Under the pieces are notes generated by a model. That model ran no database searches and had not been told where the DNA came from. It was given only the letters and a program-made list of their open reading frames with translations. A program made the translations under genes and the position numbers. A DNA stretch of 64,000 nt. Source: Emticicia aquatilis. Its GTDB lineage: Bacteria; Bacteroidota; Bacteroidia; Cytophagales; Spirosomataceae. Where the stretch lies: assembly GCF_014644295.1 (NCBI RefSeq), contig NZ_BMKK01000007.1, positions 62,001-126,000 on the forward strand. Reading direction: 5' to 3'. Numbering within the stretch: the stretch's first letter is position 1; each line of letters opens with the position of its first letter. Below, in pieces: positions 1 to 64,000 of this stretch.

Positions 1-1
1 A

Positions 2-670
2 TTCTTCAATAAGTTTTATGTGGTGGCTGGTTTGGCGGTAGCTTGTGGTTTGTTTTGGTATATGTTTTTGAAACGCTACGAACGTACTCGTCAGAACCTC
101 ATTCGTCTGGGTGGCGTATTTGTCATTGCTTCAGCATTTGTATTCGGTGTGAAGTTTTTCACAACGAATGTATTGCAACCACACCAGCAAAAACGTATTC
201 AAGTATTAGTAAATCCCGATTCTGACCCACTTGGAGCAGGTTGGAACGTTACACAATCGAGGGTGGCGATTAGTTCGGGAGGTATTATCGGAAAAGGGTA
301 TTTACAAGGTACCCAAACTAAATTCGACTTCGTACCTGAACAATCAACTGACTTCATCTTTTGTACGGTAGGCGAGGAGTGGGGTTTTGTGGGAAGTGTG
401 GTTGTGATTTTGATATTTGCGGCATTATTGAATAGAATTATCAATTTAGCCGAAAAGCAACGAAGCAAGTTTTCTCGTATTTACGGTTATTGCGTAGCTT
501 CCATTCTGTTTTTTCACTTGTTTGTGAATATTGGTATGACTATTGGTTTAATGCCCGTAATCGGTATTCCTTTGCCATTCTTGAGCTATGGTGGTTCGTC
601 ACTTTGGTCATTTACAATCTTGTTGTTTATATTTTTGAAGTTAGATGCTCACCGTAGTTATAAAGTGTAA
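2..670 (+). CDS. rodA: Rod-shape/SEDS peptidoglycan polymerase RodA, C-terminal part
   Basis: This is the last ~222 residues of a SEDS-family integral membrane glycosyltransferase that polymerises lipid II into peptidoglycan with its partner PBP2. The frame is open to the left edge, so the true start lies outside the window. Visible signs are several hydrophobic helices, the TDFIF..VGEEWGF loop and the signature GIPLPFLSYGGSS near the C-terminus. The same signature occurs in FtsW. RodA is preferred because of the TDFIF loop wording and the short C-terminal tail after the last helix, but FtsW cannot be fully excluded without the missing N-terminus and neighbours. Confidence 0.88.
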   Translation, partial: FFNKFYVVAGLAVACGLFWYMFLKRYERTRQNLIRLGGVFVIASAFVFGVKFFTTNVLQPHQQKRIQVLVNPDSDPLGAGWNVTQSRVAISSGGIIGKGYLQGTQTKFDFVPEQSTDFIFCTVGEEWGFVGSVVVILIFAALLNRIINLAEKQRSKFSRIYGYCVASILFFHLFVNIGMTIGLMPVIGIPLPFLSYGGSSLWSFTILLFIFLKLDAHRSYKV

Positions 671-754
671 AAGGACTGATAAAAATTATTTTGAAAAATT
701 CAGAATTATCATTTAATTGCTTTATCTATTAAAACCTAAAACCAACAATTATCT

Positions 755-1477
755 ATGGCAAATCCAGCATTTTCAGAAAAAACATTCACAAATATTGATT
801 ATACCTACGACCGCAACGAGGTCATGACGGTAGAATCAACCCTTACTAAAGTCGGAATTTTGTTATTTATCCTAATGACATCTTCGGCTGTTTCTTGGAT
901 AGGTCTTATGCAAGGTTGGAGTATCGCTCCAATGCTTATTCCTGCTGGTTGTATCGGTGGACTCCTTTGTGCAGTAGTTTTAGCATTTAAGAAAGAATGG
1001 GCTCCACAATTAGCACCCACTTATGCGTTGCTCGAAGGTTTGGCAATTGGTGCAATCTCGGCCATTTTTCAAGAATTTGCATTGATTGCAGCTGGGCTTA
1101 CATTCGGAGTAGTATTTGTGATGTGGATGCTTTATAAAACAAAAGTATTGCAAGCAACTCAAGGCTTTATGTTTGGCGTAGCAGCCGCAACTGGAGCGGT
1201 TTTCTTATTATATATGCTTACTTGGATTTTGGGAATGTTTGGTATAAACGTGCCATATATCCACGAAGGAGGTATTATCGGGATAATTTTCTCATTAGTA
1301 GTAATCACAATTGCTGCTATGAATTTAATCATAGATTTTCATTTGATTGAGCAAGGTGCCGAAATGCAAGCCCCTAAATACATGGAGTGGTATGCCGCTT
1401 TTGGTTTGATGGTTACAATCATTTGGTTGTATCTCGAAATCTTAAAATTATTAGCAAAATTAGCATCACGTCGATAG
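755..1477 (+). CDS. Bax inhibitor-1/YccA family membrane protein
   Basis: A 240-residue inner-membrane protein with about seven hydrophobic segments after a short polar N-terminus of ~35 residues. The spacing of helices, the LLEGLAIGAIS segment and the acidic residues among the last helices match the BI-1/YccA (UPF0005) family, which includes proton/calcium-sensitive leak channels and the FtsH-associated YccA. The ATG follows an A-rich stretch, typical of this genome. It is followed by a strong bidirectional terminator shared with the convergent gene downstream. The specific substrate or partner cannot be told from sequence. Confidence 0.85.
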   Translation: MANPAFSEKTFTNIDYTYDRNEVMTVESTLTKVGILLFILMTSSAVSWIGLMQGWSIAPMLIPAGCIGGLLCAVVLAFKKEWAPQLAPTYALLEGLAIGAISAIFQEFALIAAGLTFGVVFVMWMLYKTKVLQATQGFMFGVAAATGAVFLLYMLTWILGMFGINVPYIHEGGIIGIIFSLVVITIAAMNLIIDFHLIEQGAEMQAPKYMEWYAAFGLMVTIIWLYLEILKLLAKLASRR

Positions 1478-1491
1478 AAATAATTAAGCAT

Positions 1492-1528
1492 AAAAAACGC
1501 CGCTTTGAGCTTCAAAGCGGCGTTTTTT
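1492..1528. terminator. Bidirectional intrinsic terminator
   Basis: An 11-bp GC-rich stem (1498-1508 with 1512-1522) is flanked by A6 on the left and T6 on the right. It therefore works on both strands and separates two convergent genes ending at 1477 and 1545. Confidence 0.9.
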
Positions 1529-1544
1529 ATGCCCAAATTGTCAT

Positions 1545-1907
1545 TTAAGGTTGTTTTTCGCTCTCAATTACGTTTCCCTGTATGGAGAGTTTCGCTTTTA
1601 CAACAACTTTTGAATCGTTTCTGACGAATTCGATTTTTCCATCATAACCCACGACTTCAAAAATATCAGCCTCTTTGGTCGGAGCAAGTACAGCCGAACC
1701 TTGACCTACTGCTTCACCAAAAAGTTTACCATTCTGAATACTTACAATTAATTCTTCAAAAGGTCCTTCTTTTACCTTATATTTACCTACATAAGCCTTT
1801 GCCGCAACTGTATCAATTGCTGCCGTTGTGGTGGGAGTAGTTTGTGCCGAAACATCAAAACTAAAGGCAAAAATGCCCAAGATTAGTAATAAAGAAAGTT
1901 TTTTCAT
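1545..1907 (-). CDS. Small secreted protein with DUF3471/lipocalin-like fold
   Basis: A 120-residue exported protein. Residues 1-21 form a clear signal peptide ending in VSAQ, followed by a Thr/Ala-rich linker. The remainder (YVGKYKVKEG... LIVSIQNGKLFGEA...) resembles the small beta-barrel that follows beta-lactamase-like domains in many Bacteroidota proteins (DUF3471 type), here as a stand-alone module. No catalytic residues are evident; it may bind a lipid or small molecule or act as an accessory protein. Function is unknown. Confidence 0.7.
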   Translation of the reverse strand: MKKLSLLLILGIFAFSFDVSAQTTPTTTAAIDTVAAKAYVGKYKVKEGPFEELIVSIQNGKLFGEAVGQGSAVLAPTKEADIFEVVGYDGKIEFVRNDSKVVVKAKLSIQGNVIESEKQP

Positions 1908-2138
1908 TGATAGATAATAAAAGTTTAATAATGATTCTAATGCCTAAACGTGAATGCTTAGTAATTAGTTTGCTTTGGTAAATATAATTATTTTTATATT
2001 TATTTTGAAAAATTAATGATAACATAATGCCGTTATTTTGGATAAATAAAAGTTGAGCATAAGTGTTTCAAAATATGATTATTGTCATGTATCGAAGGAA
2101 ATGAAACCTATTTTTTTGCACAAAAATTAAACAAGCTT

Positions 2139-3425
2139 ATGTTAATCACAACTGCCCAAGAAGCCCTCGAAACTGTAAAATCAGGTGATAAAATTTTTAT
2201 TCACAGCGTTTCGGCTGTGCCACACCATTTGGTAAATGCTTTAGTTAACCGAGCTGATACGCTGAAAGGAATCGAAATATATCATCTCCACACCGAAGGT
2301 GAAGCTCCTTACACCAATCCCGAATACGCCGAAGTTTTTCATACCAATGCTTTTTTTATTGCAAAAAACACCCGAAAAGCCATCGCAGAAGGTCGAGGAA
2401 GTTATATCCCAGTCTTTTTATCAGAGATTCCTAAACTTTTTACTCAAAATATCATCAAGTTAAATATTGCTTTAATCTCGGTTTCTACTCCCGATAAAAG
2501 TGGTTTTTGTTCGCTCGGTACATCGGTTGATGCCACTTTAGCAGCCATCGACTCGGCTGATGTGGTTATTGCTCAAATAAATAAATTCGTTCCTCGTACA
2601 CTCGGTGATGCCCAAATTCATACCAGTCGAATCAATTATTTTGTGCCTTTTGATGAGCCTCTTCACGAAGTTTCGTGGGGAGAGCCAACCGCTGAGCATA
2701 AGAAAATTGGTAGCCACGTGGCCTCATTAGTAGAAGATGGAGCGACACTCCAGATGGGAATCGGCAGTATTCCGAATGCGGTTTTGGCTGCCCTCGAAAA
2801 TCACAAAGATTTAGGAATTCATACCGAAATGTTTTCGGATGGTATTATTCCGCTGGTCGAAAAAGGAATTATTACAGGAAAATACAAAAAGCGTAATCGA
2901 GGGAAAATTGTTTCTACCTTTTTGTGTGGGTCGAAGAAACTCTACGATTTTGTTGACGATAATCCACTCGTGACAATGATGCGGGTAGATTACGTAAATG
3001 ATACCTCAATTATTAGACAAAATCCGAAGGTTACGGCCATTAATAGTGCCATTGAAATTGATATTACTGGCCAAGTTTGTGCTGATAGCATTGGTTATAA
3101 TATGTATTCGGGCGTGGGCGGACAAATGGACTTTATCAGAGGGGCAGCATTATCGGAAGGTGGAAAACCAATTATTGCTTTGAATGCTACCACTGCTTAT
3201 GGCTTGTCGAAAATTGTCTCGCATCTGAAAGAAGGAGCGGGCGTAGTAACTACTCGGGCCAACGTACATTATGTAGTTACAGAATTTGGAATTGCTTATT
3301 TATTTGGCAAGAACTTGGTAGAAAGGGCCAAAGAACTCATCAAAATTGCTCACCCCGACCATCAAGAAGCTTTGGCTAAGTCGGCCTATGAGCGTTTCAA
3401 ACACCATAGTTCGGTTAAATTTTAA
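2139..3425 (+). CDS. Acetyl-CoA hydrolase/CoA-transferase family protein
   Basis: A 428-residue cytoplasmic enzyme of the class I CoA-transferase family that includes 4-hydroxybutyrate, propionate and succinate CoA-transferases. It contains the glycine-rich motif GIGSIPNAVL, the segment HTEMFSDGI with the likely catalytic glutamate, and the C-terminal signature YSGVGGQMDFIRGA...TTRANVHYVVTEFGIA. The frame stays open upstream to a TTG at 2082. The ATG at 2139 is preferred because the family begins with MLITTAQEAL-like sequence immediately before the first helix. The exact acid substrate cannot be assigned. No operon partner is visible. Confidence 0.88.
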   Translation: MLITTAQEALETVKSGDKIFIHSVSAVPHHLVNALVNRADTLKGIEIYHLHTEGEAPYTNPEYAEVFHTNAFFIAKNTRKAIAEGRGSYIPVFLSEIPKLFTQNIIKLNIALISVSTPDKSGFCSLGTSVDATLAAIDSADVVIAQINKFVPRTLGDAQIHTSRINYFVPFDEPLHEVSWGEPTAEHKKIGSHVASLVEDGATLQMGIGSIPNAVLAALENHKDLGIHTEMFSDGIIPLVEKGIITGKYKKRNRGKIVSTFLCGSKKLYDFVDDNPLVTMMRVDYVNDTSIIRQNPKVTAINSAIEIDITGQVCADSIGYNMYSGVGGQMDFIRGAALSEGGKPIIALNATTAYGLSKIVSHLKEGAGVVTTRANVHYVVTEFGIAYLFGKNLVERAKELIKIAHPDHQEALAKSAYERFKHHSSVKF

Positions 3426-3497
3426 TTACTCTGTTATTATACGTAAAAATAATATAACTACTTAATGCTTAAATATTAGATAAAATAACTATAAAAA

Positions 3498-3528
3498 TTT
3501 GTTTTAATAAATAATATATCTATTTTTG
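3498..3528 (+). promoter_or_regulatory. Bacteroidota-type promoter of metF
   Basis: A TTTG at 3498-3501 and TATTTTTG at 3521-3528 are separated by 19 bases, matching the known -33/-7 layout of this phylum's primary sigma factor. The transcript would begin ~3535 and leave a leader of roughly 25 bases before the ATG at 3562, which argues against the upstream in-frame TTG at 3526. Confidence 0.7.
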
Positions 3529-3561
3529 TCGAAAAATAAGGATAAAACTTTCTTTTATAAA

Positions 3562-4521
3562 ATGGCAAAAGTAACCGAACATTTGAAGAGCAATAACGGA
3601 AAACCAATTTTTTCGATTGAAATCATTCCGCCAACCAAAGGCACTAATATCAATGACCTCTTGAATGCCATTGAGCCAATGATGGAATTGAAACCTCCTT
3701 TTATTGATGTTACTTTTCACCGTGAAGAATATTTTACGAAGCAAATGCCCGATGGTTCAATCAAGGAGGTGCGTACGCGTAAACGCCCCGGAACAGTCGG
3801 AATTTGTTCGTCAATCATGCACCGTTTTAAAATCGACCCAGTGCCGCACGTACTTTGTGGTGGTTTTACAAAAGACGATACTGAAGATTTATTGATTGAC
3901 CTTAACTATTTAGGAATTGACAATGTGCTTGCCCTCCGTGGTGATTTTGCGAAGCCATATGATACCTTCAAAGCCAAAAAAGATGGGCATCAGTTTGCCA
4001 ATGAGTTAGTTTCGCAGATAAAAGACATGAATAGTGGCAAATATTTGCACGAAGATTCGGAGTATTTGAATGCCAGCGATTTTTGTATCGGTGTGGCTGC
4101 TTACCCCGAAAAACACTTCGAAGCCACTGATTTAGACCAAGATATGGAAAATCTGAAGCGTAAAGTAGCCGCTGGAGCAGATTATGTAGTGACTCAGATG
4201 TTTTTCGATAACCAAAAGTATTTCGATTTTGTGAATCGTTGTCGTGCCGAAGGCATCACTATTCCAATTATACCGGGTTTGAAAGTGTTGGCTACTAAAA
4301 AGCAATTAGATATTTTGCCAAGATTATTTTATCTGGATATGCCAGAGGCATTCAGAAAAGAAGTAATGGCTTGCGAAAACGATAAACAAGCCAAACAATT
4401 GGGTATCGAGTGGTCAGTGCAGCAATGCCGTGAATTAATTGATTTCGGTGTACCTGCTTTGCACTTTTATACCATGAGCAAATCAGATACGACAATGGCC
4501 GTTGCGAGACAAGTATTTTGA
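3562..4521 (+). CDS. metF: Methylenetetrahydrofolate reductase
   Basis: A 319-residue flavoenzyme that reduces 5,10-methylene-THF to 5-methyl-THF for methionine synthesis. It shows the N-terminal FSIEIIPPTKG strand with the catalytic glutamate, DVTFHREE, the DNVLALRGD segment, AAYPEKH, and the late GVPALHFYTMSKS typical of the family. An open frame extends upstream to a TTG that lies inside the promoter -7 element, so the ATG is chosen. The gene ends directly at a palindromic repeat and is convergent with the DsrE-like gene. Confidence 0.95.
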   Translation: MAKVTEHLKSNNGKPIFSIEIIPPTKGTNINDLLNAIEPMMELKPPFIDVTFHREEYFTKQMPDGSIKEVRTRKRPGTVGICSSIMHRFKIDPVPHVLCGGFTKDDTEDLLIDLNYLGIDNVLALRGDFAKPYDTFKAKKDGHQFANELVSQIKDMNSGKYLHEDSEYLNASDFCIGVAAYPEKHFEATDLDQDMENLKRKVAAGADYVVTQMFFDNQKYFDFVNRCRAEGITIPIIPGLKVLATKKQLDILPRLFYLDMPEAFRKEVMACENDKQAKQLGIEWSVQQCRELIDFGVPALHFYTMSKSDTTMAVARQVF

Positions 4522-4528
4522 GAATTCC

Positions 4529-4609
4529 GTAGAGACGTTGCACTGCAACGTCTAAAATTTGGAATAAGATATTTTTATGATATGAGCCGTTGCATGCAAC
4601 GGCTCTACG
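4529..4609. repeat. Composite palindromic (REP-like) element
   Basis: Two perfect palindromes sit side by side: arms of 10 bases at 4533-4542/4544-4553 and a 22-base palindrome at 4584-4605. The whole unit is bounded by CGTAGAG (4529-4535) and its complement CTCTACG (4603-4609). The two inner palindromes share the GTTGCA/TGCAAC core. It fills the gap between two convergent genes and may also serve as a terminator. Confidence 0.8.
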
Positions 4610-4612
4610 TTT

Positions 4613-5146
4613 TTAAGGCAAAATCAAAGCATAACCTTTACTCTGAAAAGTACTGAAAGTTATCAAGGCCGATTGTGCTACTTTTATGTTTTCATTGCGT
4701 TTTTCATCTACTAATTTTCTTGCTCTAAGCGACTGCCCACACACGAAGAAACGCACACCATTTTTGCCTAATTCATTTATTAATGCCGTATTCGGATTCG
4801 CCATTCCAAACTTCTTTTTGTAGGCTTCATCCTCTAAAATGACTGGTGTTCCTAAAAAATGAAATACACCCACTACATCAATATTTTCTTTCGGAACTCC
4901 CGCTTCAATATGAGCATTTACCAAACGTGCCAATTTATCGAGCGAAGCATTGACCGAATCAGGCTTATCAGAGGCCTTCGATAAATCAACTATTAGTTTA
5001 TACTTCATCTTTTTATCGGCTATGGGTGTCGCTTCTGGTACTTCAAACATTCCACCACCACCTTTAATGAGTGGATATATCTTTTTTTGAGCAAATGTCA
5101 AGTTTCCTACAACACAAAATAGAGAGAGAATTATCAGTTTTTTCAT
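4613..5146 (-). CDS. Secreted DsrE-family protein
   Basis: A 177-residue protein with a signal peptide (residues 1-19, ending TFAQ) followed by a DsrE/DsrF-like alpha/beta domain. The ordered features are KLIVDLSKAS as first strand, KLARLVNAHIEAGVP, VVGVFHFLGTP, and GVRFFVCGQSLRA with a single cysteine in the position used for sulfur chemistry in this superfamily. Exported DsrE relatives are frequent in Bacteroidota; the reaction is not known. The frame is open to 5197, but that extension runs through the gyrB terminator hairpin, so the start before MKKLIILSL is preferred. Confidence 0.75.
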   Translation of the reverse strand: MKKLIILSLFCVVGNLTFAQKKIYPLIKGGGGMFEVPEATPIADKKMKYKLIVDLSKASDKPDSVNASLDKLARLVNAHIEAGVPKENIDVVGVFHFLGTPVILEDEAYKKKFGMANPNTALINELGKNGVRFFVCGQSLRARKLVDEKRNENIKVAQSALITFSTFQSKGYALILP

Positions 5147-5170
5147 AGTTTGATGAAGGTTTTGGTTTGA

Positions 5171-5217
5171 AAAAAAAAGGCAACTATCTTTAAGCATTGC
5201 TAAAGATAACTGCCTTT
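5171..5217 (-). terminator. Intrinsic terminator of gyrB
   Basis: A stem of 8 + 7 bp with two internal mismatches (5176-5192 with 5201-5217) is followed on the minus strand by a run of at least eight T. It lies ~45 bases after the gyrB stop codon. Confidence 0.8.
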
Positions 5218-5262
5218 AAAATATTCACAATGAAATAAAGACTAAATATTTACTTCACTTGA

Positions 5263-7239
<1,977 letters not shown>

Positions 7240-7467
7240 TTATTTTTTATAAAAATTTAACTATCAGAATTTATCTGAATAGAATATCTTAACTTTGATA
7301 CTCACAGTTTTTAGTATTATTTTAGATGTAAAGATACACATTTTTATCGGAATTTTAAAATTTATAATCGAAGCTACACGCCAATAATTTCGCATTTTCG
7401 GCATAGATTTGATATTAAAATAAAATGTGCGATTATCATCTGAGAAAAAGTATAAATAATTGAAATT

Positions 7468-7971
7468 ATGAAAAAGTTTATTTGGGGGTTGTTGGTTTTA
7501 ACTTCTTGTCAGTCAACGTTTTATATGGTTCGTCATGGCGAAAAAGTTGATAATTCGGCCAATCCGCCACTCAGCACTTTGGGACAAGAAAGAGCCGAAG
7601 ATTTGAAAACAGCATTGGCCAATAAAGGAATATCGGAGATTTATTCGACCAATTTTTTACGAACCAAAAATACTGCCAAACCTTTGGCCGATTCTAAGGG
7701 TTTAATAACTAAGATTTATGCTGCCAGCCCAGCTGATTCGATGCGAGTTTTTATCGAAAAGTTAAAGAAATTCAGAGGCAAAAATGTGTTGGTTGTGGGG
7801 CATAGCAATACCACCAAATATGTGGTTAATGGTTTGTTTGAGCGAGATACATTACGAGCAGATATTCCCGATAATGATTTTGATAATTTGTATATTGTAG
7901 AGCGGCAGTTTTTTCCAGTCCGAAAAATGCGTTTCTTTGCAAAAACTTACGGAAAAACTTCGCCTCAGTAA
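7468..7971 (+). CDS. Histidine phosphatase family lipoprotein
   Basis: A 167-residue exported protein. The N-terminus has a lipobox (LTSC, cysteine at residue 14), so it should be a lipoprotein. The phosphatase core shows the catalytic RHGE motif directly after the lipobox region (MVRHGEK), the S/T-rich NFLRTKNTAKPL helix with the second arginine, and VVGHSNT with the second catalytic histidine. It is a compact member of the phosphoglycerate-mutase-like superfamily; the physiological phosphate ester is unknown. It is transcribed divergently from gyrB. Confidence 0.85.
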   Translation: MKKFIWGLLVLTSCQSTFYMVRHGEKVDNSANPPLSTLGQERAEDLKTALANKGISEIYSTNFLRTKNTAKPLADSKGLITKIYAASPADSMRVFIEKLKKFRGKNVLVVGHSNTTKYVVNGLFERDTLRADIPDNDFDNLYIVERQFFPVRKMRFFAKTYGKTSPQ

Positions 7972-8000
7972 CACCTTTTGGTCAAGTTTTTGCGTTAACT

Positions 8001-8055
8001 GTAAAGCAAGTTTCTAACTTGCTCGTTAGATATTCACAATTAAAGATTGTGTTAC
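8001..8055. repeat. Double-hairpin palindromic repeat
   Basis: An outer GTAA/TTAC pair (8001-8004, 8052-8055) encloses two small hairpins: GCAAGTT/AACTTGC at 8006-8022 and CACAAT/ATTGTG at 8035-8051. The layout matches the elements at 18593-18658 and 25409-25489. Confidence 0.6.
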
Positions 8056-8068
8056 AAAACTTTTTAAA

Positions 8069-9721
8069 ATGAAAAACCTACGCAGATTTACTTTAATTGC
8101 TTTGGCCGTTGTTACAGTTCCGTTTGTAGCCTTTAAATACGACGACCGCTATTTCGAGATAGCAAAAAACCTAGATATTTTCGCAACGATGTTTAAAGAG
8201 CTTAATGCCTACTACGTTGACGAAATCAACCCAAACAAGGCTATGCGTTTGAGTATCGAGTCAATGCTCAAGCAGCTCGACCCTTATACCAACTTCTTTC
8301 CCGAGGATGATATCGAAGATTATATGACCATGACAACTGGGAAATATAATGGTATTGGAGCCACAGTTTCGCACCGTGATAACAAACACGTGGTAGTGAT
8401 GATTTATGAAGGTTCGCCAGCCGATAAAGCGGGGATGAAAATTGGTGACGAAATCATAAAAGTAGATGGCGTAGATGTAGTGGCTCGTAAAGGCGTTGAT
8501 ATTGGTCGATTAATGAAAGGCCAGACGGGTACAACCGTAAAAATGTCGGTGAAACGTTATGGACAAAACTCACCAATTGATTTGGTGGTTGGGCGTGATA
8601 TTGTAAAAACGCCAAACGTACCGCATTCAGGTATGATTAACGATGAGGTAGGTTATATTCAACTCAATGATTTTACGGCAACTGCCGCCAAAGAAGTAAA
8701 AGGAGCTTTTGCTGAGTTGAAAGGACAAGGCATGAAAAAAGTAATTTTGGATTTGCGTGGAAATCCAGGAGGTTTGTTGAATATGTCGGTTGAAATCTGC
8801 AATGCTTTTTTACCAAAAGACCAACTAATTGTTGAAACTCGTGGAAAAGTGGCCGAATGGAATCATAAATACATGGCAATGGAAGCACCGCTCGATACTG
8901 AGATGCCAATTGTAGTTTTGATAAATAGTATGAGTGCATCAGCTTCTGAAATTGTGAGCGGAACACTCCAAGACTACGACCGTGCCGTAATTATTGGTCA
9001 ACGTTCGTTTGGGAAGGGCTTAGTACAAACCACTCGTGACCTAAGTTACAATACTAAAATGAAAATCACGACCGCTAAATATTACATTCCAAGCGGGCGT
9101 TGTATTCAGGCCTTAGATTATAGCCACCGCAACCCCGATGGTAGCGTAGGACGTGTGCCAGACTCATTAAAGACTGCTTTCAAAACCAAAAACGGGCGAA
9201 CAGTTTATGATGGTGGAGGTGTTGACCCTGATATTAAGACCGAAGTACCAACAATGGCTGCCGTAACGGTGAATTTACTTCAAAAGAACTACATCTTTGA
9301 TTACGCAACCAAATACTATTTCGAACACGCAAATCAGAAACCAAAAGAGAAGTTTACCTTGACCGAAGCTGAGTATCAAGACTTTATTACTTGGTTGAAG
9401 GGCAAAGATTTTACGTACATCACCACAATGGAGCGTAATTTGGATAATTTGGAGGCATCAGCCAAGAAAGAAAACTCTTTGGATTTAGTACAAGAGCAAA
9501 TCAAATCATTGCGTGATAAAATCAATCAAGGTAAGTTGCAGGATTTAGCTAAAAATAAAGAAGACATCAAAGAGCAACTGGAAGCTGAAATCCTGAGTCG
9601 TTATTACTACCAAAAAGCCATGAAGTTTGTGGCATTTGAGCGTGATAAAGAAGTACAAGAGGCGTTGAAGCTATTCAAAGATATGCCACGCTACAATTCA
9701 ATCTTGAAAGGCGGGAAGTGA
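8069..9721 (+). CDS. S41 family C-terminal processing protease
   Basis: A 550-residue periplasmic serine protease of the CtpA/Tsp type. An N-terminal membrane/signal segment (~6-22) is followed by a helical region and a PDZ domain (~88-170, with GIGATV and GSPADKAGMKIGDEI), then the S41 core with LRGNPGGLLN. The catalytic Ser/Lys dyad is predicted as S291 in MSASASE and K316 in RSFGKGLVQ, 25 residues apart as in E. coli Tsp. The C-terminal ~150 residues are charged and helical. Likely jobs are trimming of envelope proteins or peptidoglycan hydrolases. Confidence 0.93.
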   Translation: MKNLRRFTLIALAVVTVPFVAFKYDDRYFEIAKNLDIFATMFKELNAYYVDEINPNKAMRLSIESMLKQLDPYTNFFPEDDIEDYMTMTTGKYNGIGATVSHRDNKHVVVMIYEGSPADKAGMKIGDEIIKVDGVDVVARKGVDIGRLMKGQTGTTVKMSVKRYGQNSPIDLVVGRDIVKTPNVPHSGMINDEVGYIQLNDFTATAAKEVKGAFAELKGQGMKKVILDLRGNPGGLLNMSVEICNAFLPKDQLIVETRGKVAEWNHKYMAMEAPLDTEMPIVVLINSMSASASEIVSGTLQDYDRAVIIGQRSFGKGLVQTTRDLSYNTKMKITTAKYYIPSGRCIQALDYSHRNPDGSVGRVPDSLKTAFKTKNGRTVYDGGGVDPDIKTEVPTMAAVTVNLLQKNYIFDYATKYYFEHANQKPKEKFTLTEAEYQDFITWLKGKDFTYITTMERNLDNLEASAKKENSLDLVQEQIKSLRDKINQGKLQDLAKNKEDIKEQLEAEILSRYYYQKAMKFVAFERDKEVQEALKLFKDMPRYNSILKGGK

Positions 9722-9740
9722 GTTTTGAGTTTTGAGTTTT
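9720..9740. repeat. Heptamer array (GAGTTTT)3
   Basis: Three exact copies of GAGTTTT begin inside the stop codon of the protease gene. It is one of many 7-base-period arrays in this window. Confidence 0.85.
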
Positions 9741-9813
9741 GATGGGGTCGCCTATGTGGTGCTAAAATCAGTCTAAATTATTTTTTGTTCCAAATAAATT
9801 TATCGGGTGTATT

Positions 9814-9846
9814 AACGTCGGCAAGGTTCAAAACCTTGCCGACGTT
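9814..9846. repeat. Palindromic repeat with AACGTCGGCA ends
   Basis: Perfect 15-bp arms (9814-9828 and 9832-9846) with a 3-base centre. The outer AACGTCGGCA/TGCCGACGTT is shared with the element at 15801-15847. Confidence 0.8.
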
Positions 9847-9947
9847 TTATGCTTTATGAAACCTGATAAATTCATAAAGAACTCTATTCTTTTGAACAGA
9901 ATTATAACTTTTTTTAGAGAAATGTTATAATCTTTTTTATTTTGTTG

Positions 9948-9955
9948 TATTTTTG
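9948..9955 (+). promoter_or_regulatory. -7 element upstream of a 39-aa membrane protein
   Basis: TATTTTTG exactly matches TAnnTTTG and lies 29 bases before the ATG at 9985. A clear -33 TTG at the right distance was not seen. Confidence 0.55.
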
Positions 9956-9984
9956 CAGGGTAATAATTTAAACTTCATACGATT

Positions 9985-10104
9985 ATGTTCGGTTATCAAT
10001 ATCCTACTTGGTATGCAATTGCATTCTTTGTTATTTTAATGGTATTATCTTTTGCAGTGGGCAAATGGTTAATCAAAAAAGAAAGAGATTACGACGGATT
10101 TTAA
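9985..10104 (+). CDS. 39-residue single-pass membrane microprotein
   Basis: Reading ATG at 9985 to TAA at 10102 gives 39 residues. A short N-terminus with three aromatic residues and a proline is followed by one hydrophobic helix (~residues 10-30) and a charged tail (KKERDYDGF). The positive charges after the helix suggest an N-out, C-in orientation. A consensus -7 element sits 29 bases upstream, and the gene is bounded on the right by heptamer arrays. I do not recognise the family. Proteins of this size often tune respiratory complexes, transporters or FtsH targets, but nothing here shows which. Confidence 0.6.
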   Translation: MFGYQYPTWYAIAFFVILMVLSFAVGKWLIKKERDYDGF

Positions 10105-10106
10105 TA

Positions 10107-10209
10107 AAGTTCTGAGTTTAGAGTTTTGAGTTTTGTAGATAGGTCTTTTTAAAGGTTTAGCTTATAACGAAATGACTCAGAACTCTACACTCAGAATTCA
10201 GAACTCTCT
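10107..10209. repeat. Inverted pair of heptamer arrays (GAGTTTT / ACTCAGA)
   Basis: Four 7-base units (10107-10134, GAGTTTT-like) face five units of the complementary family (10175-10209, ACTCAGA-like) across a unique 40-base centre. The right array overlaps the stop codon of the rhodanese gene by two bases. Confidence 0.8.
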
Positions 10210-10495
10210 AAAATATTCCTTCTTCTAAGTGTAGAATAGTTTTTTCTGGCAACTTCTTTGACAAAAGTCGAGCTACGATATTGCTTCGTGTCCCGTTTGA
10301 GCAAGCTACCACTATGGTTTTGTAGTTTTTGAGTTCTCCCAATCGCTCCGTGATTTCGTGCGGAGGCATGTTTATTCCACCGATATTGAAATCTGCAAAT
10401 TCGGTTATTTCTCTTACATCAACTAAGATAGTATTTGGGTCAGACAAAACGCTCTCTAAATCGTTTTGTGCTATTTCGGTGAAGTCCTGCATCAT
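10208..10495 (-). CDS. Rhodanese-like domain protein
   Basis: A 95-residue single-domain rhodanese. It shows ILVDVREITEFADFNIGG with the CH2A-type loop and the active-site loop VACSNGTRSN, where the cysteine is the persulfide-carrying residue. The six-residue loop size fits a sulfurtransferase rather than a Cdc25-like phosphatase. No signal peptide is present, so it is cytoplasmic. It is probably involved in sulfur transfer or cyanide/thiosulfate metabolism; the partner is unknown. Either of two adjacent ATGs (10495, 10492) could be the start. Confidence 0.85.
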   Translation of the reverse strand: MMQDFTEIAQNDLESVLSDPNTILVDVREITEFADFNIGGINMPPHEITERLGELKNYKTIVVACSNGTRSNIVARLLSKKLPEKTILHLEEGIF

Positions 10496-10516
10496 TTATA
10501 CCCAAATTATATGAGG

Positions 10517-10822
10517 TTAGAAAAGTCCAATTTGTAAAACACTATGAAAAAAGGATGCGATAATGTAGAAAATGCTTAGTGTAACGATGTTCAATATTAA
10601 TTTCCACCAATACTGCTGATTTATTTTCAAATAGTAAAATAAAGAAAAGATTATATTTAGAGTTATTTGAATGAAGTACATAGAGTTATCAAGTGATTTG
10701 ATACATTCTCCTCCATCAATCTCATTTGAACATAAAAAACTATTTCCAACCATAAATACAATTATAGCGAAAAAATTCATTAATAGTAAACTTAATAGAT
10801 TCAATTTTCTTGATTTTATCAT
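10517..10822 (-). CDS. Hypothetical small membrane protein (3 helices)
   Basis: A 101-residue protein with three hydrophobic stretches (about 10-27, 49-66 and 76-98) separated by short polar loops. One loop carries two cysteines (FLCSNEIDGGEC), which could form a disulfide outside the membrane. I do not recognise the family. The frame is open to 10846, but that extension falls in the ABC-F terminator hairpin, so the ATG at 10822 is chosen. It is very AT-rich compared with neighbours, which may indicate a lineage-specific gene. Confidence 0.55.
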   Translation of the reverse strand: MIKSRKLNLLSLLLMNFFAIIVFMVGNSFLCSNEIDGGECIKSLDNSMYFIQITLNIIFSLFYYLKINQQYWWKLILNIVTLSIFYIIASFFHSVLQIGLF

Positions 10823-10837
10823 ATTATGTAAATATAG

Positions 10838-10882
10838 AAAAGCCATATCTTTAAATTGATTTATTTCAAAGATATGGCTTTT
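10838..10882 (-). terminator. Intrinsic terminator of the ABC-F gene
   Basis: 15-bp arms (10838-10852 and 10868-10882) with an AT-rich loop. On the minus strand the stem ends in TTTT. It lies 20 bases after the ABC-F stop codon. Confidence 0.8.
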
Positions 10883-10902
10883 AGAATCAAGATATAAACA
10901 TT

Positions 10903-12582
<1,680 letters not shown>

Positions 12583-12715
12583 TCAAAATCCTATCTTTTA
12601 GTTTTTATAAATAAAATATATTTTTCGTATTAAGAATGTATGTATTTCTGGATGAATAATTAAGTCATTATTAATTATTCATTTTACATCGCACGGGCGA
12701 CCCCGTCTCCCTTAT

Positions 12716-13399
12716 TCAGAATATCCCTTCGTCGGCGAAGCTAAAATAACCGTTATCGCTGAAAATGAGATGGTCGAGTACTGGAATGTCAAGTGTTCGC
12801 CCTGCTTCTTTTACCTTTTTTGTCAAATCTTTATCGGCTTGGCTTGGTGTTAAGTTTCCCGATGGATGATTATGCACTAAAATTATGGCCGAGGCCAAAT
12901 GTTCAATGGCCGCCTTGAAAATCATCTTTGGGTCGGCTACTGTTCCCGAAACACCACCGATGCTAATCTGCTGTGGACGAATGACTTCGTTTGCCCGATT
13001 GAGCAATAATGCCCAAAATTGTTCGTGTTGCAAGTCCATTAAATAAGGGCGGATGGCCTCATAAGCATCAGCCGATGAACTAACTTTTGCTTTCTTGATA
13101 ACATCACTTTCTTTTCTTCGTCGGCCGAGTTCTAAGGCGGCGGCAATCGAAATTGCTTTTGCATCGCCAATGCCCTTAAATTTCATTAAGTCATTGATAC
13201 TCAGCTTTGCCAATTCGTTAAGGTTATTATTAACGCTTTGTAGAATTAGCTTTGATAAATCAACAGCCGATAACTCTCTTGTACCTGAGCCTATCAGAAT
13301 AGCAATCAATTCGGCATCCGAAAGGGCCGCTTTACCCTTCAACAAAAGTTTTTCTCTTGGTCGGTCTTCTTCCGCCCACGATAGAATATTGCTAATCAT
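12716..13399 (-). CDS. radC: RadC/JAB-domain protein
   Basis: A 227-residue protein of the RadC family. N-terminal helix-hairpin-helix-like segments (LMKFKGIGDAKAISIAAALELGRR) precede an MPN/JAB metalloprotease-fold domain whose metal motif is visible as HNHPSGNLTPSQAD. The historic DNA-repair label is doubtful in the literature and the biochemical activity is unclear. Length is typical of the full chromosomal form rather than the short plasmid form. Confidence 0.92.
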   Translation of the reverse strand: MISNILSWAEEDRPREKLLLKGKAALSDAELIAILIGSGTRELSAVDLSKLILQSVNNNLNELAKLSINDLMKFKGIGDAKAISIAAALELGRRRKESDVIKKAKVSSSADAYEAIRPYLMDLQHEQFWALLLNRANEVIRPQQISIGGVSGTVADPKMIFKAAIEHLASAIILVHNHPSGNLTPSQADKDLTKKVKEAGRTLDIPVLDHLIFSDNGYFSFADEGIF

Positions 13400-13460
13400 T
13401 CTATTTATAATTTACAGCAAAGCTTAGTATTGGTATAATATTGTTTACGTGACTTGCAAA

Positions 13461-13495
13461 CAAAAAATGCTCACGGAGAAATTGTTTCCATGAGC
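13461..13495 (-). terminator. Intrinsic terminator of rpsT
   Basis: A hairpin with arms at 13469-13481 and 13485-13495 is followed on the minus strand by T6. It lies 26 bases after the rpsT stop. Confidence 0.65.
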
Positions 13496-13520
13496 AAAAT
13501 ATTGAATTCCCGAAGGGAAA

Positions 13521-13778
13521 TTAAGCTGCTAATCCAGCGATATGCTTAGCCAAACCTGATTTCAAGTTTGCTGCTTTGTTTTTGTGGATAACGTTCTTAC
13601 GAGCTAATTTATCCAAAGCTGAGGCTGCTGATTTGAATAATTCAGTAGCTGCTGTTTTATCGCTTAAACCACGTAATTTTCTAACCAAAGTACGAGTGGT
13701 TTTGTGTTGGTAACGATTTCTCAAACGCTTAGTTTCGTTTGCTCTGATACGCTTTAATGCCGACTTATGATTTGCCAT
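13521..13778 (-). CDS. rpsT: 30S ribosomal protein S20
   Basis: An 85-residue, highly basic helical protein that binds 16S rRNA. It starts [18 protein letters not shown] and has the usual S20 pattern of basic helices with [11 protein letters not shown] near the C-terminus. Length matches the family. It is monocistronic with its own promoter and terminator. Confidence 0.97.
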
Positions 13779-13820
13779 TGTATTTTAATATAATAATTGT
13801 CTTACTCTAAATTTGGAGTG

Positions 13821-13828
13821 CAAAATTA
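13821..13828 (-). promoter_or_regulatory. -7 element of rpsT
   Basis: On the minus strand the sequence reads TAATTTTG, 43 bases upstream of the ATG. No clear -33 TTG was seen. Confidence 0.5.
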
Positions 13829-13880
13829 ATGAAATAATATTAAAGAAAAAACTTAAACTAAAATATTTTTTACTTATAAA

Positions 13881-13913
13881 AAGGAAGGCATCGCTTCAAG
13901 CGATGCCTTCCTT
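13881..13913. repeat. 33-base perfect palindrome, family copy 1
   Basis: 16-bp arms flank a single central base (13897), with TAAAC following. Its sister at 63180-63212 has the same architecture with paired substitutions. It lies 24 bases past the stop of the Dabb gene and probably terminates it. Confidence 0.85.
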
Positions 13914-13936
13914 AAACGTTCCTATTTGAAATCAGA

Positions 13937-14350
13937 TTATTTAATTTCTGAATTGATAACCAATACTTTATCCCAGTTGGCTTCGTTGGCTTTTTCAAAT
14001 GCTTTGTATTGCGTGCTTTCACGGAATTTCTCAACTTCAGCTTCAGTTCTGAAAGTAAGATAGTGCATAACGTCGTACTCAGCTTTAGAATTATCTTCTC
14101 CGAAAGTTTCGCCTGCTGAATAAGCTGCGATTTCTGGCATCTGACGTTTCAAATCTTGAAAGTCAGCCATGTGTTTCTTGATTGCTTCTGCTGAAGTACC
14201 TTGTTTGAATTTAAAACAAACAATACGTTGCTTTTGTGCTTTTGGTGGCGTGTATGCCGAACCGTAAGCTACCATTAAAAAAGCAAACATTCCCAAAGCC
14301 ATTGCTGGCATTAAATATCTTAATAACGATTTTTTTTGTGCTTGACTCAT
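13937..14350 (-). CDS. Membrane-anchored Dabb-domain protein
   Basis: A 137-residue protein with a single N-terminal hydrophobic helix (~10-32) followed by a Dabb (dimeric alpha/beta barrel, stress-responsive) domain: QRIVCFKFKQGTSAEAIKKHM at its start and DVMHYLTFRTEAEVEKF in the second half. Dabb proteins form dimers and include plant stress proteins and some cyclases. The exported location suggests an envelope role. The longer frame to 14419 crosses a -7 promoter element, so the start before MSQAQKKS is preferred. Confidence 0.8.
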   Translation of the reverse strand: MSQAQKKSLLRYLMPAMALGMFAFLMVAYGSAYTPPKAQKQRIVCFKFKQGTSAEAIKKHMADFQDLKRQMPEIAAYSAGETFGEDNSKAEYDVMHYLTFRTEAEVEKFRESTQYKAFEKANEANWDKVLVINSEIK

Positions 14351-14714
14351 TTTCTTAAATCCGAATAATATTCTGTAATACGATACAAATATAACACATT
14401 TTATTTGAAAATGTTGCATTATTTCAAGAAAATATTTTACTGTTTTTGTTTTTATTATATATTGCCAAATATTATTCTGTTTTGAGGCTTTTTATCAAAA
14501 TGAGTGTAATTACTCAATTTTTAAAAATATTTGGATTTAGGTTTTATTTTTAGGCGTTTTTAAAAGAAAAATTTATTTTTTCAGAAAAGGGCGTTTAGAA
14601 TTTAGGAGATGTTTAAGGAAAAAATGAAAAATCGTAGTTTTTGAGGTTAAAATCGAAAGTTTTTGAAAAAGTGTCTAATAAAATATTTTATTTTGAAAAA
14701 AAATAGTGGCAAAA
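14351..14714. other. Divergent AT-rich spacer
   Basis: 364 bases between divergent genes. Only a minus-strand -7 element near 14386 was recognised. The rest is strongly AT-rich with several TTTTTGA/ATTTTG-like stretches near 14580-14700. No ORF, RNA or repeat unit could be supported. Confidence 0.5.
14386..14393 (-). promoter_or_regulatory. -7 element of the Dabb gene
   Basis: On the minus strand the sequence reads TATATTTG, 36 bases before the ATG at 14350. It sits inside the longer open frame and so argues against that longer start. Confidence 0.5.
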
Positions 14715-15788
14715 ATGATGAAAAGAGGCGTTAAAAAAGTTTTTTTTCCGAAATGGAAGAGTTTGGTGAGAAGCAGCTTGCTCTTTTTGGGTATAATTTT
14801 GATTTCTTCATGGAAAATAAGGACTGAAAATCGGCATCCACTCTGGCAGCATCCACTGTGGGAGCGTCCACTCTGGGGCTTTTTTGGGCATCAACGGATA
14901 AATCGTTTGGCGGTTTTTACGCTTCCACCCGAAATGTTTAAGTTTTATAAAAAGCATATTGACTTTGTAACCGAAAATGCTGTAAACCCCGACCAACGCC
15001 GCTACGCAGTAAAAGAAGAAGCTCCTCGACATTTTATTGATTTGGATAATTATGCAGATTCGTTGCGAAAGAAGTTGCCAACTTACTCATGGAAAGAAGT
15101 GACGGAGAAGATTTCGGAAGATACTTTAAACCGACACGGTATTGTGCCGTGGCATATCAATTTTATGAAGTTTCAGCTTACGGAAGCTTTTCGTAAGCGT
15201 GATGTTCGCAGAATTTTGATGCTTTCGGCTGATATTGGTCATTATATTGCCGATGCCAATGTGCCACTTCATACAACACGGAATTATAATGGCCAACTAA
15301 CTAATCAAGTTGGTATTCATGGTTTTTGGGAGAGTCGTTTGCCCGAGTTGTTTTCGGATAATTATGATTTTTTTGTCGGACAAGCTGAATACATAAAAAC
15401 TCCGCAAAAACGTGCTTGGCAAGCAGTTTTGGGTGCCAATGCTGCTCTTGATTCGGTTTTGGTTTTTGAGAGAGAATTGACAGCTCAGTTTTCGGAAGAT
15501 AAAAAATTTGGTTTTGATGAGCGAAATGGCATCACAACAAAAAATTATTCAAAAGATTTTTCAGAACGCTACCATGCCATGCTTAAAAATCAAGTCGAGC
15601 GACAGATGCGTGCTTCGATTAAAATGGTTGGAGATTTTTGGCTCACTTGCTGGATTGATGCTGGCCAGCCAGATTTAGCAGCATTACTAAATTATCAGCC
15701 AACAAAAGCAGAAAAAGAAGCCGATGAGGAGGAAAAGAAATCTTGGCTGAGACGAGTTTTTGATGTGAGAAAAGAGGGAGATAATTAG
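14715..15788 (+). CDS. S1/P1 nuclease / zinc phospholipase C-like protein
   Basis: A ~357-residue exported protein with an N-terminal basic and hydrophobic segment (~17-33). The fold is shown by an ordered set of likely zinc ligands: WGFFGH (W54, H59), HFIDLD, PWHINF, IGHYIADANVPLH and GIHGFWE. This is the pattern of S1/P1 nucleases and bacterial zinc phospholipases C, whose mature first residue is a zinc-binding Trp. Just before that Trp lies a three-fold repeat of a PLW-containing pentapeptide. The C-terminus is charged. Nuclease versus phospholipase activity cannot be decided. An upstream GTG at 14706 is an alternative start. Confidence 0.75.
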   Translation: MMKRGVKKVFFPKWKSLVRSSLLFLGIILISSWKIRTENRHPLWQHPLWERPLWGFFGHQRINRLAVFTLPPEMFKFYKKHIDFVTENAVNPDQRRYAVKEEAPRHFIDLDNYADSLRKKLPTYSWKEVTEKISEDTLNRHGIVPWHINFMKFQLTEAFRKRDVRRILMLSADIGHYIADANVPLHTTRNYNGQLTNQVGIHGFWESRLPELFSDNYDFFVGQAEYIKTPQKRAWQAVLGANAALDSVLVFERELTAQFSEDKKFGFDERNGITTKNYSKDFSERYHAMLKNQVERQMRASIKMVGDFWLTCWIDAGQPDLAALLNYQPTKAEKEADEEEKKSWLRRVFDVRKEGDN

Positions 15789-15800
15789 CAACTCGTATTA

Positions 15801-15847
15801 AACGTCGGCAGGGTTCAAAACCCGCAGTGGAACTGCCTGCCGACGTT
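15801..15847. repeat. Palindromic repeat with AACGTCGGCA ends, longer version
   Basis: Outer 12-bp arms (15801-15812 and 15836-15847) match the element at 9814-9846. The centre differs and holds two small inverted repeats (GGGTTCAAAACCC and GCAGTGGAACTGC). Confidence 0.75.
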
Positions 15848-15874
15848 AGAAGATATGCTTCGTTACTTAAAGAA

Positions 15875-16216
15875 TTAAGTATTAATTGGCATTTTCTGCT
15901 CAAAATACTTCTCTACGATACTTTTTAATCTTTTTTTTCTTCTCCTCGACACATTTATTTTCATATTATTTTGTAGTAATAATTCGCCCAATTGGTAATT
16001 ATCAATGAATTGAAGGTTGATAAGAAAGGTTCTGTTGGGGCGAATAAACCCACATTCTTCGCCAATTCGCTCGTGAATATGTCCAATCGTAGTTGCTACA
16101 ATTTTGTTATTCCCTTGATAATAATGAATAATTGTATAATTGATATTAGCCTCGAAATAGGCTACATCTTCGGAGAATAGTCGGGTTCTTCCCCCAACCT
16201 TAATTGCTGTTTTCAT
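15875..16216 (-). CDS. Stand-alone LytTR DNA-binding protein
   Basis: A 113-residue protein made almost entirely of a LytTR domain: DVAYFEANINYTIIHY, the HERIGEECGFIRPNRTFLINLQFI stretch with the typical HR.(F/Y)LIN-like core, and a basic C-terminal tail. There is no receiver or membrane domain. LytTR proteins bind pairs of 9-bp sites and regulate secreted or surface factors. Here the adjacent upstream gene on the same strand encodes a secreted protein, a natural but unproven target. A hairpin separates the two. Confidence 0.88.
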   Translation of the reverse strand: MKTAIKVGGRTRLFSEDVAYFEANINYTIIHYYQGNNKIVATTIGHIHERIGEECGFIRPNRTFLINLQFIDNYQLGELLLQNNMKINVSRRRKKRLKSIVEKYFEQKMPINT

Positions 16217-16236
16217 GGATTTATTGTTTAAAAATG

Positions 16237-16269
16237 ATAAAAAGTATGTACGTACTACATACTTTTTAT
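16237..16269 (-). terminator. Hairpin between the secreted-protein gene and LytTR gene
   Basis: 14-bp perfect arms (16237-16250 and 16256-16269) with a 5-base loop lie 14 bases after the stop of the secreted-protein gene. The AT-rich outer ends give a T-rich tail on either strand. Confidence 0.7.
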
Positions 16270-16282
16270 TGCATAGAAAATT

Positions 16283-16990
16283 TTACTGAATACGAGTAAT
16301 AACAAGATTCGCCGATACTGCACGTGTACCGCCAGCTGTTGGATTTACTGTGAGTGCAACAGGGTTACCACTTGGGTTGACTACTTGGAGTATCGAATTA
16401 GGCAAAGTAGTTACAATCATTGTATGTCCACTTATTTGGCTTGTGCCTGTTGCTCGACCTACTACACTTGTCGGAATATCAGTGCCGTTGAGTTGTAAAA
16501 TAAGTTGACCAGCTTCGGCAATACTCACTTGCCAATCTACTGTATATATTCCGATAGCGGGAATATTAAACTGACTTGCATTGATACGAGTAATGATTCC
16601 ATTGCTTAGGCCATTTTGTGGAAATTCTATGGGAGAACCTGCGGCGATGGTGGCTGCGTTATCGCCTGGCATGAGTGCATAAAATTCGGCAAAGGTTGTG
16701 ATGTTGCCAAGAATGCTCCACTTTGTGCCATTCCAATAATAAAAACCTGGTGACATATTATTGGGAGGTGTGCCGATGGTATTGGTATTGTAAACAAGTA
16801 AAGAGGTTGCTGGCGAAGTAATAGTGCTAATGTCGGTGGTAGAGGTGAGGCTTACACGGGGAACTAAAACGCCTTTGTTTGATGCAGCGACATCAAGCAT
16901 TGCAGAGGGATTGTTTTGAGCAAACAATTTGAAGTTAACAGTAAATAAAAGAATAAAAATTGTTGCGATACAAAAGCCATCTCTTCTCAT
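16283..16990 (-). CDS. Secreted protein with BclA/TNF-like C-terminal domain
   Basis: About 235 residues. A signal peptide (MRRDGFCIATIFILLFT... ending LFAQ) is followed by a segment common in Bacteroidota secreted proteins (GVLVPRVSLTST... SLLVYNT... GFYYWNGTKW, ~30-95). The C-terminal ~135 residues (FYALMPGDNAATI, FPQNG, GIYTVDWQVSIAEAGQL, VVGRATGTSQI, GGTRAVSANLVITRI) resemble the trimeric C1q/TNF-like C-terminal domain of Bacillus BclA and of collagen-like phage or giant-virus proteins. It is probably a surface or extracellular trimer. The frame extends to ATGs at 17068 and 17086; the start adjoining the signal peptide is preferred. Confidence 0.7.
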   Translation of the reverse strand: MRRDGFCIATIFILLFTVNFKLFAQNNPSAMLDVAASNKGVLVPRVSLTSTTDISTITSPATSLLVYNTNTIGTPPNNMSPGFYYWNGTKWSILGNITTFAEFYALMPGDNAATIAAGSPIEFPQNGLSNGIITRINASQFNIPAIGIYTVDWQVSIAEAGQLILQLNGTDIPTSVVGRATGTSQISGHTMIVTTLPNSILQVVNPSGNPVALTVNPTAGGTRAVSANLVITRIQ

Positions 16991-17373
16991 TTTTCGATTT
17001 AATGTGTTGATAGTTAGTGAGTTAGTTTTTGTGGTTTTCTTGGTTGGTGTAACGATTGATGCTTTCATGTTAAAGAGTGTTTTCATGTTAAAAAAATGAA
17101 ATTTAGGAAAGGCATTTTCAGAACTTGCCTTCGAGGCGTAAAATTGAAAGAAATAAGCACCCCAAGTGTTATATAATTATGGAAAAGAATTATATAGTTC
17201 ACACATTTTTACCCTTATAAATGACCCTTGAAACCATAATATTATTATTCGGTAGCAAAGCGTAGAAATGATTTTTGGGAAGGTTTTTGAGGAGGGCTTA
17301 AAATAAAAAATCTTCAACCGTAATGATATACGATTGAAGATTTAAGTGAAATTCTGACAGAACTGTATTTATC
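16991..17373. other. Long spacer upstream of the secreted-protein gene
   Basis: The first ~96 bases are an in-frame extension of the secreted-protein gene and could be coding. An AT-rich palindrome with 9-bp arms lies at 17170-17178/17188-17196 and could be an operator. A hairpin at 17308-17343 belongs to the acyltransferase gene. Nothing else was recognised. Confidence 0.45.
17308..17343 (-). terminator. Terminator of the acyltransferase gene
   Basis: 10-bp arms (17308-17317 and 17334-17343) with a 16-base loop, followed on the minus strand by a T-rich stretch. It lies ~30 bases past the stop codon. Confidence 0.6.
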
Positions 17374-18552
17374 CTAAATTTTTATAAATATTTTCTTTTT
17401 AAACATCCAATTAAGAATCAGCCAATAGATGAGCAACATCAATCCGCCATGCACGAGCGATTGGTATGGAAGCCCGAAAATGGTTGCATAATTTTCGCCT
17501 AAATGGATTTTGAGCGATTTGGAAATATAAACTCCCAAAGCATCTGCTATGCAGTAGGCGGCGATAGAATTCATGCCGATTACTTTCAGAAAATAAGCCC
17601 AATTGGTTTTTTCTTTGATGTCGATTATCCAATAAAAGAAAGCTAAAAACAAGAAGCAAAGACCACCACTGAAAATAACCCAAGTTGGTGTCCAGATACG
17701 CTTGACATTTGGACAAATACCAAGTCGATTCAGTATTAAACCTATTACTAAGCCCGAAATTCCGAGAATAATGAATTTCTTGAGTTTTTCGTAGGGTGGT
17801 AGTGTATCAGATTTTAGAATATTTCCTGCCAGAAGTCCCAAAATCATTGTTCCGAGTGTTGGGATAAAACTCAGCGTTGAGTAGCCTCCACCGTTACGGA
17901 TAAAAGGTTTTTCTCTCGGGAAAAGGTTCAGAAACCATTGGTCAAATGCCCAAGCAAAGTTGGTGTTTTTATTCCAATGTGCTGCAAAACCTGTCAGGTT
18001 ATGCTCCCAGTCTTTGGCAACTCCTACACTTGCATAATCAAAATTAGCATCGGGCAACGGATAGAGAGCAAAAGCCAACCAATAACCAACAAGAATAATG
18101 ACAAGTGCCGAAATCTGCACTTTCTGAGAACGAAAACCTAATAAAAACAAGAAAGGATAACCCAACCCGATTTGGCTGAGGGTGTCTTCAAAAGTAAAAT
18201 AGGTTTGAGTTTTGTACTGAGAACGTAGAAAAATACCCAGCAAAATCAGAATTAATGAGCGTTTGAAGGCGTGAAAAAGAACTTTGCTAAAACTGCTTTC
18301 TTGGGTCAGTCGGCTGGCGATGGAGTAGGGTAGAACGACCCCGACTAAAAATGAGAATGATGGCTGAATCATGTCGTGAAGTGAGCAGCCAACCCACTCA
18401 ACGTGGTCTTGGTGGAAAGCGAGAAATGACCAAAATGAACTTTCGGGAAGTGCTTCGGAAACTTCTCCGAAATGTAAGACCTCAGCCATCATCAAAAGCA
18501 TGACAAAGCCACGATAGACATCGGCTGAGGAAAGGCGAGTTAGAACAGGCAT
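17374..18552 (-). CDS. HGSNAT-like acyltransferase (DUF5009 family)
   Basis: A 392-residue polytopic membrane protein with about ten hydrophobic helices. It opens with RLSSADVYRGFVMLLMM, the start motif of heparan-alpha-glucosaminide N-acetyltransferase-like (NagX/YeiB-related) proteins. Later it has HDMIQPSFSFLVGVVLPYS and the conserved VIGMNSIAAYCIAD helix. The family transfers acetyl groups across the membrane to sugars or related acceptors. The acceptor here is unknown. No neighbouring sugar gene clarifies it. Confidence 0.8.
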   Translation of the reverse strand: MPVLTRLSSADVYRGFVMLLMMAEVLHFGEVSEALPESSFWSFLAFHQDHVEWVGCSLHDMIQPSFSFLVGVVLPYSIASRLTQESSFSKVLFHAFKRSLILILLGIFLRSQYKTQTYFTFEDTLSQIGLGYPFLFLLGFRSQKVQISALVIILVGYWLAFALYPLPDANFDYASVGVAKDWEHNLTGFAAHWNKNTNFAWAFDQWFLNLFPREKPFIRNGGGYSTLSFIPTLGTMILGLLAGNILKSDTLPPYEKLKKFIILGISGLVIGLILNRLGICPNVKRIWTPTWVIFSGGLCFLFLAFFYWIIDIKEKTNWAYFLKVIGMNSIAAYCIADALGVYISKSLKIHLGENYATIFGLPYQSLVHGGLMLLIYWLILNWMFKKKIFIKI

Positions 18553-18592
18553 AAGATTAGGGTTTATGCCTTAAAGATAATAATTTTATAAA

Positions 18593-18658
18593 GTACGACA
18601 AGTTTTCAACTTGTCATTTTCGGCAAACAGAAACTAACAAATTGGAAACTTGTTTTAC
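18593..18658. repeat. Double-hairpin palindromic repeat
   Basis: A GTA/TAC outer pair encloses GACAAGTT/AACTTGTC (18597-18615) and a second hairpin AACAAATT/AACTTGTT with one mismatch (18636-18654). It overlaps the stop codon of the AcuI-like gene. The layout matches 8001-8055. Confidence 0.6.
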
Positions 18659-19644
18659 AAACGTACAATTACACGCCCGATTTGTCCGCCTTTCAAGATT
18701 TTCTTGATTTCTTTTGGTAAGCCTTTTAATGTAACGGTTTTTGTGATTGATAGAATATCAGTTGGTTTCCAGTTTTTAGCGAGGTTTTTCCAGAGTTTTT
18801 TACGCCATTCAATATCACATTCTGATGAATCAATGCCAAACATAGATACGCCACGCAAGATAAATGGGAATACACTCGTTGGTAATTCGGGCGAATTTAC
18901 TAAGCCACAAATGGCTACAACTCCGTTGTATTGCATTGATTTTAAGATAGTTGCGAGCATATTTCCGCCAACGGTATCTACACAACCTGCATAAATTCCT
19001 TTCAATAAAGGACGCCCCGATTTATCATCAACTTCTTCTCTCGAAACAACTTCTTTTGCTCCGATTTTTAGCAGAAATTCTTTGCCTTCGGGTTTGCCTG
19101 TAACGCCTACCACATGAAAACCGAGTTTCGCTAAAATCATTACGGCCATTGTGCCTACGCCGCCCGTTGCTCCCGTTACGATGACTTTCCCTTTTTCGGG
19201 AGTAAGACCATTTTGCAATAATTTATCAATACACAATGCAGCAGTCAAACCAGCCGTTCCGAAAATCATACTTTCTTTGGCTTTTAGTCCACGAGGAAGT
19301 TTTATAACCCATTTGGCAGGAACGCTGATGTATTGTCCGAATCCACCCGAAGTATTCATACCGAGGTCAAAGCCAGTTACGAGTACTTTATCACCTTTCT
19401 GAAAATCGGCTGACTGACTTTCTTCAACGACACCTGCGGCATCAATACCAGGTGTATGTGGGTAATTGCGGGTTACGCCACGATTCCCAGTTGACGAAAG
19501 AGCATCTTTATAATTTAATGAAGAATATTGTACTTTGATGAGGACTTCGCCCGCAGGTAAATCTTCGATTTTACGCTCAACGATGTTTTGGGTGAAAGTT
19601 TTATCGTCGTTTTCTGTGATGTAGAGTGCTTGGAAAGTTGACAT
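18655..19644 (-). CDS. YhdH/YhfP family quinone oxidoreductase (acrylyl-CoA reductase type)
   Basis: A 329-residue NADPH-dependent medium-chain dehydrogenase/reductase. It has the GroES-like N-terminal half (SSLNYKDALSSTGN, HTPGIDAAG, GDKVLVTGFDLGM) and a Rossmann half with VTGATGGVGTMA. The wording SLNYKDAL and the lack of zinc-binding cysteines place it in the YhdH/AcuI group, which reduces acryloyl-CoA or related enoyl compounds. No pathway neighbours are present. Confidence 0.9.
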   Translation of the reverse strand: MSTFQALYITENDDKTFTQNIVERKIEDLPAGEVLIKVQYSSLNYKDALSSTGNRGVTRNYPHTPGIDAAGVVEESQSADFQKGDKVLVTGFDLGMNTSGGFGQYISVPAKWVIKLPRGLKAKESMIFGTAGLTAALCIDKLLQNGLTPEKGKVIVTGATGGVGTMAVMILAKLGFHVVGVTGKPEGKEFLLKIGAKEVVSREEVDDKSGRPLLKGIYAGCVDTVGGNMLATILKSMQYNGVVAICGLVNSPELPTSVFPFILRGVSMFGIDSSECDIEWRKKLWKNLAKNWKPTDILSITKTVTLKGLPKEIKKILKGGQIGRVIVRL

Positions 19645-19756
19645 TATTTGATAGTATTATAGTTGGTTGTACTCGTTTCAGATTGAAATACATCAAAAAT
19701 GTGTTTTTTGTTCGTAATACTTTAAAAAATATTACGATAATTTATTTAGAAAATAT

Positions 19757-19948
19757 TTATGCCAGACTTTTAAAAGTTTGTTCGTATCTATTAAATATAT
19801 TGGAAATTGTTTCTTCGAAGAGTTGATTTTCAACATTTCTTAAATCGTCTTTAAGTTCAATAATCAATTCATTTACAAAATTGGTGTCTTCTGTAACCAA
19901 ATCTTTTAATGACTTTCTGATTAACTCTTTATCCAAAATTGCTGACAT
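19757..19948 (-). CDS. Small hypothetical protein
   Basis: A 63-residue acidic, helix-rich protein of unknown family. A plausible -7 element lies 17 bases upstream, which supports it being a gene. It could be a small regulator or an antitoxin, but no toxin neighbour exists. Confidence 0.4.
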   Translation of the reverse strand: MSAILDKELIRKSLKDLVTEDTNFVNELIIELKDDLRNVENQLFEETISNIFNRYEQTFKSLA

Positions 19949-19964
19949 AATTGTAGTATTTTTA

Positions 19965-19972
19965 CAAACTTA
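19965..19972 (-). promoter_or_regulatory. -7 element of the 63-aa ORF
   Basis: On the minus strand the sequence reads TAAGTTTG, 17 bases before the ATG. No -33 element was seen. Confidence 0.4.
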
Positions 19973-20066
19973 ACGATTTTTGCTGAATAAAGTTTTCTTG
20001 GAAATGTATTTAGAATGTAGAAAAAGCGACTTTATTTTATTCAACTAAACGCAAAAAAGAGTTTTT

Positions 20067-20492
20067 ATGGAAAATAATACTGCAAAGAAAATTTCAATGG
20101 TGTTGTTATGTATTTGGTGGGGAGCATTTACTTTTTATTCGGGTGTTGTGATAAACGTAGGTATGCAAGTGCTTGGTAGCCATACCGAAATGGGTTTTAT
20201 TACGCAAGCTGTCACGAACTACTTGAACTTCATCAGTTTACCTATTTTCGCTTTTGCAGCTTATGCTTTTCGTGCTGAAAAACGTTTTTTCATAGCGGCT
20301 ATATTTTTGGTGCTTTTGCAAGTTGTGCTGTTCTTTGTGCATTTCAAGTTAGACAAACTGCTTGATTTTGGGCAAAGAGTAGTCTTAAACAAAGCTGTTT
20401 TTTACTCATTACATCGAATTTACTTATGGACTTCCACTGTTATTTGGTTGATTGTGAGTGGTATTTTGTTGTTGATGATTAAAAAGAAATAA
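20067..20492 (+). CDS. Hypothetical membrane protein (4 helices)
   Basis: A 141-residue protein with four hydrophobic segments (about 10-30, 48-66, 73-95 and 118-138) and very short loops. I do not recognise the family. The overall arrangement, with a GxxxW first helix and basic C-terminus KKK, resembles small DUF4149- or DoxX-like membrane proteins, but no diagnostic motif was seen. Its stop lies eight bases from that of the convergent TlpA-like gene. Confidence 0.6.
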   Translation: MENNTAKKISMVLLCIWWGAFTFYSGVVINVGMQVLGSHTEMGFITQAVTNYLNFISLPIFAFAAYAFRAEKRFFIAAIFLVLLQVVLFFVHFKLDKLLDFGQRVVLNKAVFYSLHRIYLWTSTVIWLIVSGILLLMIKKK

Positions 20493-20500
20493 CAGAATTA

Positions 20501-21835
20501 TCACTTTTTCATCATTCGCTCAAAATCTGGTAGTTCTAATCTTAGGTTGGATAAGACTTTCTTTTGTTCATCAAGCAGGAATACTTTTGGAACTAAAGAA
20601 GCATTATAAGTATTATCGAAATCCACAATTTTGTGCGAATCCATCACGTTGGTAAAGGCTTCGGTTTTATAGGTTTTAATGAATTTTAGCCAATTTTCTC
20701 GGTCAGGTACTTTACAGCACATATATACTTTCATACCTTGTTGCTCCAATTTTGGATAATAATCTACCAGTTTCTTTGTGAATTCTTGGCAATGCCCGCA
20801 ACCGTAGTCATAAATTACAACCATTGTATATTTTGATTTCAAACCCCAAAGTGTAGCCCAATTCCCTAAAGGATCTGTCAAACACATATCAGGGAGTGTT
20901 TTGCCAATTAGGCTTGGTTCTATTCGATTAACATATTCAATATTTCGTTGAATAGTGCTTGCATCATAGCTATCAGGCTCGTCGATGATATACTTTTTGG
21001 CTATTTCGGTATAAACTTTGTCGCAGCCTAAGACATCTGGAGCGATGAATTTATTGCCAAATTTAATGACGATGTATTTCCTTATTTCTGAATTTGGCTT
21101 TGTGCGAGCAAGTAGATTATCGGCCAAAGCAATGATTTCGTCGGGTGAGTTACTAAAAGCGATATTTTTTAGGTAATCATCAAAAATATTGTCGAGAAGC
21201 GTTGTGCGAATCAAGCGGTCGTCTGAAAGGTCAATGTTGTCGAGGGTGTGGGTGTAATAATTTTTTATATATGCAAGAGTGTCTTGTCGAGAAGCATTGG
21301 GTTTGATGGCTTCGGTTTCAACTGGAATATTTGCCTTTAAGAAATTAGCCGTAAAAGTATTTGGGTTTGATGAAATGTAACTTTTTGTCAGTGATTGGTA
21401 TTGTTGGTAGATTGTCTTTTTATCGGTTTCGTTGCTTGCTTTCTGAAAAGCTCGCTGTAAACGAATGTTTTCTTTGGTAAAATTGGCGTAAGTCGAGGCT
21501 TCGGTATTGCCTTCGATTGTCATTGTTCCAACGTAATCACTGGTATCGGTTGTGATTTTAAAGTTTTGACCAACCACAGGGAAATCAAATAAACGTGCTT
21601 TTCGATTGACTAAAAAATACATTCCTTCGGGTAGATTTTTCTGCCCCGTAAAAACGATTTTATTCTCTGCTTCAACTTTTGCAGTATCTTTTATCAAATA
21701 CAGTTTTTCGCTCTGATACCAGTGATAAAGGTAATAAACCGAATCTTTTGGTGCTTGCATCGCTATTTCAATGCGATATTGAGCATTTGATTTTAAGCAG
21801 CAAATAATGGCGAAAAGTAGGAGAAGTTTTTTCAT
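20501..21835 (-). CDS. Thioredoxin/TlpA-like secreted protein (DUF5106 type)
   Basis: A 444-residue exported protein. A signal peptide (1-18, ending SNAQ) is followed by a ~70-residue beta-rich domain (DUF4369-like), a helical middle region with paired Tyr/Lys-rich repeats, and a C-terminal thioredoxin fold from about residue 310 with the redox motif CGHC (YDYGCGHCQEF) and cis-proline region LVPKVFLLD. This is the common Bacteroidota layout for periplasmic thiol-disulfide oxidoreductases. Substrates are unknown. The start before MKKLLLLF is chosen over an ATG six codons upstream. Confidence 0.85.
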   Translation of the reverse strand: MKKLLLLFAIICCLKSNAQYRIEIAMQAPKDSVYYLYHWYQSEKLYLIKDTAKVEAENKIVFTGQKNLPEGMYFLVNRKARLFDFPVVGQNFKITTDTSDYVGTMTIEGNTEASTYANFTKENIRLQRAFQKASNETDKKTIYQQYQSLTKSYISSNPNTFTANFLKANIPVETEAIKPNASRQDTLAYIKNYYTHTLDNIDLSDDRLIRTTLLDNIFDDYLKNIAFSNSPDEIIALADNLLARTKPNSEIRKYIVIKFGNKFIAPDVLGCDKVYTEIAKKYIIDEPDSYDASTIQRNIEYVNRIEPSLIGKTLPDMCLTDPLGNWATLWGLKSKYTMVVIYDYGCGHCQEFTKKLVDYYPKLEQQGMKVYMCCKVPDRENWLKFIKTYKTEAFTNVMDSHKIVDFDNTYNASLVPKVFLLDEQKKVLSNLRLELPDFERMMKK

Positions 21836-21894
21836 GTGCTTATTGATTTGCAAAAGTTGGTAATAGATGTTTGGTTTGTGAGATTGTAAGTAGA

Positions 21895-22281
21895 TTATAT
21901 AATTTCTAAGCCATCAAAGTGAATGAAATGCTTCTTATTTAAAGTAGCTAATTTAAGATTATGAAATTTTGCAGTAGCGGCAATCAGTAAATCCATCGCA
22001 TCACTGGTTTTTCTTTTTTTCTTTAAGTCTTTGTGTAGATATATTGCTGTTGAAATAATTTCTTGATTCAAAGGTAAAACATCAATATTTTCAAAGAAAG
22101 TATGCCAAAAAGTATCTTGTTCTGGGCTACTTCCTTTCAAAACCTCAAAGTAAACTACAACTGAAACAGTAAAATATTGATGGTTTTGTGATAGTTGAAA
22201 TAAAAAAGAATTGGATTTATCCGTTTTTCTAAAATATTCTATCAAAACGGAAGAATCTAAGCATATTAATTCATTTTCCAT
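21895..22281 (-). CDS. PIN-domain toxin (VapC-like)
   Basis: A 128-residue PIN-fold ribonuclease-like protein. The acidic active site is visible as LDSSVLIEYF (D9), FEVLKGS, the DAMDLLIAATA helix and the terminal LATLNKKHF. Such toxins cut tRNA or rRNA and are neutralised by an antitoxin encoded just upstream. Its start overlaps the end of the upstream ORF by 16 bases, the usual VapBC arrangement. Confidence 0.85.
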   Translation of the reverse strand: MENELICLDSSVLIEYFRKTDKSNSFLFQLSQNHQYFTVSVVVYFEVLKGSSPEQDTFWHTFFENIDVLPLNQEIISTAIYLHKDLKKKRKTSDAMDLLIAATAKFHNLKLATLNKKHFIHFDGLEII

Positions 22282-22493
22282 CTTTTATTCAGTTGTTTTC
22301 TTGTTTTTTTGACCTCTTCAAAACTTTCATCGCTCATCACAGGGCCATTCAAGAGTAATTTTTGCCAATCGTTTAGTGTGTTTTTTTTCGAAATTTGCTC
22401 AATGTCGTTTTTTAATTGTACTTGCTGAACAGGAGGCAACTGTTTTACTAATTCCCATATTTGCTCGTAACCGAGTTCTAATTTTAATTCCAT
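22266..22493 (-). CDS. Putative antitoxin (VapB-like position)
   Basis: A ~75-residue, mostly helical, charged protein (MELKLELGYEQIWELVKQL...) overlapping the PIN toxin start. A hydrophobic helix with LPPVQQVQL is followed by a basic tail (KKTRKQLNKRWK) that could wrap the toxin. It lacks an obvious AbrB or ribbon-helix-helix motif, so antitoxin identity rests on position. A -7 element at 22514-22521 would place the transcript start next to an upstream ATG (22505), so the inner ATG is preferred. Confidence 0.65.
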   Translation of the reverse strand: MELKLELGYEQIWELVKQLPPVQQVQLKNDIEQISKKNTLNDWQKLLLNGPVMSDESFEEVKKTRKQLNKRWKMN

Positions 22494-22513
22494 AGTTTCA
22501 AACATTTTCTAAA

Positions 22514-22545
22514 CAAATATAGAAATAAGCACCATCAAACACAAA
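22514..22545 (-). promoter_or_regulatory. Promoter of the toxin-antitoxin pair
   Basis: On the minus strand TTTG (22542-22545) and TATATTTG (22514-22521) are 20 bases apart. The -33 part lies inside the groEL terminator stem. Confidence 0.55.
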
Positions 22546-22580
22546 AAAGGTCTTAGAATTTCTCCTAAGACCTTTTTTGT
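22541..22580 (-). terminator. Intrinsic terminator of groES-groEL
   Basis: 16-bp perfect arms (22541-22556 and 22565-22580) with an 8-base loop and a T6 run on the minus strand, 18 bases after the groEL stop. Confidence 0.9.
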
Positions 22581-22598
22581 GTATAAAGCTGGCAGATA

Positions 22599-24271
<1,673 letters not shown>

Positions 24272-24310
24272 AGCTCCTCTTTAGGGGCGGGTCGGACTGC
24301 CGAAGCAGGG

Positions 24311-24586
24311 TTATACAATAGCGTAAATATCAGACTCACGCATGATGAGGTACTCTTTACCGTCAACAGTGATTTCCGTACCAGCATATTTACCATAAAG
24401 TACGCTATCACCTACTTTAACTAAAGTTGGCTCATCTTTTTTGCCTGGCCCTACTGCTACTACAATACCTTTTTGTGGTTTTTCTTTTGCTGTATCAGGG
24501 ATGATGATACCGAATGCTGTTTTTTCTTCTGCCGGAGCAGCTTCTACCAATACTCTGTCTGCTAATGGCTTGATGTTTACTGACAT
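24311..24586 (-). CDS. groS: Co-chaperonin GroES
   Basis: A 91-residue Hsp10 subunit that caps GroEL. It has [21 protein letters not shown] at the start, the mobile-loop region [15 protein letters not shown] and the [14 protein letters not shown] strand. It is the first gene of the operon, with repeated CTGMCAA boxes and a -7 element upstream. Confidence 0.98.
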
Positions 24587-24740
24587 TTTATTCTGAGTTT
24601 TTGAGTTTATAAAATTTAGATTTAAGATTTAAATAGATTCGAGACAAGTGTTTTTAATTTCCGATAACTCAACCGTTACCTTACATACGTCATTGAATCT
24701 AAAACTTAATTCTTGACGTGATGTCAGTTCCACAAAAGTT

Positions 24741-24868
24741 CTGCCAACGAGCGGCAAAGGTACGGTTTTCTGCCAAAATTTCAGTTTTGACTGCCAAAAA
24801 TGTTTCAAATACTGACAAGAAATGTTTTGATGTGACTTTTTTTGACAAGAAAATTAATAAATTGTCAG
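24741..24868 (-). promoter_or_regulatory. groES upstream region with repeated CTGMCAA boxes
   Basis: On the plus strand, CTGCCAA occurs at 24741, 24770 and 24791, CTGACAA at 24812, TTGACAA at 24842 and an inverted TTGTCAG at 24862. Spacings are 29, 21, 21 and 30 bases. A minus-strand -7 element TACCTTTG lies at 24755-24762. No CIRCE-type inverted repeat was seen. Confidence 0.5.
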
Positions 24869-24880
24869 TGTATTTCTGCC

Positions 24881-25402
24881 TTAGAAATTATAGCGTAGAG
24901 CTAAACCCAAGGAATTTTCGTCAGTTTTGAATTGTAAATTACTCACATTACTTTGGCCGAGTGCTTGGTTATATTTAATTGCAGCTTTTTTGATGTGCGA
25001 TTTGCCAATTAATGAGCAAGTGATACTTCCTGCCAATGTTGCTCCGATAATACTCAAATAGGTACTCGTATAAAACCCAGTTTGACGAGTGCGAGGTTTG
25101 TTGAGCGTAGCAAGTACATAAATTGTTGGAATAAACCCGATGGCTTGCCCGATACCTGTAAATGTTTTATAGCGTCGGTAATGAAAATTTACCTCTGGGT
25201 TATTCAATTCAAAAAAAGGTACTTCGAGCGAGTTATAGCTACTCATACGACGTTCGCCGTAAAAATAAACACCATTAACTTTCTGTAAAGGTTTTAGATA
25301 ATATAATTTACGTACGATATTTGGATTATAATAAGATGAATCTTTCTGAGCAAAAATGCCAAAAGAAATACCTAAAAATAAGAGTGTGAGGAGTGTTTTC
25401 AT
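24881..25402 (-). CDS. Hypothetical exported membrane-associated protein
   Basis: A 173-residue protein with a signal peptide (1-19, ending GIFAQ) and two further hydrophobic segments in the second half (GQAIGFIPTIYVLATL and LSIIGATLAGSITCSLIGK). The C-terminus LALRYNF ends in phenylalanine, a hallmark of outer-membrane barrels, though the body is too short for a typical barrel. I do not recognise the family. The frame extends to 25468 but that part overlaps a palindromic repeat. Confidence 0.6.
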   Translation of the reverse strand: MKTLLTLLFLGISFGIFAQKDSSYYNPNIVRKLYYLKPLQKVNGVYFYGERRMSSYNSLEVPFFELNNPEVNFHYRRYKTFTGIGQAIGFIPTIYVLATLNKPRTRQTGFYTSTYLSIIGATLAGSITCSLIGKSHIKKAAIKYNQALGQSNVSNLQFKTDENSLGLALRYNF

Positions 25403-25408
25403 AAGTTT

Positions 25409-25489
25409 TTTGTAGCACAATCGCTTCGGCGGACCGATTTCCGAATTGTGAGTTGAGTAAATGCACAATTCGGAGAATTGTGCTACAAA
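25409..25489. repeat. Nested palindromic repeat
   Basis: Outer 13-bp arms TTTGTAGCACAAT/ATTGTGCTACAAA (25409-25421, 25477-25489) enclose inner 10-bp arms CCGAATTGTG/CACAATTCGG (25441-25450, 25464-25473). Confidence 0.8.
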
Positions 25490-25490
25490 T

Positions 25491-26966
25491 TTACGATAAA
25501 ATTGGTTTAATTACTTTTCCTGCCACATCAGTTAACCTGAATGGTCTTCCTTGGAAAGCATATGTTAGTTTTTCGTGGTCGAAGCCCATCAGATGCAAGA
25601 TGGTTGCTTGCAAATCATGCACGTGTGTGCGGTCTTTTACTCCGTAATATCCTAAATCGTCAGTTTCGCCAAAAGTCATTCCTTTTTTGAGTCCGCCACC
25701 TGCCATGAAAACTGTAAAAGCGTCCAAATGATGGTCACGTCCTTTAAATGGGAGGGTTTGCCCGTCACGGTTTTCTTGCATGGGAGTTCGGCCGAATTCT
25801 CCGCCCCAAACAATTAATGTTTCATCGAGCAAACCACGCATTTTTAGGTCTTTTATGAGAGCCGTTACGGCACGGTCAGTTACTTGACATAAATCTTTGA
25901 AACCTCCATCGAGAGAAAGGCGTTGGTCTGTCCCGTGTGAATCCCAGCCCCAATGAAAAAGCTGTACGAAACGGACACCATTTTCTATTAAACGCCTTGC
26001 CAACAGACAGTTATTTGCAAATGAGCCTTCGCCTGGCACTGCTCCGTACATATTTCGTACCCATTCTGGTTCTTTGCTGGTGTCCATCACTTCGGGAACA
26101 GACATTTGCATTCTGAATGCCATTTCGTATTGAGAAATTCGGGTCAAGATTTCGGGGTCTTGGACGGCTTCGTATTGTTGTTTGTTAATTTCATTGATTG
26201 CCTCAATGGTCTGTTTCCGAATATCTCTGCTCATACCGTGCGGGTCAGAAACATACAAAACTGGGTCGCCCCCCGTGCGGCATTGCACACCTTGATAAAT
26301 TGAAGGTAGAAAACCACTACCCCAAACGCTTTTTCCTGCATCGGGGCTGCGTCCGCCTGAAGCCAAAACTATAAAACCTGGTAGATTTTGATTTTCAGAA
26401 CCCAAACCATAAACCGACCATGCACCGATACTTGGCCGCCCCAAACGTGGGCTTCCTGTGTGCATGAGTAGCTGGGCAGGAGCGTGATTAAACTGGTCGG
26501 TGTACATGGCTTTCAAGAAAGTCAAGTCATCGGCAACTTCGGGTAAGTAGGGAAGAAAATCTGAAATCATTGCTCCCGAATTTCCATGCTGACTGAATTT
26601 TCCGATTGAACCAAGCATTTTGGGTACACCTCTGATAAAAGCAAATTTCTTTCCTTCAAGAAATTCTTGCGGACAGTCCTGTCCATCGAACTTTTGCAAA
26701 GCAGGTTTATAATCAAAGAGTTCTAACTGCGATGGAGCACCCGCCATGTGAATATAAATCACTTGTTTCACTTTCGGAGCAAAATGCGGTTGCTTCGGAA
26801 ACATGGGGTCGGTGAGTGTTTGTGCTGGATTATCTTTTCCCGAACAACCACCTAATAGTGAACCAAAAGCCATTGCCCCAAGTCCTGTTGTGCAGGTTTG
26901 TAGGAAATGGCGTCGGGTTTGGTATTGGGCCTCGGCGTGTAGAAATTCTTTGATTAATTTTTGCAT
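25491..26966 (-). CDS. DUF1501 domain-containing protein
   Basis: A ~491-residue exported protein. The N-terminus has a twin-arginine-like signal (TRRHFLQTCTTGLGAMAFG) followed by a lipobox-like LLGGC. The body shows IYIHMAGAPSQLELFDYKP, the LFHWGWDSHG motif with metal-type His/Asp, TLIVWGGEFGRTP and GRDHH, all typical of DUF1501, a sulfatase/alkaline-phosphatase-fold family. In this phylum it is usually paired with a DUF1553/DUF1549 cytochrome-like protein; no such partner is present here. The ATG before MQKLIKEF is preferred over a TTG four codons earlier. Confidence 0.88.
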   Translation of the reverse strand: MQKLIKEFLHAEAQYQTRRHFLQTCTTGLGAMAFGSLLGGCSGKDNPAQTLTDPMFPKQPHFAPKVKQVIYIHMAGAPSQLELFDYKPALQKFDGQDCPQEFLEGKKFAFIRGVPKMLGSIGKFSQHGNSGAMISDFLPYLPEVADDLTFLKAMYTDQFNHAPAQLLMHTGSPRLGRPSIGAWSVYGLGSENQNLPGFIVLASGGRSPDAGKSVWGSGFLPSIYQGVQCRTGGDPVLYVSDPHGMSRDIRKQTIEAINEINKQQYEAVQDPEILTRISQYEMAFRMQMSVPEVMDTSKEPEWVRNMYGAVPGEGSFANNCLLARRLIENGVRFVQLFHWGWDSHGTDQRLSLDGGFKDLCQVTDRAVTALIKDLKMRGLLDETLIVWGGEFGRTPMQENRDGQTLPFKGRDHHLDAFTVFMAGGGLKKGMTFGETDDLGYYGVKDRTHVHDLQATILHLMGFDHEKLTYAFQGRPFRLTDVAGKVIKPILS

Positions 26967-27091
26967 GGTAAAGGTCAAATTTGCCTACCAAATTACGAAA
27001 ATATTTGTATAGACAAGTCCAGTATTTGATTATTTACGTAGTAATTGTATCTATAACATAGATTTGAGGCGGTTTTTTAAGCTAAAAGCCA

Positions 27092-27099
27092 TACTTTTG
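27092..27099 (+). promoter_or_regulatory. -7 element upstream of the CDP-alcohol transferase
   Basis: TACTTTTG lies 42 bases before the ATG at 27141. It overlaps a possible GTG start at 27099, which is therefore rejected. Confidence 0.5.
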
Positions 27100-27140
27100 T
27101 GAGCCGACTATATTGTCTTAGTATTTATGCTTCATCTTTA

Positions 27141-27914
27141 ATGTCCAAACTTGCAGCTCAAGATAAATTTCTTGACTTTTCTGATTATGGAAGACCATTT
27201 GCCCAAGTCATTGCTAATCAATTAAAAAATACTCGTTTTACACCTGTTCATCTAACGCTTCTTTTTGGAGTTTCGGGCTTAATTGCCGTTTATTGTATGC
27301 TCACGGCTCACTATTTATGGGCAGGTTTCTTTCTTATTTTCAAATCAATTCTTGATGCCGCCGATGGAGAATTATCAAGGGTGAAAAACACTCCTTCGTA
27401 CACAGGCCGGTATTTGGATAGTGTATTTGATATTATCTTGAATTTTCTATTTCTGATGACCATCTGCCATATCGCTGATAGCTCATGGGAACTTGCACTG
27501 GTTGCTTTTTTGTGTATTCAGTTGCAGGGAACTGTATATAATTTTTATTATGTGATTTTGAGGAATAATTCGGTAGGGGGCGATGCCACAAGTAAGATTT
27601 TTGAGACTGAAACACCGAAAGCATTTCCGAATGAAAGCCAACAGACAGTCAATGTTTTGTTTGCTGTTTATCTATCACTTTACGGAGTTTTTGATAGAAT
27701 TGTTTATAGTTTAGATGCAGAAGCCTATAAAATCCAAACTTTTCCGAATTGGTTTATGACTATGGTTTCAGTTTACGGCTTAGGTTTTCAGTTGTTGATT
27801 ATTGCTGTAATGCTGGCTCTCAATTTGGTAAATTTGATAATACCTTTTTTTATTATTTTTACAGTATTTCTGGTAGTGTTTATTGGAATCAGGCGATTGT
27901 ATTTGACAAATTAG
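27141..27914 (+). CDS. CDP-alcohol phosphatidyltransferase family protein
   Basis: A ~257-residue membrane enzyme with about six hydrophobic helices. The family signature is present as DGELSRVKNTPSYTGRYLDS, followed by VFD, in which the D-G-x2-A-R motif has Ser for Ala, and the three catalytic/metal aspartates are kept. The reaction joins a CDP-alcohol (usually CDP-diacylglycerol) to an alcohol acceptor in phospholipid synthesis. Which lipid is made is unclear; the length fits phosphatidylglycerophosphate/inositol-type enzymes or unassigned relatives. Confidence 0.88.
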   Translation: MSKLAAQDKFLDFSDYGRPFAQVIANQLKNTRFTPVHLTLLFGVSGLIAVYCMLTAHYLWAGFFLIFKSILDAADGELSRVKNTPSYTGRYLDSVFDIILNFLFLMTICHIADSSWELALVAFLCIQLQGTVYNFYYVILRNNSVGGDATSKIFETETPKAFPNESQQTVNVLFAVYLSLYGVFDRIVYSLDAEAYKIQTFPNWFMTMVSVYGLGFQLLIIAVMLALNLVNLIIPFFIIFTVFLVVFIGIRRLYLTN

Positions 27915-27923
27915 TATAAAATC

Positions 27924-27959
27924 AAAACGGCTCAGAATGTAAACTCTGAGCCGTTTTGT
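27924..27959. terminator. Bidirectional terminator
   Basis: 14-bp perfect arms (27924-27937 and 27946-27959) with an 8-base loop and A4/T4 flanks lie between convergent genes. Confidence 0.9.
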
Positions 27960-27965
27960 TATTTA

Positions 27966-28751
27966 TTATGCTGAAACTTTTTTAGAGGCAATGCTTTCGT
28001 AAACGCCATCCCAAAGCTCGATTCTTTTCTGGAGCGATTGAATCGTGGCTGCTTCGGCTTCTTTCCAAAATTCTTCGTTTTCTCCGCACAAGTTGGCTGT
28101 CATTTGTAAAGCCAAATGGCTGTGGTGGTCGCCATCTACTTCGATGTGGCGTTCGAGATAATATTTGAAAGTCGAGATTTTTTCGGGAACACTCAAATGA
28201 ATATCATTGATGATGGACATGAACATTCCGGGAATCAAGTCTTCACGGCCAAATGTAAAGATGGCGGCTTGAAGATAAGATTTATTGCTATTAATAATAT
28301 CAAATGTAAAGTTGACGAAGTTACGAGCCGCTTCGGGCGTGCCTGCAACCACAAATGATGATTGTAAATCGCCTGATTCTTTCAAAACAGAAATAAATTT
28401 TTCGATTTGAGATGTTTCGGTTTCGGCTTGGTGCATGGCATTGAGGTATAGCTCGAAGTGACTTTTGCGAACACCATTCATATCTACGTCAGATTCTTCG
28501 CCCGCTACAATTTCGTTGATTAAATAACGTGTTTCGGCCGAACCCACAGGAAACCACGGCACAGTTGTACAAGTGAGATTACTTTGGAGAGATTTGAGCA
28601 ACGACATAAAATCCCAGACGGCATAGACATGATACTGCATGAAAACCTTTAGGTCGTCGAGGTCATTGATTACAGAATAAACTTTGTGATTGATAATTTG
28701 CTGTCTTAAAGGTTCGATTTTTTCTTGAATTGATTCTATGTAGTGGTTCAT
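27966..28751 (-). CDS. DUF3050 protein (heme-oxygenase-like fold)
   Basis: A 261-residue all-helical protein. DUF3050 members match by the N-terminal QQIINHKVYSVINDLDDLKVF, MQYHVYAVWDFMSLLK, the TRYLINEIVAGEESD stretch and the late DHHSHLAL segment. Histidines and glutamates at these positions resemble the diiron or heme site of the heme-oxygenase-like superfamily (TenA/PqqC-like), so an oxidative enzyme is plausible. The substrate is unknown. The ATG before MNHYIESIQ is preferred over an upstream start. Confidence 0.85.
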   Translation of the reverse strand: MNHYIESIQEKIEPLRQQIINHKVYSVINDLDDLKVFMQYHVYAVWDFMSLLKSLQSNLTCTTVPWFPVGSAETRYLINEIVAGEESDVDMNGVRKSHFELYLNAMHQAETETSQIEKFISVLKESGDLQSSFVVAGTPEAARNFVNFTFDIINSNKSYLQAAIFTFGREDLIPGMFMSIINDIHLSVPEKISTFKYYLERHIEVDGDHHSHLALQMTANLCGENEEFWKEAEAATIQSLQKRIELWDGVYESIASKKVSA

Positions 28752-28973
28752 AATATTTATTTGGACTGTGTAAAAGACAAACATCTTGATACATGAAAAT
28801 GTTGCCTCACACTAAAATTTTACTGAAAAATACCATTTTAACGTATATACGAGAAAGCTGAAACTGAGGTTTTGGATAAAAACTTGCTTTGAAGAATTAA
28901 GAATAGCAAGCAGAGCTTTTGAGTAATAATAATTTGTATTATCTTGAATTATATTCAACCACTTATTTACCCT

Positions 28974-29879
28974 ATGATAAAAATAGCATTCATTATTCAC
29001 GGGAAAGCTCGACAAAAGCAAGCCTTAGTTGACGAAATAAATAGTGTCTTTCATGAACCTGCTTTTCAGACCCATATTTATGAAACACAGTTTGAACAAC
29101 ATGCGATACTTTTGTCGGAAAGAGCAGCTGGAAGTGGATGCAAGTACGTCATCGCTTGTGGTGGCGATGGAACGCTCAATGAAGTTTTAAATGGGGCTTT
29201 GAAATCAAAACAACCTAATCTTAGACTCGGCTTAATACCCAGAGGTTCGGGAAATGATTTTGCTAAAACCATTCTTTCACCGAAAACATTAATTGGGTTG
29301 AAAGAAGCAATCACGAATGATAGACTTAAGAAAATTGATGTTGGATTGGCTGAGTTTGTGTCGAAAGAAGGAGTAGAAGTTTCTCGCTATTTTACTAATA
29401 TTGCAGATGTGGGTATTGGCGGGGTAATTGCTCGGCAACTTTCTGAATCAAAAAAGCTATTTGGCTCAACAATTACCTATCAATACTTTATCATCAAAAA
29501 TATGCTAACATATAAGCCTCAATCGCTCAAAGTTGTTGGCGATGATTTTATTTATGAAGGTAAAGTAATGAATTTTTGTGCTGCTAATGCCAAATTTTTT
29601 GGAAGCGGTTTAGGAGTTGCTCCCGATGCCGAAATAAACGATGGCATATTGAATGCCGTAGCCATTGGCGAAGTAGGTTTGATAGATTACTTGAAGAATT
29701 TTCCTAATTTGAAAAACAGTAAACCATTAAGCCATCCAGCGGTCAAATATTATATTTCTAAGACTCTACACTTTGATTCTGATACCCCCCAAATGCCGAT
29801 AGATATGGATGGCGAGTTTGTAGGGTATTTACCTATGAAAATAACTATCAAACCACAAGCAATCGACTTTATTCAATAA
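28974..29879 (+). CDS. Diacylglycerol kinase/YegS-family lipid kinase
   Basis: A ~301-residue kinase with the DAGK catalytic signature: GGDGTLNEVLNGAL (nucleotide-binding and catalytic GGDGT), followed by GLIPRGSGNDFAKT, and a C-terminal beta-rich domain with DGILN and DGEFVGYLP. It phosphorylates diacylglycerol or a related lipid. A TTG at 28944 is in frame, but the ATG is preferred. It is followed two bases later by the YjbR gene, so the two are likely co-transcribed. Confidence 0.9.
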   Translation: MIKIAFIIHGKARQKQALVDEINSVFHEPAFQTHIYETQFEQHAILLSERAAGSGCKYVIACGGDGTLNEVLNGALKSKQPNLRLGLIPRGSGNDFAKTILSPKTLIGLKEAITNDRLKKIDVGLAEFVSKEGVEVSRYFTNIADVGIGGVIARQLSESKKLFGSTITYQYFIIKNMLTYKPQSLKVVGDDFIYEGKVMNFCAANAKFFGSGLGVAPDAEINDGILNAVAIGEVGLIDYLKNFPNLKNSKPLSHPAVKYYISKTLHFDSDTPQMPIDMDGEFVGYLPMKITIKPQAIDFIQ

Positions 29880-29881
29880 CT

Positions 29882-30226
29882 ATGATTACAGCACAAACCT
29901 TCCGAAAACTGGCCTTAGCATTTGAAGAAGCCGAAGAGCTTCCACACTTCGATAAGGCTTCGTTTCGCATAAAAAAGAAAATATTTGCCACCCTCAACGA
30001 AACGCAACAAAGAGCTACTCTGAAACTTTCAGAAAATGACCAATCTATTTTCTCGCTTTATGGCGATAAAACGGCTGTTTATCCCGTACCAAACAAATGG
30101 GGCAAACAGGGTTGGACACAGTTTCTGCTCAACAAAGTAGAGGAGGAGTTTTTGAATGACGCTCTCATGGCAGCTTACTGCGAAGTTGCTCCTAAACACT
30201 TGGCTTCAAAATACAATATGCTGTAA
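29882..30226 (+). CDS. MmcQ/YjbR family protein
   Basis: A 114-residue protein of the YjbR/MmcQ fold (cyclophilin-like DNA-binding relative). It has the ELPHFDKASFRIKKKIFATL segment, in which the aromatic/basic pair is the most conserved part of the family, and a C-terminal YCEVAPKHLASKYN. Function in this family is unresolved. It follows the lipid kinase by two bases. Confidence 0.85.
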   Translation: MITAQTFRKLALAFEEAEELPHFDKASFRIKKKIFATLNETQQRATLKLSENDQSIFSLYGDKTAVYPVPNKWGKQGWTQFLLNKVEEEFLNDALMAAYCEVAPKHLASKYNML

Positions 30227-30392
30227 GGCAATTTTCTCATTCATCAAATATTCGTACAATTATGGGCTATTTTTGGTAGCGTTTATTATTGAACGGTAGC
30301 AAATTTAGCTAAAAAATACTTTCATTTATTTTTGAAAATACAAAAAATATAATTTTATTTGTACGTCAAAACACAAATTAACCCAAAAAGAA

Positions 30393-31148
30393 ATGAAATT
30401 CCTCAAATTGCTTTCCATAGCAACGGTACTTTTGCTATACACTACAAACACAAATGCTCAAATTGATAGGGCTACAAAACAACTTAAAAATAAGCTTTCG
30501 GTAGCTACTCGACTCAACAATCAACTTACCGAAGAAAACAAAAATCTGCATAGCTATCTTCGACAACTCAATCAGACAATTTCAAACGTAAGAGACTCTC
30601 TCAATAGTCAAATTGATTTAAGTAAAAAATTAGATTTTGAGAGTAAAAAATGGCAAGAATCTACATTTAATGTCAATAAAACGTTACAGGCAACTCAAAA
30701 AGACTTAACTACTGCCCAAGACGAAATCCGAAAAATTAAGTATGAAAATGAGATTTTGAAAGACCCCGCAGTTGTCAGAATTTATGATGTGTCGGCAGCA
30801 AAAGCCAAAGATGCTCTCGTGAGTCGATTGAGCGAAGCAAGTTTAGGCTTTCAGTTTGATGAAGAAAATGGAAGCATCAAAGCCACCAAACAGTTTGATA
30901 GCAATGCAGAAGCATGGTGGGTTTTTGATAAAACCATTGATGTACTTTTAGAACTAAACCTTCGTGTAGCTCCGCACCTCTACGACCCCAACCGTAGTGT
31001 AGTTTATGGCTCGACTAATCTGCTCGAAAAGATACGTTACAGCAATAAACAATATTCTCCGCAAGAAGATACCGATAAAATTAAGCTTTATCAAGAAAAA
31101 GCCCTACGACTACTCGAAATGAATATCCGCAAAACCGCTGTGAAATAA
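30393..31148 (+). CDS. Exported coiled-coil protein, unknown function
   Basis: A 251-residue protein with a signal peptide (1-22, ending TNAQ), then a long charged coiled-coil region (~25-128) and a small globular C-terminal domain (~128-251) containing a conserved-looking AWWVFDKTIDVLLELNL. No enzymatic motif was seen. It could be an envelope organiser. It runs toward the downstream TonB-dependent receptor on the same strand. Confidence 0.65.
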   Translation: MKFLKLLSIATVLLLYTTNTNAQIDRATKQLKNKLSVATRLNNQLTEENKNLHSYLRQLNQTISNVRDSLNSQIDLSKKLDFESKKWQESTFNVNKTLQATQKDLTTAQDEIRKIKYENEILKDPAVVRIYDVSAAKAKDALVSRLSEASLGFQFDEENGSIKATKQFDSNAEAWWVFDKTIDVLLELNLRVAPHLYDPNRSVVYGSTNLLEKIRYSNKQYSPQEDTDKIKLYQEKALRLLEMNIRKTAVK

Positions 31149-31227
31149 AAAGCGATATCAAATTTCGATTTTTTGAAGTGGAAGTACAACATATATAACC
31201 GTTAAATAACCCAAAACAGCAGAATAA

Positions 31228-33672
31228 ATGAAAAAAATTATACTTGCATTACTATGCCCAATAGTGATGTTCGGACAGAACATTACGTTTAGTGGGAAAG
31301 TAACCAGAGCCGAAAGTGGTGAAGTCTTAATTGGTGCTTCGGTTTCGGTAAAAGGAACAACAAGAGGTACAATTACTGATATTTCAGGTAAATATAAGTT
31401 AAATGCAAAAGGCGAAGATGTAGTTTTAATCGCAAAATATATTGGATTCAAAGACCGTGAGATTGCAGTAAAAGTGAATGGGCGTGATAAAATAAATGTA
31501 GATTTTGCGATGGTAAGTAATGATACTCAACTGCAAGACATTATCGTAACGGCCAATAAAACCGAAGAATATCTACAAAAAGTAAACGTTGCCGCTACCG
31601 TTATTTCGAGTAAAGATATTGAGCAACGCACATCTTATAGTACGCTCGATGCCCTCAAAGATGCTCCATTGGTACTGACCGATTCGTGGATTGCTTCTCA
31701 GACTTCATTTTCAATCAGAGGTTTGGCCAACAACTTCGATAACGTAGGGTTTGAATCGACCGTTGGTCTTTACATTGACGACGTATATTTCTCACGTGGA
31801 TTTGCTTTTAACTCAGCTTTATTTGATATTGACCGTATCGAAGTGCTTCGTGGGCCGCAGGGTACACTTTTTGGTAAAAACACCATTGGGGGTGTTGTGA
31901 ATGTAATTTCAGAAAAACCAGAGTGGGCCAATAATGGTCAAGGCGAGATTGTCTATGGAAATTATAATTACCTACAATTACGTGGAAAATGGAATTATGA
32001 ATTGATAAAAAATAAACTTTCAATGCGTTTGACGGGGGCTTTAACTCGCCGTAATGGTTATATAAAAGACCCAAATCCTGCCATCAATGCCAGTAATGGT
32101 AATAATTATAATGGTTTACGTGGCACGATTTTCTATAATCCGAACGATAAAACTGATATAACGTTTAAGGCGTATTATGGTCGAGATAATAAAACTGAGC
32201 AAACAATGATTTATTTAAGCGGGCAAGGCGAAAACCCTCTGGGAGTGCCTGCTTCAGATATTGACACTTACTCGGCCAATACTCCTCAAACTTTTTACAG
32301 AAATCAGTCGGGAGGTATGTTGCGTCTGAATCGAAAAGTAGGTGAAAATACCTTCACTTCAATCTCAGCTTTCAATTCATCGGAAGATTTTGTGAAACAA
32401 GATTTTGACGAAACTATCGTGGACGTATCACGTTGGGGACGTAAACAAGGCCTCAAAAACTTTAGTCAAGAATTCAGATTGGCTTCACCAAGAAGTGACG
32501 ACCGTACGATTTCGTACGTTGGTGGACTTTATTTTCTGAGCGAACGAATCAAAGGCTTGGATACAAGCTCAATCAATGAAGGTTTTATTCCGTTTGCTCG
32601 TAAATATTTGAATAGTAAAGTGCCTGATATTAAGGGTTTTCAAGAAACCTACGATGTGCATAGCGATATTCAGTCGGTTTCGTTTGCCGCATTTGGTTCG
32701 GGTTCTTATAAGTTAAGCGAAAAGTTAAAAATAAATGCTGGACTAAGATTTACTTCCGAAGCCCGCAAGTTTTCATTTTACGAAAACATTGGCTACTTTA
32801 TTTATAATGGAAAACCTGTTAAGTTAATGGATACTTATGCAGCCCAAGTGGGTTCGGCACAAAATCCACTTACTCGTCAAACCAACGATAATGTACTGAC
32901 TTATGATATTAGCCTTGATTATAAAGTAAACCCCTATGTGTTGACTTACGTGAAGTATGTGAAAGGTTTTAAAGGAACAGGTTTTAATACATCCGTAACA
33001 AGAGATGTAACAGGCAGTGCATTGGTTTTTAAGCCTGAGTATGTAACGAGTTTTGAAGCTGGTTTTAAATCAAAATTCAGTAATCGTATGAAACTTAATG
33101 CGGCTGTTTTTTATAACAATTATTTGAACAAACAAGAGTTCTTAGACCAAGGCGAAACCGTAACCATTGTGAATGCCGATAAAACAGGTGGAATGGGAGC
33201 AGAAGCTGAGTTTTCGGCAATGTTGAAAGGTTTTCGTTTTGATATTTCTGGTGGTTTGATTGACATGAAATACAAAAAATTTATCTTCGGGAAAGATGAA
33301 AACGGCGAATTGATAGATTTTTCGGGAAACAAACTTTTGAAAGCTCCCAACGTAACGCTTTCGGTGGCTCCATCATATACTTATAATTTGATTGATAAAT
33401 ATAAATTATTGTTCGGACTTAGTATCAATCATGTTGGTAAAGCCTATAACGATATTAGTAACTCAGAAATCATTGCACGTCAGCCGTCGACCATTATCAA
33501 TAGTCGTGTTTCGTTAATGCCTAAAAATGGTAAATGGAGCATTGCTTTATGGGGCAAAAACTTAGGTAATCAAATATATTATCAGCACGGTTGGGAATAT
33601 ATTTGGGGGAGTCAAGCCTCGTTGAGTCGCCCACGTACTTATGGTATCGAAATGTATTTGAATTTCTTTTAA
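31228..33672 (+). CDS. TonB-dependent outer-membrane receptor (non-SusC)
   Basis: An 814-residue outer-membrane transporter. A signal peptide (1-16) is followed by a carboxypeptidase-regulatory-like beta-sandwich (~20-95), a plug domain (~100-230, with LQDIIVTANKTEE and VLRGPQGTLFGKNTIGGVV) and a beta-barrel ending in aromatic F. It belongs to the FecA/IroN type rather than the SusC type, since there is no SusD partner and the N-terminal repeat is the short form. The substrate (siderophore, sugar or other) is not evident. Confidence 0.9.
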   Translation: MKKIILALLCPIVMFGQNITFSGKVTRAESGEVLIGASVSVKGTTRGTITDISGKYKLNAKGEDVVLIAKYIGFKDREIAVKVNGRDKINVDFAMVSNDTQLQDIIVTANKTEEYLQKVNVAATVISSKDIEQRTSYSTLDALKDAPLVLTDSWIASQTSFSIRGLANNFDNVGFESTVGLYIDDVYFSRGFAFNSALFDIDRIEVLRGPQGTLFGKNTIGGVVNVISEKPEWANNGQGEIVYGNYNYLQLRGKWNYELIKNKLSMRLTGALTRRNGYIKDPNPAINASNGNNYNGLRGTIFYNPNDKTDITFKAYYGRDNKTEQTMIYLSGQGENPLGVPASDIDTYSANTPQTFYRNQSGGMLRLNRKVGENTFTSISAFNSSEDFVKQDFDETIVDVSRWGRKQGLKNFSQEFRLASPRSDDRTISYVGGLYFLSERIKGLDTSSINEGFIPFARKYLNSKVPDIKGFQETYDVHSDIQSVSFAAFGSGSYKLSEKLKINAGLRFTSEARKFSFYENIGYFIYNGKPVKLMDTYAAQVGSAQNPLTRQTNDNVLTYDISLDYKVNPYVLTYVKYVKGFKGTGFNTSVTRDVTGSALVFKPEYVTSFEAGFKSKFSNRMKLNAAVFYNNYLNKQEFLDQGETVTIVNADKTGGMGAEAEFSAMLKGFRFDISGGLIDMKYKKFIFGKDENGELIDFSGNKLLKAPNVTLSVAPSYTYNLIDKYKLLFGLSINHVGKAYNDISNSEIIARQPSTIINSRVSLMPKNGKWSIALWGKNLGNQIYYQHGWEYIWGSQASLSRPRTYGIEMYLNFF

Positions 33673-33694
33673 AGAGGTCTGAACCGCATGTCTA

Positions 33695-33747
33695 ACCAAC
33701 AAAAAAGTCCGAAACTCAATTATTGAATTTCGGACTTTTTTGTTGGT
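33695..33747. terminator. Bidirectional terminator of receptor and GH13 genes
   Basis: 19-bp perfect outer arms (33695-33713 and 33729-33747) with A6/T6 tracts inside the stem lie between convergent genes. Confidence 0.9.
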
Positions 33748-33752
33748 ATTTC

Positions 33753-35600
33753 TTAGAAAATCTCAAATATCATCGTAGATTTTGGTGAGATAGAAAGACC
33801 ATTTTTTAGGCTTTGTGTTTCGTTGTTTAGAATATTTTTGGCTGAAGTTTTATTCTGCAAGATTTCATCAAAACGCTTGGTTTCGAGCTTTATTTCTTTT
33901 TCATTTTTATTCATCACAACCATCACCGTTTTCTGATTATCGTATCTGAAATAAACGTAAATTCCATCAAATGGTGCAAAATGAAGCGTTTTTCCATTGG
34001 CAATAACAGAGTTGTTTTTTCGCCAATTTAACAATTGTTTCAAATATGACTTGGTGCTTTTTTGTGCTGCCGTTAGGCCTTTTTCGGTGAAAACATTCAC
34101 AGTATCTTCTTTCCAACCACCGGGCAAATCCGAACGAATCAGTCCATCTACTTTATGATGCCCTGTGTTTTGCATCAAAACCTCTGTTCCGTAATAAATT
34201 TGAGGTATTCCACGGGTAGTAAGCAAATAGCCCAGTGCCATTTTAGTAAGGTCAACATCTTCGTTGAGTTGTGTAAAAATGCGGTCCATATCGTGGTTAT
34301 CGCCCATAATTAGAATATTCGATGGGTCGGCATACACAAAATCATTTGCCAATGCCTCATACAAAACTGTTAAGCCCTTTCCCCAAGTTTCTTTTTCTTT
34401 GAGGGCATTGACGAGTGCTTCTTGCAGTGGGAAATCCATGATACTCGTCAGACAACCATCATAGCCATCGGCATTTTTTCTGCCTCTTTGCCAATAAGAA
34501 GTTATGAGCGGATTGACGCTCCATTCTTCACCAACCATGCTAAAATTAGGATATTCGTTCATGATGGCACAACTCCAGTTTTTCAAGAAAGTCTTATCCG
34601 AATATCCGTAGGTATCTTGACGAACTCCGCCCAGTTGGATGGTTTCAATCCACCATATTGTGTTTTGTATCAGATAGTTAGCCATGAAAGGGTTTTCGCC
34701 GTTCATGTCGGGCATCATTCTATCAAACCAACCTTTTTTCATGAACTCTTTGTCATAATCTGAAGCATAAAGGTCTTGATTGACCGTACGACGATGATTA
34801 GTCGAAGTTTTGGTATCGGGATAGTTGAGCCAGTTTTTAAATGGCAAATCCTCTGTCCACCAATATCCGTAGCCAGTATGATTCAATACTTCATCAAAAA
34901 TTAATTTTATACCCTTTTGGCGAGCTTTGCTCGAAAGTTCCTTATAATCATCAAGCGTGCCGTATCTTGGGTCAACTTTGTAGTGATTCGTAATGGCATA
35001 GCCATGATAAGAATAGCCCGACATATTGTTTTCGAGCACAGGCGTTGGCCAAATTGCCGTAAAACCCATGCTGGCAATGTAGTCAAGGCTATTTATCATT
35101 CCTCTAATATCGCCGCCGTGGCGTCCGCCATCAAGGCTACGATTGATTTTGGCTTCTTTCATGCCCGCAACCACATCATTCGAGTAATCTCCATTGACAA
35201 AGCGGTCGGGTGTGATAAGGTAAATGACATCAGAAGAATTAAACCCACGCATTTGGGCTGATGCTTGTTGCTTGGGAAGTAAGCTATAATTGTACGTATA
35301 AATAGTTTTGCCTGCTTTCTTAAAATTGATAGTGAAACTACCTGCTTTGGTGGTTTTGGCAATGACTAAATCAAGGAAAAGATAGTTTTTACTATCTGCT
35401 TTATTGACTTTTTTGATGCTTACACCTGCATAGTTGATAGAGGGTTGAGTTTCGGAGATATTTTCTCCATGAATCAATAATTGCAAGTTTGGATTTTTTA
35501 AGCCTACCCACCAATTCAGTGGCTCAACGTGCTGGATTTGTGCGTTTACGGAAAATTTCAGGCACAAAATACATAATAAAGTGAATGATTTCTTTAACAT
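33753..35600 (-). CDS. Secreted GH13 alpha-glucanase (neopullulanase/SusG/SusA-like)
   Basis: A ~615-residue exported GH13 enzyme. A signal peptide (~1-20, ending VNAQ) is followed by an N-terminal beta-sandwich (~24-110), then the (beta/alpha)8 barrel with VYLITPDRF, DEVLNHTGYG, nucleophile D329 in GGVRQDTYG, acid/base E358 in VGEEW, and D437 in MGDNHD, and a C-terminal beta domain. The sequence points to a neopullulanase/cyclomaltodextrinase-like alpha-1,4-glucan hydrolase in the envelope. A terminator upstream separates it from the SusE/F-like gene, so it may be expressed differently. The first in-frame ATG is at 35684; the internal one adjoining the signal peptide is chosen. Confidence 0.9.
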   Translation of the reverse strand: MLKKSFTLLCILCLKFSVNAQIQHVEPLNWWVGLKNPNLQLLIHGENISETQPSINYAGVSIKKVNKADSKNYLFLDLVIAKTTKAGSFTINFKKAGKTIYTYNYSLLPKQQASAQMRGFNSSDVIYLITPDRFVNGDYSNDVVAGMKEAKINRSLDGGRHGGDIRGMINSLDYIASMGFTAIWPTPVLENNMSGYSYHGYAITNHYKVDPRYGTLDDYKELSSKARQKGIKLIFDEVLNHTGYGYWWTEDLPFKNWLNYPDTKTSTNHRRTVNQDLYASDYDKEFMKKGWFDRMMPDMNGENPFMANYLIQNTIWWIETIQLGGVRQDTYGYSDKTFLKNWSCAIMNEYPNFSMVGEEWSVNPLITSYWQRGRKNADGYDGCLTSIMDFPLQEALVNALKEKETWGKGLTVLYEALANDFVYADPSNILIMGDNHDMDRIFTQLNEDVDLTKMALGYLLTTRGIPQIYYGTEVLMQNTGHHKVDGLIRSDLPGGWKEDTVNVFTEKGLTAAQKSTKSYLKQLLNWRKNNSVIANGKTLHFAPFDGIYVYFRYDNQKTVMVVMNKNEKEIKLETKRFDEILQNKTSAKNILNNETQSLKNGLSISPKSTMIFEIF

Positions 35601-35675
35601 AATAGCTGTAAGTTTAGCGTAAAAGGAGAGGTTAAAGTGAAAATTATTAGGCTGCAAGAAAAATGAGTTCAAAAA

Positions 35676-35703
35676 AATCTGCATAACAAACGTTATGCAG
35701 ATT
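35676..35703 (-). terminator. Intrinsic terminator between SusE/F-like gene and GH13 gene
   Basis: 12-bp arms (35676-35687 and 35692-35703) with a 4-base loop, followed on the minus strand by T7. It lies ~26 bases after the SusE/F-like stop. Confidence 0.8.
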
Positions 35704-35728
35704 CTGATTATTTAACCTATGATGATTC

Positions 35729-37048
35729 TTATTTAACCTTAGTAGCTTTGTAAGTTGGCTTGGCAGGGTCTTTTACGTCTAAGACGAAATTCCACGTACC
35801 TGCTTTTACACCAAAGTTTTTGCCACCGTCTTTCAATGCTCCGCTTGCTGCAATTGGGTCTGGTTCGGTGCTATTGGCCGAGCCATAATTTACACCCCAA
35901 TCATCATTCAATCTGAATTTGATTTGGCCATCTTTCAGCACTACATTGTTCAGATACCAAGTTTCGGTGCTGAGGTCATAGCTGAATTTTTGGTCAGGTT
36001 TGTCGCCCCAACCTGTGGCAGTAGCATCGCCCACAATTCCCCAAGGAGCATATTTTGTAATCGTATATTTCATTTTTTTGAAATCTACCGTAATCAAGTA
36101 TGTTCCTTTCTTTGCTGCAATGTTATCTCCACCTTCTTTCAATACTCCGTTCGAACCACCATAATTTACACCCCAGTCGTTGTCTTTGCGAATCTTAAAT
36201 TCACCATCAATAAGTGTCACAATGCCAGTCCAAAGGTCAACGCTTGGGTCGTAGTTGAGCGGAGCATCAGGCGTTGCACCCCAGTTATTGTAGGCACTTC
36301 CCACAATTCCCCAAGAATATTTCTCAACCTTGTAAGTGAGTGCAACTGGATTAAATGTGATTTTATAAGTACCTGCTTTTACAGCAATATTATCACCATC
36401 TTTTTTCAACACACCGTTTGTTCCACCATAATTTACTGCCCAGTTGTTGTTTTCACGAATCTTGATTTCACCGTCTTTAAGTGTTACATACGCTACAAAT
36501 ACATTTGGTACTTCAGTTTTGTAGAATGGCATATCAGGGCCATCCCAACCGTTGGTTGTGGCACTTCCCACTACACCCCAAGTAGAACTTAGGTCTAATT
36601 TATCGAGATAAGGCGTGGCCGTAAGGCTACTTACTGTCGAACTCAACACCGTAGAAGCTCCCATTGTAGCTGTTATTTTGATGTCGATGTCGGCAGGTGT
36701 GCCAGGGGCAAGTCCAAGACCCAATAAGATTCCGTTTAACTCGGCGGTTGTAAAGGTTTTCTTTAGGTCAGAACCAGCAGTGATTGATGATGCTTTCGAG
36801 AAATTTCCACCTTTTTTATCAATCAAAATGGTGTTGGTTGCTGCCGCACTAAAACCATAATCGGCTGCCCATGAGATAGTTAGTGCTTCTTTGGTGGCAT
36901 TGTCTTTATTCAATACAACACTTTTGCTCGAAAGCGTGACCACAGGAGCTGCTCCAGTACTTAAAATTGCTCGTTCTTCTTCTTTTTCGCAGCCCCACGC
37001 AAACAAAATCGCCAGCCCGAAGAGAAATAATTTATTGAATGTTTTCAT
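35729..37048 (-). CDS. SusE/SusF-like outer-membrane lipoprotein with three glycan-binding repeats
   Basis: A 439-residue surface lipoprotein. The lipobox is FAWGC (cysteine ~20), followed by an acidic EKEEE outer-membrane export-type signal. An N-terminal SusE-like domain (~30-150) precedes three tandem repeats (~158-250, 251-335, 336-439), each beginning WG(V/I)VG and containing IK(I/F)R..NDWGVNYG. These match the starch-binding modules of SusE/SusF. It should bind glycan at the cell surface beside SusC/D. Ligand specificity cannot be read from sequence. Confidence 0.88.
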   Translation of the reverse strand: MKTFNKLFLFGLAILFAWGCEKEEERAILSTGAAPVVTLSSKSVVLNKDNATKEALTISWAADYGFSAAATNTILIDKKGGNFSKASSITAGSDLKKTFTTAELNGILLGLGLAPGTPADIDIKITATMGASTVLSSTVSSLTATPYLDKLDLSSTWGVVGSATTNGWDGPDMPFYKTEVPNVFVAYVTLKDGEIKIRENNNWAVNYGGTNGVLKKDGDNIAVKAGTYKITFNPVALTYKVEKYSWGIVGSAYNNWGATPDAPLNYDPSVDLWTGIVTLIDGEFKIRKDNDWGVNYGGSNGVLKEGGDNIAAKKGTYLITVDFKKMKYTITKYAPWGIVGDATATGWGDKPDQKFSYDLSTETWYLNNVVLKDGQIKFRLNDDWGVNYGSANSTEPDPIAASGALKDGGKNFGVKAGTWNFVLDVKDPAKPTYKATKVK

Positions 37049-37059
37049 ATTTTTTATGT

Positions 37060-37153
37060 TTAGGCTATTGGCATTTAGCTTTTAGCGATTAGCTTTTCTT
37101 GATAAAAACGCTCAAAGTTCTAACTGCTAAATGCTAATTACCAACGGCTATTA
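37060..37153. repeat. Inverted pair of heptamer arrays (nnTTAGC / GCTAAnn)
   Basis: Five units of the nnTTAGC type (37060-37094) face complementary GCTAAnn units (37126-37153) across a central ~30 bases. The right array overlaps the last codons and stop of susD. It sits inside the transcript between susD and the SusE/F-like gene. Confidence 0.7.
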
Positions 37154-38695
37154 ATATCCTGTATTTTGTTTCAAAGTAGGGTTTGCAATAAGGTCGGAAG
37201 CTGCCAACGGGAATACCGAACGGAACGTTTCTACGTCTTTTCCTGCTTTAATTCCACCTTTCCAAGCCCAATTATAGCCATTTGTAAACTTCCCAAAACG
37301 AACTAAGTCAGTACGACGATGTGCTTCCCAGTATAATTCACGACCACGCTCGGCCAAAAGATTGTCTAATGTCAGTGAAGAAAGGTTGGCAGTACCTGCA
37401 CGTTTGCGAAGTGAGTTTACTAAGCTAAGTGCCAAAGTACCATCGCCACTACCGCCACGAGTAACGGCTTCGGCGTAAATTAAATAAGCATCGGCTAATC
37501 TGAATAACGGGAAATCGGTGTCCGTGTGCGTTAGGTTTTTGCCTGGTTTTCCATCTCTTTTTACGTTTTTCCATTTCGTAACGGCATAACCATTCGAGAA
37601 AGTACCTACTTCATCAATTTCTAATTCTTGTCCATTAGTGTAGAACATTCCACGTTTATCGGCTTTGTCATTGAATAAAGACACAAATTCTTTGGTTGTA
37701 CGGAAGCCACTCCAGCCACCGTCAACGCCAAATTCAGCGGCATTCATGCTTCCACCTATCGAAGCGTGAATAATTGTGGTAGTTCCGCCCCAAGTTTGAG
37801 TTTCGTTTCCATCAAAATTGATAGCAAAGATATTTTCGGTAGAAAGGTGATTATCGGCTAAAAAATTGTGCTGATAATTGTTTTCTAAAACATAACCCGC
37901 ATCAATTACTTTTTTTGCGTAAAGAGCAGCTTCGCTGAATTTTTTCTGACCAGTATAAACCTCAGCATTCAAATACAATTTAGCTAAAACCATCCAAGCG
38001 GCTGCTTTATCGGCTCTTCCGTATTCATTTTTGCGTGCATCTGGAAGTTCCGTTTCAAGAGCTTTTAATTCAGTTTCTAAGTAATTGAATAATTCTTGAC
38101 GAGATGCTTGTTTAGGCAAATCAGAACCTACTTTATCGTTTTCGGTTACGAGCGGAATACTACCAAAAAGGTCGATTCCATGCGAGTAAACCAATGCACG
38201 AATGAAACGGGCTTCGGCACGGTAGTTTTTTATATCTTGTGAATTGGCAATTCCACGACTGCTCAATTTAGCGTCAGTAGTTTCACGCAAAAACTCATTA
38301 GCTACGGCTGCTTGGAATAAGATTCTTGAATAAAAAGCTGATGTCCAAGCATTTGAGGCTGTCCAAGACATTTTGTGCAAATCAGGTAAACCTGGGTCTC
38401 CCCAACCTACGATTGCTTCATCGGTCGTAAATTCTTGTAAGTACCAATACACACGCATATAGCCCTGAAAACCACCATCAAAGTTTTTCAAATCTACATC
38501 ATCGTCTTTTGGTTTGATACCCGAAACCGCCAAACCTGCGTATAATTTTGCCAAAATCTCTTTGTAATTATTGGCATCTTGATAAACCAATTCTGAAACT
38601 TGCCCCACATAAGGCTTGGTATCTAAGTCTTTGCACGACCCCATCACGAAAATCAGTGCTAAAACGGCTATTAATTTTTTAGATATATTTTTCAT
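37151..38695 (-). CDS. susD: SusD-like outer-membrane glycan-binding lipoprotein
   Basis: A 514-residue SusD/RagB-family protein that forms the lid of the SusC transporter. It has an N-terminal signal with the lipobox MGSC (cysteine ~21), tetratricopeptide-like helices (ARFIRALVYSHGIDLFGSIPLV) and the family C-terminus with LRKRAG...LLAERGRELYWEAHRRTDLVRFGK. It lies 13 bases downstream of susC, the obligatory pairing. The glycan it binds is unknown. Confidence 0.95.
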   Translation of the reverse strand: MKNISKKLIAVLALIFVMGSCKDLDTKPYVGQVSELVYQDANNYKEILAKLYAGLAVSGIKPKDDDVDLKNFDGGFQGYMRVYWYLQEFTTDEAIVGWGDPGLPDLHKMSWTASNAWTSAFYSRILFQAAVANEFLRETTDAKLSSRGIANSQDIKNYRAEARFIRALVYSHGIDLFGSIPLVTENDKVGSDLPKQASRQELFNYLETELKALETELPDARKNEYGRADKAAAWMVLAKLYLNAEVYTGQKKFSEAALYAKKVIDAGYVLENNYQHNFLADNHLSTENIFAINFDGNETQTWGGTTTIIHASIGGSMNAAEFGVDGGWSGFRTTKEFVSLFNDKADKRGMFYTNGQELEIDEVGTFSNGYAVTKWKNVKRDGKPGKNLTHTDTDFPLFRLADAYLIYAEAVTRGGSGDGTLALSLVNSLRKRAGTANLSSLTLDNLLAERGRELYWEAHRRTDLVRFGKFTNGYNWAWKGGIKAGKDVETFRSVFPLAASDLIANPTLKQNTGY

Positions 38696-38708
38696 TTGAA
38701 ATTTAGAA

Positions 38709-41699
38709 TTAGAAGTTGATGTTTAAGCCTACCGAGTAGGTGCGTGGTCTTGGATAGATTTGACGGTCGATACCATCGGCAATCTCTGGGTCTAAACCTT
38801 TGTATTTCGTAATTACGAATACATTTTGCACCACAAACGATAATTGTGCTTGGATTTTCTTAGCTCTAAACAAATCGCTCAGATTATAACCCACGTTCAA
38901 ATTGTCCATGCGTAAGAATGAAGCATTTTGTACGTAATAATCTGAAAGAATGGTTTGGTCAGTGCGAGTTTTGAAGTTCGTTTCCAAAACATTGGCCGAA
39001 ACGTTATTGATGAAGTTGCCCGCACCCGTAATGTTTTGGTAAGTAGCCATGCTTGAGTAAATATTATTCAAGGCGTAATTACCGATGTTTGAACGCATTA
39101 CAAAGCCTAAACTTGCTTTTTTGTAAGACATCTGCGAGCTAAAACCTAAGAAATATTTAGGAACAGCCGATTGATAACGATAGCGGTCTAATTCAGTGAT
39201 TTTTCCATCACCATTGAGGTCAGCAAATAAGCCTTCGATTGGCTTTCCTGCTTCGTCATATACTTGTTTATAGACAAAGAATGTATTTGGCGTGTAGCCA
39301 GTTGAATGCACTTGTGCGTAGTTTCCTACACCACCACTGATGCCACCTACCAAAACACCTACGTAAGTTGGGTTATCAACTTTGGTTAAAGCCGTGATTT
39401 TTCTTTCGTTATACGTGAAGTTTCCACTAATATCCCAATTGAAGTTTTTGTTCATAATTGGTGTGTAATTAATCACCACTTCAAGACCTTTGTTTTCGAG
39501 TGTTCCAACGTTGGTTGTTACTTTATTACTGAAGTTTGAGCCAGCCGCTACATCAATTTCGTTAATCAAATCGGTTGTTTTCTTTTGGTAAACATCAATG
39601 CTACCAGAAATGCGTGCTTTTTTCAAACCAAAATCTAAACCTAAGTTAGTAGAAGCCGTTTGTTCCCATTTGATATTTGGGTCGTAGGCATTTGGGCGAA
39701 GTACATCGTAGTATCTATCTCCAAACTGGTACTTCAAACCTTGACCTTTAGTATAAGCATTCAAATAAGGATAATCGCCCGTTGATAAATCTTGTTGACC
39801 CGTAAGTCCCCAACCAAAACGTAGTTTTAAATCAGAGAAAATCTCATCGTTTTTGAATTCTTTATTGATTTTCCAAGCCAAAGCTACCGATGGGAATGTT
39901 CCCCAACGATTTTCTGGAGCAAAACGAGAAGACCCATCACGACGAACTGTTACGGTTGCCAAATATTTATCATTTAATGAATAATTCAAACGACCGAAAA
40001 ATGAAAGTAGAGCGTAGTCAGTTTTGAAGTATGAGTAAATTGGCACTACACCGCTATTTCCGTAAGTAGTTCCATTTTCGTTTTCTCTCACAAATCCTTG
40101 GTTTTCAGCACCCGCCATGATATTTATCGACTGACCATTCAAGCCTTTTACATAGTTTAAGTAAAACTGGTTGGTGAAATTATTACGAGTTTGGGTATAA
40201 TAGCCAACCGAACCTTGATTAGTAAATGAAGTAGCCGAAAGTAAGTTTGATTCAGTTTGGTCGCCTCTGGTATTTGAGCGGTCGAAACCAACATTCCAAA
40301 CGGCACGAAGGTCTGGGAAGAAATGGAATTTGTAATCAGCTTGGATATTTCCAATCATACGATTAAGCGTACCAACATTGCTTTTTAGATTCAATAAAGC
40401 CAGTGGGTTGATTGGTGCTAAACCAGCCAAGTCGCCATTTTGTGCCAACCATTGGAAATAACCACCGAATTTGTTTTCGGCATAAACATTTTGAGTTGGG
40501 TCGAAACCAATGGCACTTCCGATAGCTCCTTCATCAGCAAAATTGCTTTTGGTTGAAGAATATTTGAAGTTAATATCAAGTTTTAAATGCGATTTGAAGA
40601 ACGTAGGCGTAAGACCAACCGATGTTGAAGTTCTATCCATCGACGAAGTTTTCAAAATACCATTTTGTTTGGTATAACCCACTGATACACGATAAGGCAT
40701 TGTTTTCAAATTGCCCGTTACGCTCAAATTATTATCGCTGCTTAGTGCTGTACGGAAAATCTGGTCTTGCCAGTTGGTGTTAGCATTGCCCATAAGTTTT
40801 TGCTGTGTAGCAGTTCCATAAGTATTCACAGCAGTTCTGAACTCATCGGCTGTAAGTACATCAACGTTATTTACTCTTGAGGCTGACGAAAACAATGTAC
40901 TAAACGCCACATTAAGCTTATCTTTTTTGCTGCCTTTTTTGGTAGTGATGATAATTACACCATTGGCCGCACGTGAACCATAAATAGCTGCTGCTGAGGC
41001 ATCTTTTAAGATATTAAACGATTCAATATCATTTGGATTAATAAAACTCAAAGGGTTAGCAGCACCCGAAACATTACTATTATCGAGCGGAATTCCATCA
41101 ATTACGATAAGTGGGTCATTGCTGGCACTTAACGACGAACCACCACGAATACGGATACGGCTACCCGAACCTGGAGCTCCACCATTCGAGGTGATTTGCA
41201 CACCCGCCAATTTACCCGAAACCAATTGCTCAGGCGTAGCGATGTTTCCTTTTACGAAGTCAGTCGAAGTGATTGATGTAATCGAACCTGTTAAATCTTG
41301 TTTCTTTTGTGTTCCATAACCCACAACTACCACTTCTTGCAAGATTTTGTTATCATCAACCAACTTTACATCAATCATTGAGCGATTACCCACCGCAATT
41401 TCTTGAGTTGCTTTACCAATAAAACTGAAAACCAGCGTTGCGTTGGCTGGTACTGCCACTTGGTAGCTACCACTGGCATCGGTTTGTGTACCCGTTGTTG
41501 TTCCTTTGACCGAAACCGCTACTCCAGGTAGTGGAGAACCATCGGTTAGGTCGGTAACTTTGCCGCTAACTGTTTTTTGTGCAAAAGCCACGCTTGTGAG
41601 CATCACCGCAAGCAATACCGAAACGATACCCTTACAGTAAGCCATGCGTTGGACTCCCGCCGCAGTTAAGACTTTCCAATTGTTAAAGTATTTGTTCAT
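38709..41699 (-). CDS. susC: SusC-like TonB-dependent outer-membrane transporter
   Basis: A 996-residue barrel transporter of the SusC/RagA group. A long N-terminal signal region (~1-41) is followed by a carboxypeptidase-like domain (KTVSGKVTDLTDGSPLPGVAVSVKGT starts it), the TonB-box/plug signature LQEVVVVGYGTQKKQDLTGSI and the RIRGGSSLSASNDPL region typical of SusC. The barrel ends with YSVGLNINF. It imports oligosaccharides in partnership with the SusD just downstream. Confidence 0.96.
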   Translation of the reverse strand: MNKYFNNWKVLTAAGVQRMAYCKGIVSVLLAVMLTSVAFAQKTVSGKVTDLTDGSPLPGVAVSVKGTTTGTQTDASGSYQVAVPANATLVFSFIGKATQEIAVGNRSMIDVKLVDDNKILQEVVVVGYGTQKKQDLTGSITSITSTDFVKGNIATPEQLVSGKLAGVQITSNGGAPGSGSRIRIRGGSSLSASNDPLIVIDGIPLDNSNVSGAANPLSFINPNDIESFNILKDASAAAIYGSRAANGVIIITTKKGSKKDKLNVAFSTLFSSASRVNNVDVLTADEFRTAVNTYGTATQQKLMGNANTNWQDQIFRTALSSDNNLSVTGNLKTMPYRVSVGYTKQNGILKTSSMDRTSTSVGLTPTFFKSHLKLDINFKYSSTKSNFADEGAIGSAIGFDPTQNVYAENKFGGYFQWLAQNGDLAGLAPINPLALLNLKSNVGTLNRMIGNIQADYKFHFFPDLRAVWNVGFDRSNTRGDQTESNLLSATSFTNQGSVGYYTQTRNNFTNQFYLNYVKGLNGQSINIMAGAENQGFVRENENGTTYGNSGVVPIYSYFKTDYALLSFFGRLNYSLNDKYLATVTVRRDGSSRFAPENRWGTFPSVALAWKINKEFKNDEIFSDLKLRFGWGLTGQQDLSTGDYPYLNAYTKGQGLKYQFGDRYYDVLRPNAYDPNIKWEQTASTNLGLDFGLKKARISGSIDVYQKKTTDLINEIDVAAGSNFSNKVTTNVGTLENKGLEVVINYTPIMNKNFNWDISGNFTYNERKITALTKVDNPTYVGVLVGGISGGVGNYAQVHSTGYTPNTFFVYKQVYDEAGKPIEGLFADLNGDGKITELDRYRYQSAVPKYFLGFSSQMSYKKASLGFVMRSNIGNYALNNIYSSMATYQNITGAGNFINNVSANVLETNFKTRTDQTILSDYYVQNASFLRMDNLNVGYNLSDLFRAKKIQAQLSFVVQNVFVITKYKGLDPEIADGIDRQIYPRPRTYSVGLNINF

Positions 41700-41789
41700 A
41701 GTTTTGAAAAGTAGTTTGTTTTAAAAATTAAAGTATTTAGTTAAAGTCTTTTTATTTATTAAGAAGTCTGATTTTACTCCATTTCTGTT

Positions 41790-41811
41790 GACTGTGGACA
41801 ATCGACTGCGG
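41790..41811. repeat. Heptamer array (GACTGTG-like)3
   Basis: Three 7-base units GACTGTG, GACAATC and GACTGCG lie between susC and the GH53 gene. The same family appears at 63276-63296. Confidence 0.65.
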
Positions 41812-41821
41812 AATAAATCTC

Positions 41822-42937
41822 TTACTTATAAAGCTTTTGATTGAAAAAATCGAAAACAGGAAGTGCTTCGTTGTTGCGTTCTGCATCGAAGAAAATGGCA
41901 TTGTCCCAATGGGAGCCTTTTCCCCAAGCGGTATTGCAATTGGTCGAAATCCAAGCGGGTTCCCAGTAGATAATTCCTTCTCCACCACCTTTCACGACTG
42001 TTTTTGTCAGGTCAATCATAAATTTTAGTTGTCCGTCTGGCGTGTAATCGTAACCCGAAATTTTTCCTTCACCGTCTAATACATTATTGGCAGTATCAAA
42101 GTTTTTTGGCGAATACGGGTAGCCCGTTTCGACAATCATTACTCTTTTATTGAAATCGGCTTTCAATCTTTTTACCTCATTTGTTAAGCCCAAAAGATTA
42201 AATTTTGACCATTTTGGGTAATATGAAAGGCCAATCCAATCGTAGTTGATGATGCCGTTTTTCTTGGCATTTTCAAACCAATTATAGGCTTCATCAGGCT
42301 GGGCAATGTGCAGCATGGTTTGAATTTTTTGTCCACGTATAGCTGAAATTTTATCAACGGCCTCAATTCCTCTGTTCAGCAATGCCACATTCCGTTGCCA
42401 GTTGATTGTTTTGGCAGCATCTTTTGTGTATTGCATCACTTCACTATTGATTTCGTTGCCTACTTGCACAAATTCGGGCGTTAGATTGGCATTGGCGAGT
42501 TTGTTAAGTATATTAAAAGTGTAGGCATAAACAGTATCTCCCAAGATTTTGGTGTCTTTGATATTCTCCCAAGCTTTCGGAATAGTTTGATGAGCGGGGT
42601 CGGCCCAAGTATCGGAGTAATGAAAATCAAGCAGCACTTGCATATTTTGCTCTTTGGCTCGGCGAATGCTTTTCTTTACGTCTTCAAAAGTTGAATACTT
42701 TGTCCAATCGGGCGAATGCCACAAACGGACTCTCACTACATTCGCACCTTTATCTTTGAAGAGTTTGTAAGGGTCAACTTTCATACCATTGCTTTGGTAA
42801 GTTCCACCACAGTCTTCCATTTCATTGACATACGATAAATCGCCACCAAGAAAGAGTGGTTCTTTTTCAATGTCTTTTACTTGGCAACAAAAACTCGAAA
42901 ACAAAAAAGTGACACCTAACAAGTAAGTTTGTTTCAT
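41822..42937 (-). CDS. GH53 endo-beta-1,4-galactanase lipoprotein
   Basis: A 371-residue exported glycosidase. A lipobox-like FSSFC (cysteine ~17) precedes a TIM-barrel typical of GH53: GGDLSYVNEMEDCG, VVRVRLWHSPDW, LLDFHYSDTWADP, the catalytic acid E162 in VGNEIN and nucleophile E270 in IVETGYPY. GH53 enzymes cleave beta-1,4-galactan side chains of pectin. It is the first structural gene of the glycan locus, downstream of a region with two palindromes and a -7 element. Confidence 0.92.
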   Translation of the reverse strand: MKQTYLLGVTFLFSSFCCQVKDIEKEPLFLGGDLSYVNEMEDCGGTYQSNGMKVDPYKLFKDKGANVVRVRLWHSPDWTKYSTFEDVKKSIRRAKEQNMQVLLDFHYSDTWADPAHQTIPKAWENIKDTKILGDTVYAYTFNILNKLANANLTPEFVQVGNEINSEVMQYTKDAAKTINWQRNVALLNRGIEAVDKISAIRGQKIQTMLHIAQPDEAYNWFENAKKNGIINYDWIGLSYYPKWSKFNLLGLTNEVKRLKADFNKRVMIVETGYPYSPKNFDTANNVLDGEGKISGYDYTPDGQLKFMIDLTKTVVKGGGEGIIYWEPAWISTNCNTAWGKGSHWDNAIFFDAERNNEALPVFDFFNQKLYK

Positions 42938-42990
42938 CGAAAAGAAATAATGTTTACGAAATACGGTGAGTATAGTTAAAGTATTTCCTG

Positions 42991-43131
42991 CAAAAGTACA
43001 ATTGATATTAAGGCGTGTCGCTCCACTTTATAAATATTATAAAAAGTGCAGTAAACTATAACTTAGAAGATGTAATGTGTTGATGTGTAGCTGATTATAA
43101 AAGTCAAATGAGTATCCACTTTATAAAGTGG
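42991..43131 (-). promoter_or_regulatory. Putative promoter/operator region of the glycan locus
   Basis: On the minus strand a -7 element TACTTTTG lies at 42991-42998, ~54 bases before the GH53 ATG. Upstream of it, the 11-base word CCACTTTATAA occurs at 43023-43033 (within an imperfect palindrome) and again at 43116-43126 (within a perfect 16-base palindrome, 43116-43131). These could be operators of the adjacent AraC regulator, or dispersed repeats. Confidence 0.45.
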
Positions 43132-43149
43132 AACTACAAAATGAGCAAT

Positions 43150-45030
43150 TTAATCATTGATTTGTTCAAAAAAATCGCTTGGAGTTTGGTTTGTAATCTT
43201 TTTGAACGAACGATTGAAGGCAGTTTTAGAATTGAACCCCACTTCAAAAGCCAAGCTGAGTAGCGTGTAATTTTTGTAACGTGGGTCTTCGATACGTCGT
43301 TTAAACTCTTCGATTCGGTAGGTATTCACTAAATCAAAAAAGTTTTTATCAAAGCCATCATTGATAACTTTTGATAATACGTGGGGCTGAATCTTGAGTT
43401 TTGCAGCAAGGTCGTTGAGTGTCAGTTTTGGGTTTTCATAAGGTTTGTGTTTGTCCATGTAGGTTTCCAACTGGCTTTTCAAAACTATGATATTTTCATC
43501 AATAACCTCGGTTTTATCGGGAGTAGGAGCGTAGCTATTGGCGTGATTGATTGGTAGCGGATTTTGAAAAAATTCGACCTCACGCTGTGGAAGCTTGAAA
43601 ATTTCGGGTTGATGAATAGCAAAATAGCCTAAGAAATAGACAATAGTTGAGAATACCAACCAAATAGTGTCGATGCTTCGCTCGGCAATAAGACTGTCGT
43701 TGACGTAACCCAAATAAGAAATTAAACTCCAAAAACCCGTAAATAGCCAAAGAATTAAGCACAATGCTTGAATCGAAAGAACAGTGTTGAGGTATTGTAG
43801 GTTTTGTTCGTAAGAATAATTGTGGCTATAATCCCGCTTGTAGGTTTGAATCATTTTTCGACAGATATTCCAATAGTAGAAATTACTACATAAACCAATC
43901 GACCCCATTACTGCCAAAACGGTTTGCAAATCATTGTCTTCGTTGACCAACTTTAACCTGAAAACGCTGAAATCCATCAAAAAATACGGCAGATACACAA
44001 CGAGCTGAATGGCTGGTAGAATAAAATGAAACTGCCATTTTTTAGGTAATTTCTTGGTCTGAAATAGCAATTTATTCAGATAAAAATAAAAAAGAGGGGC
44101 GTAGAGAAACAACAATAAATTCGGTATTAGCAAAAGTTTAGGATAGGTCTGAGCAAATTCTTTGTGGTTTGACATTTCTCGCAAAAGCACCATGAGCGAT
44201 GTCACCGCTATCAAGGAAACCAACCAACGGTTTGCCGCTCGGTTGTAATCATGAATGGTAGGAATAGCAATAATGAGCAAAATGCCTTGAAAAGAGGCAA
44301 AAAGCATCAGTAAATCAAAGAGAGAGAAAAAGTTAAATGCTCCCGAAAAGTCTTCCCAGCTTTCGATAGTTATCTGAATTGTCTTTAAGTCGGTGCTATT
44401 TGAGCGATTAAATACTCGATTCGGGCGGGCTTTTCCACTTTCACGCCCTTCGACAGATTCCCACGACCCACGAGTAAATTTATATTCTAATCGAGACAAA
44501 TCGCTGTAAATAATAGTGCGATAAGTGCCATCAGCTTGGCGTTTGAGTCGGTATTTTTCTTCTCCAGGGTTCCAATTATTAAAATTTCCTGTAATATAAA
44601 TATGAGCATCTTTGGGCGTATTTGTTGGGATTTTCTCAATCACCATCACATACGAAGGTTTCGATTCCCAACTTTCAATTTTCACATTTACTAATCTTGG
44701 ATTAGCTTCGTTTGCAGCATCATAAATTCTGTTTTGGCGGCTTCTTCCATCTTTTCCGCCCTCAACCAGCATCCAATTTCCTTGTGTAAATTTATATTCA
44801 AAGTAAGGGATTGAGTCGGGTAAAATAATAAAATAGCTACCGTCGATGTCTTTTTTGAGTGCGTAGTTGGGGTCGCCTGGGCTCCAATTATTAATCGAAC
44901 TGGCCATGTATAGTTCGCCATCAGGCACGAGGAATGTCGGATATTCAGAAACCACAATTTTGATTTGGGCTTCTGTCCGATTTCCCAAAAGCATCAGAAG
45001 AATGGCGATTATCGAGAAAAATTGCTTCAT
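43150..45030 (-). CDS. Membrane AraC-family regulator with two extracytoplasmic starch-binding-like domains
   Basis: A 626-residue protein with an unusual order of parts. A signal peptide (~1-22) is followed by two similar beta-sandwich repeats (~38-122 and ~142-226) with SINNW/NFNNW and EYKFT(Q/R)G.W, matching CBM20/CBM48-like starch- or glycogen-binding domains. Then come seven hydrophobic helices (~236-256, 269-285, 299-322, 333-352, 369-390, 413-438, 454-475) and a C-terminal AraC/XylS helix-turn-helix (~525-622, LAFEVGFNSKTAFNRSFKK). The odd helix number puts the repeats outside and the DNA-binding domain inside. It sits directly upstream of the glycan locus. It could sense glucans directly and switch on transcription. 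Confidence 0.85.
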   Translation of the reverse strand: MKQFFSIIAILLMLLGNRTEAQIKIVVSEYPTFLVPDGELYMASSINNWSPGDPNYALKKDIDGSYFIILPDSIPYFEYKFTQGNWMLVEGGKDGRSRQNRIYDAANEANPRLVNVKIESWESKPSYVMVIEKIPTNTPKDAHIYITGNFNNWNPGEEKYRLKRQADGTYRTIIYSDLSRLEYKFTRGSWESVEGRESGKARPNRVFNRSNSTDLKTIQITIESWEDFSGAFNFFSLFDLLMLFASFQGILLIIAIPTIHDYNRAANRWLVSLIAVTSLMVLLREMSNHKEFAQTYPKLLLIPNLLLFLYAPLFYFYLNKLLFQTKKLPKKWQFHFILPAIQLVVYLPYFLMDFSVFRLKLVNEDNDLQTVLAVMGSIGLCSNFYYWNICRKMIQTYKRDYSHNYSYEQNLQYLNTVLSIQALCLILWLFTGFWSLISYLGYVNDSLIAERSIDTIWLVFSTIVYFLGYFAIHQPEIFKLPQREVEFFQNPLPINHANSYAPTPDKTEVIDENIIVLKSQLETYMDKHKPYENPKLTLNDLAAKLKIQPHVLSKVINDGFDKNFFDLVNTYRIEEFKRRIEDPRYKNYTLLSLAFEVGFNSKTAFNRSFKKITNQTPSDFFEQIND

Positions 45031-45116
45031 TAAGGTCAAAAAACTTAGGTTTTTGACAAGATTTTGTCGTTAGTTCATCAAAGTTAATGAATAAACTTTT
45101 ATAAAAATGATGAAAT

Positions 45117-46373
45117 TTAAGAAACCTCTTGGTAGATTTTGATGTGTTCGTCGGTAAATCTTTCCCACGAAAACTTGGCTGCGTGTAAAAGAGCCTTTTT
45201 ACTTAACTCGTTTCTGAGAGTTTCGTTTTGATAAAATTTCAGCATAGCGGCCGAAATAGCAGTTTCATCGGTCGGTTCGACCAAAATTCCTGCATCGCCA
45301 ACGACCTCTGGAATTGAACTTTTAGTAGATGAAATCACGGGCGTTCCGCACTGCATGGCTTCGAGCGGAGGTAGCCCAAAGCCTTCGTAAAGCGATGGAT
45401 ACACAAACCCAATGGCCGAAGAATATAGAGCAGCTAAGTCTTCATCTGCCACAAAACCAGTTGTGATGATTCGCTCCTTTAGAGCAGGATTTGACTTGAT
45501 TTCTTCAAAAATTCCATCAAATTGCCAGCCTTTTGTGCCTACAAGCACCAAGTTTAAATCATCAATACGCTCTTGCTGAATGAGTTTCAAGAAAGCCCTA
45601 ATCGTACGTTCGATATTTTTGCGAGGTTCTAAAGTAGAAACCGAAAGAAGGTGCTTACTTTCAGTCGGAATATTGTATTTTTTTAAGATATTGGCTATCT
45701 TTTCTTGATTGCTTTCTTGATAAAAGACTTCTTTCGAGGCTGCCAAATACACTACCGAAACTCTTTCGGGCGAAAGACCAGTGGCTTCACACAAATCATT
45801 TTTTGTTGCTTCCGAAACACAAATAGGCGTTGTATGCTCATCAATGCTTGCTAAAATCTTACGCATGATTATTTTATTCCATTCCCCGAAATATTGAGGA
45901 AATAAGTGCGGAATCAAATCATGAATCGTGATGATTTTATTGGGTTTTGAAAAACCTTTTAATTCTTGCGGAATCGGCAAAAATGGCGAATGATAAATAT
46001 CGTAGGCGGACAAAGATGTTGGATTGAACGAAAATTGTGGTTTCAAGTATCCACGAGTACGCACAAATGCCTCTCTGACAGCCTTTTGTGGTAAAGATTT
46101 AAACGGAAAAATTGAAATAATCGAACTCTCGAATCTTGCCCTAACTTTATCTGATTGTTTATTGACCAAATTAAACTTCGATTCGGGAAAGTATTTTTTT
46201 AGATAACTTATCATTTCGGGCAAATTTTCGGTATTTGCCAACGAAAGTTCTATTTCGTTGCTGCTGTGCAGGCCCTTGAAAAGTTCTTCGGCAACTCTGA
46301 AAATTCCAGTGCGAGATTGCTCATGGAAATAACCCAATCCCAAAACCGATGTATCTAAAATGACTTTATTCAT
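45117..46373 (-). CDS. Glycosyltransferase family 4 (GT1-type fold)
   Basis: A 418-residue GT-B glycosyltransferase. The C-terminal half has LVGTKGWQFDGIFEEI, the donor-binding GFVYPSLYEGFGLPPLEAM and CGTPVISSTKSSIPEVVGDAGILV, typical of GT4. The N-terminal half is an acceptor domain, with DIYHSPFLPIP. It overlaps the GT9 gene by 8 bases and is probably co-transcribed with it. Likely pathways are lipopolysaccharide or exopolysaccharide assembly. Confidence 0.92.
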   Translation of the reverse strand: MNKVILDTSVLGLGYFHEQSRTGIFRVAEELFKGLHSSNEIELSLANTENLPEMISYLKKYFPESKFNLVNKQSDKVRARFESSIISIFPFKSLPQKAVREAFVRTRGYLKPQFSFNPTSLSAYDIYHSPFLPIPQELKGFSKPNKIITIHDLIPHLFPQYFGEWNKIIMRKILASIDEHTTPICVSEATKNDLCEATGLSPERVSVVYLAASKEVFYQESNQEKIANILKKYNIPTESKHLLSVSTLEPRKNIERTIRAFLKLIQQERIDDLNLVLVGTKGWQFDGIFEEIKSNPALKERIITTGFVADEDLAALYSSAIGFVYPSLYEGFGLPPLEAMQCGTPVISSTKSSIPEVVGDAGILVEPTDETAISAAMLKFYQNETLRNELSKKALLHAAKFSWERFTDEHIKIYQEVS

Positions 46374-47541
46374 TTAAAAAATTGCTTATTTTGTTCAAAA
46401 CTAAGGCTTTTACGGCATCAGTTTCAACATTTTCTTGATAAACCACCTCTACGTTATCTCTCTCAAATGGCAATCCAACGCTCGGTTTGTGGTTATGAAT
46501 AAGGTAAACAGGGAAGTTGGCTAAAGGGAAAAACGGATAACCTGTTCCTTTAAAAATGGTAATTGTTTTGGTAAAAATACAACCTAAATGCTCAGGAAAA
46601 GAATCAAGTGTAAGAGCGAATTTGGTATTTTTTGATAAAACTGCTATTTCTTGAATGTTGATTTTGGCCGAAGTATCAATGAGTTGAGTTTTGAAATTAT
46701 CAGCAACCAAATCCAAAATTTGTTTCGACATCGAGGTTTGTCCGCACAGCAATACTTTTAGTTGATGTTTTTCTAAAATCTGTTCAATTAACTTCGCCCA
46801 GAATGCTGTTGAAAGTTGCTTGTGTTCGCCACCAGATTCAGGGAAAAGCATGAAAAATGACTCATTAGCTAAACCTATTTTTTCTTGGATTTTCTCAAAA
46901 TTAACACTCTCAGGTATTGGAAAATAAGGTTCAATATCAGCAAAAGTTCCTTTCACCCCGATTTCACGCAAAAGCATGAAATACATATCAAAATGATGAA
47001 ATTCGTGCGTTGGTACGTCAAATTCTTTGTCTAAAAGTCCGCCCAAGGCACGTCTCGAAAAACCATAAGCCTTTTTTACGGAGATGAAAGGCAACACAAA
47101 ATGTGCCACGGCATCGCTGTAACGAATGTCAATGTAGTAATCATAATCAGCTTGGCGTAACACAGATAATGCTTGGTGAAAAGTCTGATAAAAGTCTTTG
47201 AATTTTTCCCAGCGAGAAATCTTACGTCGGTTTGTCTGAAAATGATTGATATAAATCGTCTGATTTACGTACGGATTATGCAGATTGACAGGCTCGCACC
47301 ATTGAGCCGTCAGCAAATCAATTGTGGCGTTTGGGTAAGTTTTCTTAATGAGCGGAAACATATACGTCACCGTGAGAGCATCGCCCAAATGCCCCAATGA
47401 AGCCACCAAGATTCGGGGTGCATCATGATTGATTGGAGCTTTTTTTCGTTTTTTATAGAAAAGATTTGCATAAATATCCACAAAAAAATCCATGATTTTA
47501 AAAGGAATGGTTTCTCGTGGTGTTCCGCAGTATTTTCTCAT
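46366..47541 (-). CDS. Glycosyltransferase family 9 (heptosyltransferase-like)
   Basis: A 391-residue GT-B protein resembling ADP-heptose:LPS heptosyltransferases: ILVASLGHLGDALTVTYMFPLIKK in the N-terminal domain and FFMLFPESGGEHKQLSTAFWAKLIEQ plus the late nucleotide-binding region. Heptosyltransferases add sugars to the LPS core. The family also contains other glycan-assembling members. It overlaps the GT4 gene by 8 bases. Upstream lies a palindromic repeat and the DUF5672 gene. Confidence 0.85.
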   Translation of the reverse strand: MRKYCGTPRETIPFKIMDFFVDIYANLFYKKRKKAPINHDAPRILVASLGHLGDALTVTYMFPLIKKTYPNATIDLLTAQWCEPVNLHNPYVNQTIYINHFQTNRRKISRWEKFKDFYQTFHQALSVLRQADYDYYIDIRYSDAVAHFVLPFISVKKAYGFSRRALGGLLDKEFDVPTHEFHHFDMYFMLLREIGVKGTFADIEPYFPIPESVNFEKIQEKIGLANESFFMLFPESGGEHKQLSTAFWAKLIEQILEKHQLKVLLCGQTSMSKQILDLVADNFKTQLIDTSAKINIQEIAVLSKNTKFALTLDSFPEHLGCIFTKTITIFKGTGYPFFPLANFPVYLIHNHKPSVGLPFERDNVEVVYQENVETDAVKALVLNKISNFLNE

Positions 47542-47555
47542 ACAGTGTTTGTTTC

Positions 47556-47578
47556 GTAGGACAGGTTTTCAACCTGTC
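47556..47578. repeat. Half-element palindrome (GACAGGTT/AACCTGTC)
   Basis: 8-bp arms with a TTC loop, preceded by GTAG, lie between the GT9 and DUF5672 genes. It resembles the first hairpin at 18597-18615. Confidence 0.55.
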
Positions 47579-47600
47579 ATTTTTAAATTAGTAGAGCCTT

Positions 47601-48416
47601 TCAAAATTTATACCCAAATTTTTCAATCTCTTTCTTCCAAAAATCAGTTTCGTAAATATCCCAAGCGTGACAACCAAATGGTAAACCACCATTGAGACGA
47701 AATGCTTTTTCGGGCATGTGTTCAACGCCAAATTTTAGAGCTGTTCGCCAGCTCGGAATTTTCAGTTGTGGAAAATACCTGTTTAGTTCAATTCCCCAAA
47801 ACATATCTTCGTTATAAGCTGGGTGAGTCTTAACTTTTTCGAGATATTCTTCAATTTTTTGTCGGTTTTTCGGAATCATACTAAGCAATTTCTTCGTTTT
47901 TCTCAGCGAAAATCCTCCATTACCTACGGCACGCTTCATGATGATTTCTTTTGGGCCGTATTTACCGTAAAGTTCCTCTTTGAGGTCGAACCACAGAGCG
48001 ACTTTTTTCTTTACATTCCAAATCAATTCTTTGATTTTCGAGTCAAAATCTATCTCAATTCTCCACGGAGCTCCAATATAATCATAGCCTTGTTTGCACC
48101 AATATTCGAGTTCATCACGAAAAACAAAAGCATCTAATTGATAGATGAGCATATATTCATACTTCAAAAAACGACCATAAAACTCTTCCGAAAGCATGAG
48201 CTTATTATAAGAAAGCGTACTTTTGAAGTATGAATCATCAAAGTCTTCAAATTGTATTTGTGAATATTGTTGTTGTAAATGATTGATATTCAGCGACTTT
48301 GGCTTGATGATAATAATTGGATAATGCCCCAATACACGTATGCCTTGTGCAAGTGAAATCTCTTCGGTCTTGCTCAGTTTTTCTTGATAAATAGGAATAA
48401 TTACGCAAACACTCAC
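47601..48416 (-). CDS. DUF5672 family protein (glycosyltransferase-like)
   Basis: A 271-residue cytoplasmic protein with DUF5672 features: VCVIIPIYQEKLSKTEE at the start, LIYQLDAFVFRDELEYWC with a possible DxD-type metal motif nearby, YDYIGAPW, GNGGFSLR, and CHAWDIYE at the end. The family is thought to be GT-A-like. Its location next to two glycosyltransferases fits glycan assembly. It starts with GTG; no nearby ATG exists. Confidence 0.8.
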   Translation of the reverse strand: MSVCVIIPIYQEKLSKTEEISLAQGIRVLGHYPIIIIKPKSLNINHLQQQYSQIQFEDFDDSYFKSTLSYNKLMLSEEFYGRFLKYEYMLIYQLDAFVFRDELEYWCKQGYDYIGAPWRIEIDFDSKIKELIWNVKKKVALWFDLKEELYGKYGPKEIIMKRAVGNGGFSLRKTKKLLSMIPKNRQKIEEYLEKVKTHPAYNEDMFWGIELNRYFPQLKIPSWRTALKFGVEHMPEKAFRLNGGLPFGCHAWDIYETDFWKKEIEKFGYKF

Positions 48417-48426
48417 TTTTTTGAGC

Positions 48427-48510
48427 TTTTAGCTATTAGCGTTTAGCTATTAGCGTTTCTACAGTATTTTTAAAAGCTAAAAGCTAAAAGCTAAAAGCTA
48501 ATCACTAAAA
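48427..48510. repeat. Inverted pair of heptamer arrays (TTTTAGC / GCTAAAA)
   Basis: Four units of the nnTTAGC type (48427-48454) face five GCTAAAA-like units (48476-48510) across a unique ~21-base centre. Same family as 37060-37153. Confidence 0.85.
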
Positions 48511-49272
48511 TTAAATTATCGTACCACCATCAATGGCAAAAATACCGCCAGTTGTATAGCCTGATGCAGCCGAAGCTAAGTAAAGTGCCATCGGTGAAAT
48601 TTCCTCTACACTTCCCATGCGGGCAATCGGAAGGTTTTTGGTAAAGTGAGCCAAAGTTTTTTCGTTGTCCCAAAGTGCTTGGCTAAATTTGGTTTTTATC
48701 AAACCTGGAGCAATTGCATTTACTCTGATACCATCTTCTCCCCATTCCTTTGCCAACACTTTTGTTAGCATATTCAAAGAAGCCTTGCTGACACTGTACA
48801 TACCCAAACCCGGGTCAGGCGTATGCCCAGCAATACTACTGATATTGATTACACTTCCACCACCACGAGATTTCATGATTGGGTGAACCATTTTGGCCAG
48901 TTCAAAAGGAGCTTTCACATTCACTTGCATGATTTTATCAAAAGCACTCTCCGAACATTCAAGCGATGGCCCATAAACTGGGTTGGTAGCCGCATTATTG
49001 ACCAAAATATCAATTCCACCGTAGATTTCTACGCTTTTATCAACCAAGTTTCGGAGCTGTGCCATATCGCCAGTGTTAGCTGCAATGCCTACACATTCGC
49101 CACCTTCAGCTTTTATTTCGGCAGCTAACTCGTCTAAATCGGCTTGTTTTCTGCTACTAATGACCACTTTTGCCCCGTGAGAAGCATATATACGGGCAAT
49201 GGCCTCGCCAATCCCTTTACTCGCACCCGTAATTACGGCTACTTTATTTGTTAAATCGAATACGTTTTTCAT
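48511..49272 (-). CDS. SDR family oxidoreductase
   Basis: A 253-residue short-chain dehydrogenase/reductase. It has the cofactor motif TGASKGIG, NNAAT, the active-site Ser and YSVSK (Tyr/Lys) and a C-terminal GGIFAIDGGTII. The cofactor loop with SSRKQ suggests NADP(H) preference. Reaction unknown. A paralogue lies just upstream, separated by an inverted-repeat element. Confidence 0.92.
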   Translation of the reverse strand: MKNVFDLTNKVAVITGASKGIGEAIARIYASHGAKVVISSRKQADLDELAAEIKAEGGECVGIAANTGDMAQLRNLVDKSVEIYGGIDILVNNAATNPVYGPSLECSESAFDKIMQVNVKAPFELAKMVHPIMKSRGGGSVINISSIAGHTPDPGLGMYSVSKASLNMLTKVLAKEWGEDGIRVNAIAPGLIKTKFSQALWDNEKTLAHFTKNLPIARMGSVEEISPMALYLASAASGYTTGGIFAIDGGTII

Positions 49273-49287
49273 AAACACCGAGCGACG

Positions 49288-49394
49288 GTCGCCCCAAACC
49301 CCTAAAGGGGCTTTAACAAAGTTGAAATTATTTTACTTACAAGTTTTTATTGTTTTTCCTTTATCCCCCTTTAGGAGTTAGGGGCTTGGGCGGC
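49288..49394. repeat. MITE-like inverted-repeat element between SDR genes
   Basis: A left arm (49288-49310) and a right arm (49365-49394) are inverted imperfect copies sharing GYCGCCCMAARCCCC and TAAAGGGG, with a ~54-base AT-rich centre. No transposase is present. Confidence 0.55.
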
Positions 49395-49395
49395 A

Positions 49396-50148
49396 TTACT
49401 GCAATATCAGCCCACCATCTAAAATAATACTCTGACCCGTGATGAAAGATGATTCTTCGGCGGCTAAATATAAAATTGCACTTGCAATTTCTTCGGGCTT
49501 ACCAAAGCGTTTCATCGGAGTTGCGTGTTGGAGTGCTTCCAAATACGCATCATCGGTGTCTGCTCCTTCGAGCATTGGGGTTTGTGTAAACCCTGGGCAG
49601 ACTGCATTGATTCTGATGCCATGCTTGGCATATTCTATTCCCGCAGTTTTGGTCATCCCTATCACGGCGTGCTTACTTGCCGAATATGCAATGTGGCCAA
49701 CCATGCCAAGATGCCCAGCCACTGATGCAATATTGACAATATTTCCGCTGCGTTGAACTATGAAATGCTGAAGTGCCACTTTCATACAGTTCCAAAGACC
49801 CTTCACGTTTACGTTGATTACTTTATCAAAATCTTCCTCGGGATATTTATCAGTGCGGATGCGTGGCCCCAAAATCCCAGCCGAATTGACCAAAATATCG
49901 AAGCGTCCCAAACGGCTAATTGTTTGCTCAACCATGCGTTGCACATCATCAAGGTCGGTTACGTTTACTCTAATGAAACTTGCTTCTCCGCCAGCTGCTT
50001 CTATTTCTTCGACGAGGTCATCGCCCATTTTTTCTGATAAATCAGCAATCATTACTTTTGCACCTTCTTTGGCAAATAGTATTGCTGCTGCTTTGCCAAT
50101 ACCAGAGTTTCCGCCAGTAATGATTACAACTTTGTCTTTAAATCTCAT
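49396..50148 (-). CDS. SDR family oxidoreductase
   Basis: A 250-residue short-chain dehydrogenase with TGGNSGIGKA, an Asp-containing second strand (MIADLS) suggesting NAD preference, NSAGI, catalytic YSASK and GQSIILDGGLILQ at the C-terminus. The open frame extends to 50226 but that part lies in the heptamer array, so the start before MRFKDKVV is chosen. Substrate unknown. Confidence 0.92.
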   Translation of the reverse strand: MRFKDKVVIITGGNSGIGKAAAILFAKEGAKVMIADLSEKMGDDLVEEIEAAGGEASFIRVNVTDLDDVQRMVEQTISRLGRFDILVNSAGILGPRIRTDKYPEEDFDKVINVNVKGLWNCMKVALQHFIVQRSGNIVNIASVAGHLGMVGHIAYSASKHAVIGMTKTAGIEYAKHGIRINAVCPGFTQTPMLEGADTDDAYLEALQHATPMKRFGKPEEIASAILYLAAEESSFITGQSIILDGGLILQ

Positions 50149-50151
50149 AGG

Positions 50152-50244
50152 TTGAATGTTAATGAATAATTGATAATGAATAATTAATAATGGAACGTCG
50201 CTCGATTGATAATTTTCCATTATCAATTTTCAATTCGCCATTAT
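50152..50244. repeat. Inverted pair of heptamer arrays (ATAATKR / CAATTTT)
   Basis: Six 7-base units (50152-50193, mostly ATAATTG/ATAATGA) face four inverse-type units (50217-50244, CCATTAT/CAATTTT) across a 23-base centre (50194-50216). Confidence 0.7.
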
Positions 50245-50248
50245 TTAT

Positions 50249-51019
50249 CTACTTTTTTTCGCAGAAATAAACAATTTCTTCGCTTGGCAAAGAGTAACGC
50301 TTCACCAGTTCTTTCGACATTTTCATTACGAAATCGTCTTCTGTTACTGTAAAACCTGCTTTTTCAAGCTCACGACCATAATCACGACCAAAAAGACGTA
50401 GGTGGTCATTTTGCCAGAAAACTCGTTCACGTTCACGTGGGTCGGTGATGGTTGGGTCTTCAAAAGTATGTGCTTTTGTCCAATCTTGTGGCGATTGAAT
50501 AATCGCCCAGCCGTTTGGTTTCAGTACTCTATAAAGTTCCGACATTGCTTTGTGATAATCATCTACATGTTCCATGACGTGATTACAGATTGCCACATCA
50601 AAAGTATTAGCTTCAAACGGAATTTGGTGAATATCCATCTTCACTTTTGCCAACGGCGACTCAATATCGGCCGTGATGTATTCCAAATTTTTCATTTCCT
50701 CGAAACGGTCAATGAAACAATATTCGGGTGCTACGTGTAATACCTTTAAGTTTTGAGCAGTAAAGAAATTTGTTCGTTGTTTCAAATACAAAGCCATCAA
50801 ACGGTGGCGTTCGAGAGCTAAACAATTAGGGCAAAGTGCATTTGGACGAGAAACCAAACGACCATAAGGCATAAACTTCGTAAGCTTTGCATCACAAACT
50901 GGGCATTCGACATTATTTCCTTTCAAGAAAAATGTATAGATTTTGAGCGGAATATGACTGAATAATTGAAGGTATTTTCGAGGTATAAATCGGAGTAAAA
51001 AACTAATAATTTTTCCCAT
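50249..51019 (-). CDS. SAM-dependent methyltransferase with N-terminal zinc ribbon
   Basis: A 256-residue class I methyltransferase. A CxxC...CxxC pair (C39, C42, C63, C66) suggests a zinc ribbon. The SAM core shows VLHVAPEYC, ADIESPLAKVKMDIHQ, HVMEHVDDYHKAMSELYRVLKPNG. A mostly hydrophobic N-terminal helix (~1-35) may anchor it at the membrane. Target unknown; location beside glycan genes suggests a sugar or lipid. Confidence 0.88.
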   Translation of the reverse strand: MGKIISFLLRFIPRKYLQLFSHIPLKIYTFFLKGNNVECPVCDAKLTKFMPYGRLVSRPNALCPNCLALERHRLMALYLKQRTNFFTAQNLKVLHVAPEYCFIDRFEEMKNLEYITADIESPLAKVKMDIHQIPFEANTFDVAICNHVMEHVDDYHKAMSELYRVLKPNGWAIIQSPQDWTKAHTFEDPTITDPRERERVFWQNDHLRLFGRDYGRELEKAGFTVTEDDFVMKMSKELVKRYSLPSEEIVYFCEKK

Positions 51020-51027
51020 GAGTAATA

Positions 51028-51062
51028 GAGTTCTGAGTTCTTATTTCTGAGTTCTGCGTTTT
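51028..51062. repeat. Heptamer array (GAGTTCT)
   Basis: Five 7-base units, three of them exact GAGTTCT. No inverted partner was found on the other side of the spacer. A related short run (GATAATT)2 occurs at 51150-51163. Confidence 0.75.
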
Positions 51063-51189
51063 TATTAACCAACAAGTGTTTTGGTGAAACAAGTCAAGTG
51101 GTTTATTATCAGCTCATTATCAAGAAAATCAAGTAAGTAACTAATAACGGATAATTGATAATTGTTCTGTTTTTTTCTCAAAATTAGTT

Positions 51190-51197
51190 ATTTTTGT
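51190..51197 (+). promoter_or_regulatory. -7 element upstream of the 117-aa membrane ORF
   Basis: TATTTTTG lies 39 bases before the ATG at 51237. No well-spaced -33 element was seen. Confidence 0.5.
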
Positions 51198-51236
51198 TGT
51201 TAGATTTTACACCAATACCAATAAAGATTCAAGAAG

Positions 51237-51590
51237 ATGGAAGTAAAAAAGCAAAAACCACCTGGAAAAAAAATGTTGAAACGAATGAGTCTTTACACCA
51301 AATGGCTTTTGTGTGCTATTGGTGGTTTAATCTTAATTGGCTTTGGCCTGAGTATTTTTAGCGAAGCCTCCAATTTAAAGCATACGAATGCTCCGTTTTT
51401 GCGTTGGTTTTTGCTCGGGAGTTACAGCCTAATCATGATTAACGCAGGGTTGTGTGTGTTTGGGCAAGCTATTATTTTTAAGGTAAGAATGGAAAACAAA
51501 AAGCTTATCAAAAAGGCCTTAAAACAAAGAGAAAAAAACGCAAGAAAGAAGCTAACTATCACAAAATTAGATACTTCGAGAAGTGAATAA
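51237..51590 (+). CDS. Hypothetical two-helix membrane protein
   Basis: A 117-residue protein with a basic N-terminus (KKQKPPGKKMLKR), two hydrophobic helices (~21-40 and ~55-80) and a strongly basic C-terminal tail (KLIKKALKQREKNARKKL). Both termini are probably cytoplasmic. I do not recognise the family. A -7 element upstream supports it as an independent gene. Confidence 0.65.
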   Translation: MEVKKQKPPGKKMLKRMSLYTKWLLCAIGGLILIGFGLSIFSEASNLKHTNAPFLRWFLLGSYSLIMINAGLCVFGQAIIFKVRMENKKLIKKALKQREKNARKKLTITKLDTSRSE

Positions 51591-51724
51591 GTTAATCTTT
51601 TCCGATATACAGCTAATAGCTTCCAAACAAAACCATTGACTTTTGAATAATGGAAAGTTTTTATAGAATTATTTTGAGTATAAATACTTATAATGTGTAA
51701 ATTTAAATAATTGATTATCAGTAT

Positions 51725-51757
51725 TTTGTGAAAATATAATTAATATATGTAATTTTG
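51725..51757 (+). promoter_or_regulatory. Promoter of the Usp-like gene
   Basis: TTTG (51725-51728) and TAATTTTG (51750-51757) are 21 bases apart. The leader is ~50 bases. Confidence 0.55.
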
Positions 51758-51809
51758 TAAAACCAATATGATGAAAGTCGTTTTTACTCAATTTTGCTAA
51801 AACCTATAG

Positions 51810-52670
51810 ATGAAACAAACTGATAATGGTACACAAATGCCATTAGCAACTCAAAGAATACGAAAAATTTTAATAGCTGTTGACTTAGAAAAAAACTCAG
51901 AAAATCTAATAATGTATTCGGTGGTAGTTACAAAGCGTATTCTTTGCGAATACACCTTATTGTACTGCTATAAAGAAAAAGTATTAGACCCTACGGATGC
52001 CGAAAAGGTGAACTTACTTCTAAAAAAAGTAAAAGATGTTCATGGAGTAGAAGTTAAAAGTATTCTGGAACACAGAATTTCTGCCGAACAAATTTCTAAT
52101 AAAATTGCGGAGTTGCATAGCATAGAAAGTTTTGATACAATCGTTGTCGGAACTTCAAATACCCCAAAATCGTGGAAAATGGGTAGTGTTTCTACGCAAA
52201 TTTTACGTAAAGTACCTGCTGGTATTTTGGTAGTCCCACCAGAAATTCAGTTAGCGTTTCCGCACAATATTAGTATTTTGGCTGATACTGAGCAGAAAAC
52301 TGATATAGAGAAATTAACTGCTTTCAACCGATACATATCTCAGTTTAATGTCTTACTGAACTTTGTATTTTTTGTTGATTCAAAAGAATGTTTGGAAGAG
52401 AAACAAAAGACAATGAAACAGTATCAAACTTTTTTTGATGCCAATTTTACTTTTAATTTTATCCTACAAGCTACCCGAAATTTAGCAAATTTCTTGTTGA
52501 AAATTGAAGAAACGCTGTGCGAGTCAGCCGTAATTGCTTGGAACGAAGACTTTATGGATGTAGAAGCAAATAGTAATTCGTTTCCGTGTAGTCCCAAAAT
52601 AGCTATTTTTTACTCGAAAAATAGTGAGCCTACCGAAAATGCTTTTCAGCTCGAAACACCACTTAGATAA
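51810..52670 (+). CDS. Universal-stress-protein-like protein
   Basis: A 286-residue cytoplasmic protein whose first half has the UspA fold: IRKILIAVDLEKNSENLIMYSVVV at the start and VVGTSNTPKSWKMGSVSTQILRKVPAGILVVP at the end of domain 1, with a nucleotide-binding-like glycine/serine loop. The second half is a diverged second Usp domain with few conserved residues. Such proteins respond to stress or energy state. The specific role is unknown. Confidence 0.8.
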   Translation: MKQTDNGTQMPLATQRIRKILIAVDLEKNSENLIMYSVVVTKRILCEYTLLYCYKEKVLDPTDAEKVNLLLKKVKDVHGVEVKSILEHRISAEQISNKIAELHSIESFDTIVVGTSNTPKSWKMGSVSTQILRKVPAGILVVPPEIQLAFPHNISILADTEQKTDIEKLTAFNRYISQFNVLLNFVFFVDSKECLEEKQKTMKQYQTFFDANFTFNFILQATRNLANFLLKIEETLCESAVIAWNEDFMDVEANSNSFPCSPKIAIFYSKNSEPTENAFQLETPLR

Positions 52671-52710
52671 ACAAAAAAAGAGATACTCGCCGAGTATCTC
52701 TTTTTTTGTT
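52670..52710. terminator. Bidirectional terminator
   Basis: 20-bp perfect arms (52670-52689 and 52691-52710) with a single centre base and A/T tracts lie between the Usp-like gene and the convergent microprotein gene. Confidence 0.92.
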
Positions 52711-52730
52711 CGATAATCGAACTACAAAAA

Positions 52731-52874
52731 TTATTTTGTAAATTCTGCTTTCAATGCCTCGATATCAACACGTTTAACATCTAATTTCAAAGATAAACGT
52801 TTGATTGTTGCTACTCTATTTTTAGCTACTGCTTGGTTTCTTTTCGCTTTACGCTTTAACTGTGTTACTGCCAT
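52731..52874 (-). CDS. 47-residue basic microprotein
   Basis: An open frame below usual ORF cut-offs: ATG at 52874, TAA at 52731. The 47 residues are rich in Lys/Arg and helical (MAVTQLKRKAKRNQAVAKN... then a hydrophobic-basic second half ending IEALKAEFTK). It reads like a ribosome- or nucleic-acid-associated small protein. Support comes from the tight fit to the terminator at its 3' side and from -7 elements on its strand at 52978-52998. I do not recognise the family with certainty. Confidence 0.6.
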   Translation of the reverse strand: MAVTQLKRKAKRNQAVAKNRVATIKRLSLKLDVKRVDIEALKAEFTK

Positions 52875-52977
52875 TGTATTATGTATTTTAGACCCTAAAA
52901 CCCATTTACTAATGGAGAATCAGAGCATAGTAAAAAATTTTTGGAATATCTAAAGTCCCTTTTTGAGGGGCTTGGGG

Positions 52978-53008
52978 CAAAATTAGGGTACAAAGTTACG
53001 AAAATCAA
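52978..53008 (-). promoter_or_regulatory. Promoter of the 47-aa microprotein
   Basis: On the minus strand TTG (53006-53008) and TAATTTTG (52978-52985) are 20 bases apart. A second -7-like TAACTTTG lies at 52991-52998. The leader to the ATG is ~100 bases. Heptamer-like units AATTAAC/ATTTAAT overlap at 53007-53027. Confidence 0.45.
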
Positions 53009-53043
53009 TTAACATTTAATAATTAACAATGACTTTTTTAAGC

Positions 53044-53161
53044 TAATTTTGTGCTTCGTAAAAATAATTATCTAAAAACTCCGTCTGCACCGCAAGTTAC
53101 GCACCTCGGGTCTGACGGTATTTCTGAGATACACGCTCTTAGAAAATACTAAAAAAATAAA
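53044..53161 (+). promoter_or_regulatory. -7 element and structured leader of hisS
   Basis: TAATTTTG at 53044-53051 gives a leader of ~105 bases. Within it, CCGTC (53081-53085) pairs with GACGG (53114-53118) around a GC-rich segment, unusual in this AT-rich DNA. No histidine-rich leader peptide and no T-box features were seen. Confidence 0.4.
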
Positions 53162-54538
53162 ATGAGTAAACCAAGTTTAGCAAGAGGAACAAGAGATTTT
53201 GGACCATCGGTAATGGTCAAGCGAAATTATATTTTTGATACAATTAAGCGTACTTTTCAGAAATTCGGTTTTCAACCAATCGAAACTCCAACTATCGAAA
53301 ACCTTTCGGTTTTGATGGGAAAATACGGCGATGAGGGTGACCAACTTTTATTCAAAATCTTAAATTCGGGTGATTTTTTGCATCACAAGGGCGTGCGTAT
53401 AATAAACGATGAGGATTTAGATAAAGGAGAAAAACATATTCTGAAAAAAATCTCAGAAAAAGGTCTGCGTTATGACCTGACGGTTCCGTTTGCTCGTTTT
53501 GTGGTCATGAACCGCAACGACTTGGTGATGCCATTCAAACGTTATCAGATTCAACCTGTTTGGCGTGCCGACCGCCCTCAAAAAGGCCGTTATCGTGAGT
53601 TTTATCAATGCGATGCTGATGTTGTGGGTACTGATTCATTGATTTGCGAAGCCGAAATCGTGTTGATGTTGCAGGAGATTTTGCAAAATTTGGGCATCAA
53701 AGACTTTACTATTAAAATCAATAACCGAAAAATCTTATCGGGTATTGCCGAAGTAATCGGTGTAAAAGGCAGTGAAGTACCGCTAACGGTTGCGATTGAC
53801 AAATTGGATAAAATTGGGAAAGAAAAAGTAGAAGACGAACTCCGTGAACGTGGTTTTTCAGAAGAGTCTATTGAGAAATTACAGCCGATATTTGAAATAC
53901 AAGGAGCTGATAGCCAAGTATTTGATAAACTAAAGGCTTGGTTGAAAGATTCTGAAACTGGTTTGAAAGGTATCGAAGAATTGGAAAAAGTTTGGTCATT
54001 GGTGCAAAGTTTTGGTTTAGAAAATGCCAATACACAACTTGATATTACGCTCGCTCGTGGACTCAGCTATTATACAGGAGCAATTTTTGAAGTAAAAGCC
54101 AATGGTGTACAGATTGGAAGTATTTCGGGCGGAGGTCGTTATGATAATCTAACAGGAACTTTCGGAATGCCGGGGCTTTCGGGAGTTGGTATTTCGTTGG
54201 GAGTTGACCGTATTTTTGATGTGATGGAAGAATTAGGTTTATTCGTTGAAAATCAATCAGTTACGACAAAAGTTTTACTGACAAATTTTGATGCAGAAGC
54301 CGAAAAGTATTCTTTGCCAATCCTAAAAAAGTTGCGTGATGCTGGCATTAATGCTGAAATTTATCCAGAATCGGCAAAAATCAAAAAGCAGTTTGATTAC
54401 GCTAATCGCAAGAATATTCCGTTTGTAATCGTTGTAGGTTCGGAAGAAATGCAATCGGGCGAACTGACATTCAAAAATATGACTTTGGGCGAGCAGGAAA
54501 AACTGTCTATCGAACAAATAATTAGTCGATTGGTATAG
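53162..54538 (+). CDS. hisS: Histidyl-tRNA synthetase
   Basis: A 458-residue class II aminoacyl-tRNA synthetase that charges tRNA-His. It has the motif 1 region PIETPTIENLSVLM, the motif 2 loop RYQIQPVWRADRPQKGRYREFYQCD, the HisA/HisB signatures LARGLSYYTGAIFEV and SGGGRYDNLTGTFG, motif 3 GVGISLGVDRI, and a C-terminal anticodon-binding domain. It is the first gene of a run of co-oriented genes. Confidence 0.97.
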   Translation: MSKPSLARGTRDFGPSVMVKRNYIFDTIKRTFQKFGFQPIETPTIENLSVLMGKYGDEGDQLLFKILNSGDFLHHKGVRIINDEDLDKGEKHILKKISEKGLRYDLTVPFARFVVMNRNDLVMPFKRYQIQPVWRADRPQKGRYREFYQCDADVVGTDSLICEAEIVLMLQEILQNLGIKDFTIKINNRKILSGIAEVIGVKGSEVPLTVAIDKLDKIGKEKVEDELRERGFSEESIEKLQPIFEIQGADSQVFDKLKAWLKDSETGLKGIEELEKVWSLVQSFGLENANTQLDITLARGLSYYTGAIFEVKANGVQIGSISGGGRYDNLTGTFGMPGLSGVGISLGVDRIFDVMEELGLFVENQSVTTKVLLTNFDAEAEKYSLPILKKLRDAGINAEIYPESAKIKKQFDYANRKNIPFVIVVGSEEMQSGELTFKNMTLGEQEKLSIEQIISRLV

Positions 54539-54576
54539 TTTCTGAAAATATCTATATTTGATAAAAATATTGAATT

Positions 54577-54930
54577 ATGGTAGCATTAACCGAAAAAGAC
54601 CTTCCTAAGAGTGACTCGATGGACTGGCAAGAAATTGAAAGCCAATTAGCTGAAATCGGTGTGCCATTTCTTCCTCTATCTTGGGAGGATGAATTTTTAA
54701 TGGCAGAAAACCTCCAAAATTATTTTGCGGAAGTGATTGCTCGAATGAGCCATGTTTGTCGAGAAGTAGCAGGACTTTCGCAGAAAGAAATAGAAGATTT
54801 GAAGGCAAAGAAAATCAACTGGATAACTTTGAGAAATGAATATCGTCGACTTAGTTTATCAGAACGACAAAATATTTTACTCAAGTTAATGCAAGAAAAT
54901 AAACATCTCTCTGAAAAATATGCTTATTGA
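54577..54930 (+). CDS. Putative antitoxin upstream of zeta-like kinase
   Basis: A 117-residue, predicted all-helical, charged protein overlapping the start of the zeta-like gene by 11 bases. It has no recognised domain. The position, size and overlap are those of an antitoxin that masks a zeta toxin (as epsilon or PezA do), but it is longer than epsilon (~90) and has no helix-turn-helix like PezA. It follows hisS by 38 bases. Confidence 0.6.
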   Translation: MVALTEKDLPKSDSMDWQEIESQLAEIGVPFLPLSWEDEFLMAENLQNYFAEVIARMSHVCREVAGLSQKEIEDLKAKKINWITLRNEYRRLSLSERQNILLKLMQENKHLSEKYAY

Positions 54931-55822
54931 GATTACTGATGAGAAATCTGAAGAAATATTTAACGATATTCTTTTTGATTTTACTTTTGCTAAAACTACA
55001 CAAACAAAACCTTTGGGAATTATACTTGGAGGACAACCAGGGGCAGGGAAATCTTATTTGGTTAAGGAAGTTGAAGACGAGTTTCAAAAAGACTTTATCT
55101 TTATCAGTACTGATGACCTCCGACTTTATCATCCTGCTTATGCTGCTCTCCAACAAAATCCCGAAACATTTCAAAATGCTGCTAATCTCGTAAATCCGTA
55201 CGCTTCAGCTTGGACAGAACGCTTAATAAAACACTGTATCGAAAACAAATTCAATCTCATAATTGATAGTACACTGGGTGGAAACATCAATGCGGTTTAT
55301 CAAACCGTTGATATGCTGCGAGAAAATGATTTTTCTTTCCATCTAAGGCTCATGGCTGTGCCTGCACTCATCAGTAAATTGAGTATTTTCTTGCGTTACG
55401 AATCTCAATTAAAAGAAAAAGGCTTTGCCCGATGGACACGCATGGAAGACCACGATGATAGATTTGAGAAAATTCCGAGTGTTATCGAGCAAATATTTGC
55501 TACAAAGCCACCCGACACGGCACGTTTCTATCAAAGAGTTTTATCAGAAAATTCAACAATCTCCTTAAAGTCTTCTCAAGTTTTTTTCTTAGATAACAAT
55601 GCCTTTCCTACCTTTGCATTTCTAAAAGAATTCAACTCATTCCGAAATCAATTAGATGAAAATCATGTAGTGTTTATTAGTTATACCATAAGCACCGTAC
55701 ATAATTTCATACAACTACGAAAGGGAAGTCTGGCGGAACTTAAAGCAACCATCATTCAAGAATCCGATAAGCTTTCGGGTAAACTGAAAAAGAAAATTTT
55801 GAAAACTATTACAAATTTTTAA
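54920..55822 (+). CDS. Zeta-toxin-like kinase
   Basis: A 300-residue P-loop kinase. Walker A GGQPGAGKS at 37-45 is followed by the catalytic-type STDDLRLYHPAY (D65/D66, HP 71-72) and the conserved second-half arginines R171/R174 (FARWTRMEDHD). These are zeta/PezT hallmarks; the toxins phosphorylate UDP-GlcNAc and block peptidoglycan synthesis. Alternatives are a non-toxic nucleoside or sugar kinase. It lies between hisS and mltG and is preceded by a partly overlapping small ORF. Confidence 0.8.
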   Translation: MLIEITDEKSEEIFNDILFDFTFAKTTQTKPLGIILGGQPGAGKSYLVKEVEDEFQKDFIFISTDDLRLYHPAYAALQQNPETFQNAANLVNPYASAWTERLIKHCIENKFNLIIDSTLGGNINAVYQTVDMLRENDFSFHLRLMAVPALISKLSIFLRYESQLKEKGFARWTRMEDHDDRFEKIPSVIEQIFATKPPDTARFYQRVLSENSTISLKSSQVFFLDNNAFPTFAFLKEFNSFRNQLDENHVVFISYTISTVHNFIQLRKGSLAELKATIIQESDKLSGKLKKKILKTITNF

Positions 55823-55829
55823 TTACAAA

Positions 55830-56867
55830 ATGTTAAAAAACAGAAAATTCATTGCCTACGCATTAGTAGTTGTCACTACCGTTGCGGCTACATTATCCTT
55901 TTATTTTTGGCAAGTCGCCAATAGTGCCAACCTGAATGTCGAGGGCAAAAAAGACTTCGTTTTGTATATCCCAACTGGTGGAACTTACAAAAACGTTGTT
56001 GATTCATTGCATAAACATAAAGTAATTCATGACGAAATTTCTTTCCAATTTCTCTCAAAATTCATGGATTACCCCGAAAAAGTAAAGGCTGGACGCTACA
56101 TCATCAAACCAAACTCAGGCAACCGTGAAGTAATCGGAAAACTACGCCGAGGCGAGCAAGATGAAGTTCGTTTGACATTCAACAATGTACGCTTAAAATC
56201 AGATTTGATTAAGAAAATGGGCGGACGTTTTGAATTTAAAACCGAAGAATTGGTCGATTTATTACGTAACCCAGAGGCTTGTCAGAAATACGGTTTCGAT
56301 ACCACTACTATTATGTGCATGTTTTTGCCGAATACTTATTTTATCAGATGGACAACCACACCTGAGAAGTTTATGGCAAGAATGCACGACGAATACAATA
56401 AATATTGGACAAGCGAACGCCTTTCTCAAGCAAAATCTATTAATATGACACCGATTCAGGTGGCGGTTTTGGCGTCAATCGTGCAATCGGAAACGAATAA
56501 AGTTGACGAAATGCCAAGAGTAGCGGGAGCATATATCAACCGTTTGGCGGCAAATATGCCATTGCAAGCTGACCCGACTGTTAAATTTGCTGTTGGTGAT
56601 TTTTCATTACGTCGTATTCTTTACAAGCATTTAGCCGTAAATTCCCCTTACAATACTTATAAAAATACAGGTCTGCCTCCTGGCCCAATTGCATTGCCAG
56701 AGCCAGTGGCTTTAAATGCTGTTTTGAACTACGAACGCCATAAATACGTGTATTTCTGTGCAAAAGAAGATTTTTCGGGCTATCATAATTTTGCCGAAAC
56801 TTTCGAAGAACACACAAATAACGCCCGTATTTTCCAAGAAGCACTCGATAAAGCGAATATTAAATAA
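55830..56867 (+). CDS. mltG: Endolytic murein transglycosylase MltG
   Basis: A 345-residue inner-membrane enzyme that cuts nascent glycan strands. A single N-terminal helix (~8-27) is followed by a LysM-like/N-domain and the YceG fold with catalytic E221 in VLASIVQSETNK, the NRL and LQADPTVKFA segments and the terminal GLPPGPIALP. It follows the zeta-like gene by 7 bases and is thus likely co-transcribed with it. Confidence 0.95.
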   Translation: MLKNRKFIAYALVVVTTVAATLSFYFWQVANSANLNVEGKKDFVLYIPTGGTYKNVVDSLHKHKVIHDEISFQFLSKFMDYPEKVKAGRYIIKPNSGNREVIGKLRRGEQDEVRLTFNNVRLKSDLIKKMGGRFEFKTEELVDLLRNPEACQKYGFDTTTIMCMFLPNTYFIRWTTTPEKFMARMHDEYNKYWTSERLSQAKSINMTPIQVAVLASIVQSETNKVDEMPRVAGAYINRLAANMPLQADPTVKFAVGDFSLRRILYKHLAVNSPYNTYKNTGLPPGPIALPEPVALNAVLNYERHKYVYFCAKEDFSGYHNFAETFEEHTNNARIFQEALDKANIK

Positions 56868-56920
56868 TCTTTCTTAGACAGTTTTCAGTAAGCAATCTTC
56901 AAAAGAATAATTTCTTACCA

Positions 56921-56956
56921 AAAAAGCGAAGTAAACATCAGATTACTTCGCTTTTT
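56921..56956 (+). terminator. Intrinsic terminator after mltG
   Basis: 14-bp arms (56921-56934 and 56943-56956) with an 8-base loop and a T-run lie 54 bases past mltG. Confidence 0.85.
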
Positions 56957-56992
56957 TGTATGTTTGTACCAAACAAACTATAAAACTACCCT

Positions 56993-58633
56993 ATGAAAAT
57001 TATTTTCAAAAATCTACTTCTAAGTTCTCTATCATTTGCAACGTTTCAGCTTTTCGCACAGAAAAAAACGGCCGACCTCATTGTGCATAATGCGGTGGTT
57101 TACACCGTCGATAATCAATTTGCAAAAGCCGAGGCATTTGCCATCAAAGGTGGGAAATTTCTCGAAACTGGCACTTCAAAAAGTATTTTGGCTAAATACA
57201 CTGCCAAACAAAAAATTGATGCCAAAGGCAAACCCGTTTTCCCAGGTTTGTATGACCCCCACAGTCATTTTTTAGGGCTTGGACAAATGCTTAGTCAGTG
57301 CGATTTGGTTGATACAAAGTCTTACACCGAAATCATCGAACGCTTACAGAAATTTGAAGCCCAGCACAAAGGCGATAGATGGTTGATTGGCCGTGGCTGG
57401 GACCAAAACGATTGGGATGTAAAAGTTTTTCCGACCAAAGAATTACTTGATAAAGCTTTCCCGAATAAACCTGTTTTCTTGACTCGTATTGATGGTCATG
57501 CGGCAGTGGTCAATTCAAAAGCGATTGAATTGGCAAAAATTTCGCCTGCAAGTAAGGTAAATGGGGGTGATGTGGAAGTAATTGATGGCCAATTGACTGG
57601 AATATTAGTCGACAATGCCATGGGTTTGGTGCGTAGAGTTATCCCGCAAGCTACCGAAGAAGATAAACGAAAAATGCTTTTGGCCGCTCAGAAAGAGTGT
57701 TTTAAACTCGGCCTTACAACAGTTTCAGATGCGGGCTTAAATCAAGACGACATTGATTTGATTGATAAAATGAACAAAGAAGGTTCGTTGAAAATCCGTA
57801 ATTATGTAATGGTTTCGCTCGGAATCAGAAACCTTGATTATTTTATCAAGAAAGGCGTTTACAAAACCGACCGCCTCAATGTGCGTTCATTTAAATTATA
57901 CGCCGATGGTGCTTTGGGCTCACGAGGTGCTTGTTTGCTCAAACCATACAGCGACGAACCTTCAAAAACTGGCTTTTTGTTGTTGAGTGCAGCTGAGTTA
58001 GAGCGTAGCCTTACACAAATCTACAATTCAGGTTTTCAGGCAAATACCCACTGTATTGGCGACTCAGCCAATCGTTTGATTTTGGATATTTATGGTAAAT
58101 TATTAAAAACCAAAAACGACCGCCGTTGGAGAATCGAACACGCACAAGTGGTTGATAAACAGGATGTTCCGAAATTTGGTAAATACTCAATTATTCCTTC
58201 GATTCAGGCTACGCACGCTACATCGGATATGTATTGGGCTGACGAACGTTTGGGCGATGTACGTGTAAAAACTGCTTATGCTTTTCAAGATTTATTGAAG
58301 CAAAATGGCTTTTTGGCCAATGGTAGCGATTTTCCTGTTGAATTTGTAAATCCTTTATATGGTTTTCACTCGGCAGTAGCCCGTCAAGATGCTAAGAATT
58401 TCCCCGAAGGAGGTTTTCAGATGGAAAATGCACTTACTCGTGAGCAAGCCCTAAAAGCCATGACGATTTGGAGTGCCTACGCCAACTTTGAAGAAAAAGA
58501 ACGTGGCAGTATTGAAGCAGGAAAAATGGCAGATTTTGTAATTTTAGAAGACGACTTGATGCTCGCTCCGAAAGAAAAATTGAGAAATGTAAAGGTTCTG
58601 AATACATTTGTCGGAGGAGAGAAGGTTCATTAA
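56993..58633 (+). CDS. YtcJ-like amidohydrolase, exported
   Basis: A 546-residue metal-dependent hydrolase with a signal peptide (1-22, ending LFAQ). The amidohydrolase-3/YtcJ pattern is complete: DPHSHFLG (HxH metal site), GHAAVVNS, the YADGALGSRGA loop, TNHCIGD-like HCIGDSANR, EHAQ and NGSDFPVEFVNPL. Such enzymes hydrolyse N-acyl amino acids, formamides or related compounds; the substrate is unknown. Confidence 0.88.
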   Translation: MKIIFKNLLLSSLSFATFQLFAQKKTADLIVHNAVVYTVDNQFAKAEAFAIKGGKFLETGTSKSILAKYTAKQKIDAKGKPVFPGLYDPHSHFLGLGQMLSQCDLVDTKSYTEIIERLQKFEAQHKGDRWLIGRGWDQNDWDVKVFPTKELLDKAFPNKPVFLTRIDGHAAVVNSKAIELAKISPASKVNGGDVEVIDGQLTGILVDNAMGLVRRVIPQATEEDKRKMLLAAQKECFKLGLTTVSDAGLNQDDIDLIDKMNKEGSLKIRNYVMVSLGIRNLDYFIKKGVYKTDRLNVRSFKLYADGALGSRGACLLKPYSDEPSKTGFLLLSAAELERSLTQIYNSGFQANTHCIGDSANRLILDIYGKLLKTKNDRRWRIEHAQVVDKQDVPKFGKYSIIPSIQATHATSDMYWADERLGDVRVKTAYAFQDLLKQNGFLANGSDFPVEFVNPLYGFHSAVARQDAKNFPEGGFQMENALTREQALKAMTIWSAYANFEEKERGSIEAGKMADFVILEDDLMLAPKEKLRNVKVLNTFVGGEKVH

Positions 58634-58642
58634 GCCTTTTTG

Positions 58643-58712
58643 AAATACCCGTGGCACGAATTTTTAGTCAATATTATCAACGTATTGAAATACATTTGGG
58701 TTACGGGTATTT
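58643..58712 (+). terminator. Possible long-loop terminator after amidohydrolase
   Basis: 10-bp arms (58643-58652 and 58703-58712) with a ~50-base loop are followed by T4. The long loop makes it uncertain. Confidence 0.4.
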
Positions 58713-58776
58713 TTTAGCATATAGTATTTTACTACGCCATTCAACCGAATAATTGTAAAATTCTAAAAGCTACACA

Positions 58777-60435
58777 ATGAAACCAGTAAACACCGCACGT
58801 AAGATTCTGCTCCGAGTTCTCTACGGCTTTATATTTTTCAGTATCGTAGTAACTTTGATAGGTATTTGGGGCTTAAAACCTTTGTTGTCAAGCCGAATCA
58901 AAGAAGCAATTCTGACTTCTACCAATGGTTTATATCAAATAGACTTCAAAGGTATTCAGTATAGCCCAATGACAGGCAATGCTGAAATCAGAGCTGTAAC
59001 TTGGATGGCTGACTCGATGTTGTTTGATAAGCTAAGAAATGAAGAAAAACTCCCCAACAATGTTTTTAAGTGTGAAATCGAAAAAATAAAATTGACAGGA
59101 CTAAAGCCGTGGACTATCATTTTTTCAAAAAAACTAAATATTAGTACAATCTCCGTCGAAAATCCATTCATTGAAATTCTTCACGAAAAACACGCATACA
59201 ATAATTCCAATAAAGCCAAAACTCCTTATCAGGCAATTTCAAGATTTGTTGAATCTTTTTCGGTTGATAAAATAAATCTCGAAAATATTAGTTTGACCTA
59301 CACCAATTTATCAAAATCAAAACGGACAAAAAGTAGTAGAATCGCCAGCCTTGATTTAGAGGTTTCCAATTTGTTGATAGACTCACTTTCTCACAAAGAC
59401 ACCGCACGTTTTTATTATTCAAAAGAGTGTATCGTAAGACTAAAAAAGCTCGAATTTCCATCGGCTGATTCGCTCAACACATTTCGGCTTAATACTTTAG
59501 AGTTTTCGAGCGAGAATCGTACTTTAACCATTCAAAAGTTAGCATTAGAGCCACATTACAAACCTTTTGAGTACGGCAATCGCTCAAATGGCAATGATAG
59601 GGTAGAAGTACTCTGCGAAGCCATCAAAGTCTCGAACATAGATTTAGAAAAACTACTCGATGAAAAGAAAATTTACGCCAAAGAATTAAGCATAGATAAA
59701 GGAAGATTAAATGTTTTTTCAGATGAACGCCCATTTATACGTCCTGCCAAAATCAACTATCGACTTTATCCGCATCAGGCTTTTGCTCAGCTTAATTTAA
59801 AGTTTAATATTCAAAAAATAAGTCTCCAACAAATTAATATTACGTTTTCGCAGTACAACCCCGAAACACGCTTGACTGGATATTTATATTTCAATAATAT
59901 CAAGGGCAAACTTCTCAATGTCACAAACGATACATTGCCTTTGCAACAAAATCCAATCTGCGAAGCATATTTATCAACGAGGTTTATGAAGAAAAATCCT
60001 GTAAATTTGACTTTCAATTTTAATCTAAAAGACCCTAAGGGAGCTTTCAGATGTAAGGGAGAGGTTTCGCCAATGCCCTTATCTGACCTTAATCAAGTGA
60101 CTAATGCTTTGGCAAAAGCAAAAGTTGATTCTGGTATTCTTGATAGTTTTTCGTTTAATTTACAAGGCGATAAATATGGTTTACGAGGCCCTGTCACATT
60201 TTTGTATCATGACCTAAAAGTAAGTTTGATGAAAGAGCAAGAAAAGACCAAAGTCATGAAAATAAAGAAACTTTTGTCGTTTTTTGCCAATAAAAGTGTT
60301 TTGAAGAGCAGCAATCCAATAAGAAATAAGCCAGTAAAAACAGTAGCCGTTAATTTCCAACGTAACCCCAAAAAAGGATTTTTCACCACATTTTGGCAGG
60401 CCCTACTCGAAGGTATCAGAGGAACTGTTATGTGA
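58777..60435 (+). CDS. AsmA/DUF748-like inner-membrane protein
   Basis: A 552-residue protein with a single N-terminal membrane helix (~14-37) and a long beta-strand-rich periplasmic body. Repeated patterns such as GIQYSPMTGNAEIRAVTW, INLENISLTYTN and LTGYLYFNNIKGKL resemble AsmA/TamB/DUF748 lipid-transport repeats. No enzymatic motif was seen. It may help move lipids between the membranes or limit outer-membrane assembly. Confidence 0.65.
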   Translation: MKPVNTARKILLRVLYGFIFFSIVVTLIGIWGLKPLLSSRIKEAILTSTNGLYQIDFKGIQYSPMTGNAEIRAVTWMADSMLFDKLRNEEKLPNNVFKCEIEKIKLTGLKPWTIIFSKKLNISTISVENPFIEILHEKHAYNNSNKAKTPYQAISRFVESFSVDKINLENISLTYTNLSKSKRTKSSRIASLDLEVSNLLIDSLSHKDTARFYYSKECIVRLKKLEFPSADSLNTFRLNTLEFSSENRTLTIQKLALEPHYKPFEYGNRSNGNDRVEVLCEAIKVSNIDLEKLLDEKKIYAKELSIDKGRLNVFSDERPFIRPAKINYRLYPHQAFAQLNLKFNIQKISLQQINITFSQYNPETRLTGYLYFNNIKGKLLNVTNDTLPLQQNPICEAYLSTRFMKKNPVNLTFNFNLKDPKGAFRCKGEVSPMPLSDLNQVTNALAKAKVDSGILDSFSFNLQGDKYGLRGPVTFLYHDLKVSLMKEQEKTKVMKIKKLLSFFANKSVLKSSNPIRNKPVKTVAVNFQRNPKKGFFTTFWQALLEGIRGTVM

Positions 60436-60460
60436 TTTTTAAATATTTAATCGAAAATTT

Positions 60461-60967
60461 ATGATAAATGTACTTTTCGTCTGCCTCGGTAATATTTGTC
60501 GCTCTCCGATAGCCGAAGCTACTTTCCGTGAATTAGTAAAAAAACGTGGTTTACAAGATAAAATCTCTTGTGATTCGGCTGGTACAGCTGGCTATCACAT
60601 TGGGCAATTGCCCGACCAACGTACCATAAAAAACGCCGAAAAACATGGCCTAAAGCTCACCCATCGTGGGCGTAAACTTTCGGTAGCAGATTTAGATGCT
60701 TTCGACCATATCGTAGTCATGGACGAAGCAAATTTCAAAGATGTGAATGATTTGTATTACAAAACTAAACACAAAACGCCATCGGCGGATAAACTCTTCT
60801 TACTCCGTGACCACGACCCTGAAACTCGTGGAATCAAAGAAGTACCAGACCCATATTACGAGTCAGAACCATTCTTCGAGGATGTTTACCAAATCGTTTG
60901 GAGAAGTAATGAGGCTCTGCTCGATTATTTGATTGAAAAACATCAAATCGTAAAAACAGAGGAGTAA
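60461..60967 (+). CDS. Low-molecular-weight protein-tyrosine phosphatase
   Basis: A 168-residue phosphatase with the active-site loop CLGNICRS (C8, R14 of the CX5R motif) at the N-terminus and the catalytic Asp loop DPYYESE in the C-terminal part. It dephosphorylates tyrosine-phosphorylated proteins, often controlling polysaccharide export, or arsenate-related substrates. The start codon of the next gene overlaps its stop. Confidence 0.93.
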   Translation: MINVLFVCLGNICRSPIAEATFRELVKKRGLQDKISCDSAGTAGYHIGQLPDQRTIKNAEKHGLKLTHRGRKLSVADLDAFDHIVVMDEANFKDVNDLYYKTKHKTPSADKLFLLRDHDPETRGIKEVPDPYYESEPFFEDVYQIVWRSNEALLDYLIEKHQIVKTEE

Positions 60968-61491
60968 TGAATCTCTATCAAGAAATTCTTCGAGAACATT
61001 CTAAAGCCAACGTCAAGAAAATCACCGACTATATTGGCAGCGACGAAGACCGTTTCGCCGAACTGATGCAGATTTTCTTGAAAGGAGATTACCGCACCAC
61101 GCAGCGTTCGTCATGGATGGTAAGCGAGTGTGCCGAGCAGTATCCGTTCTTGATAAAACCATATTTCCGAAACTTACTTGATAAACTGCACGAACCCGAA
61201 ATTCATGGGGCTGTCAGACGAAACATTGTTAGAGTCTGGCAATTTGTAGAAATCCCCGAAGAGTTTATGGGTGAAGTTTATGATATTTGTTTTCGTTATC
61301 TAACTGATAATGAAGCTATTGCTGTGGTTGCATTCTCGATGACTGTTTGCTTCAGAATCACTCAATATTTTCCCGAACTAAAAACCGAACTGCAAGTAAC
61401 AATCGAAGATTTATTGCTCAAACACCAAGATTGTTCGGCAGGAATAAATAGCAGAGGAAAGAAAGTTTTAGCCGAATTGAAAAAAAAATGA
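60967..61491 (+). CDS. HEAT-like helical protein, unknown function
   Basis: A 174-residue, all-helical cytoplasmic protein that reads as a short HEAT/ARM-type repeat array (helix pairs such as FRNLLDKLHEPEIHGAVRRNIVRVWQ). No catalytic motif was seen. Its ATG overlaps the phosphatase stop by one base, so the pair is surely co-transcribed and it may be a partner or regulator. Confidence 0.7.
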   Translation: MNLYQEILREHSKANVKKITDYIGSDEDRFAELMQIFLKGDYRTTQRSSWMVSECAEQYPFLIKPYFRNLLDKLHEPEIHGAVRRNIVRVWQFVEIPEEFMGEVYDICFRYLTDNEAIAVVAFSMTVCFRITQYFPELKTELQVTIEDLLLKHQDCSAGINSRGKKVLAELKKK

Positions 61492-61605
61492 GTAAATTTG
61501 GGGAATCAATTAACCAAAGAATTCATTCCAATTCGTATGCTTCACGAGCCTCCTCATACGATTCGTTTTAATAAAATTCCTCTCTGGAGGCAAGGGGTTT
61601 AACTT

Positions 61606-63168
61606 ATGAACAAAAAAGTAGCTTTAATCATCCTTGATGGATGGGGAATTCCTAAAAAAGGAGAAGAGTGGCGTTCGGCAATCGAAGCAGCCAATGTGCC
61701 ATATTTCAGAAAACTCATGAGCGAATACCCCAATAGTACGCTTGAGGCTTGCGGTCGTGCCGTAGGTTTACCAAACGGACAAATGGGTAACTCAGAAGTT
61801 GGTCACATGAATTTGGGGGCTGGCCGAGTAGTTTATCAAGAATTAGAAAAAATCAATATAGCGGTCGAAGAAGGTAAATTGGCAAAAGAGCCAGTGCTTG
61901 TCGATGCTTTTGAATATGCCAAAACCAATGGCAAGAAAGTACACTTTATCGGTTTGGTGTCGGATGGTGGTGTTCACTCACACATTGACCACGTAAAAGG
62001 TCTTGCCAAAGCCGCTGGTGATTATGGTTTGACCGATGTTTTCGTACATGCCTTTACTGATGGCCGTGACTGCGACCCAAAAAGTGGAAAAGGTTTCTTG
62101 GCTGAGCTTCAAGCAACACTTGAGCAAACAGGTGGTAAATTGGCTTCGGTAACGGGCCGCTATTACGCAATGGACCGAGATAAGCGTTGGGAGCGTGTAA
62201 AAATGACTTACGATGCCATGGTGAATGGTATTGCGGCAGTTGACGAAAACGTAGAGGGCTTAGAAGTAAAAATTCAGATTGAAGAATTGCCACAAGTAAT
62301 TCAAGATTTCTATGACGAAGGCATTACCGATGAGTTTTTGAAACCAATCGTAATCGTAGAAGACGAAAAACCAGTTGCCGTAATCGAAGAGGGGGACGTT
62401 GTGATGTGCTTCAATTTCCGTACTGACCGTGGGCGTGAAATTACGGAGGCTTTGACTCAAAAAGACTTCCCAGATTTCGGCATGAAAGCCTTGAATTTGT
62501 ACTACATAACCATGACAATGTATGACGAAACATACAAAAATGTGAAGGTTATTTACGAAAAAGACAACCTAAATAATACGCTGGGTGAAGTTTTGGAGCG
62601 AGCGAAGAAAAAACAAATTCGTATTGCCGAAACCGAAAAATATCCTCACGTAACATTTTTCTTCTCGGGCGGACACGAACAACCATTCGAGGGTGAAAGT
62701 CGTTTAATGTGTCCATCTCCAAAAGATGTGGCTACTTATGATTTGAAACCACAAATGGCCGCTTTTGATATTGACAATGCCATTTTACCCGAACTCGAAA
62801 AAGGTGAAGTAGATTTTATCTGCTTAAACTTTGCTAACCCAGATATGGTTGGTCATACGGGCGTTTTCTCGGCAGTTGTTGAGGCCGTAGAAGCAGTTGA
62901 TAAATGCCTTGAGCAAGTGGTAGAAACTGGTTTGAAAAATGGTTATACATTTATTGTAATTGCCGACCACGGTAATGCTGATTATATGATTAACGATGAC
63001 AAAACGCCAAATACTCAACACTCGCTTAATCTTGTACCGTGTATTATTGTTGACAAAACTGACAATTTTGAGGTAAAAGATGGTAAATTGGGTGATATTG
63101 CCCCTACGATTCTGACATTGATGGGCGTGGAAATTCCAAAAGAAATGACTGGAAACGTTTTGATTTAA
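61606..63168 (+). CDS. gpmI: 2,3-bisphosphoglycerate-independent phosphoglycerate mutase
   Basis: A 520-residue manganese-dependent glycolytic enzyme converting 3-phosphoglycerate to 2-phosphoglycerate. It has LIILDGWG (metal D11), the catalytic serine S63 in MGNSEVGH, DGRDCDPKSG, VTGRYYAMDRDKRWERVK, and the second metal site IADHGNADYM. Length fits the family. It ends in front of a palindrome and a terminator shared with tig. Confidence 0.97.
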   Translation: MNKKVALIILDGWGIPKKGEEWRSAIEAANVPYFRKLMSEYPNSTLEACGRAVGLPNGQMGNSEVGHMNLGAGRVVYQELEKINIAVEEGKLAKEPVLVDAFEYAKTNGKKVHFIGLVSDGGVHSHIDHVKGLAKAAGDYGLTDVFVHAFTDGRDCDPKSGKGFLAELQATLEQTGGKLASVTGRYYAMDRDKRWERVKMTYDAMVNGIAAVDENVEGLEVKIQIEELPQVIQDFYDEGITDEFLKPIVIVEDEKPVAVIEEGDVVMCFNFRTDRGREITEALTQKDFPDFGMKALNLYYITMTMYDETYKNVKVIYEKDNLNNTLGEVLERAKKKQIRIAETEKYPHVTFFFSGGHEQPFEGESRLMCPSPKDVATYDLKPQMAAFDIDNAILPELEKGEVDFICLNFANPDMVGHTGVFSAVVEAVEAVDKCLEQVVETGLKNGYTFIVIADHGNADYMINDDKTPNTQHSLNLVPCIIVDKTDNFEVKDGKLGDIAPTILTLMGVEIPKEMTGNVLI

Positions 63169-63179
63169 AATTACCCAAA

Positions 63180-63212
63180 ACGGAAGACTTCGCTTTAAGC
63201 GAAGTCTTCCGT
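63180..63212. repeat. 33-base perfect palindrome, family copy 2
   Basis: 16-bp arms flank one centre base (63196), with TAAAC following. Compared with 13881-13913, three arm positions differ and each change is matched on the other arm. Confidence 0.85.
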
Positions 63213-63223
63213 AAACACCAAAT

Positions 63224-63265
63224 AACAAAAATCCCCCTTGAGTTTGCTCTTGGGGGATTTTTGTT
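63224..63265. terminator. Bidirectional terminator between gpmI and tig
   Basis: 14-bp arms (63224-63237 and 63252-63265) containing C5/G5 and A5/T5, with a 14-base loop. Confidence 0.85.
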
Positions 63266-63275
63266 ATATTCTGTT

Positions 63276-63296
63276 GACCGTCGTCAGTTGACTGTG
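63276..63296. repeat. Heptamer array (GACTGTG-like)
   Basis: Units GACCGTC, GTCAGTT and GACTGTG follow each other at exact 7-base spacing. They match the family at 41790-41811. Confidence 0.55.
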
Positions 63297-63305
63297 GTCT
63301 TAAAA

Positions 63306-64000
63306 TTATGCGTAAACCGTTTCAGCAACTTTGTTGAATTCTTCAACATTTACTGATGATTTCTCAACCGTAACGTTTGCTTTCAAGAACTCACGTACTT
63401 TCTTGCCAAATGCACGGTCAGTATAACGACGAACAGCATTATCTTTGTTTTCTTTCAAAGTTTTACGAGCCATTTGGTCAATCATTTCGTCCAAACCTTC
63501 GTAAGAGTAGGCTCCGAAATAATTTCTCATTTCAGCTTTTACTTCTTCCAAAATATCAGCAAATTCTAATTTGATTTCGTTGTTTGAAGCAACTTCATTA
63601 CGAATCAAATCCATACGTAAGCCTTTAGCAAAGGCAGCGTAGTCTTTCTCGATATCTTCTTCAGTAAATTTACCTTCGTTGATATTGAACAACCATTTTT
63701 TTAAGAATTCGTCAGGAAGTTCGATTGAGATATTATCTAAAAGTGTTTTTTCAACTTCAAAATCTAATAAATATTCACTTTCACGAGCGTAGTTTTCGCC
63801 AATGATTTTCGCAATTTCAGCTCTAAATTCTTCTTCGTTGCTTACTTTACCTTGTCCAAGAGCTTTATCGAACAATTCTTGGTCGATATCTGCTGCACCA
63901 ACACGAGTAATTTTCTCAACTGTCAATTCAAACTCACCGCTCAATGCTGCCGCTTCTTCTTCAGTTTTACCAGTAGCAAAACCTAAATCTTTTGTGTTCG
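63306..64000 (-). CDS. tig: Trigger factor, C-terminal part
   Basis: The last ~230 residues of the ribosome-bound folding chaperone. The frame continues beyond the right edge with no stop; the N-terminal ribosome-binding and most of the PPIase domain lie outside. The remaining part is the end of the FKBP domain (SGEFELTVEKITRVGAADID) followed by the all-helical C-terminal arms (EEEFRAEIAKIIGENYARESEYLLDFEV...), typical of trigger factor. Confidence 0.9.
   Translation of the reverse strand, partial: NTKDLGFATGKTEEEAAALSGEFELTVEKITRVGAADIDQELFDKALGQGKVSNEEEFRAEIAKIIGENYARESEYLLDFEVEKTLLDNISIELPDEFLKKWLFNINEGKFTEEDIEKDYAAFAKGLRMDLIRNEVASNNEIKLEFADILEEVKAEMRNYFGAYSYEGLDEMIDQMARKTLKENKDNAVRRYTDRAFGKKVREFLKANVTVEKSSVNVEEFNKVAETVYA

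Follow-up and report, generated by a model that had tools for sequence, protein, structure and literature searches.

The window (the whole stretch of Emticicia aquatilis DNA that was analysed, 64,000 nucleotides) encodes a 626 aa protein that probably activates the adjacent starch/maltodextrin operon as a one-component transmembrane regulator, sensing alpha-glucan in the periplasm. Predicted transmembrane helices and a DNA-binding domain lie in one chain and no phosphotransfer domains accompany them, which is the build of a transmembrane one-component regulator. The computed order of its parts is as follows (below, loci are numbered L and genomes G).

43150..45030, (−) strand: regulator gene, 626 aa, with a signal peptide, two CBM20/26/48-like domains, seven transmembrane helices (7TM) and an AraC helix–turn–helix (HTH)
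44968..45030, (−) strand: predicted signal peptide, residues 1–21, from the sequence, the invariance of Q22 and a modelled helix at residues 2–16
44662..44967, (−) strand: sensor repeat 1, residues 22–123
44335..44661, (−) strand: sensor repeat 2, residues 124–232, the one retained in one-repeat orthologs, e.g. L124 and L125
43612..44322, (−) strand: seven predicted transmembrane helices, residues 237–473
43165..43410, (−) strand: AraC-type DNA-binding domain (HTH_18), residues 541–622

Domain architecture and topology

The open reading frame is exact, with an ATG start at 45030 and a stop at 43150 on the minus strand. An earlier note on this DNA had described a signal peptide, two repeats, seven helices and an AraC HTH, and this build is borne out by the reading frame, Pfam, the profile and the structural models. 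A chance open reading frame or a fusion artefact was rejected, since full-length orthologs (43–96% identity) exist in many genomes and the fused sequences are separated by a 100/100 branch. The signal peptide is presumably cleaved before Q22, which is invariant among the 11 aligned orthologs. When the whole regulator was compared with Pfam and NCBIfam, the AraC domain was the only part above cut-off; a phmmer search of the PDB returned this domain together with PorM at a weak level. For the full-length model, based on 11 sequences, the mean pLDDT is 76.5 and the pTM 0.47, and a fold search with it gave nothing at E 1e-3 or better.

The C-terminus passes the curated scores of the two-HTH AraC/XylS domain, with HTH_18 at E 1.9e-12 and 47.8 bits (cut-off 33.6) and HTH_AraC at 33.7 bits (cut-off 26.6). 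Its fold matches are 6swi, 3lsg and 2k9s, and the full-length model shows a helical DNA-binding domain at residues 511–624. Neither Pfam (to E 1) nor NCBIfam (to E 0.1) detected a histidine kinase, ATPase or receiver domain in the regulator. With neither kinase nor receiver domain, an ordinary hybrid two-component system (HTCS) was rejected, and the earlier proposal of control without a phosphorelay gains support. The Pfam models of the 7TMR-DISM receptors have no match at E 1 in the regulator or in the paralogs L161 and L162.

Modelled alone (22 sequences), residues 22–232 form two beta-sandwich domains with a mean pLDDT of 91.9 and a pTM of 0.77. A Foldseek search of the PDB yielded 54 matches at E 1e-3 or better, the top one being the CBM26 of Amy13K (E 2.3e-6). 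Many CGTases, BoGH13A-Sus, CBM41 and the STBD1 CBM20 are among the matches listed (50 of 54), as are Ig-like pilins and proteases, which this fold leads one to expect. The TM-score by target is 0.63 for the STBD1 CBM20 with maltotetraose; two-domain TM-scores by query are low (0.19–0.36). A profile of the repeats found BoGH13A-Sus in the PDB at E 4.6e-5, AMPK-beta glycogen-binding domains at E 0.05–0.9 and a branching enzyme at 0.97. The Ig-like beta-sandwich of the repeats matches solved modules of the CBM20/26/48 fold, and the comparison with CBM20/CBM48-type folds, suggested earlier as a check, thus led by Foldseek and repeat profile alike to carbohydrate-binding folds.

Each repeat has four putative ligand residues, and these hardly vary. 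Across the 26 orthologs, W153, K184 and N204 of repeat 2 are present in 26/26 and W190 in 25/26; in the 24 ungapped rows of 26 for repeat 1, W49, K80 and W86 are present in 24/24 and N100 in 22/24. The Trp and Lys positions align with AMPK in the repeat-profile search of the PDB, and the AMPK counterparts of these Trp–Lys–Trp–Asn residues presumably have a role in glycogen binding. Such conservation speaks against the very unlikely reading that the repeats are anchors or protein-interaction domains in which sugar binding has been lost. The weak match of the repeats to the Pfam CBM models favours that reading: they remain below cut-off (AMPK1_CBM, E 0.071, 13.8 bits with 26.8 needed). Related domains elsewhere pass the AMPK1_CBM cut-off, with 36.0 bits at L041, 33.2 at L126 and 41.8 at L129. 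Related repeats are also carried by 10/10 scanned proteins with a match to the PF00756 esterases (BLAST or neighbourhood data). Because the repeats score too low in Pfam and esterases carry related domains, the ligand cannot be read from the fold by itself. Repeat 2 may be the essential sensor, being the one kept in one-repeat orthologs. Related repeats also occur in multi-repeat proteins beside a His_kinase–LytTR pair (L126 by scanning; L129 and L130 judged by the look of the neighbours).

The set of 26 orthologs leaves out L118 and L127 as copies of L035 and L031; groups more than 80% identical (window/L031/L111, L035/L036 and L037/L040) reduce the 26 loci to about 22 independent ones. Family-averaged hydropathy (25 family rows, again without L127) shows the signal peptide and seven peaks near residues 250, 278, 309, 343, 377, 426 and 464. 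The window protein's own profile has six peaks at the same threshold, one near 377 falling short. Seven long helices appear in the full-length model, at residues 237–259, 264–287, 297–323, 332–351, 366–401, 407–439 and 446–473. Mean net charges (K+R minus D+E) over the 26 sequences are +0.2, +2.1 and +1.2 for the putative inside loops and −0.2, −0.4 and −1.2 for the putative outside loops; the long cytoplasmic linker, residues 473–520, is negative (−4.5) and no help to the charge rule. By the model and these charges, the repeats should face the periplasm, with the DNA-binding end inside. The odd helix number proposed earlier holds in the family profile and the model, neither of which gives an even number, and loop charges agree with a DNA-binding end inside. 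The repeats would lie in the periplasm and not outside the cell, as had been claimed, since the membrane in question is most likely the inner one and 'outside' then means periplasm. Foldseek placed eukaryotic GPCRs among the best matches of the helical part (best E 5e-3); among the 50 matches listed, the smaller GPCR chains have TM-scores by target of 0.33–0.55. These model-based matches hint at a similar arrangement at most and are no evidence of common descent.

The adjacent operon and its promoter

Downstream of the regulator, on the same strand, lie five genes that form the putative target operon:

41822..42937, (−) strand: GH53 (PF07745), first gene of the putative target operon
38709..41699, (−) strand: SusC-type TonB-dependent transporter (Pfam, NCBIfam)
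37151..38695, (−) strand: SusD-type protein (Pfam, NCBIfam)
35729..37048, (−) strand: SusE-type protein (PF14292)
33753..35684, (−) strand: GH13 with cyclomaltodextrinase N- and C-terminal domains (PF09087, PF00128, PF10438)

The best NCBIfam model of the SusD-type protein is starch SusD NF033071 (E 3.3e-113, 378.9 bits), whose cut-off of 725 it misses. Within 10 kb of the 26 ortholog loci, SusC is present at 19, SusD at 19, SusE at 17, GH13 at 17 and GH53 at 5. A position beside sus-type loci, as the earlier note had it, is general: SusC/D and/or GH13 lie within 10 kb at 23/26 ortholog loci and at 0/19 loci of repeat-less paralogs. This control began with 20 repeat-less matches, reduced to 19 by L180, which lacked an anchor; none of the 19 anchored loci has SusC, SusD, SusE, GH13 or GH53 within 10 kb. 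The ortholog loci L122, L038 and L114 have no Sus/GH13 neighbour within 10 kb, L038 and L114 being near contig ends. When the 225 neighbours within 6 kb were clustered, SusC, SusD, SusE, GH13 and GH53 were the only families present at at least 5/26 loci; with near copies merged, SusC is within 6 kb at 15 loci, and 9/9 scanned neighbours labelled GH13 match PF00128. An AraC-like neighbour family occurs at three of the 26 loci, below this threshold.

Of 14 more loci, taken from other genomes, 12 have GH13 within 10 kb (by BLAST alone for L217, L219, L220, L221 and L222) and L215 has SusC/SusE; L224 has no Sus/GH13 gene near the regulator. Two regulator copies occur in 8/12 genomes with a match in family f18. 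Copy A adjoins an amylase of about 2000 aa, which has CBM26 repeats in L211 and L213 (scanned) and was recognised by BLAST in L217, L220 and L221; copy B adjoins different amylases (L212, L214 and L218). The distant orthologs adjoin alpha-amylases, with CBM26 repeats in those of L120, L211 and L213.

GH53, presumably a galactanase family, directly follows the regulator in the window and recurs at 5/26 ortholog loci and in L223. It may report the true substrate, so that a regulator of the same build and target would have beta-1,4-galactan or another non-alpha-glucan as its inducer; related domains fused to PF00756 esterases fit this too. Such an inducer is nevertheless unlikely: GH53 is absent at 21/26 ortholog loci and GH13 present at 17/26, the distant orthologs adjoin the alpha-amylases just described, and several of the best fold matches of the repeats are starch-binding modules. 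With alpha-glucan as the probable inducer, a second substrate is possible, given GH53 at the locus.

Among 200 genomes of the family, 62 have both the regulator and a SusD ortholog, seven the regulator only, six SusD only and 125 neither (Fisher 2.4e-36, overstated because the genomes are related); the two lie within 12 kb in 54/62 genomes with both. The gap between regulator and operon contains the AAAGTGGRRCGA motif, a −7-like box and a distal palindrome:

43018..43029, (−) strand: promoter-proximal operator-like site AAAGTGGAGCGA
42991..42999, (−) strand: −7-like promoter box GTACTTTTG, at a conserved distance from the proximal site
43116..43131, strand not applicable: distal perfect palindrome CCACTTTATAAAGTGG

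The proximal site is not significant in the window alone (two matches at no more than one mismatch, 1.2 expected), and it is conservation that gives it weight. AAAGTGGRRCGA precedes the operon at 19/19 loci examined, 18 of them in a promoter comparison and L115 by a genome pattern search, its site (G011:C6:2347573) lying beyond the 400 bases covered by the L115 promoter stretch. Promoter stretches were taken only before SusC or GH53, giving 23, or 19 after removal of four inner gaps (window, L031, L111 and L121), which have no proximal site; seven of the 26 loci (L038, L114, L116, L117, L120, L122 and L124) were left out. The −7-like box was recognised by the Bacteroidetes −7 consensus. At the best match, box start and site start are 29 bp apart at 11 loci and 30 bp at two; a box with three mismatches stands at 29 bp in L033, L037, L040 and L119. 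L181 has no such box at 29/30 bp, and the box is therefore present at 17/18 loci.

The exact composite of site and box occurs in 7/58 genomes, once in each, all seven being among the 17 with the fused regulator; a reversed control had no match in the 58. At up to two mismatches it occurs in 46/200 genomes, 43/69 with the regulator and 3/131 without it (Fisher 5.6e-22, an overstatement, as the genomes are related and the motif derives partly from counted loci). The reversed control at two mismatches matches 14/200 genomes, so part of the motif matches are chance. In 37 of the 43 genomes the motif lies no more than 1 kb from the regulator gene. No motif was found at two mismatches in 26/69 regulator genomes, including L223 with its full operon; among the further 14 loci the site precedes the operon only at L222, and its matches seen in family f18 were all within genes. 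Among SusD genomes the motif is present in 41/62 with the regulator and 1/6 without it. Motif and regulator co-occur in part because they are inherited together with the operon.

This co-inheritance, together with the perfect distal palindrome, which is typical of a dimeric repressor, leaves a small chance that the motif is owned by another regulator, e.g. a LacI-type repressor, and that the membrane protein is a neighbour acting elsewhere. Against it stand the spacing of 29 or 30 bp between box and proximal site, which is kept at 17/18 loci (four of these boxes having three mismatches) and is common for activators, and the closeness of motif and regulator gene in 37/43 genomes. Moreover, no other regulator family lies beside the operon at 5/26 loci or more, and both operon promoters beside an ECF pair (see below) lack the composite site at up to five mismatches. 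Ownership of the motif by the membrane regulator, which would bind it as an activator and not as a repressor, is the preferred reading, and the neighbourhood with its negative control, the operator-like motif and the co-occurrence support the control of the adjacent locus that the earlier note proposed.

This genome has eight further exact half-sites, each inside a gene or overlapping a gene end; a wider regulon drawn from them was rejected, and this sequence evidence suggests a regulator that serves a single operon. The distal palindrome has a match at 14/19 loci (three with five mismatches), and there its centre and the start of the proximal site are 77–97 bp apart. A fixed helical phase between the two was rejected, the distances being 77–81 and 92–97 bp. 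In L036 and L112 the palindrome differs in sequence yet its arms still pair, which is the behaviour of a hairpin; in L037 and L040 the genes on its two sides diverge, and a terminator is unexpected there. It may be a second operator or a terminator hairpin.

Distribution, origin and replacement of the regulator

A full-length profile (E 1e-60) found the regulator in 69/200 genomes sampled from its taxonomic family, in 24/36 genera; these 69 include five without repeat 1 (G018, G460, G475, G487 and G497) and G548, aligned only from residue 256. The profile is matched in 41/291 genomes sampled in the order, of which G636 starts at residue 242 and lacks the repeats, and in 6/395 sampled in the phylum, of which G279 and G305 start at residue 218–231 and lack them too. 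Carriers include Runella, Dyadobacter, Telluribacter, Spirosoma, Aquirufa, Jiulongibacter and Chryseolinea. The search for the same domain order in other genomes, another of the suggested checks, has thus revealed a conserved family of fused regulators in several families of one order.

The 7TM–AraC half alone is common among relatives of the regulator. In a tree of this shared half, a 100/100 branch parts the 26 fused sequences from the 19 repeat-less ones, with long branches flagged on the paralog side. As all 26 stand on one side of that branch, a single fusion event joining the repeats to 7TM–AraC would be the simplest account.

Six genomes have SusD and lack the regulator. In two of them (L207 and L208) an ECF sigma factor and a FecR-type anti-sigma factor are encoded directly upstream of the same operon, which puts the 7TM protein in a role that a known PUL regulator fills elsewhere. 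The SusC proteins of L207 and L208 have about 115 extra N-terminal residues, with a weak STN match below cut-off in L207, and their operon promoters are the two without the composite site. A loose half-site without a box lies about 310 bp upstream of the sigma gene in L207. Among the labelled genes near the operon no regulator was recognised in L206, L209 and L210. L205, on a short contig, has the exact motif and an aldehyde dehydrogenase gene upstream.

Proposed mechanism and comparison with known regulators

In the proposed mechanism, SusC would import alpha-glucan oligosaccharides, and the two periplasmic starch-binding-like domains would bind them. The seven-helix bundle would relay the change to the tethered cytoplasmic AraC domain, which would bind AAAGTGGRRCGA directly upstream of the promoter, and possibly the distal palindrome too, and recruit RNA polymerase to GH53–susC–susD–susE–GH13. 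Since the sensing compartment is predicted to be the periplasm, an oligosaccharide already imported by SusC is more likely to be the ligand than a polymer outside the cell.

Instead of changing conformation at the membrane, the regulator could free its AraC domain by regulated proteolysis. The linker between TM7 and the HTH (residues 481–512) is modelled with low confidence (pLDDT below 50), and an M16 peptidase gene follows the regulator at L224; no protease family, however, lies within 6 kb at 5/26 loci or more, and operator and gene no more than 1 kb apart in 37/43 genomes would suit a tethered regulator. Proteolytic release is accordingly judged improbable. Signalling by a tethered protein is preferred, and a broader form of it is tentatively advanced: the seven-helix bundle might be a receptor that passes sugar occupancy to the tethered AraC domain by conformational change, the protein working at the membrane on an operator near its own gene. 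The CBM-less 7TM–AraC paralogs might then represent a general bacterial class of 7TM receptors with direct DNA-binding output, in which the fused branch would be the glucan sensor and also a fourth kind of PUL regulator. One protein would pose the question of how sugar binding across a seven-helix bundle alters a DNA-binding domain without a kinase.

The repeats share with the AMPK-beta glycogen-binding domain, CBM48, CBM20 and CBM26 the fold and the Trp–Lys–Trp–Asn positions; unlike these domains, they fall below the Pfam cut-off and are joined to a membrane transcription regulator. Such regulators (ToxR, CadC and relatives) are one-component proteins acting from the membrane, and single- and multi-helix forms are covered in the part of a survey drawn on here (PMC10269533), by which several helices are not new in themselves; the term AraC is absent from its main text. 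CadC is described as single-helix in the relevant part of PMC6320335. A fusion of CBM-like domains, 7TM and AraC was not found in the titles or abstracts listed by searches of an open-access library.

Three types of PUL regulator, SusR-like, HTCS and ECF/anti-sigma, are named in the relevant parts of PMC3878776 and PMC10316084. SusR of Bacteroides thetaiotaomicron (BT3705), in the passages of PMC3878776 devoted to it, is a one-component membrane protein whose periplasmic sensor and cytoplasmic DNA-binding domain control the sus genes. The regulator has the same periplasmic sensor, membrane part, cytoplasmic DNA-binding domain and adjoining sus operon (its topology being predicted). In the same passages, no other known transcription factor has a DNA-binding domain significantly similar to that of SusR. 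By this description the regulator stands apart from SusR and the SusR family, as its own domain is canonical AraC (HTH_18, as above). The SusR motifs are predicted there as direct repeats with centres 67 or 77 bp apart, a likeness to the 77–97 bp between palindrome and proximal site here.

An HTCS combines a periplasmic glycan sensor and an AraC output in one protein, often beside susC/susD, according to the HTCS passages of PMC3878776. The regulator likewise has a periplasmic glycan-type sensor and an AraC output in one chain; unlike an HTCS, it has seven helices and no histidine kinase, ATPase or receiver, and its sensor is starch-binding-like, whereas that of HTCS is COG3292 in those passages. 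The ECF sigma/FecR-type anti-sigma pair with SusC signalling also regulates PULs, as at L207 and L208 beside the same operon. It consists of two proteins and a transporter, with no sugar-binding sensor on the regulator, in contrast to the single sensor-bearing protein described here. This natural swap to ECF control adds to the interest of the regulator, which, if the proposal is true, would extend the three named PUL regulator types by a fourth that is spread over several families of one order and has a candidate operator. It might also be used as a compact switch for starch-dependent gene expression, the candidate promoter being already defined. On the best reading, the protein is a phosphorelay-free, SusR-like regulator built unlike SusR, HTCS or ECF/anti-sigma systems.

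Regulators before the starch-type operon

At two loci from related genomes (L207, positions 10339-15800; L208, positions 6473-11626), the starch-type susCDE operon known from the window has ahead of it a sigma factor of the ECF type, a FecR anti-sigma factor and an N-terminally extended SusC. The ECF sigma/FecR anti-sigma pair stands in the place of the 7TM-AraC regulator, which is a regulator swap. The N-terminal extension of SusC in L207 has a weak STN match. In L208, the starch operon under ECF control is flanked at its GH13 end by a gene for a 375 aa AraC protein (positions 346-1473) that lacks starch-binding-like repeats; this protein is probably of the 7TM-AraC kind.

In f18, one of the families sampled within the same order, the fused regulator, with repeats and 7TM-AraC part in one chain, can be present as two divergent copies in a single genome (L211 and L212; L213 and L214). 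The adjoining alpha-amylase differs between the copies of each pair.

Operon content

The first gene of the otherwise starch-type operon in the window encodes GH53 (41822-42937); GH53-led operons of this type are also found at L121, L123 and L223. The two closest relatives each have a gene of about 305 aa inserted between those for SusE and GH13 (L031, 11881-12795; L111, 2047-2970), and that of L111 encodes an esterase (PF00756). The window lacks this gene, SusE and GH13 being 44 bp apart there (35684-35729).

Repeats in other proteins

Starch-binding-like repeats as in P0001, the 626 aa regulator of the window, are also present in three multi-repeat proteins:

L126, 8132-11657: multi-repeat protein
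L129, 6878-8724: multi-repeat protein
L130, 7989-9815: multi-repeat protein

All three genes adjoin an apparent two-component pair, confirmed as His_kinase and LytTR in L126 only; at these loci, the sensor domain shared with P0001 perhaps serves a kinase in trans.

At L206 (11076-12724), the short peptide NSYLVRLK recurs in called open frames, which are partly N-masked; this stretch has the look of an array of tandem or CRISPR-type repeats translated as protein.

The helical part and GPCR folds

In a full-length fold search, GPCRs were among the top-ranked matches to the helical part of P0001 (residues 237-473), with weak E-values (best 5e-3). This ranking may reflect no more than the packing of seven helices and the large number of GPCRs among PDB entries.
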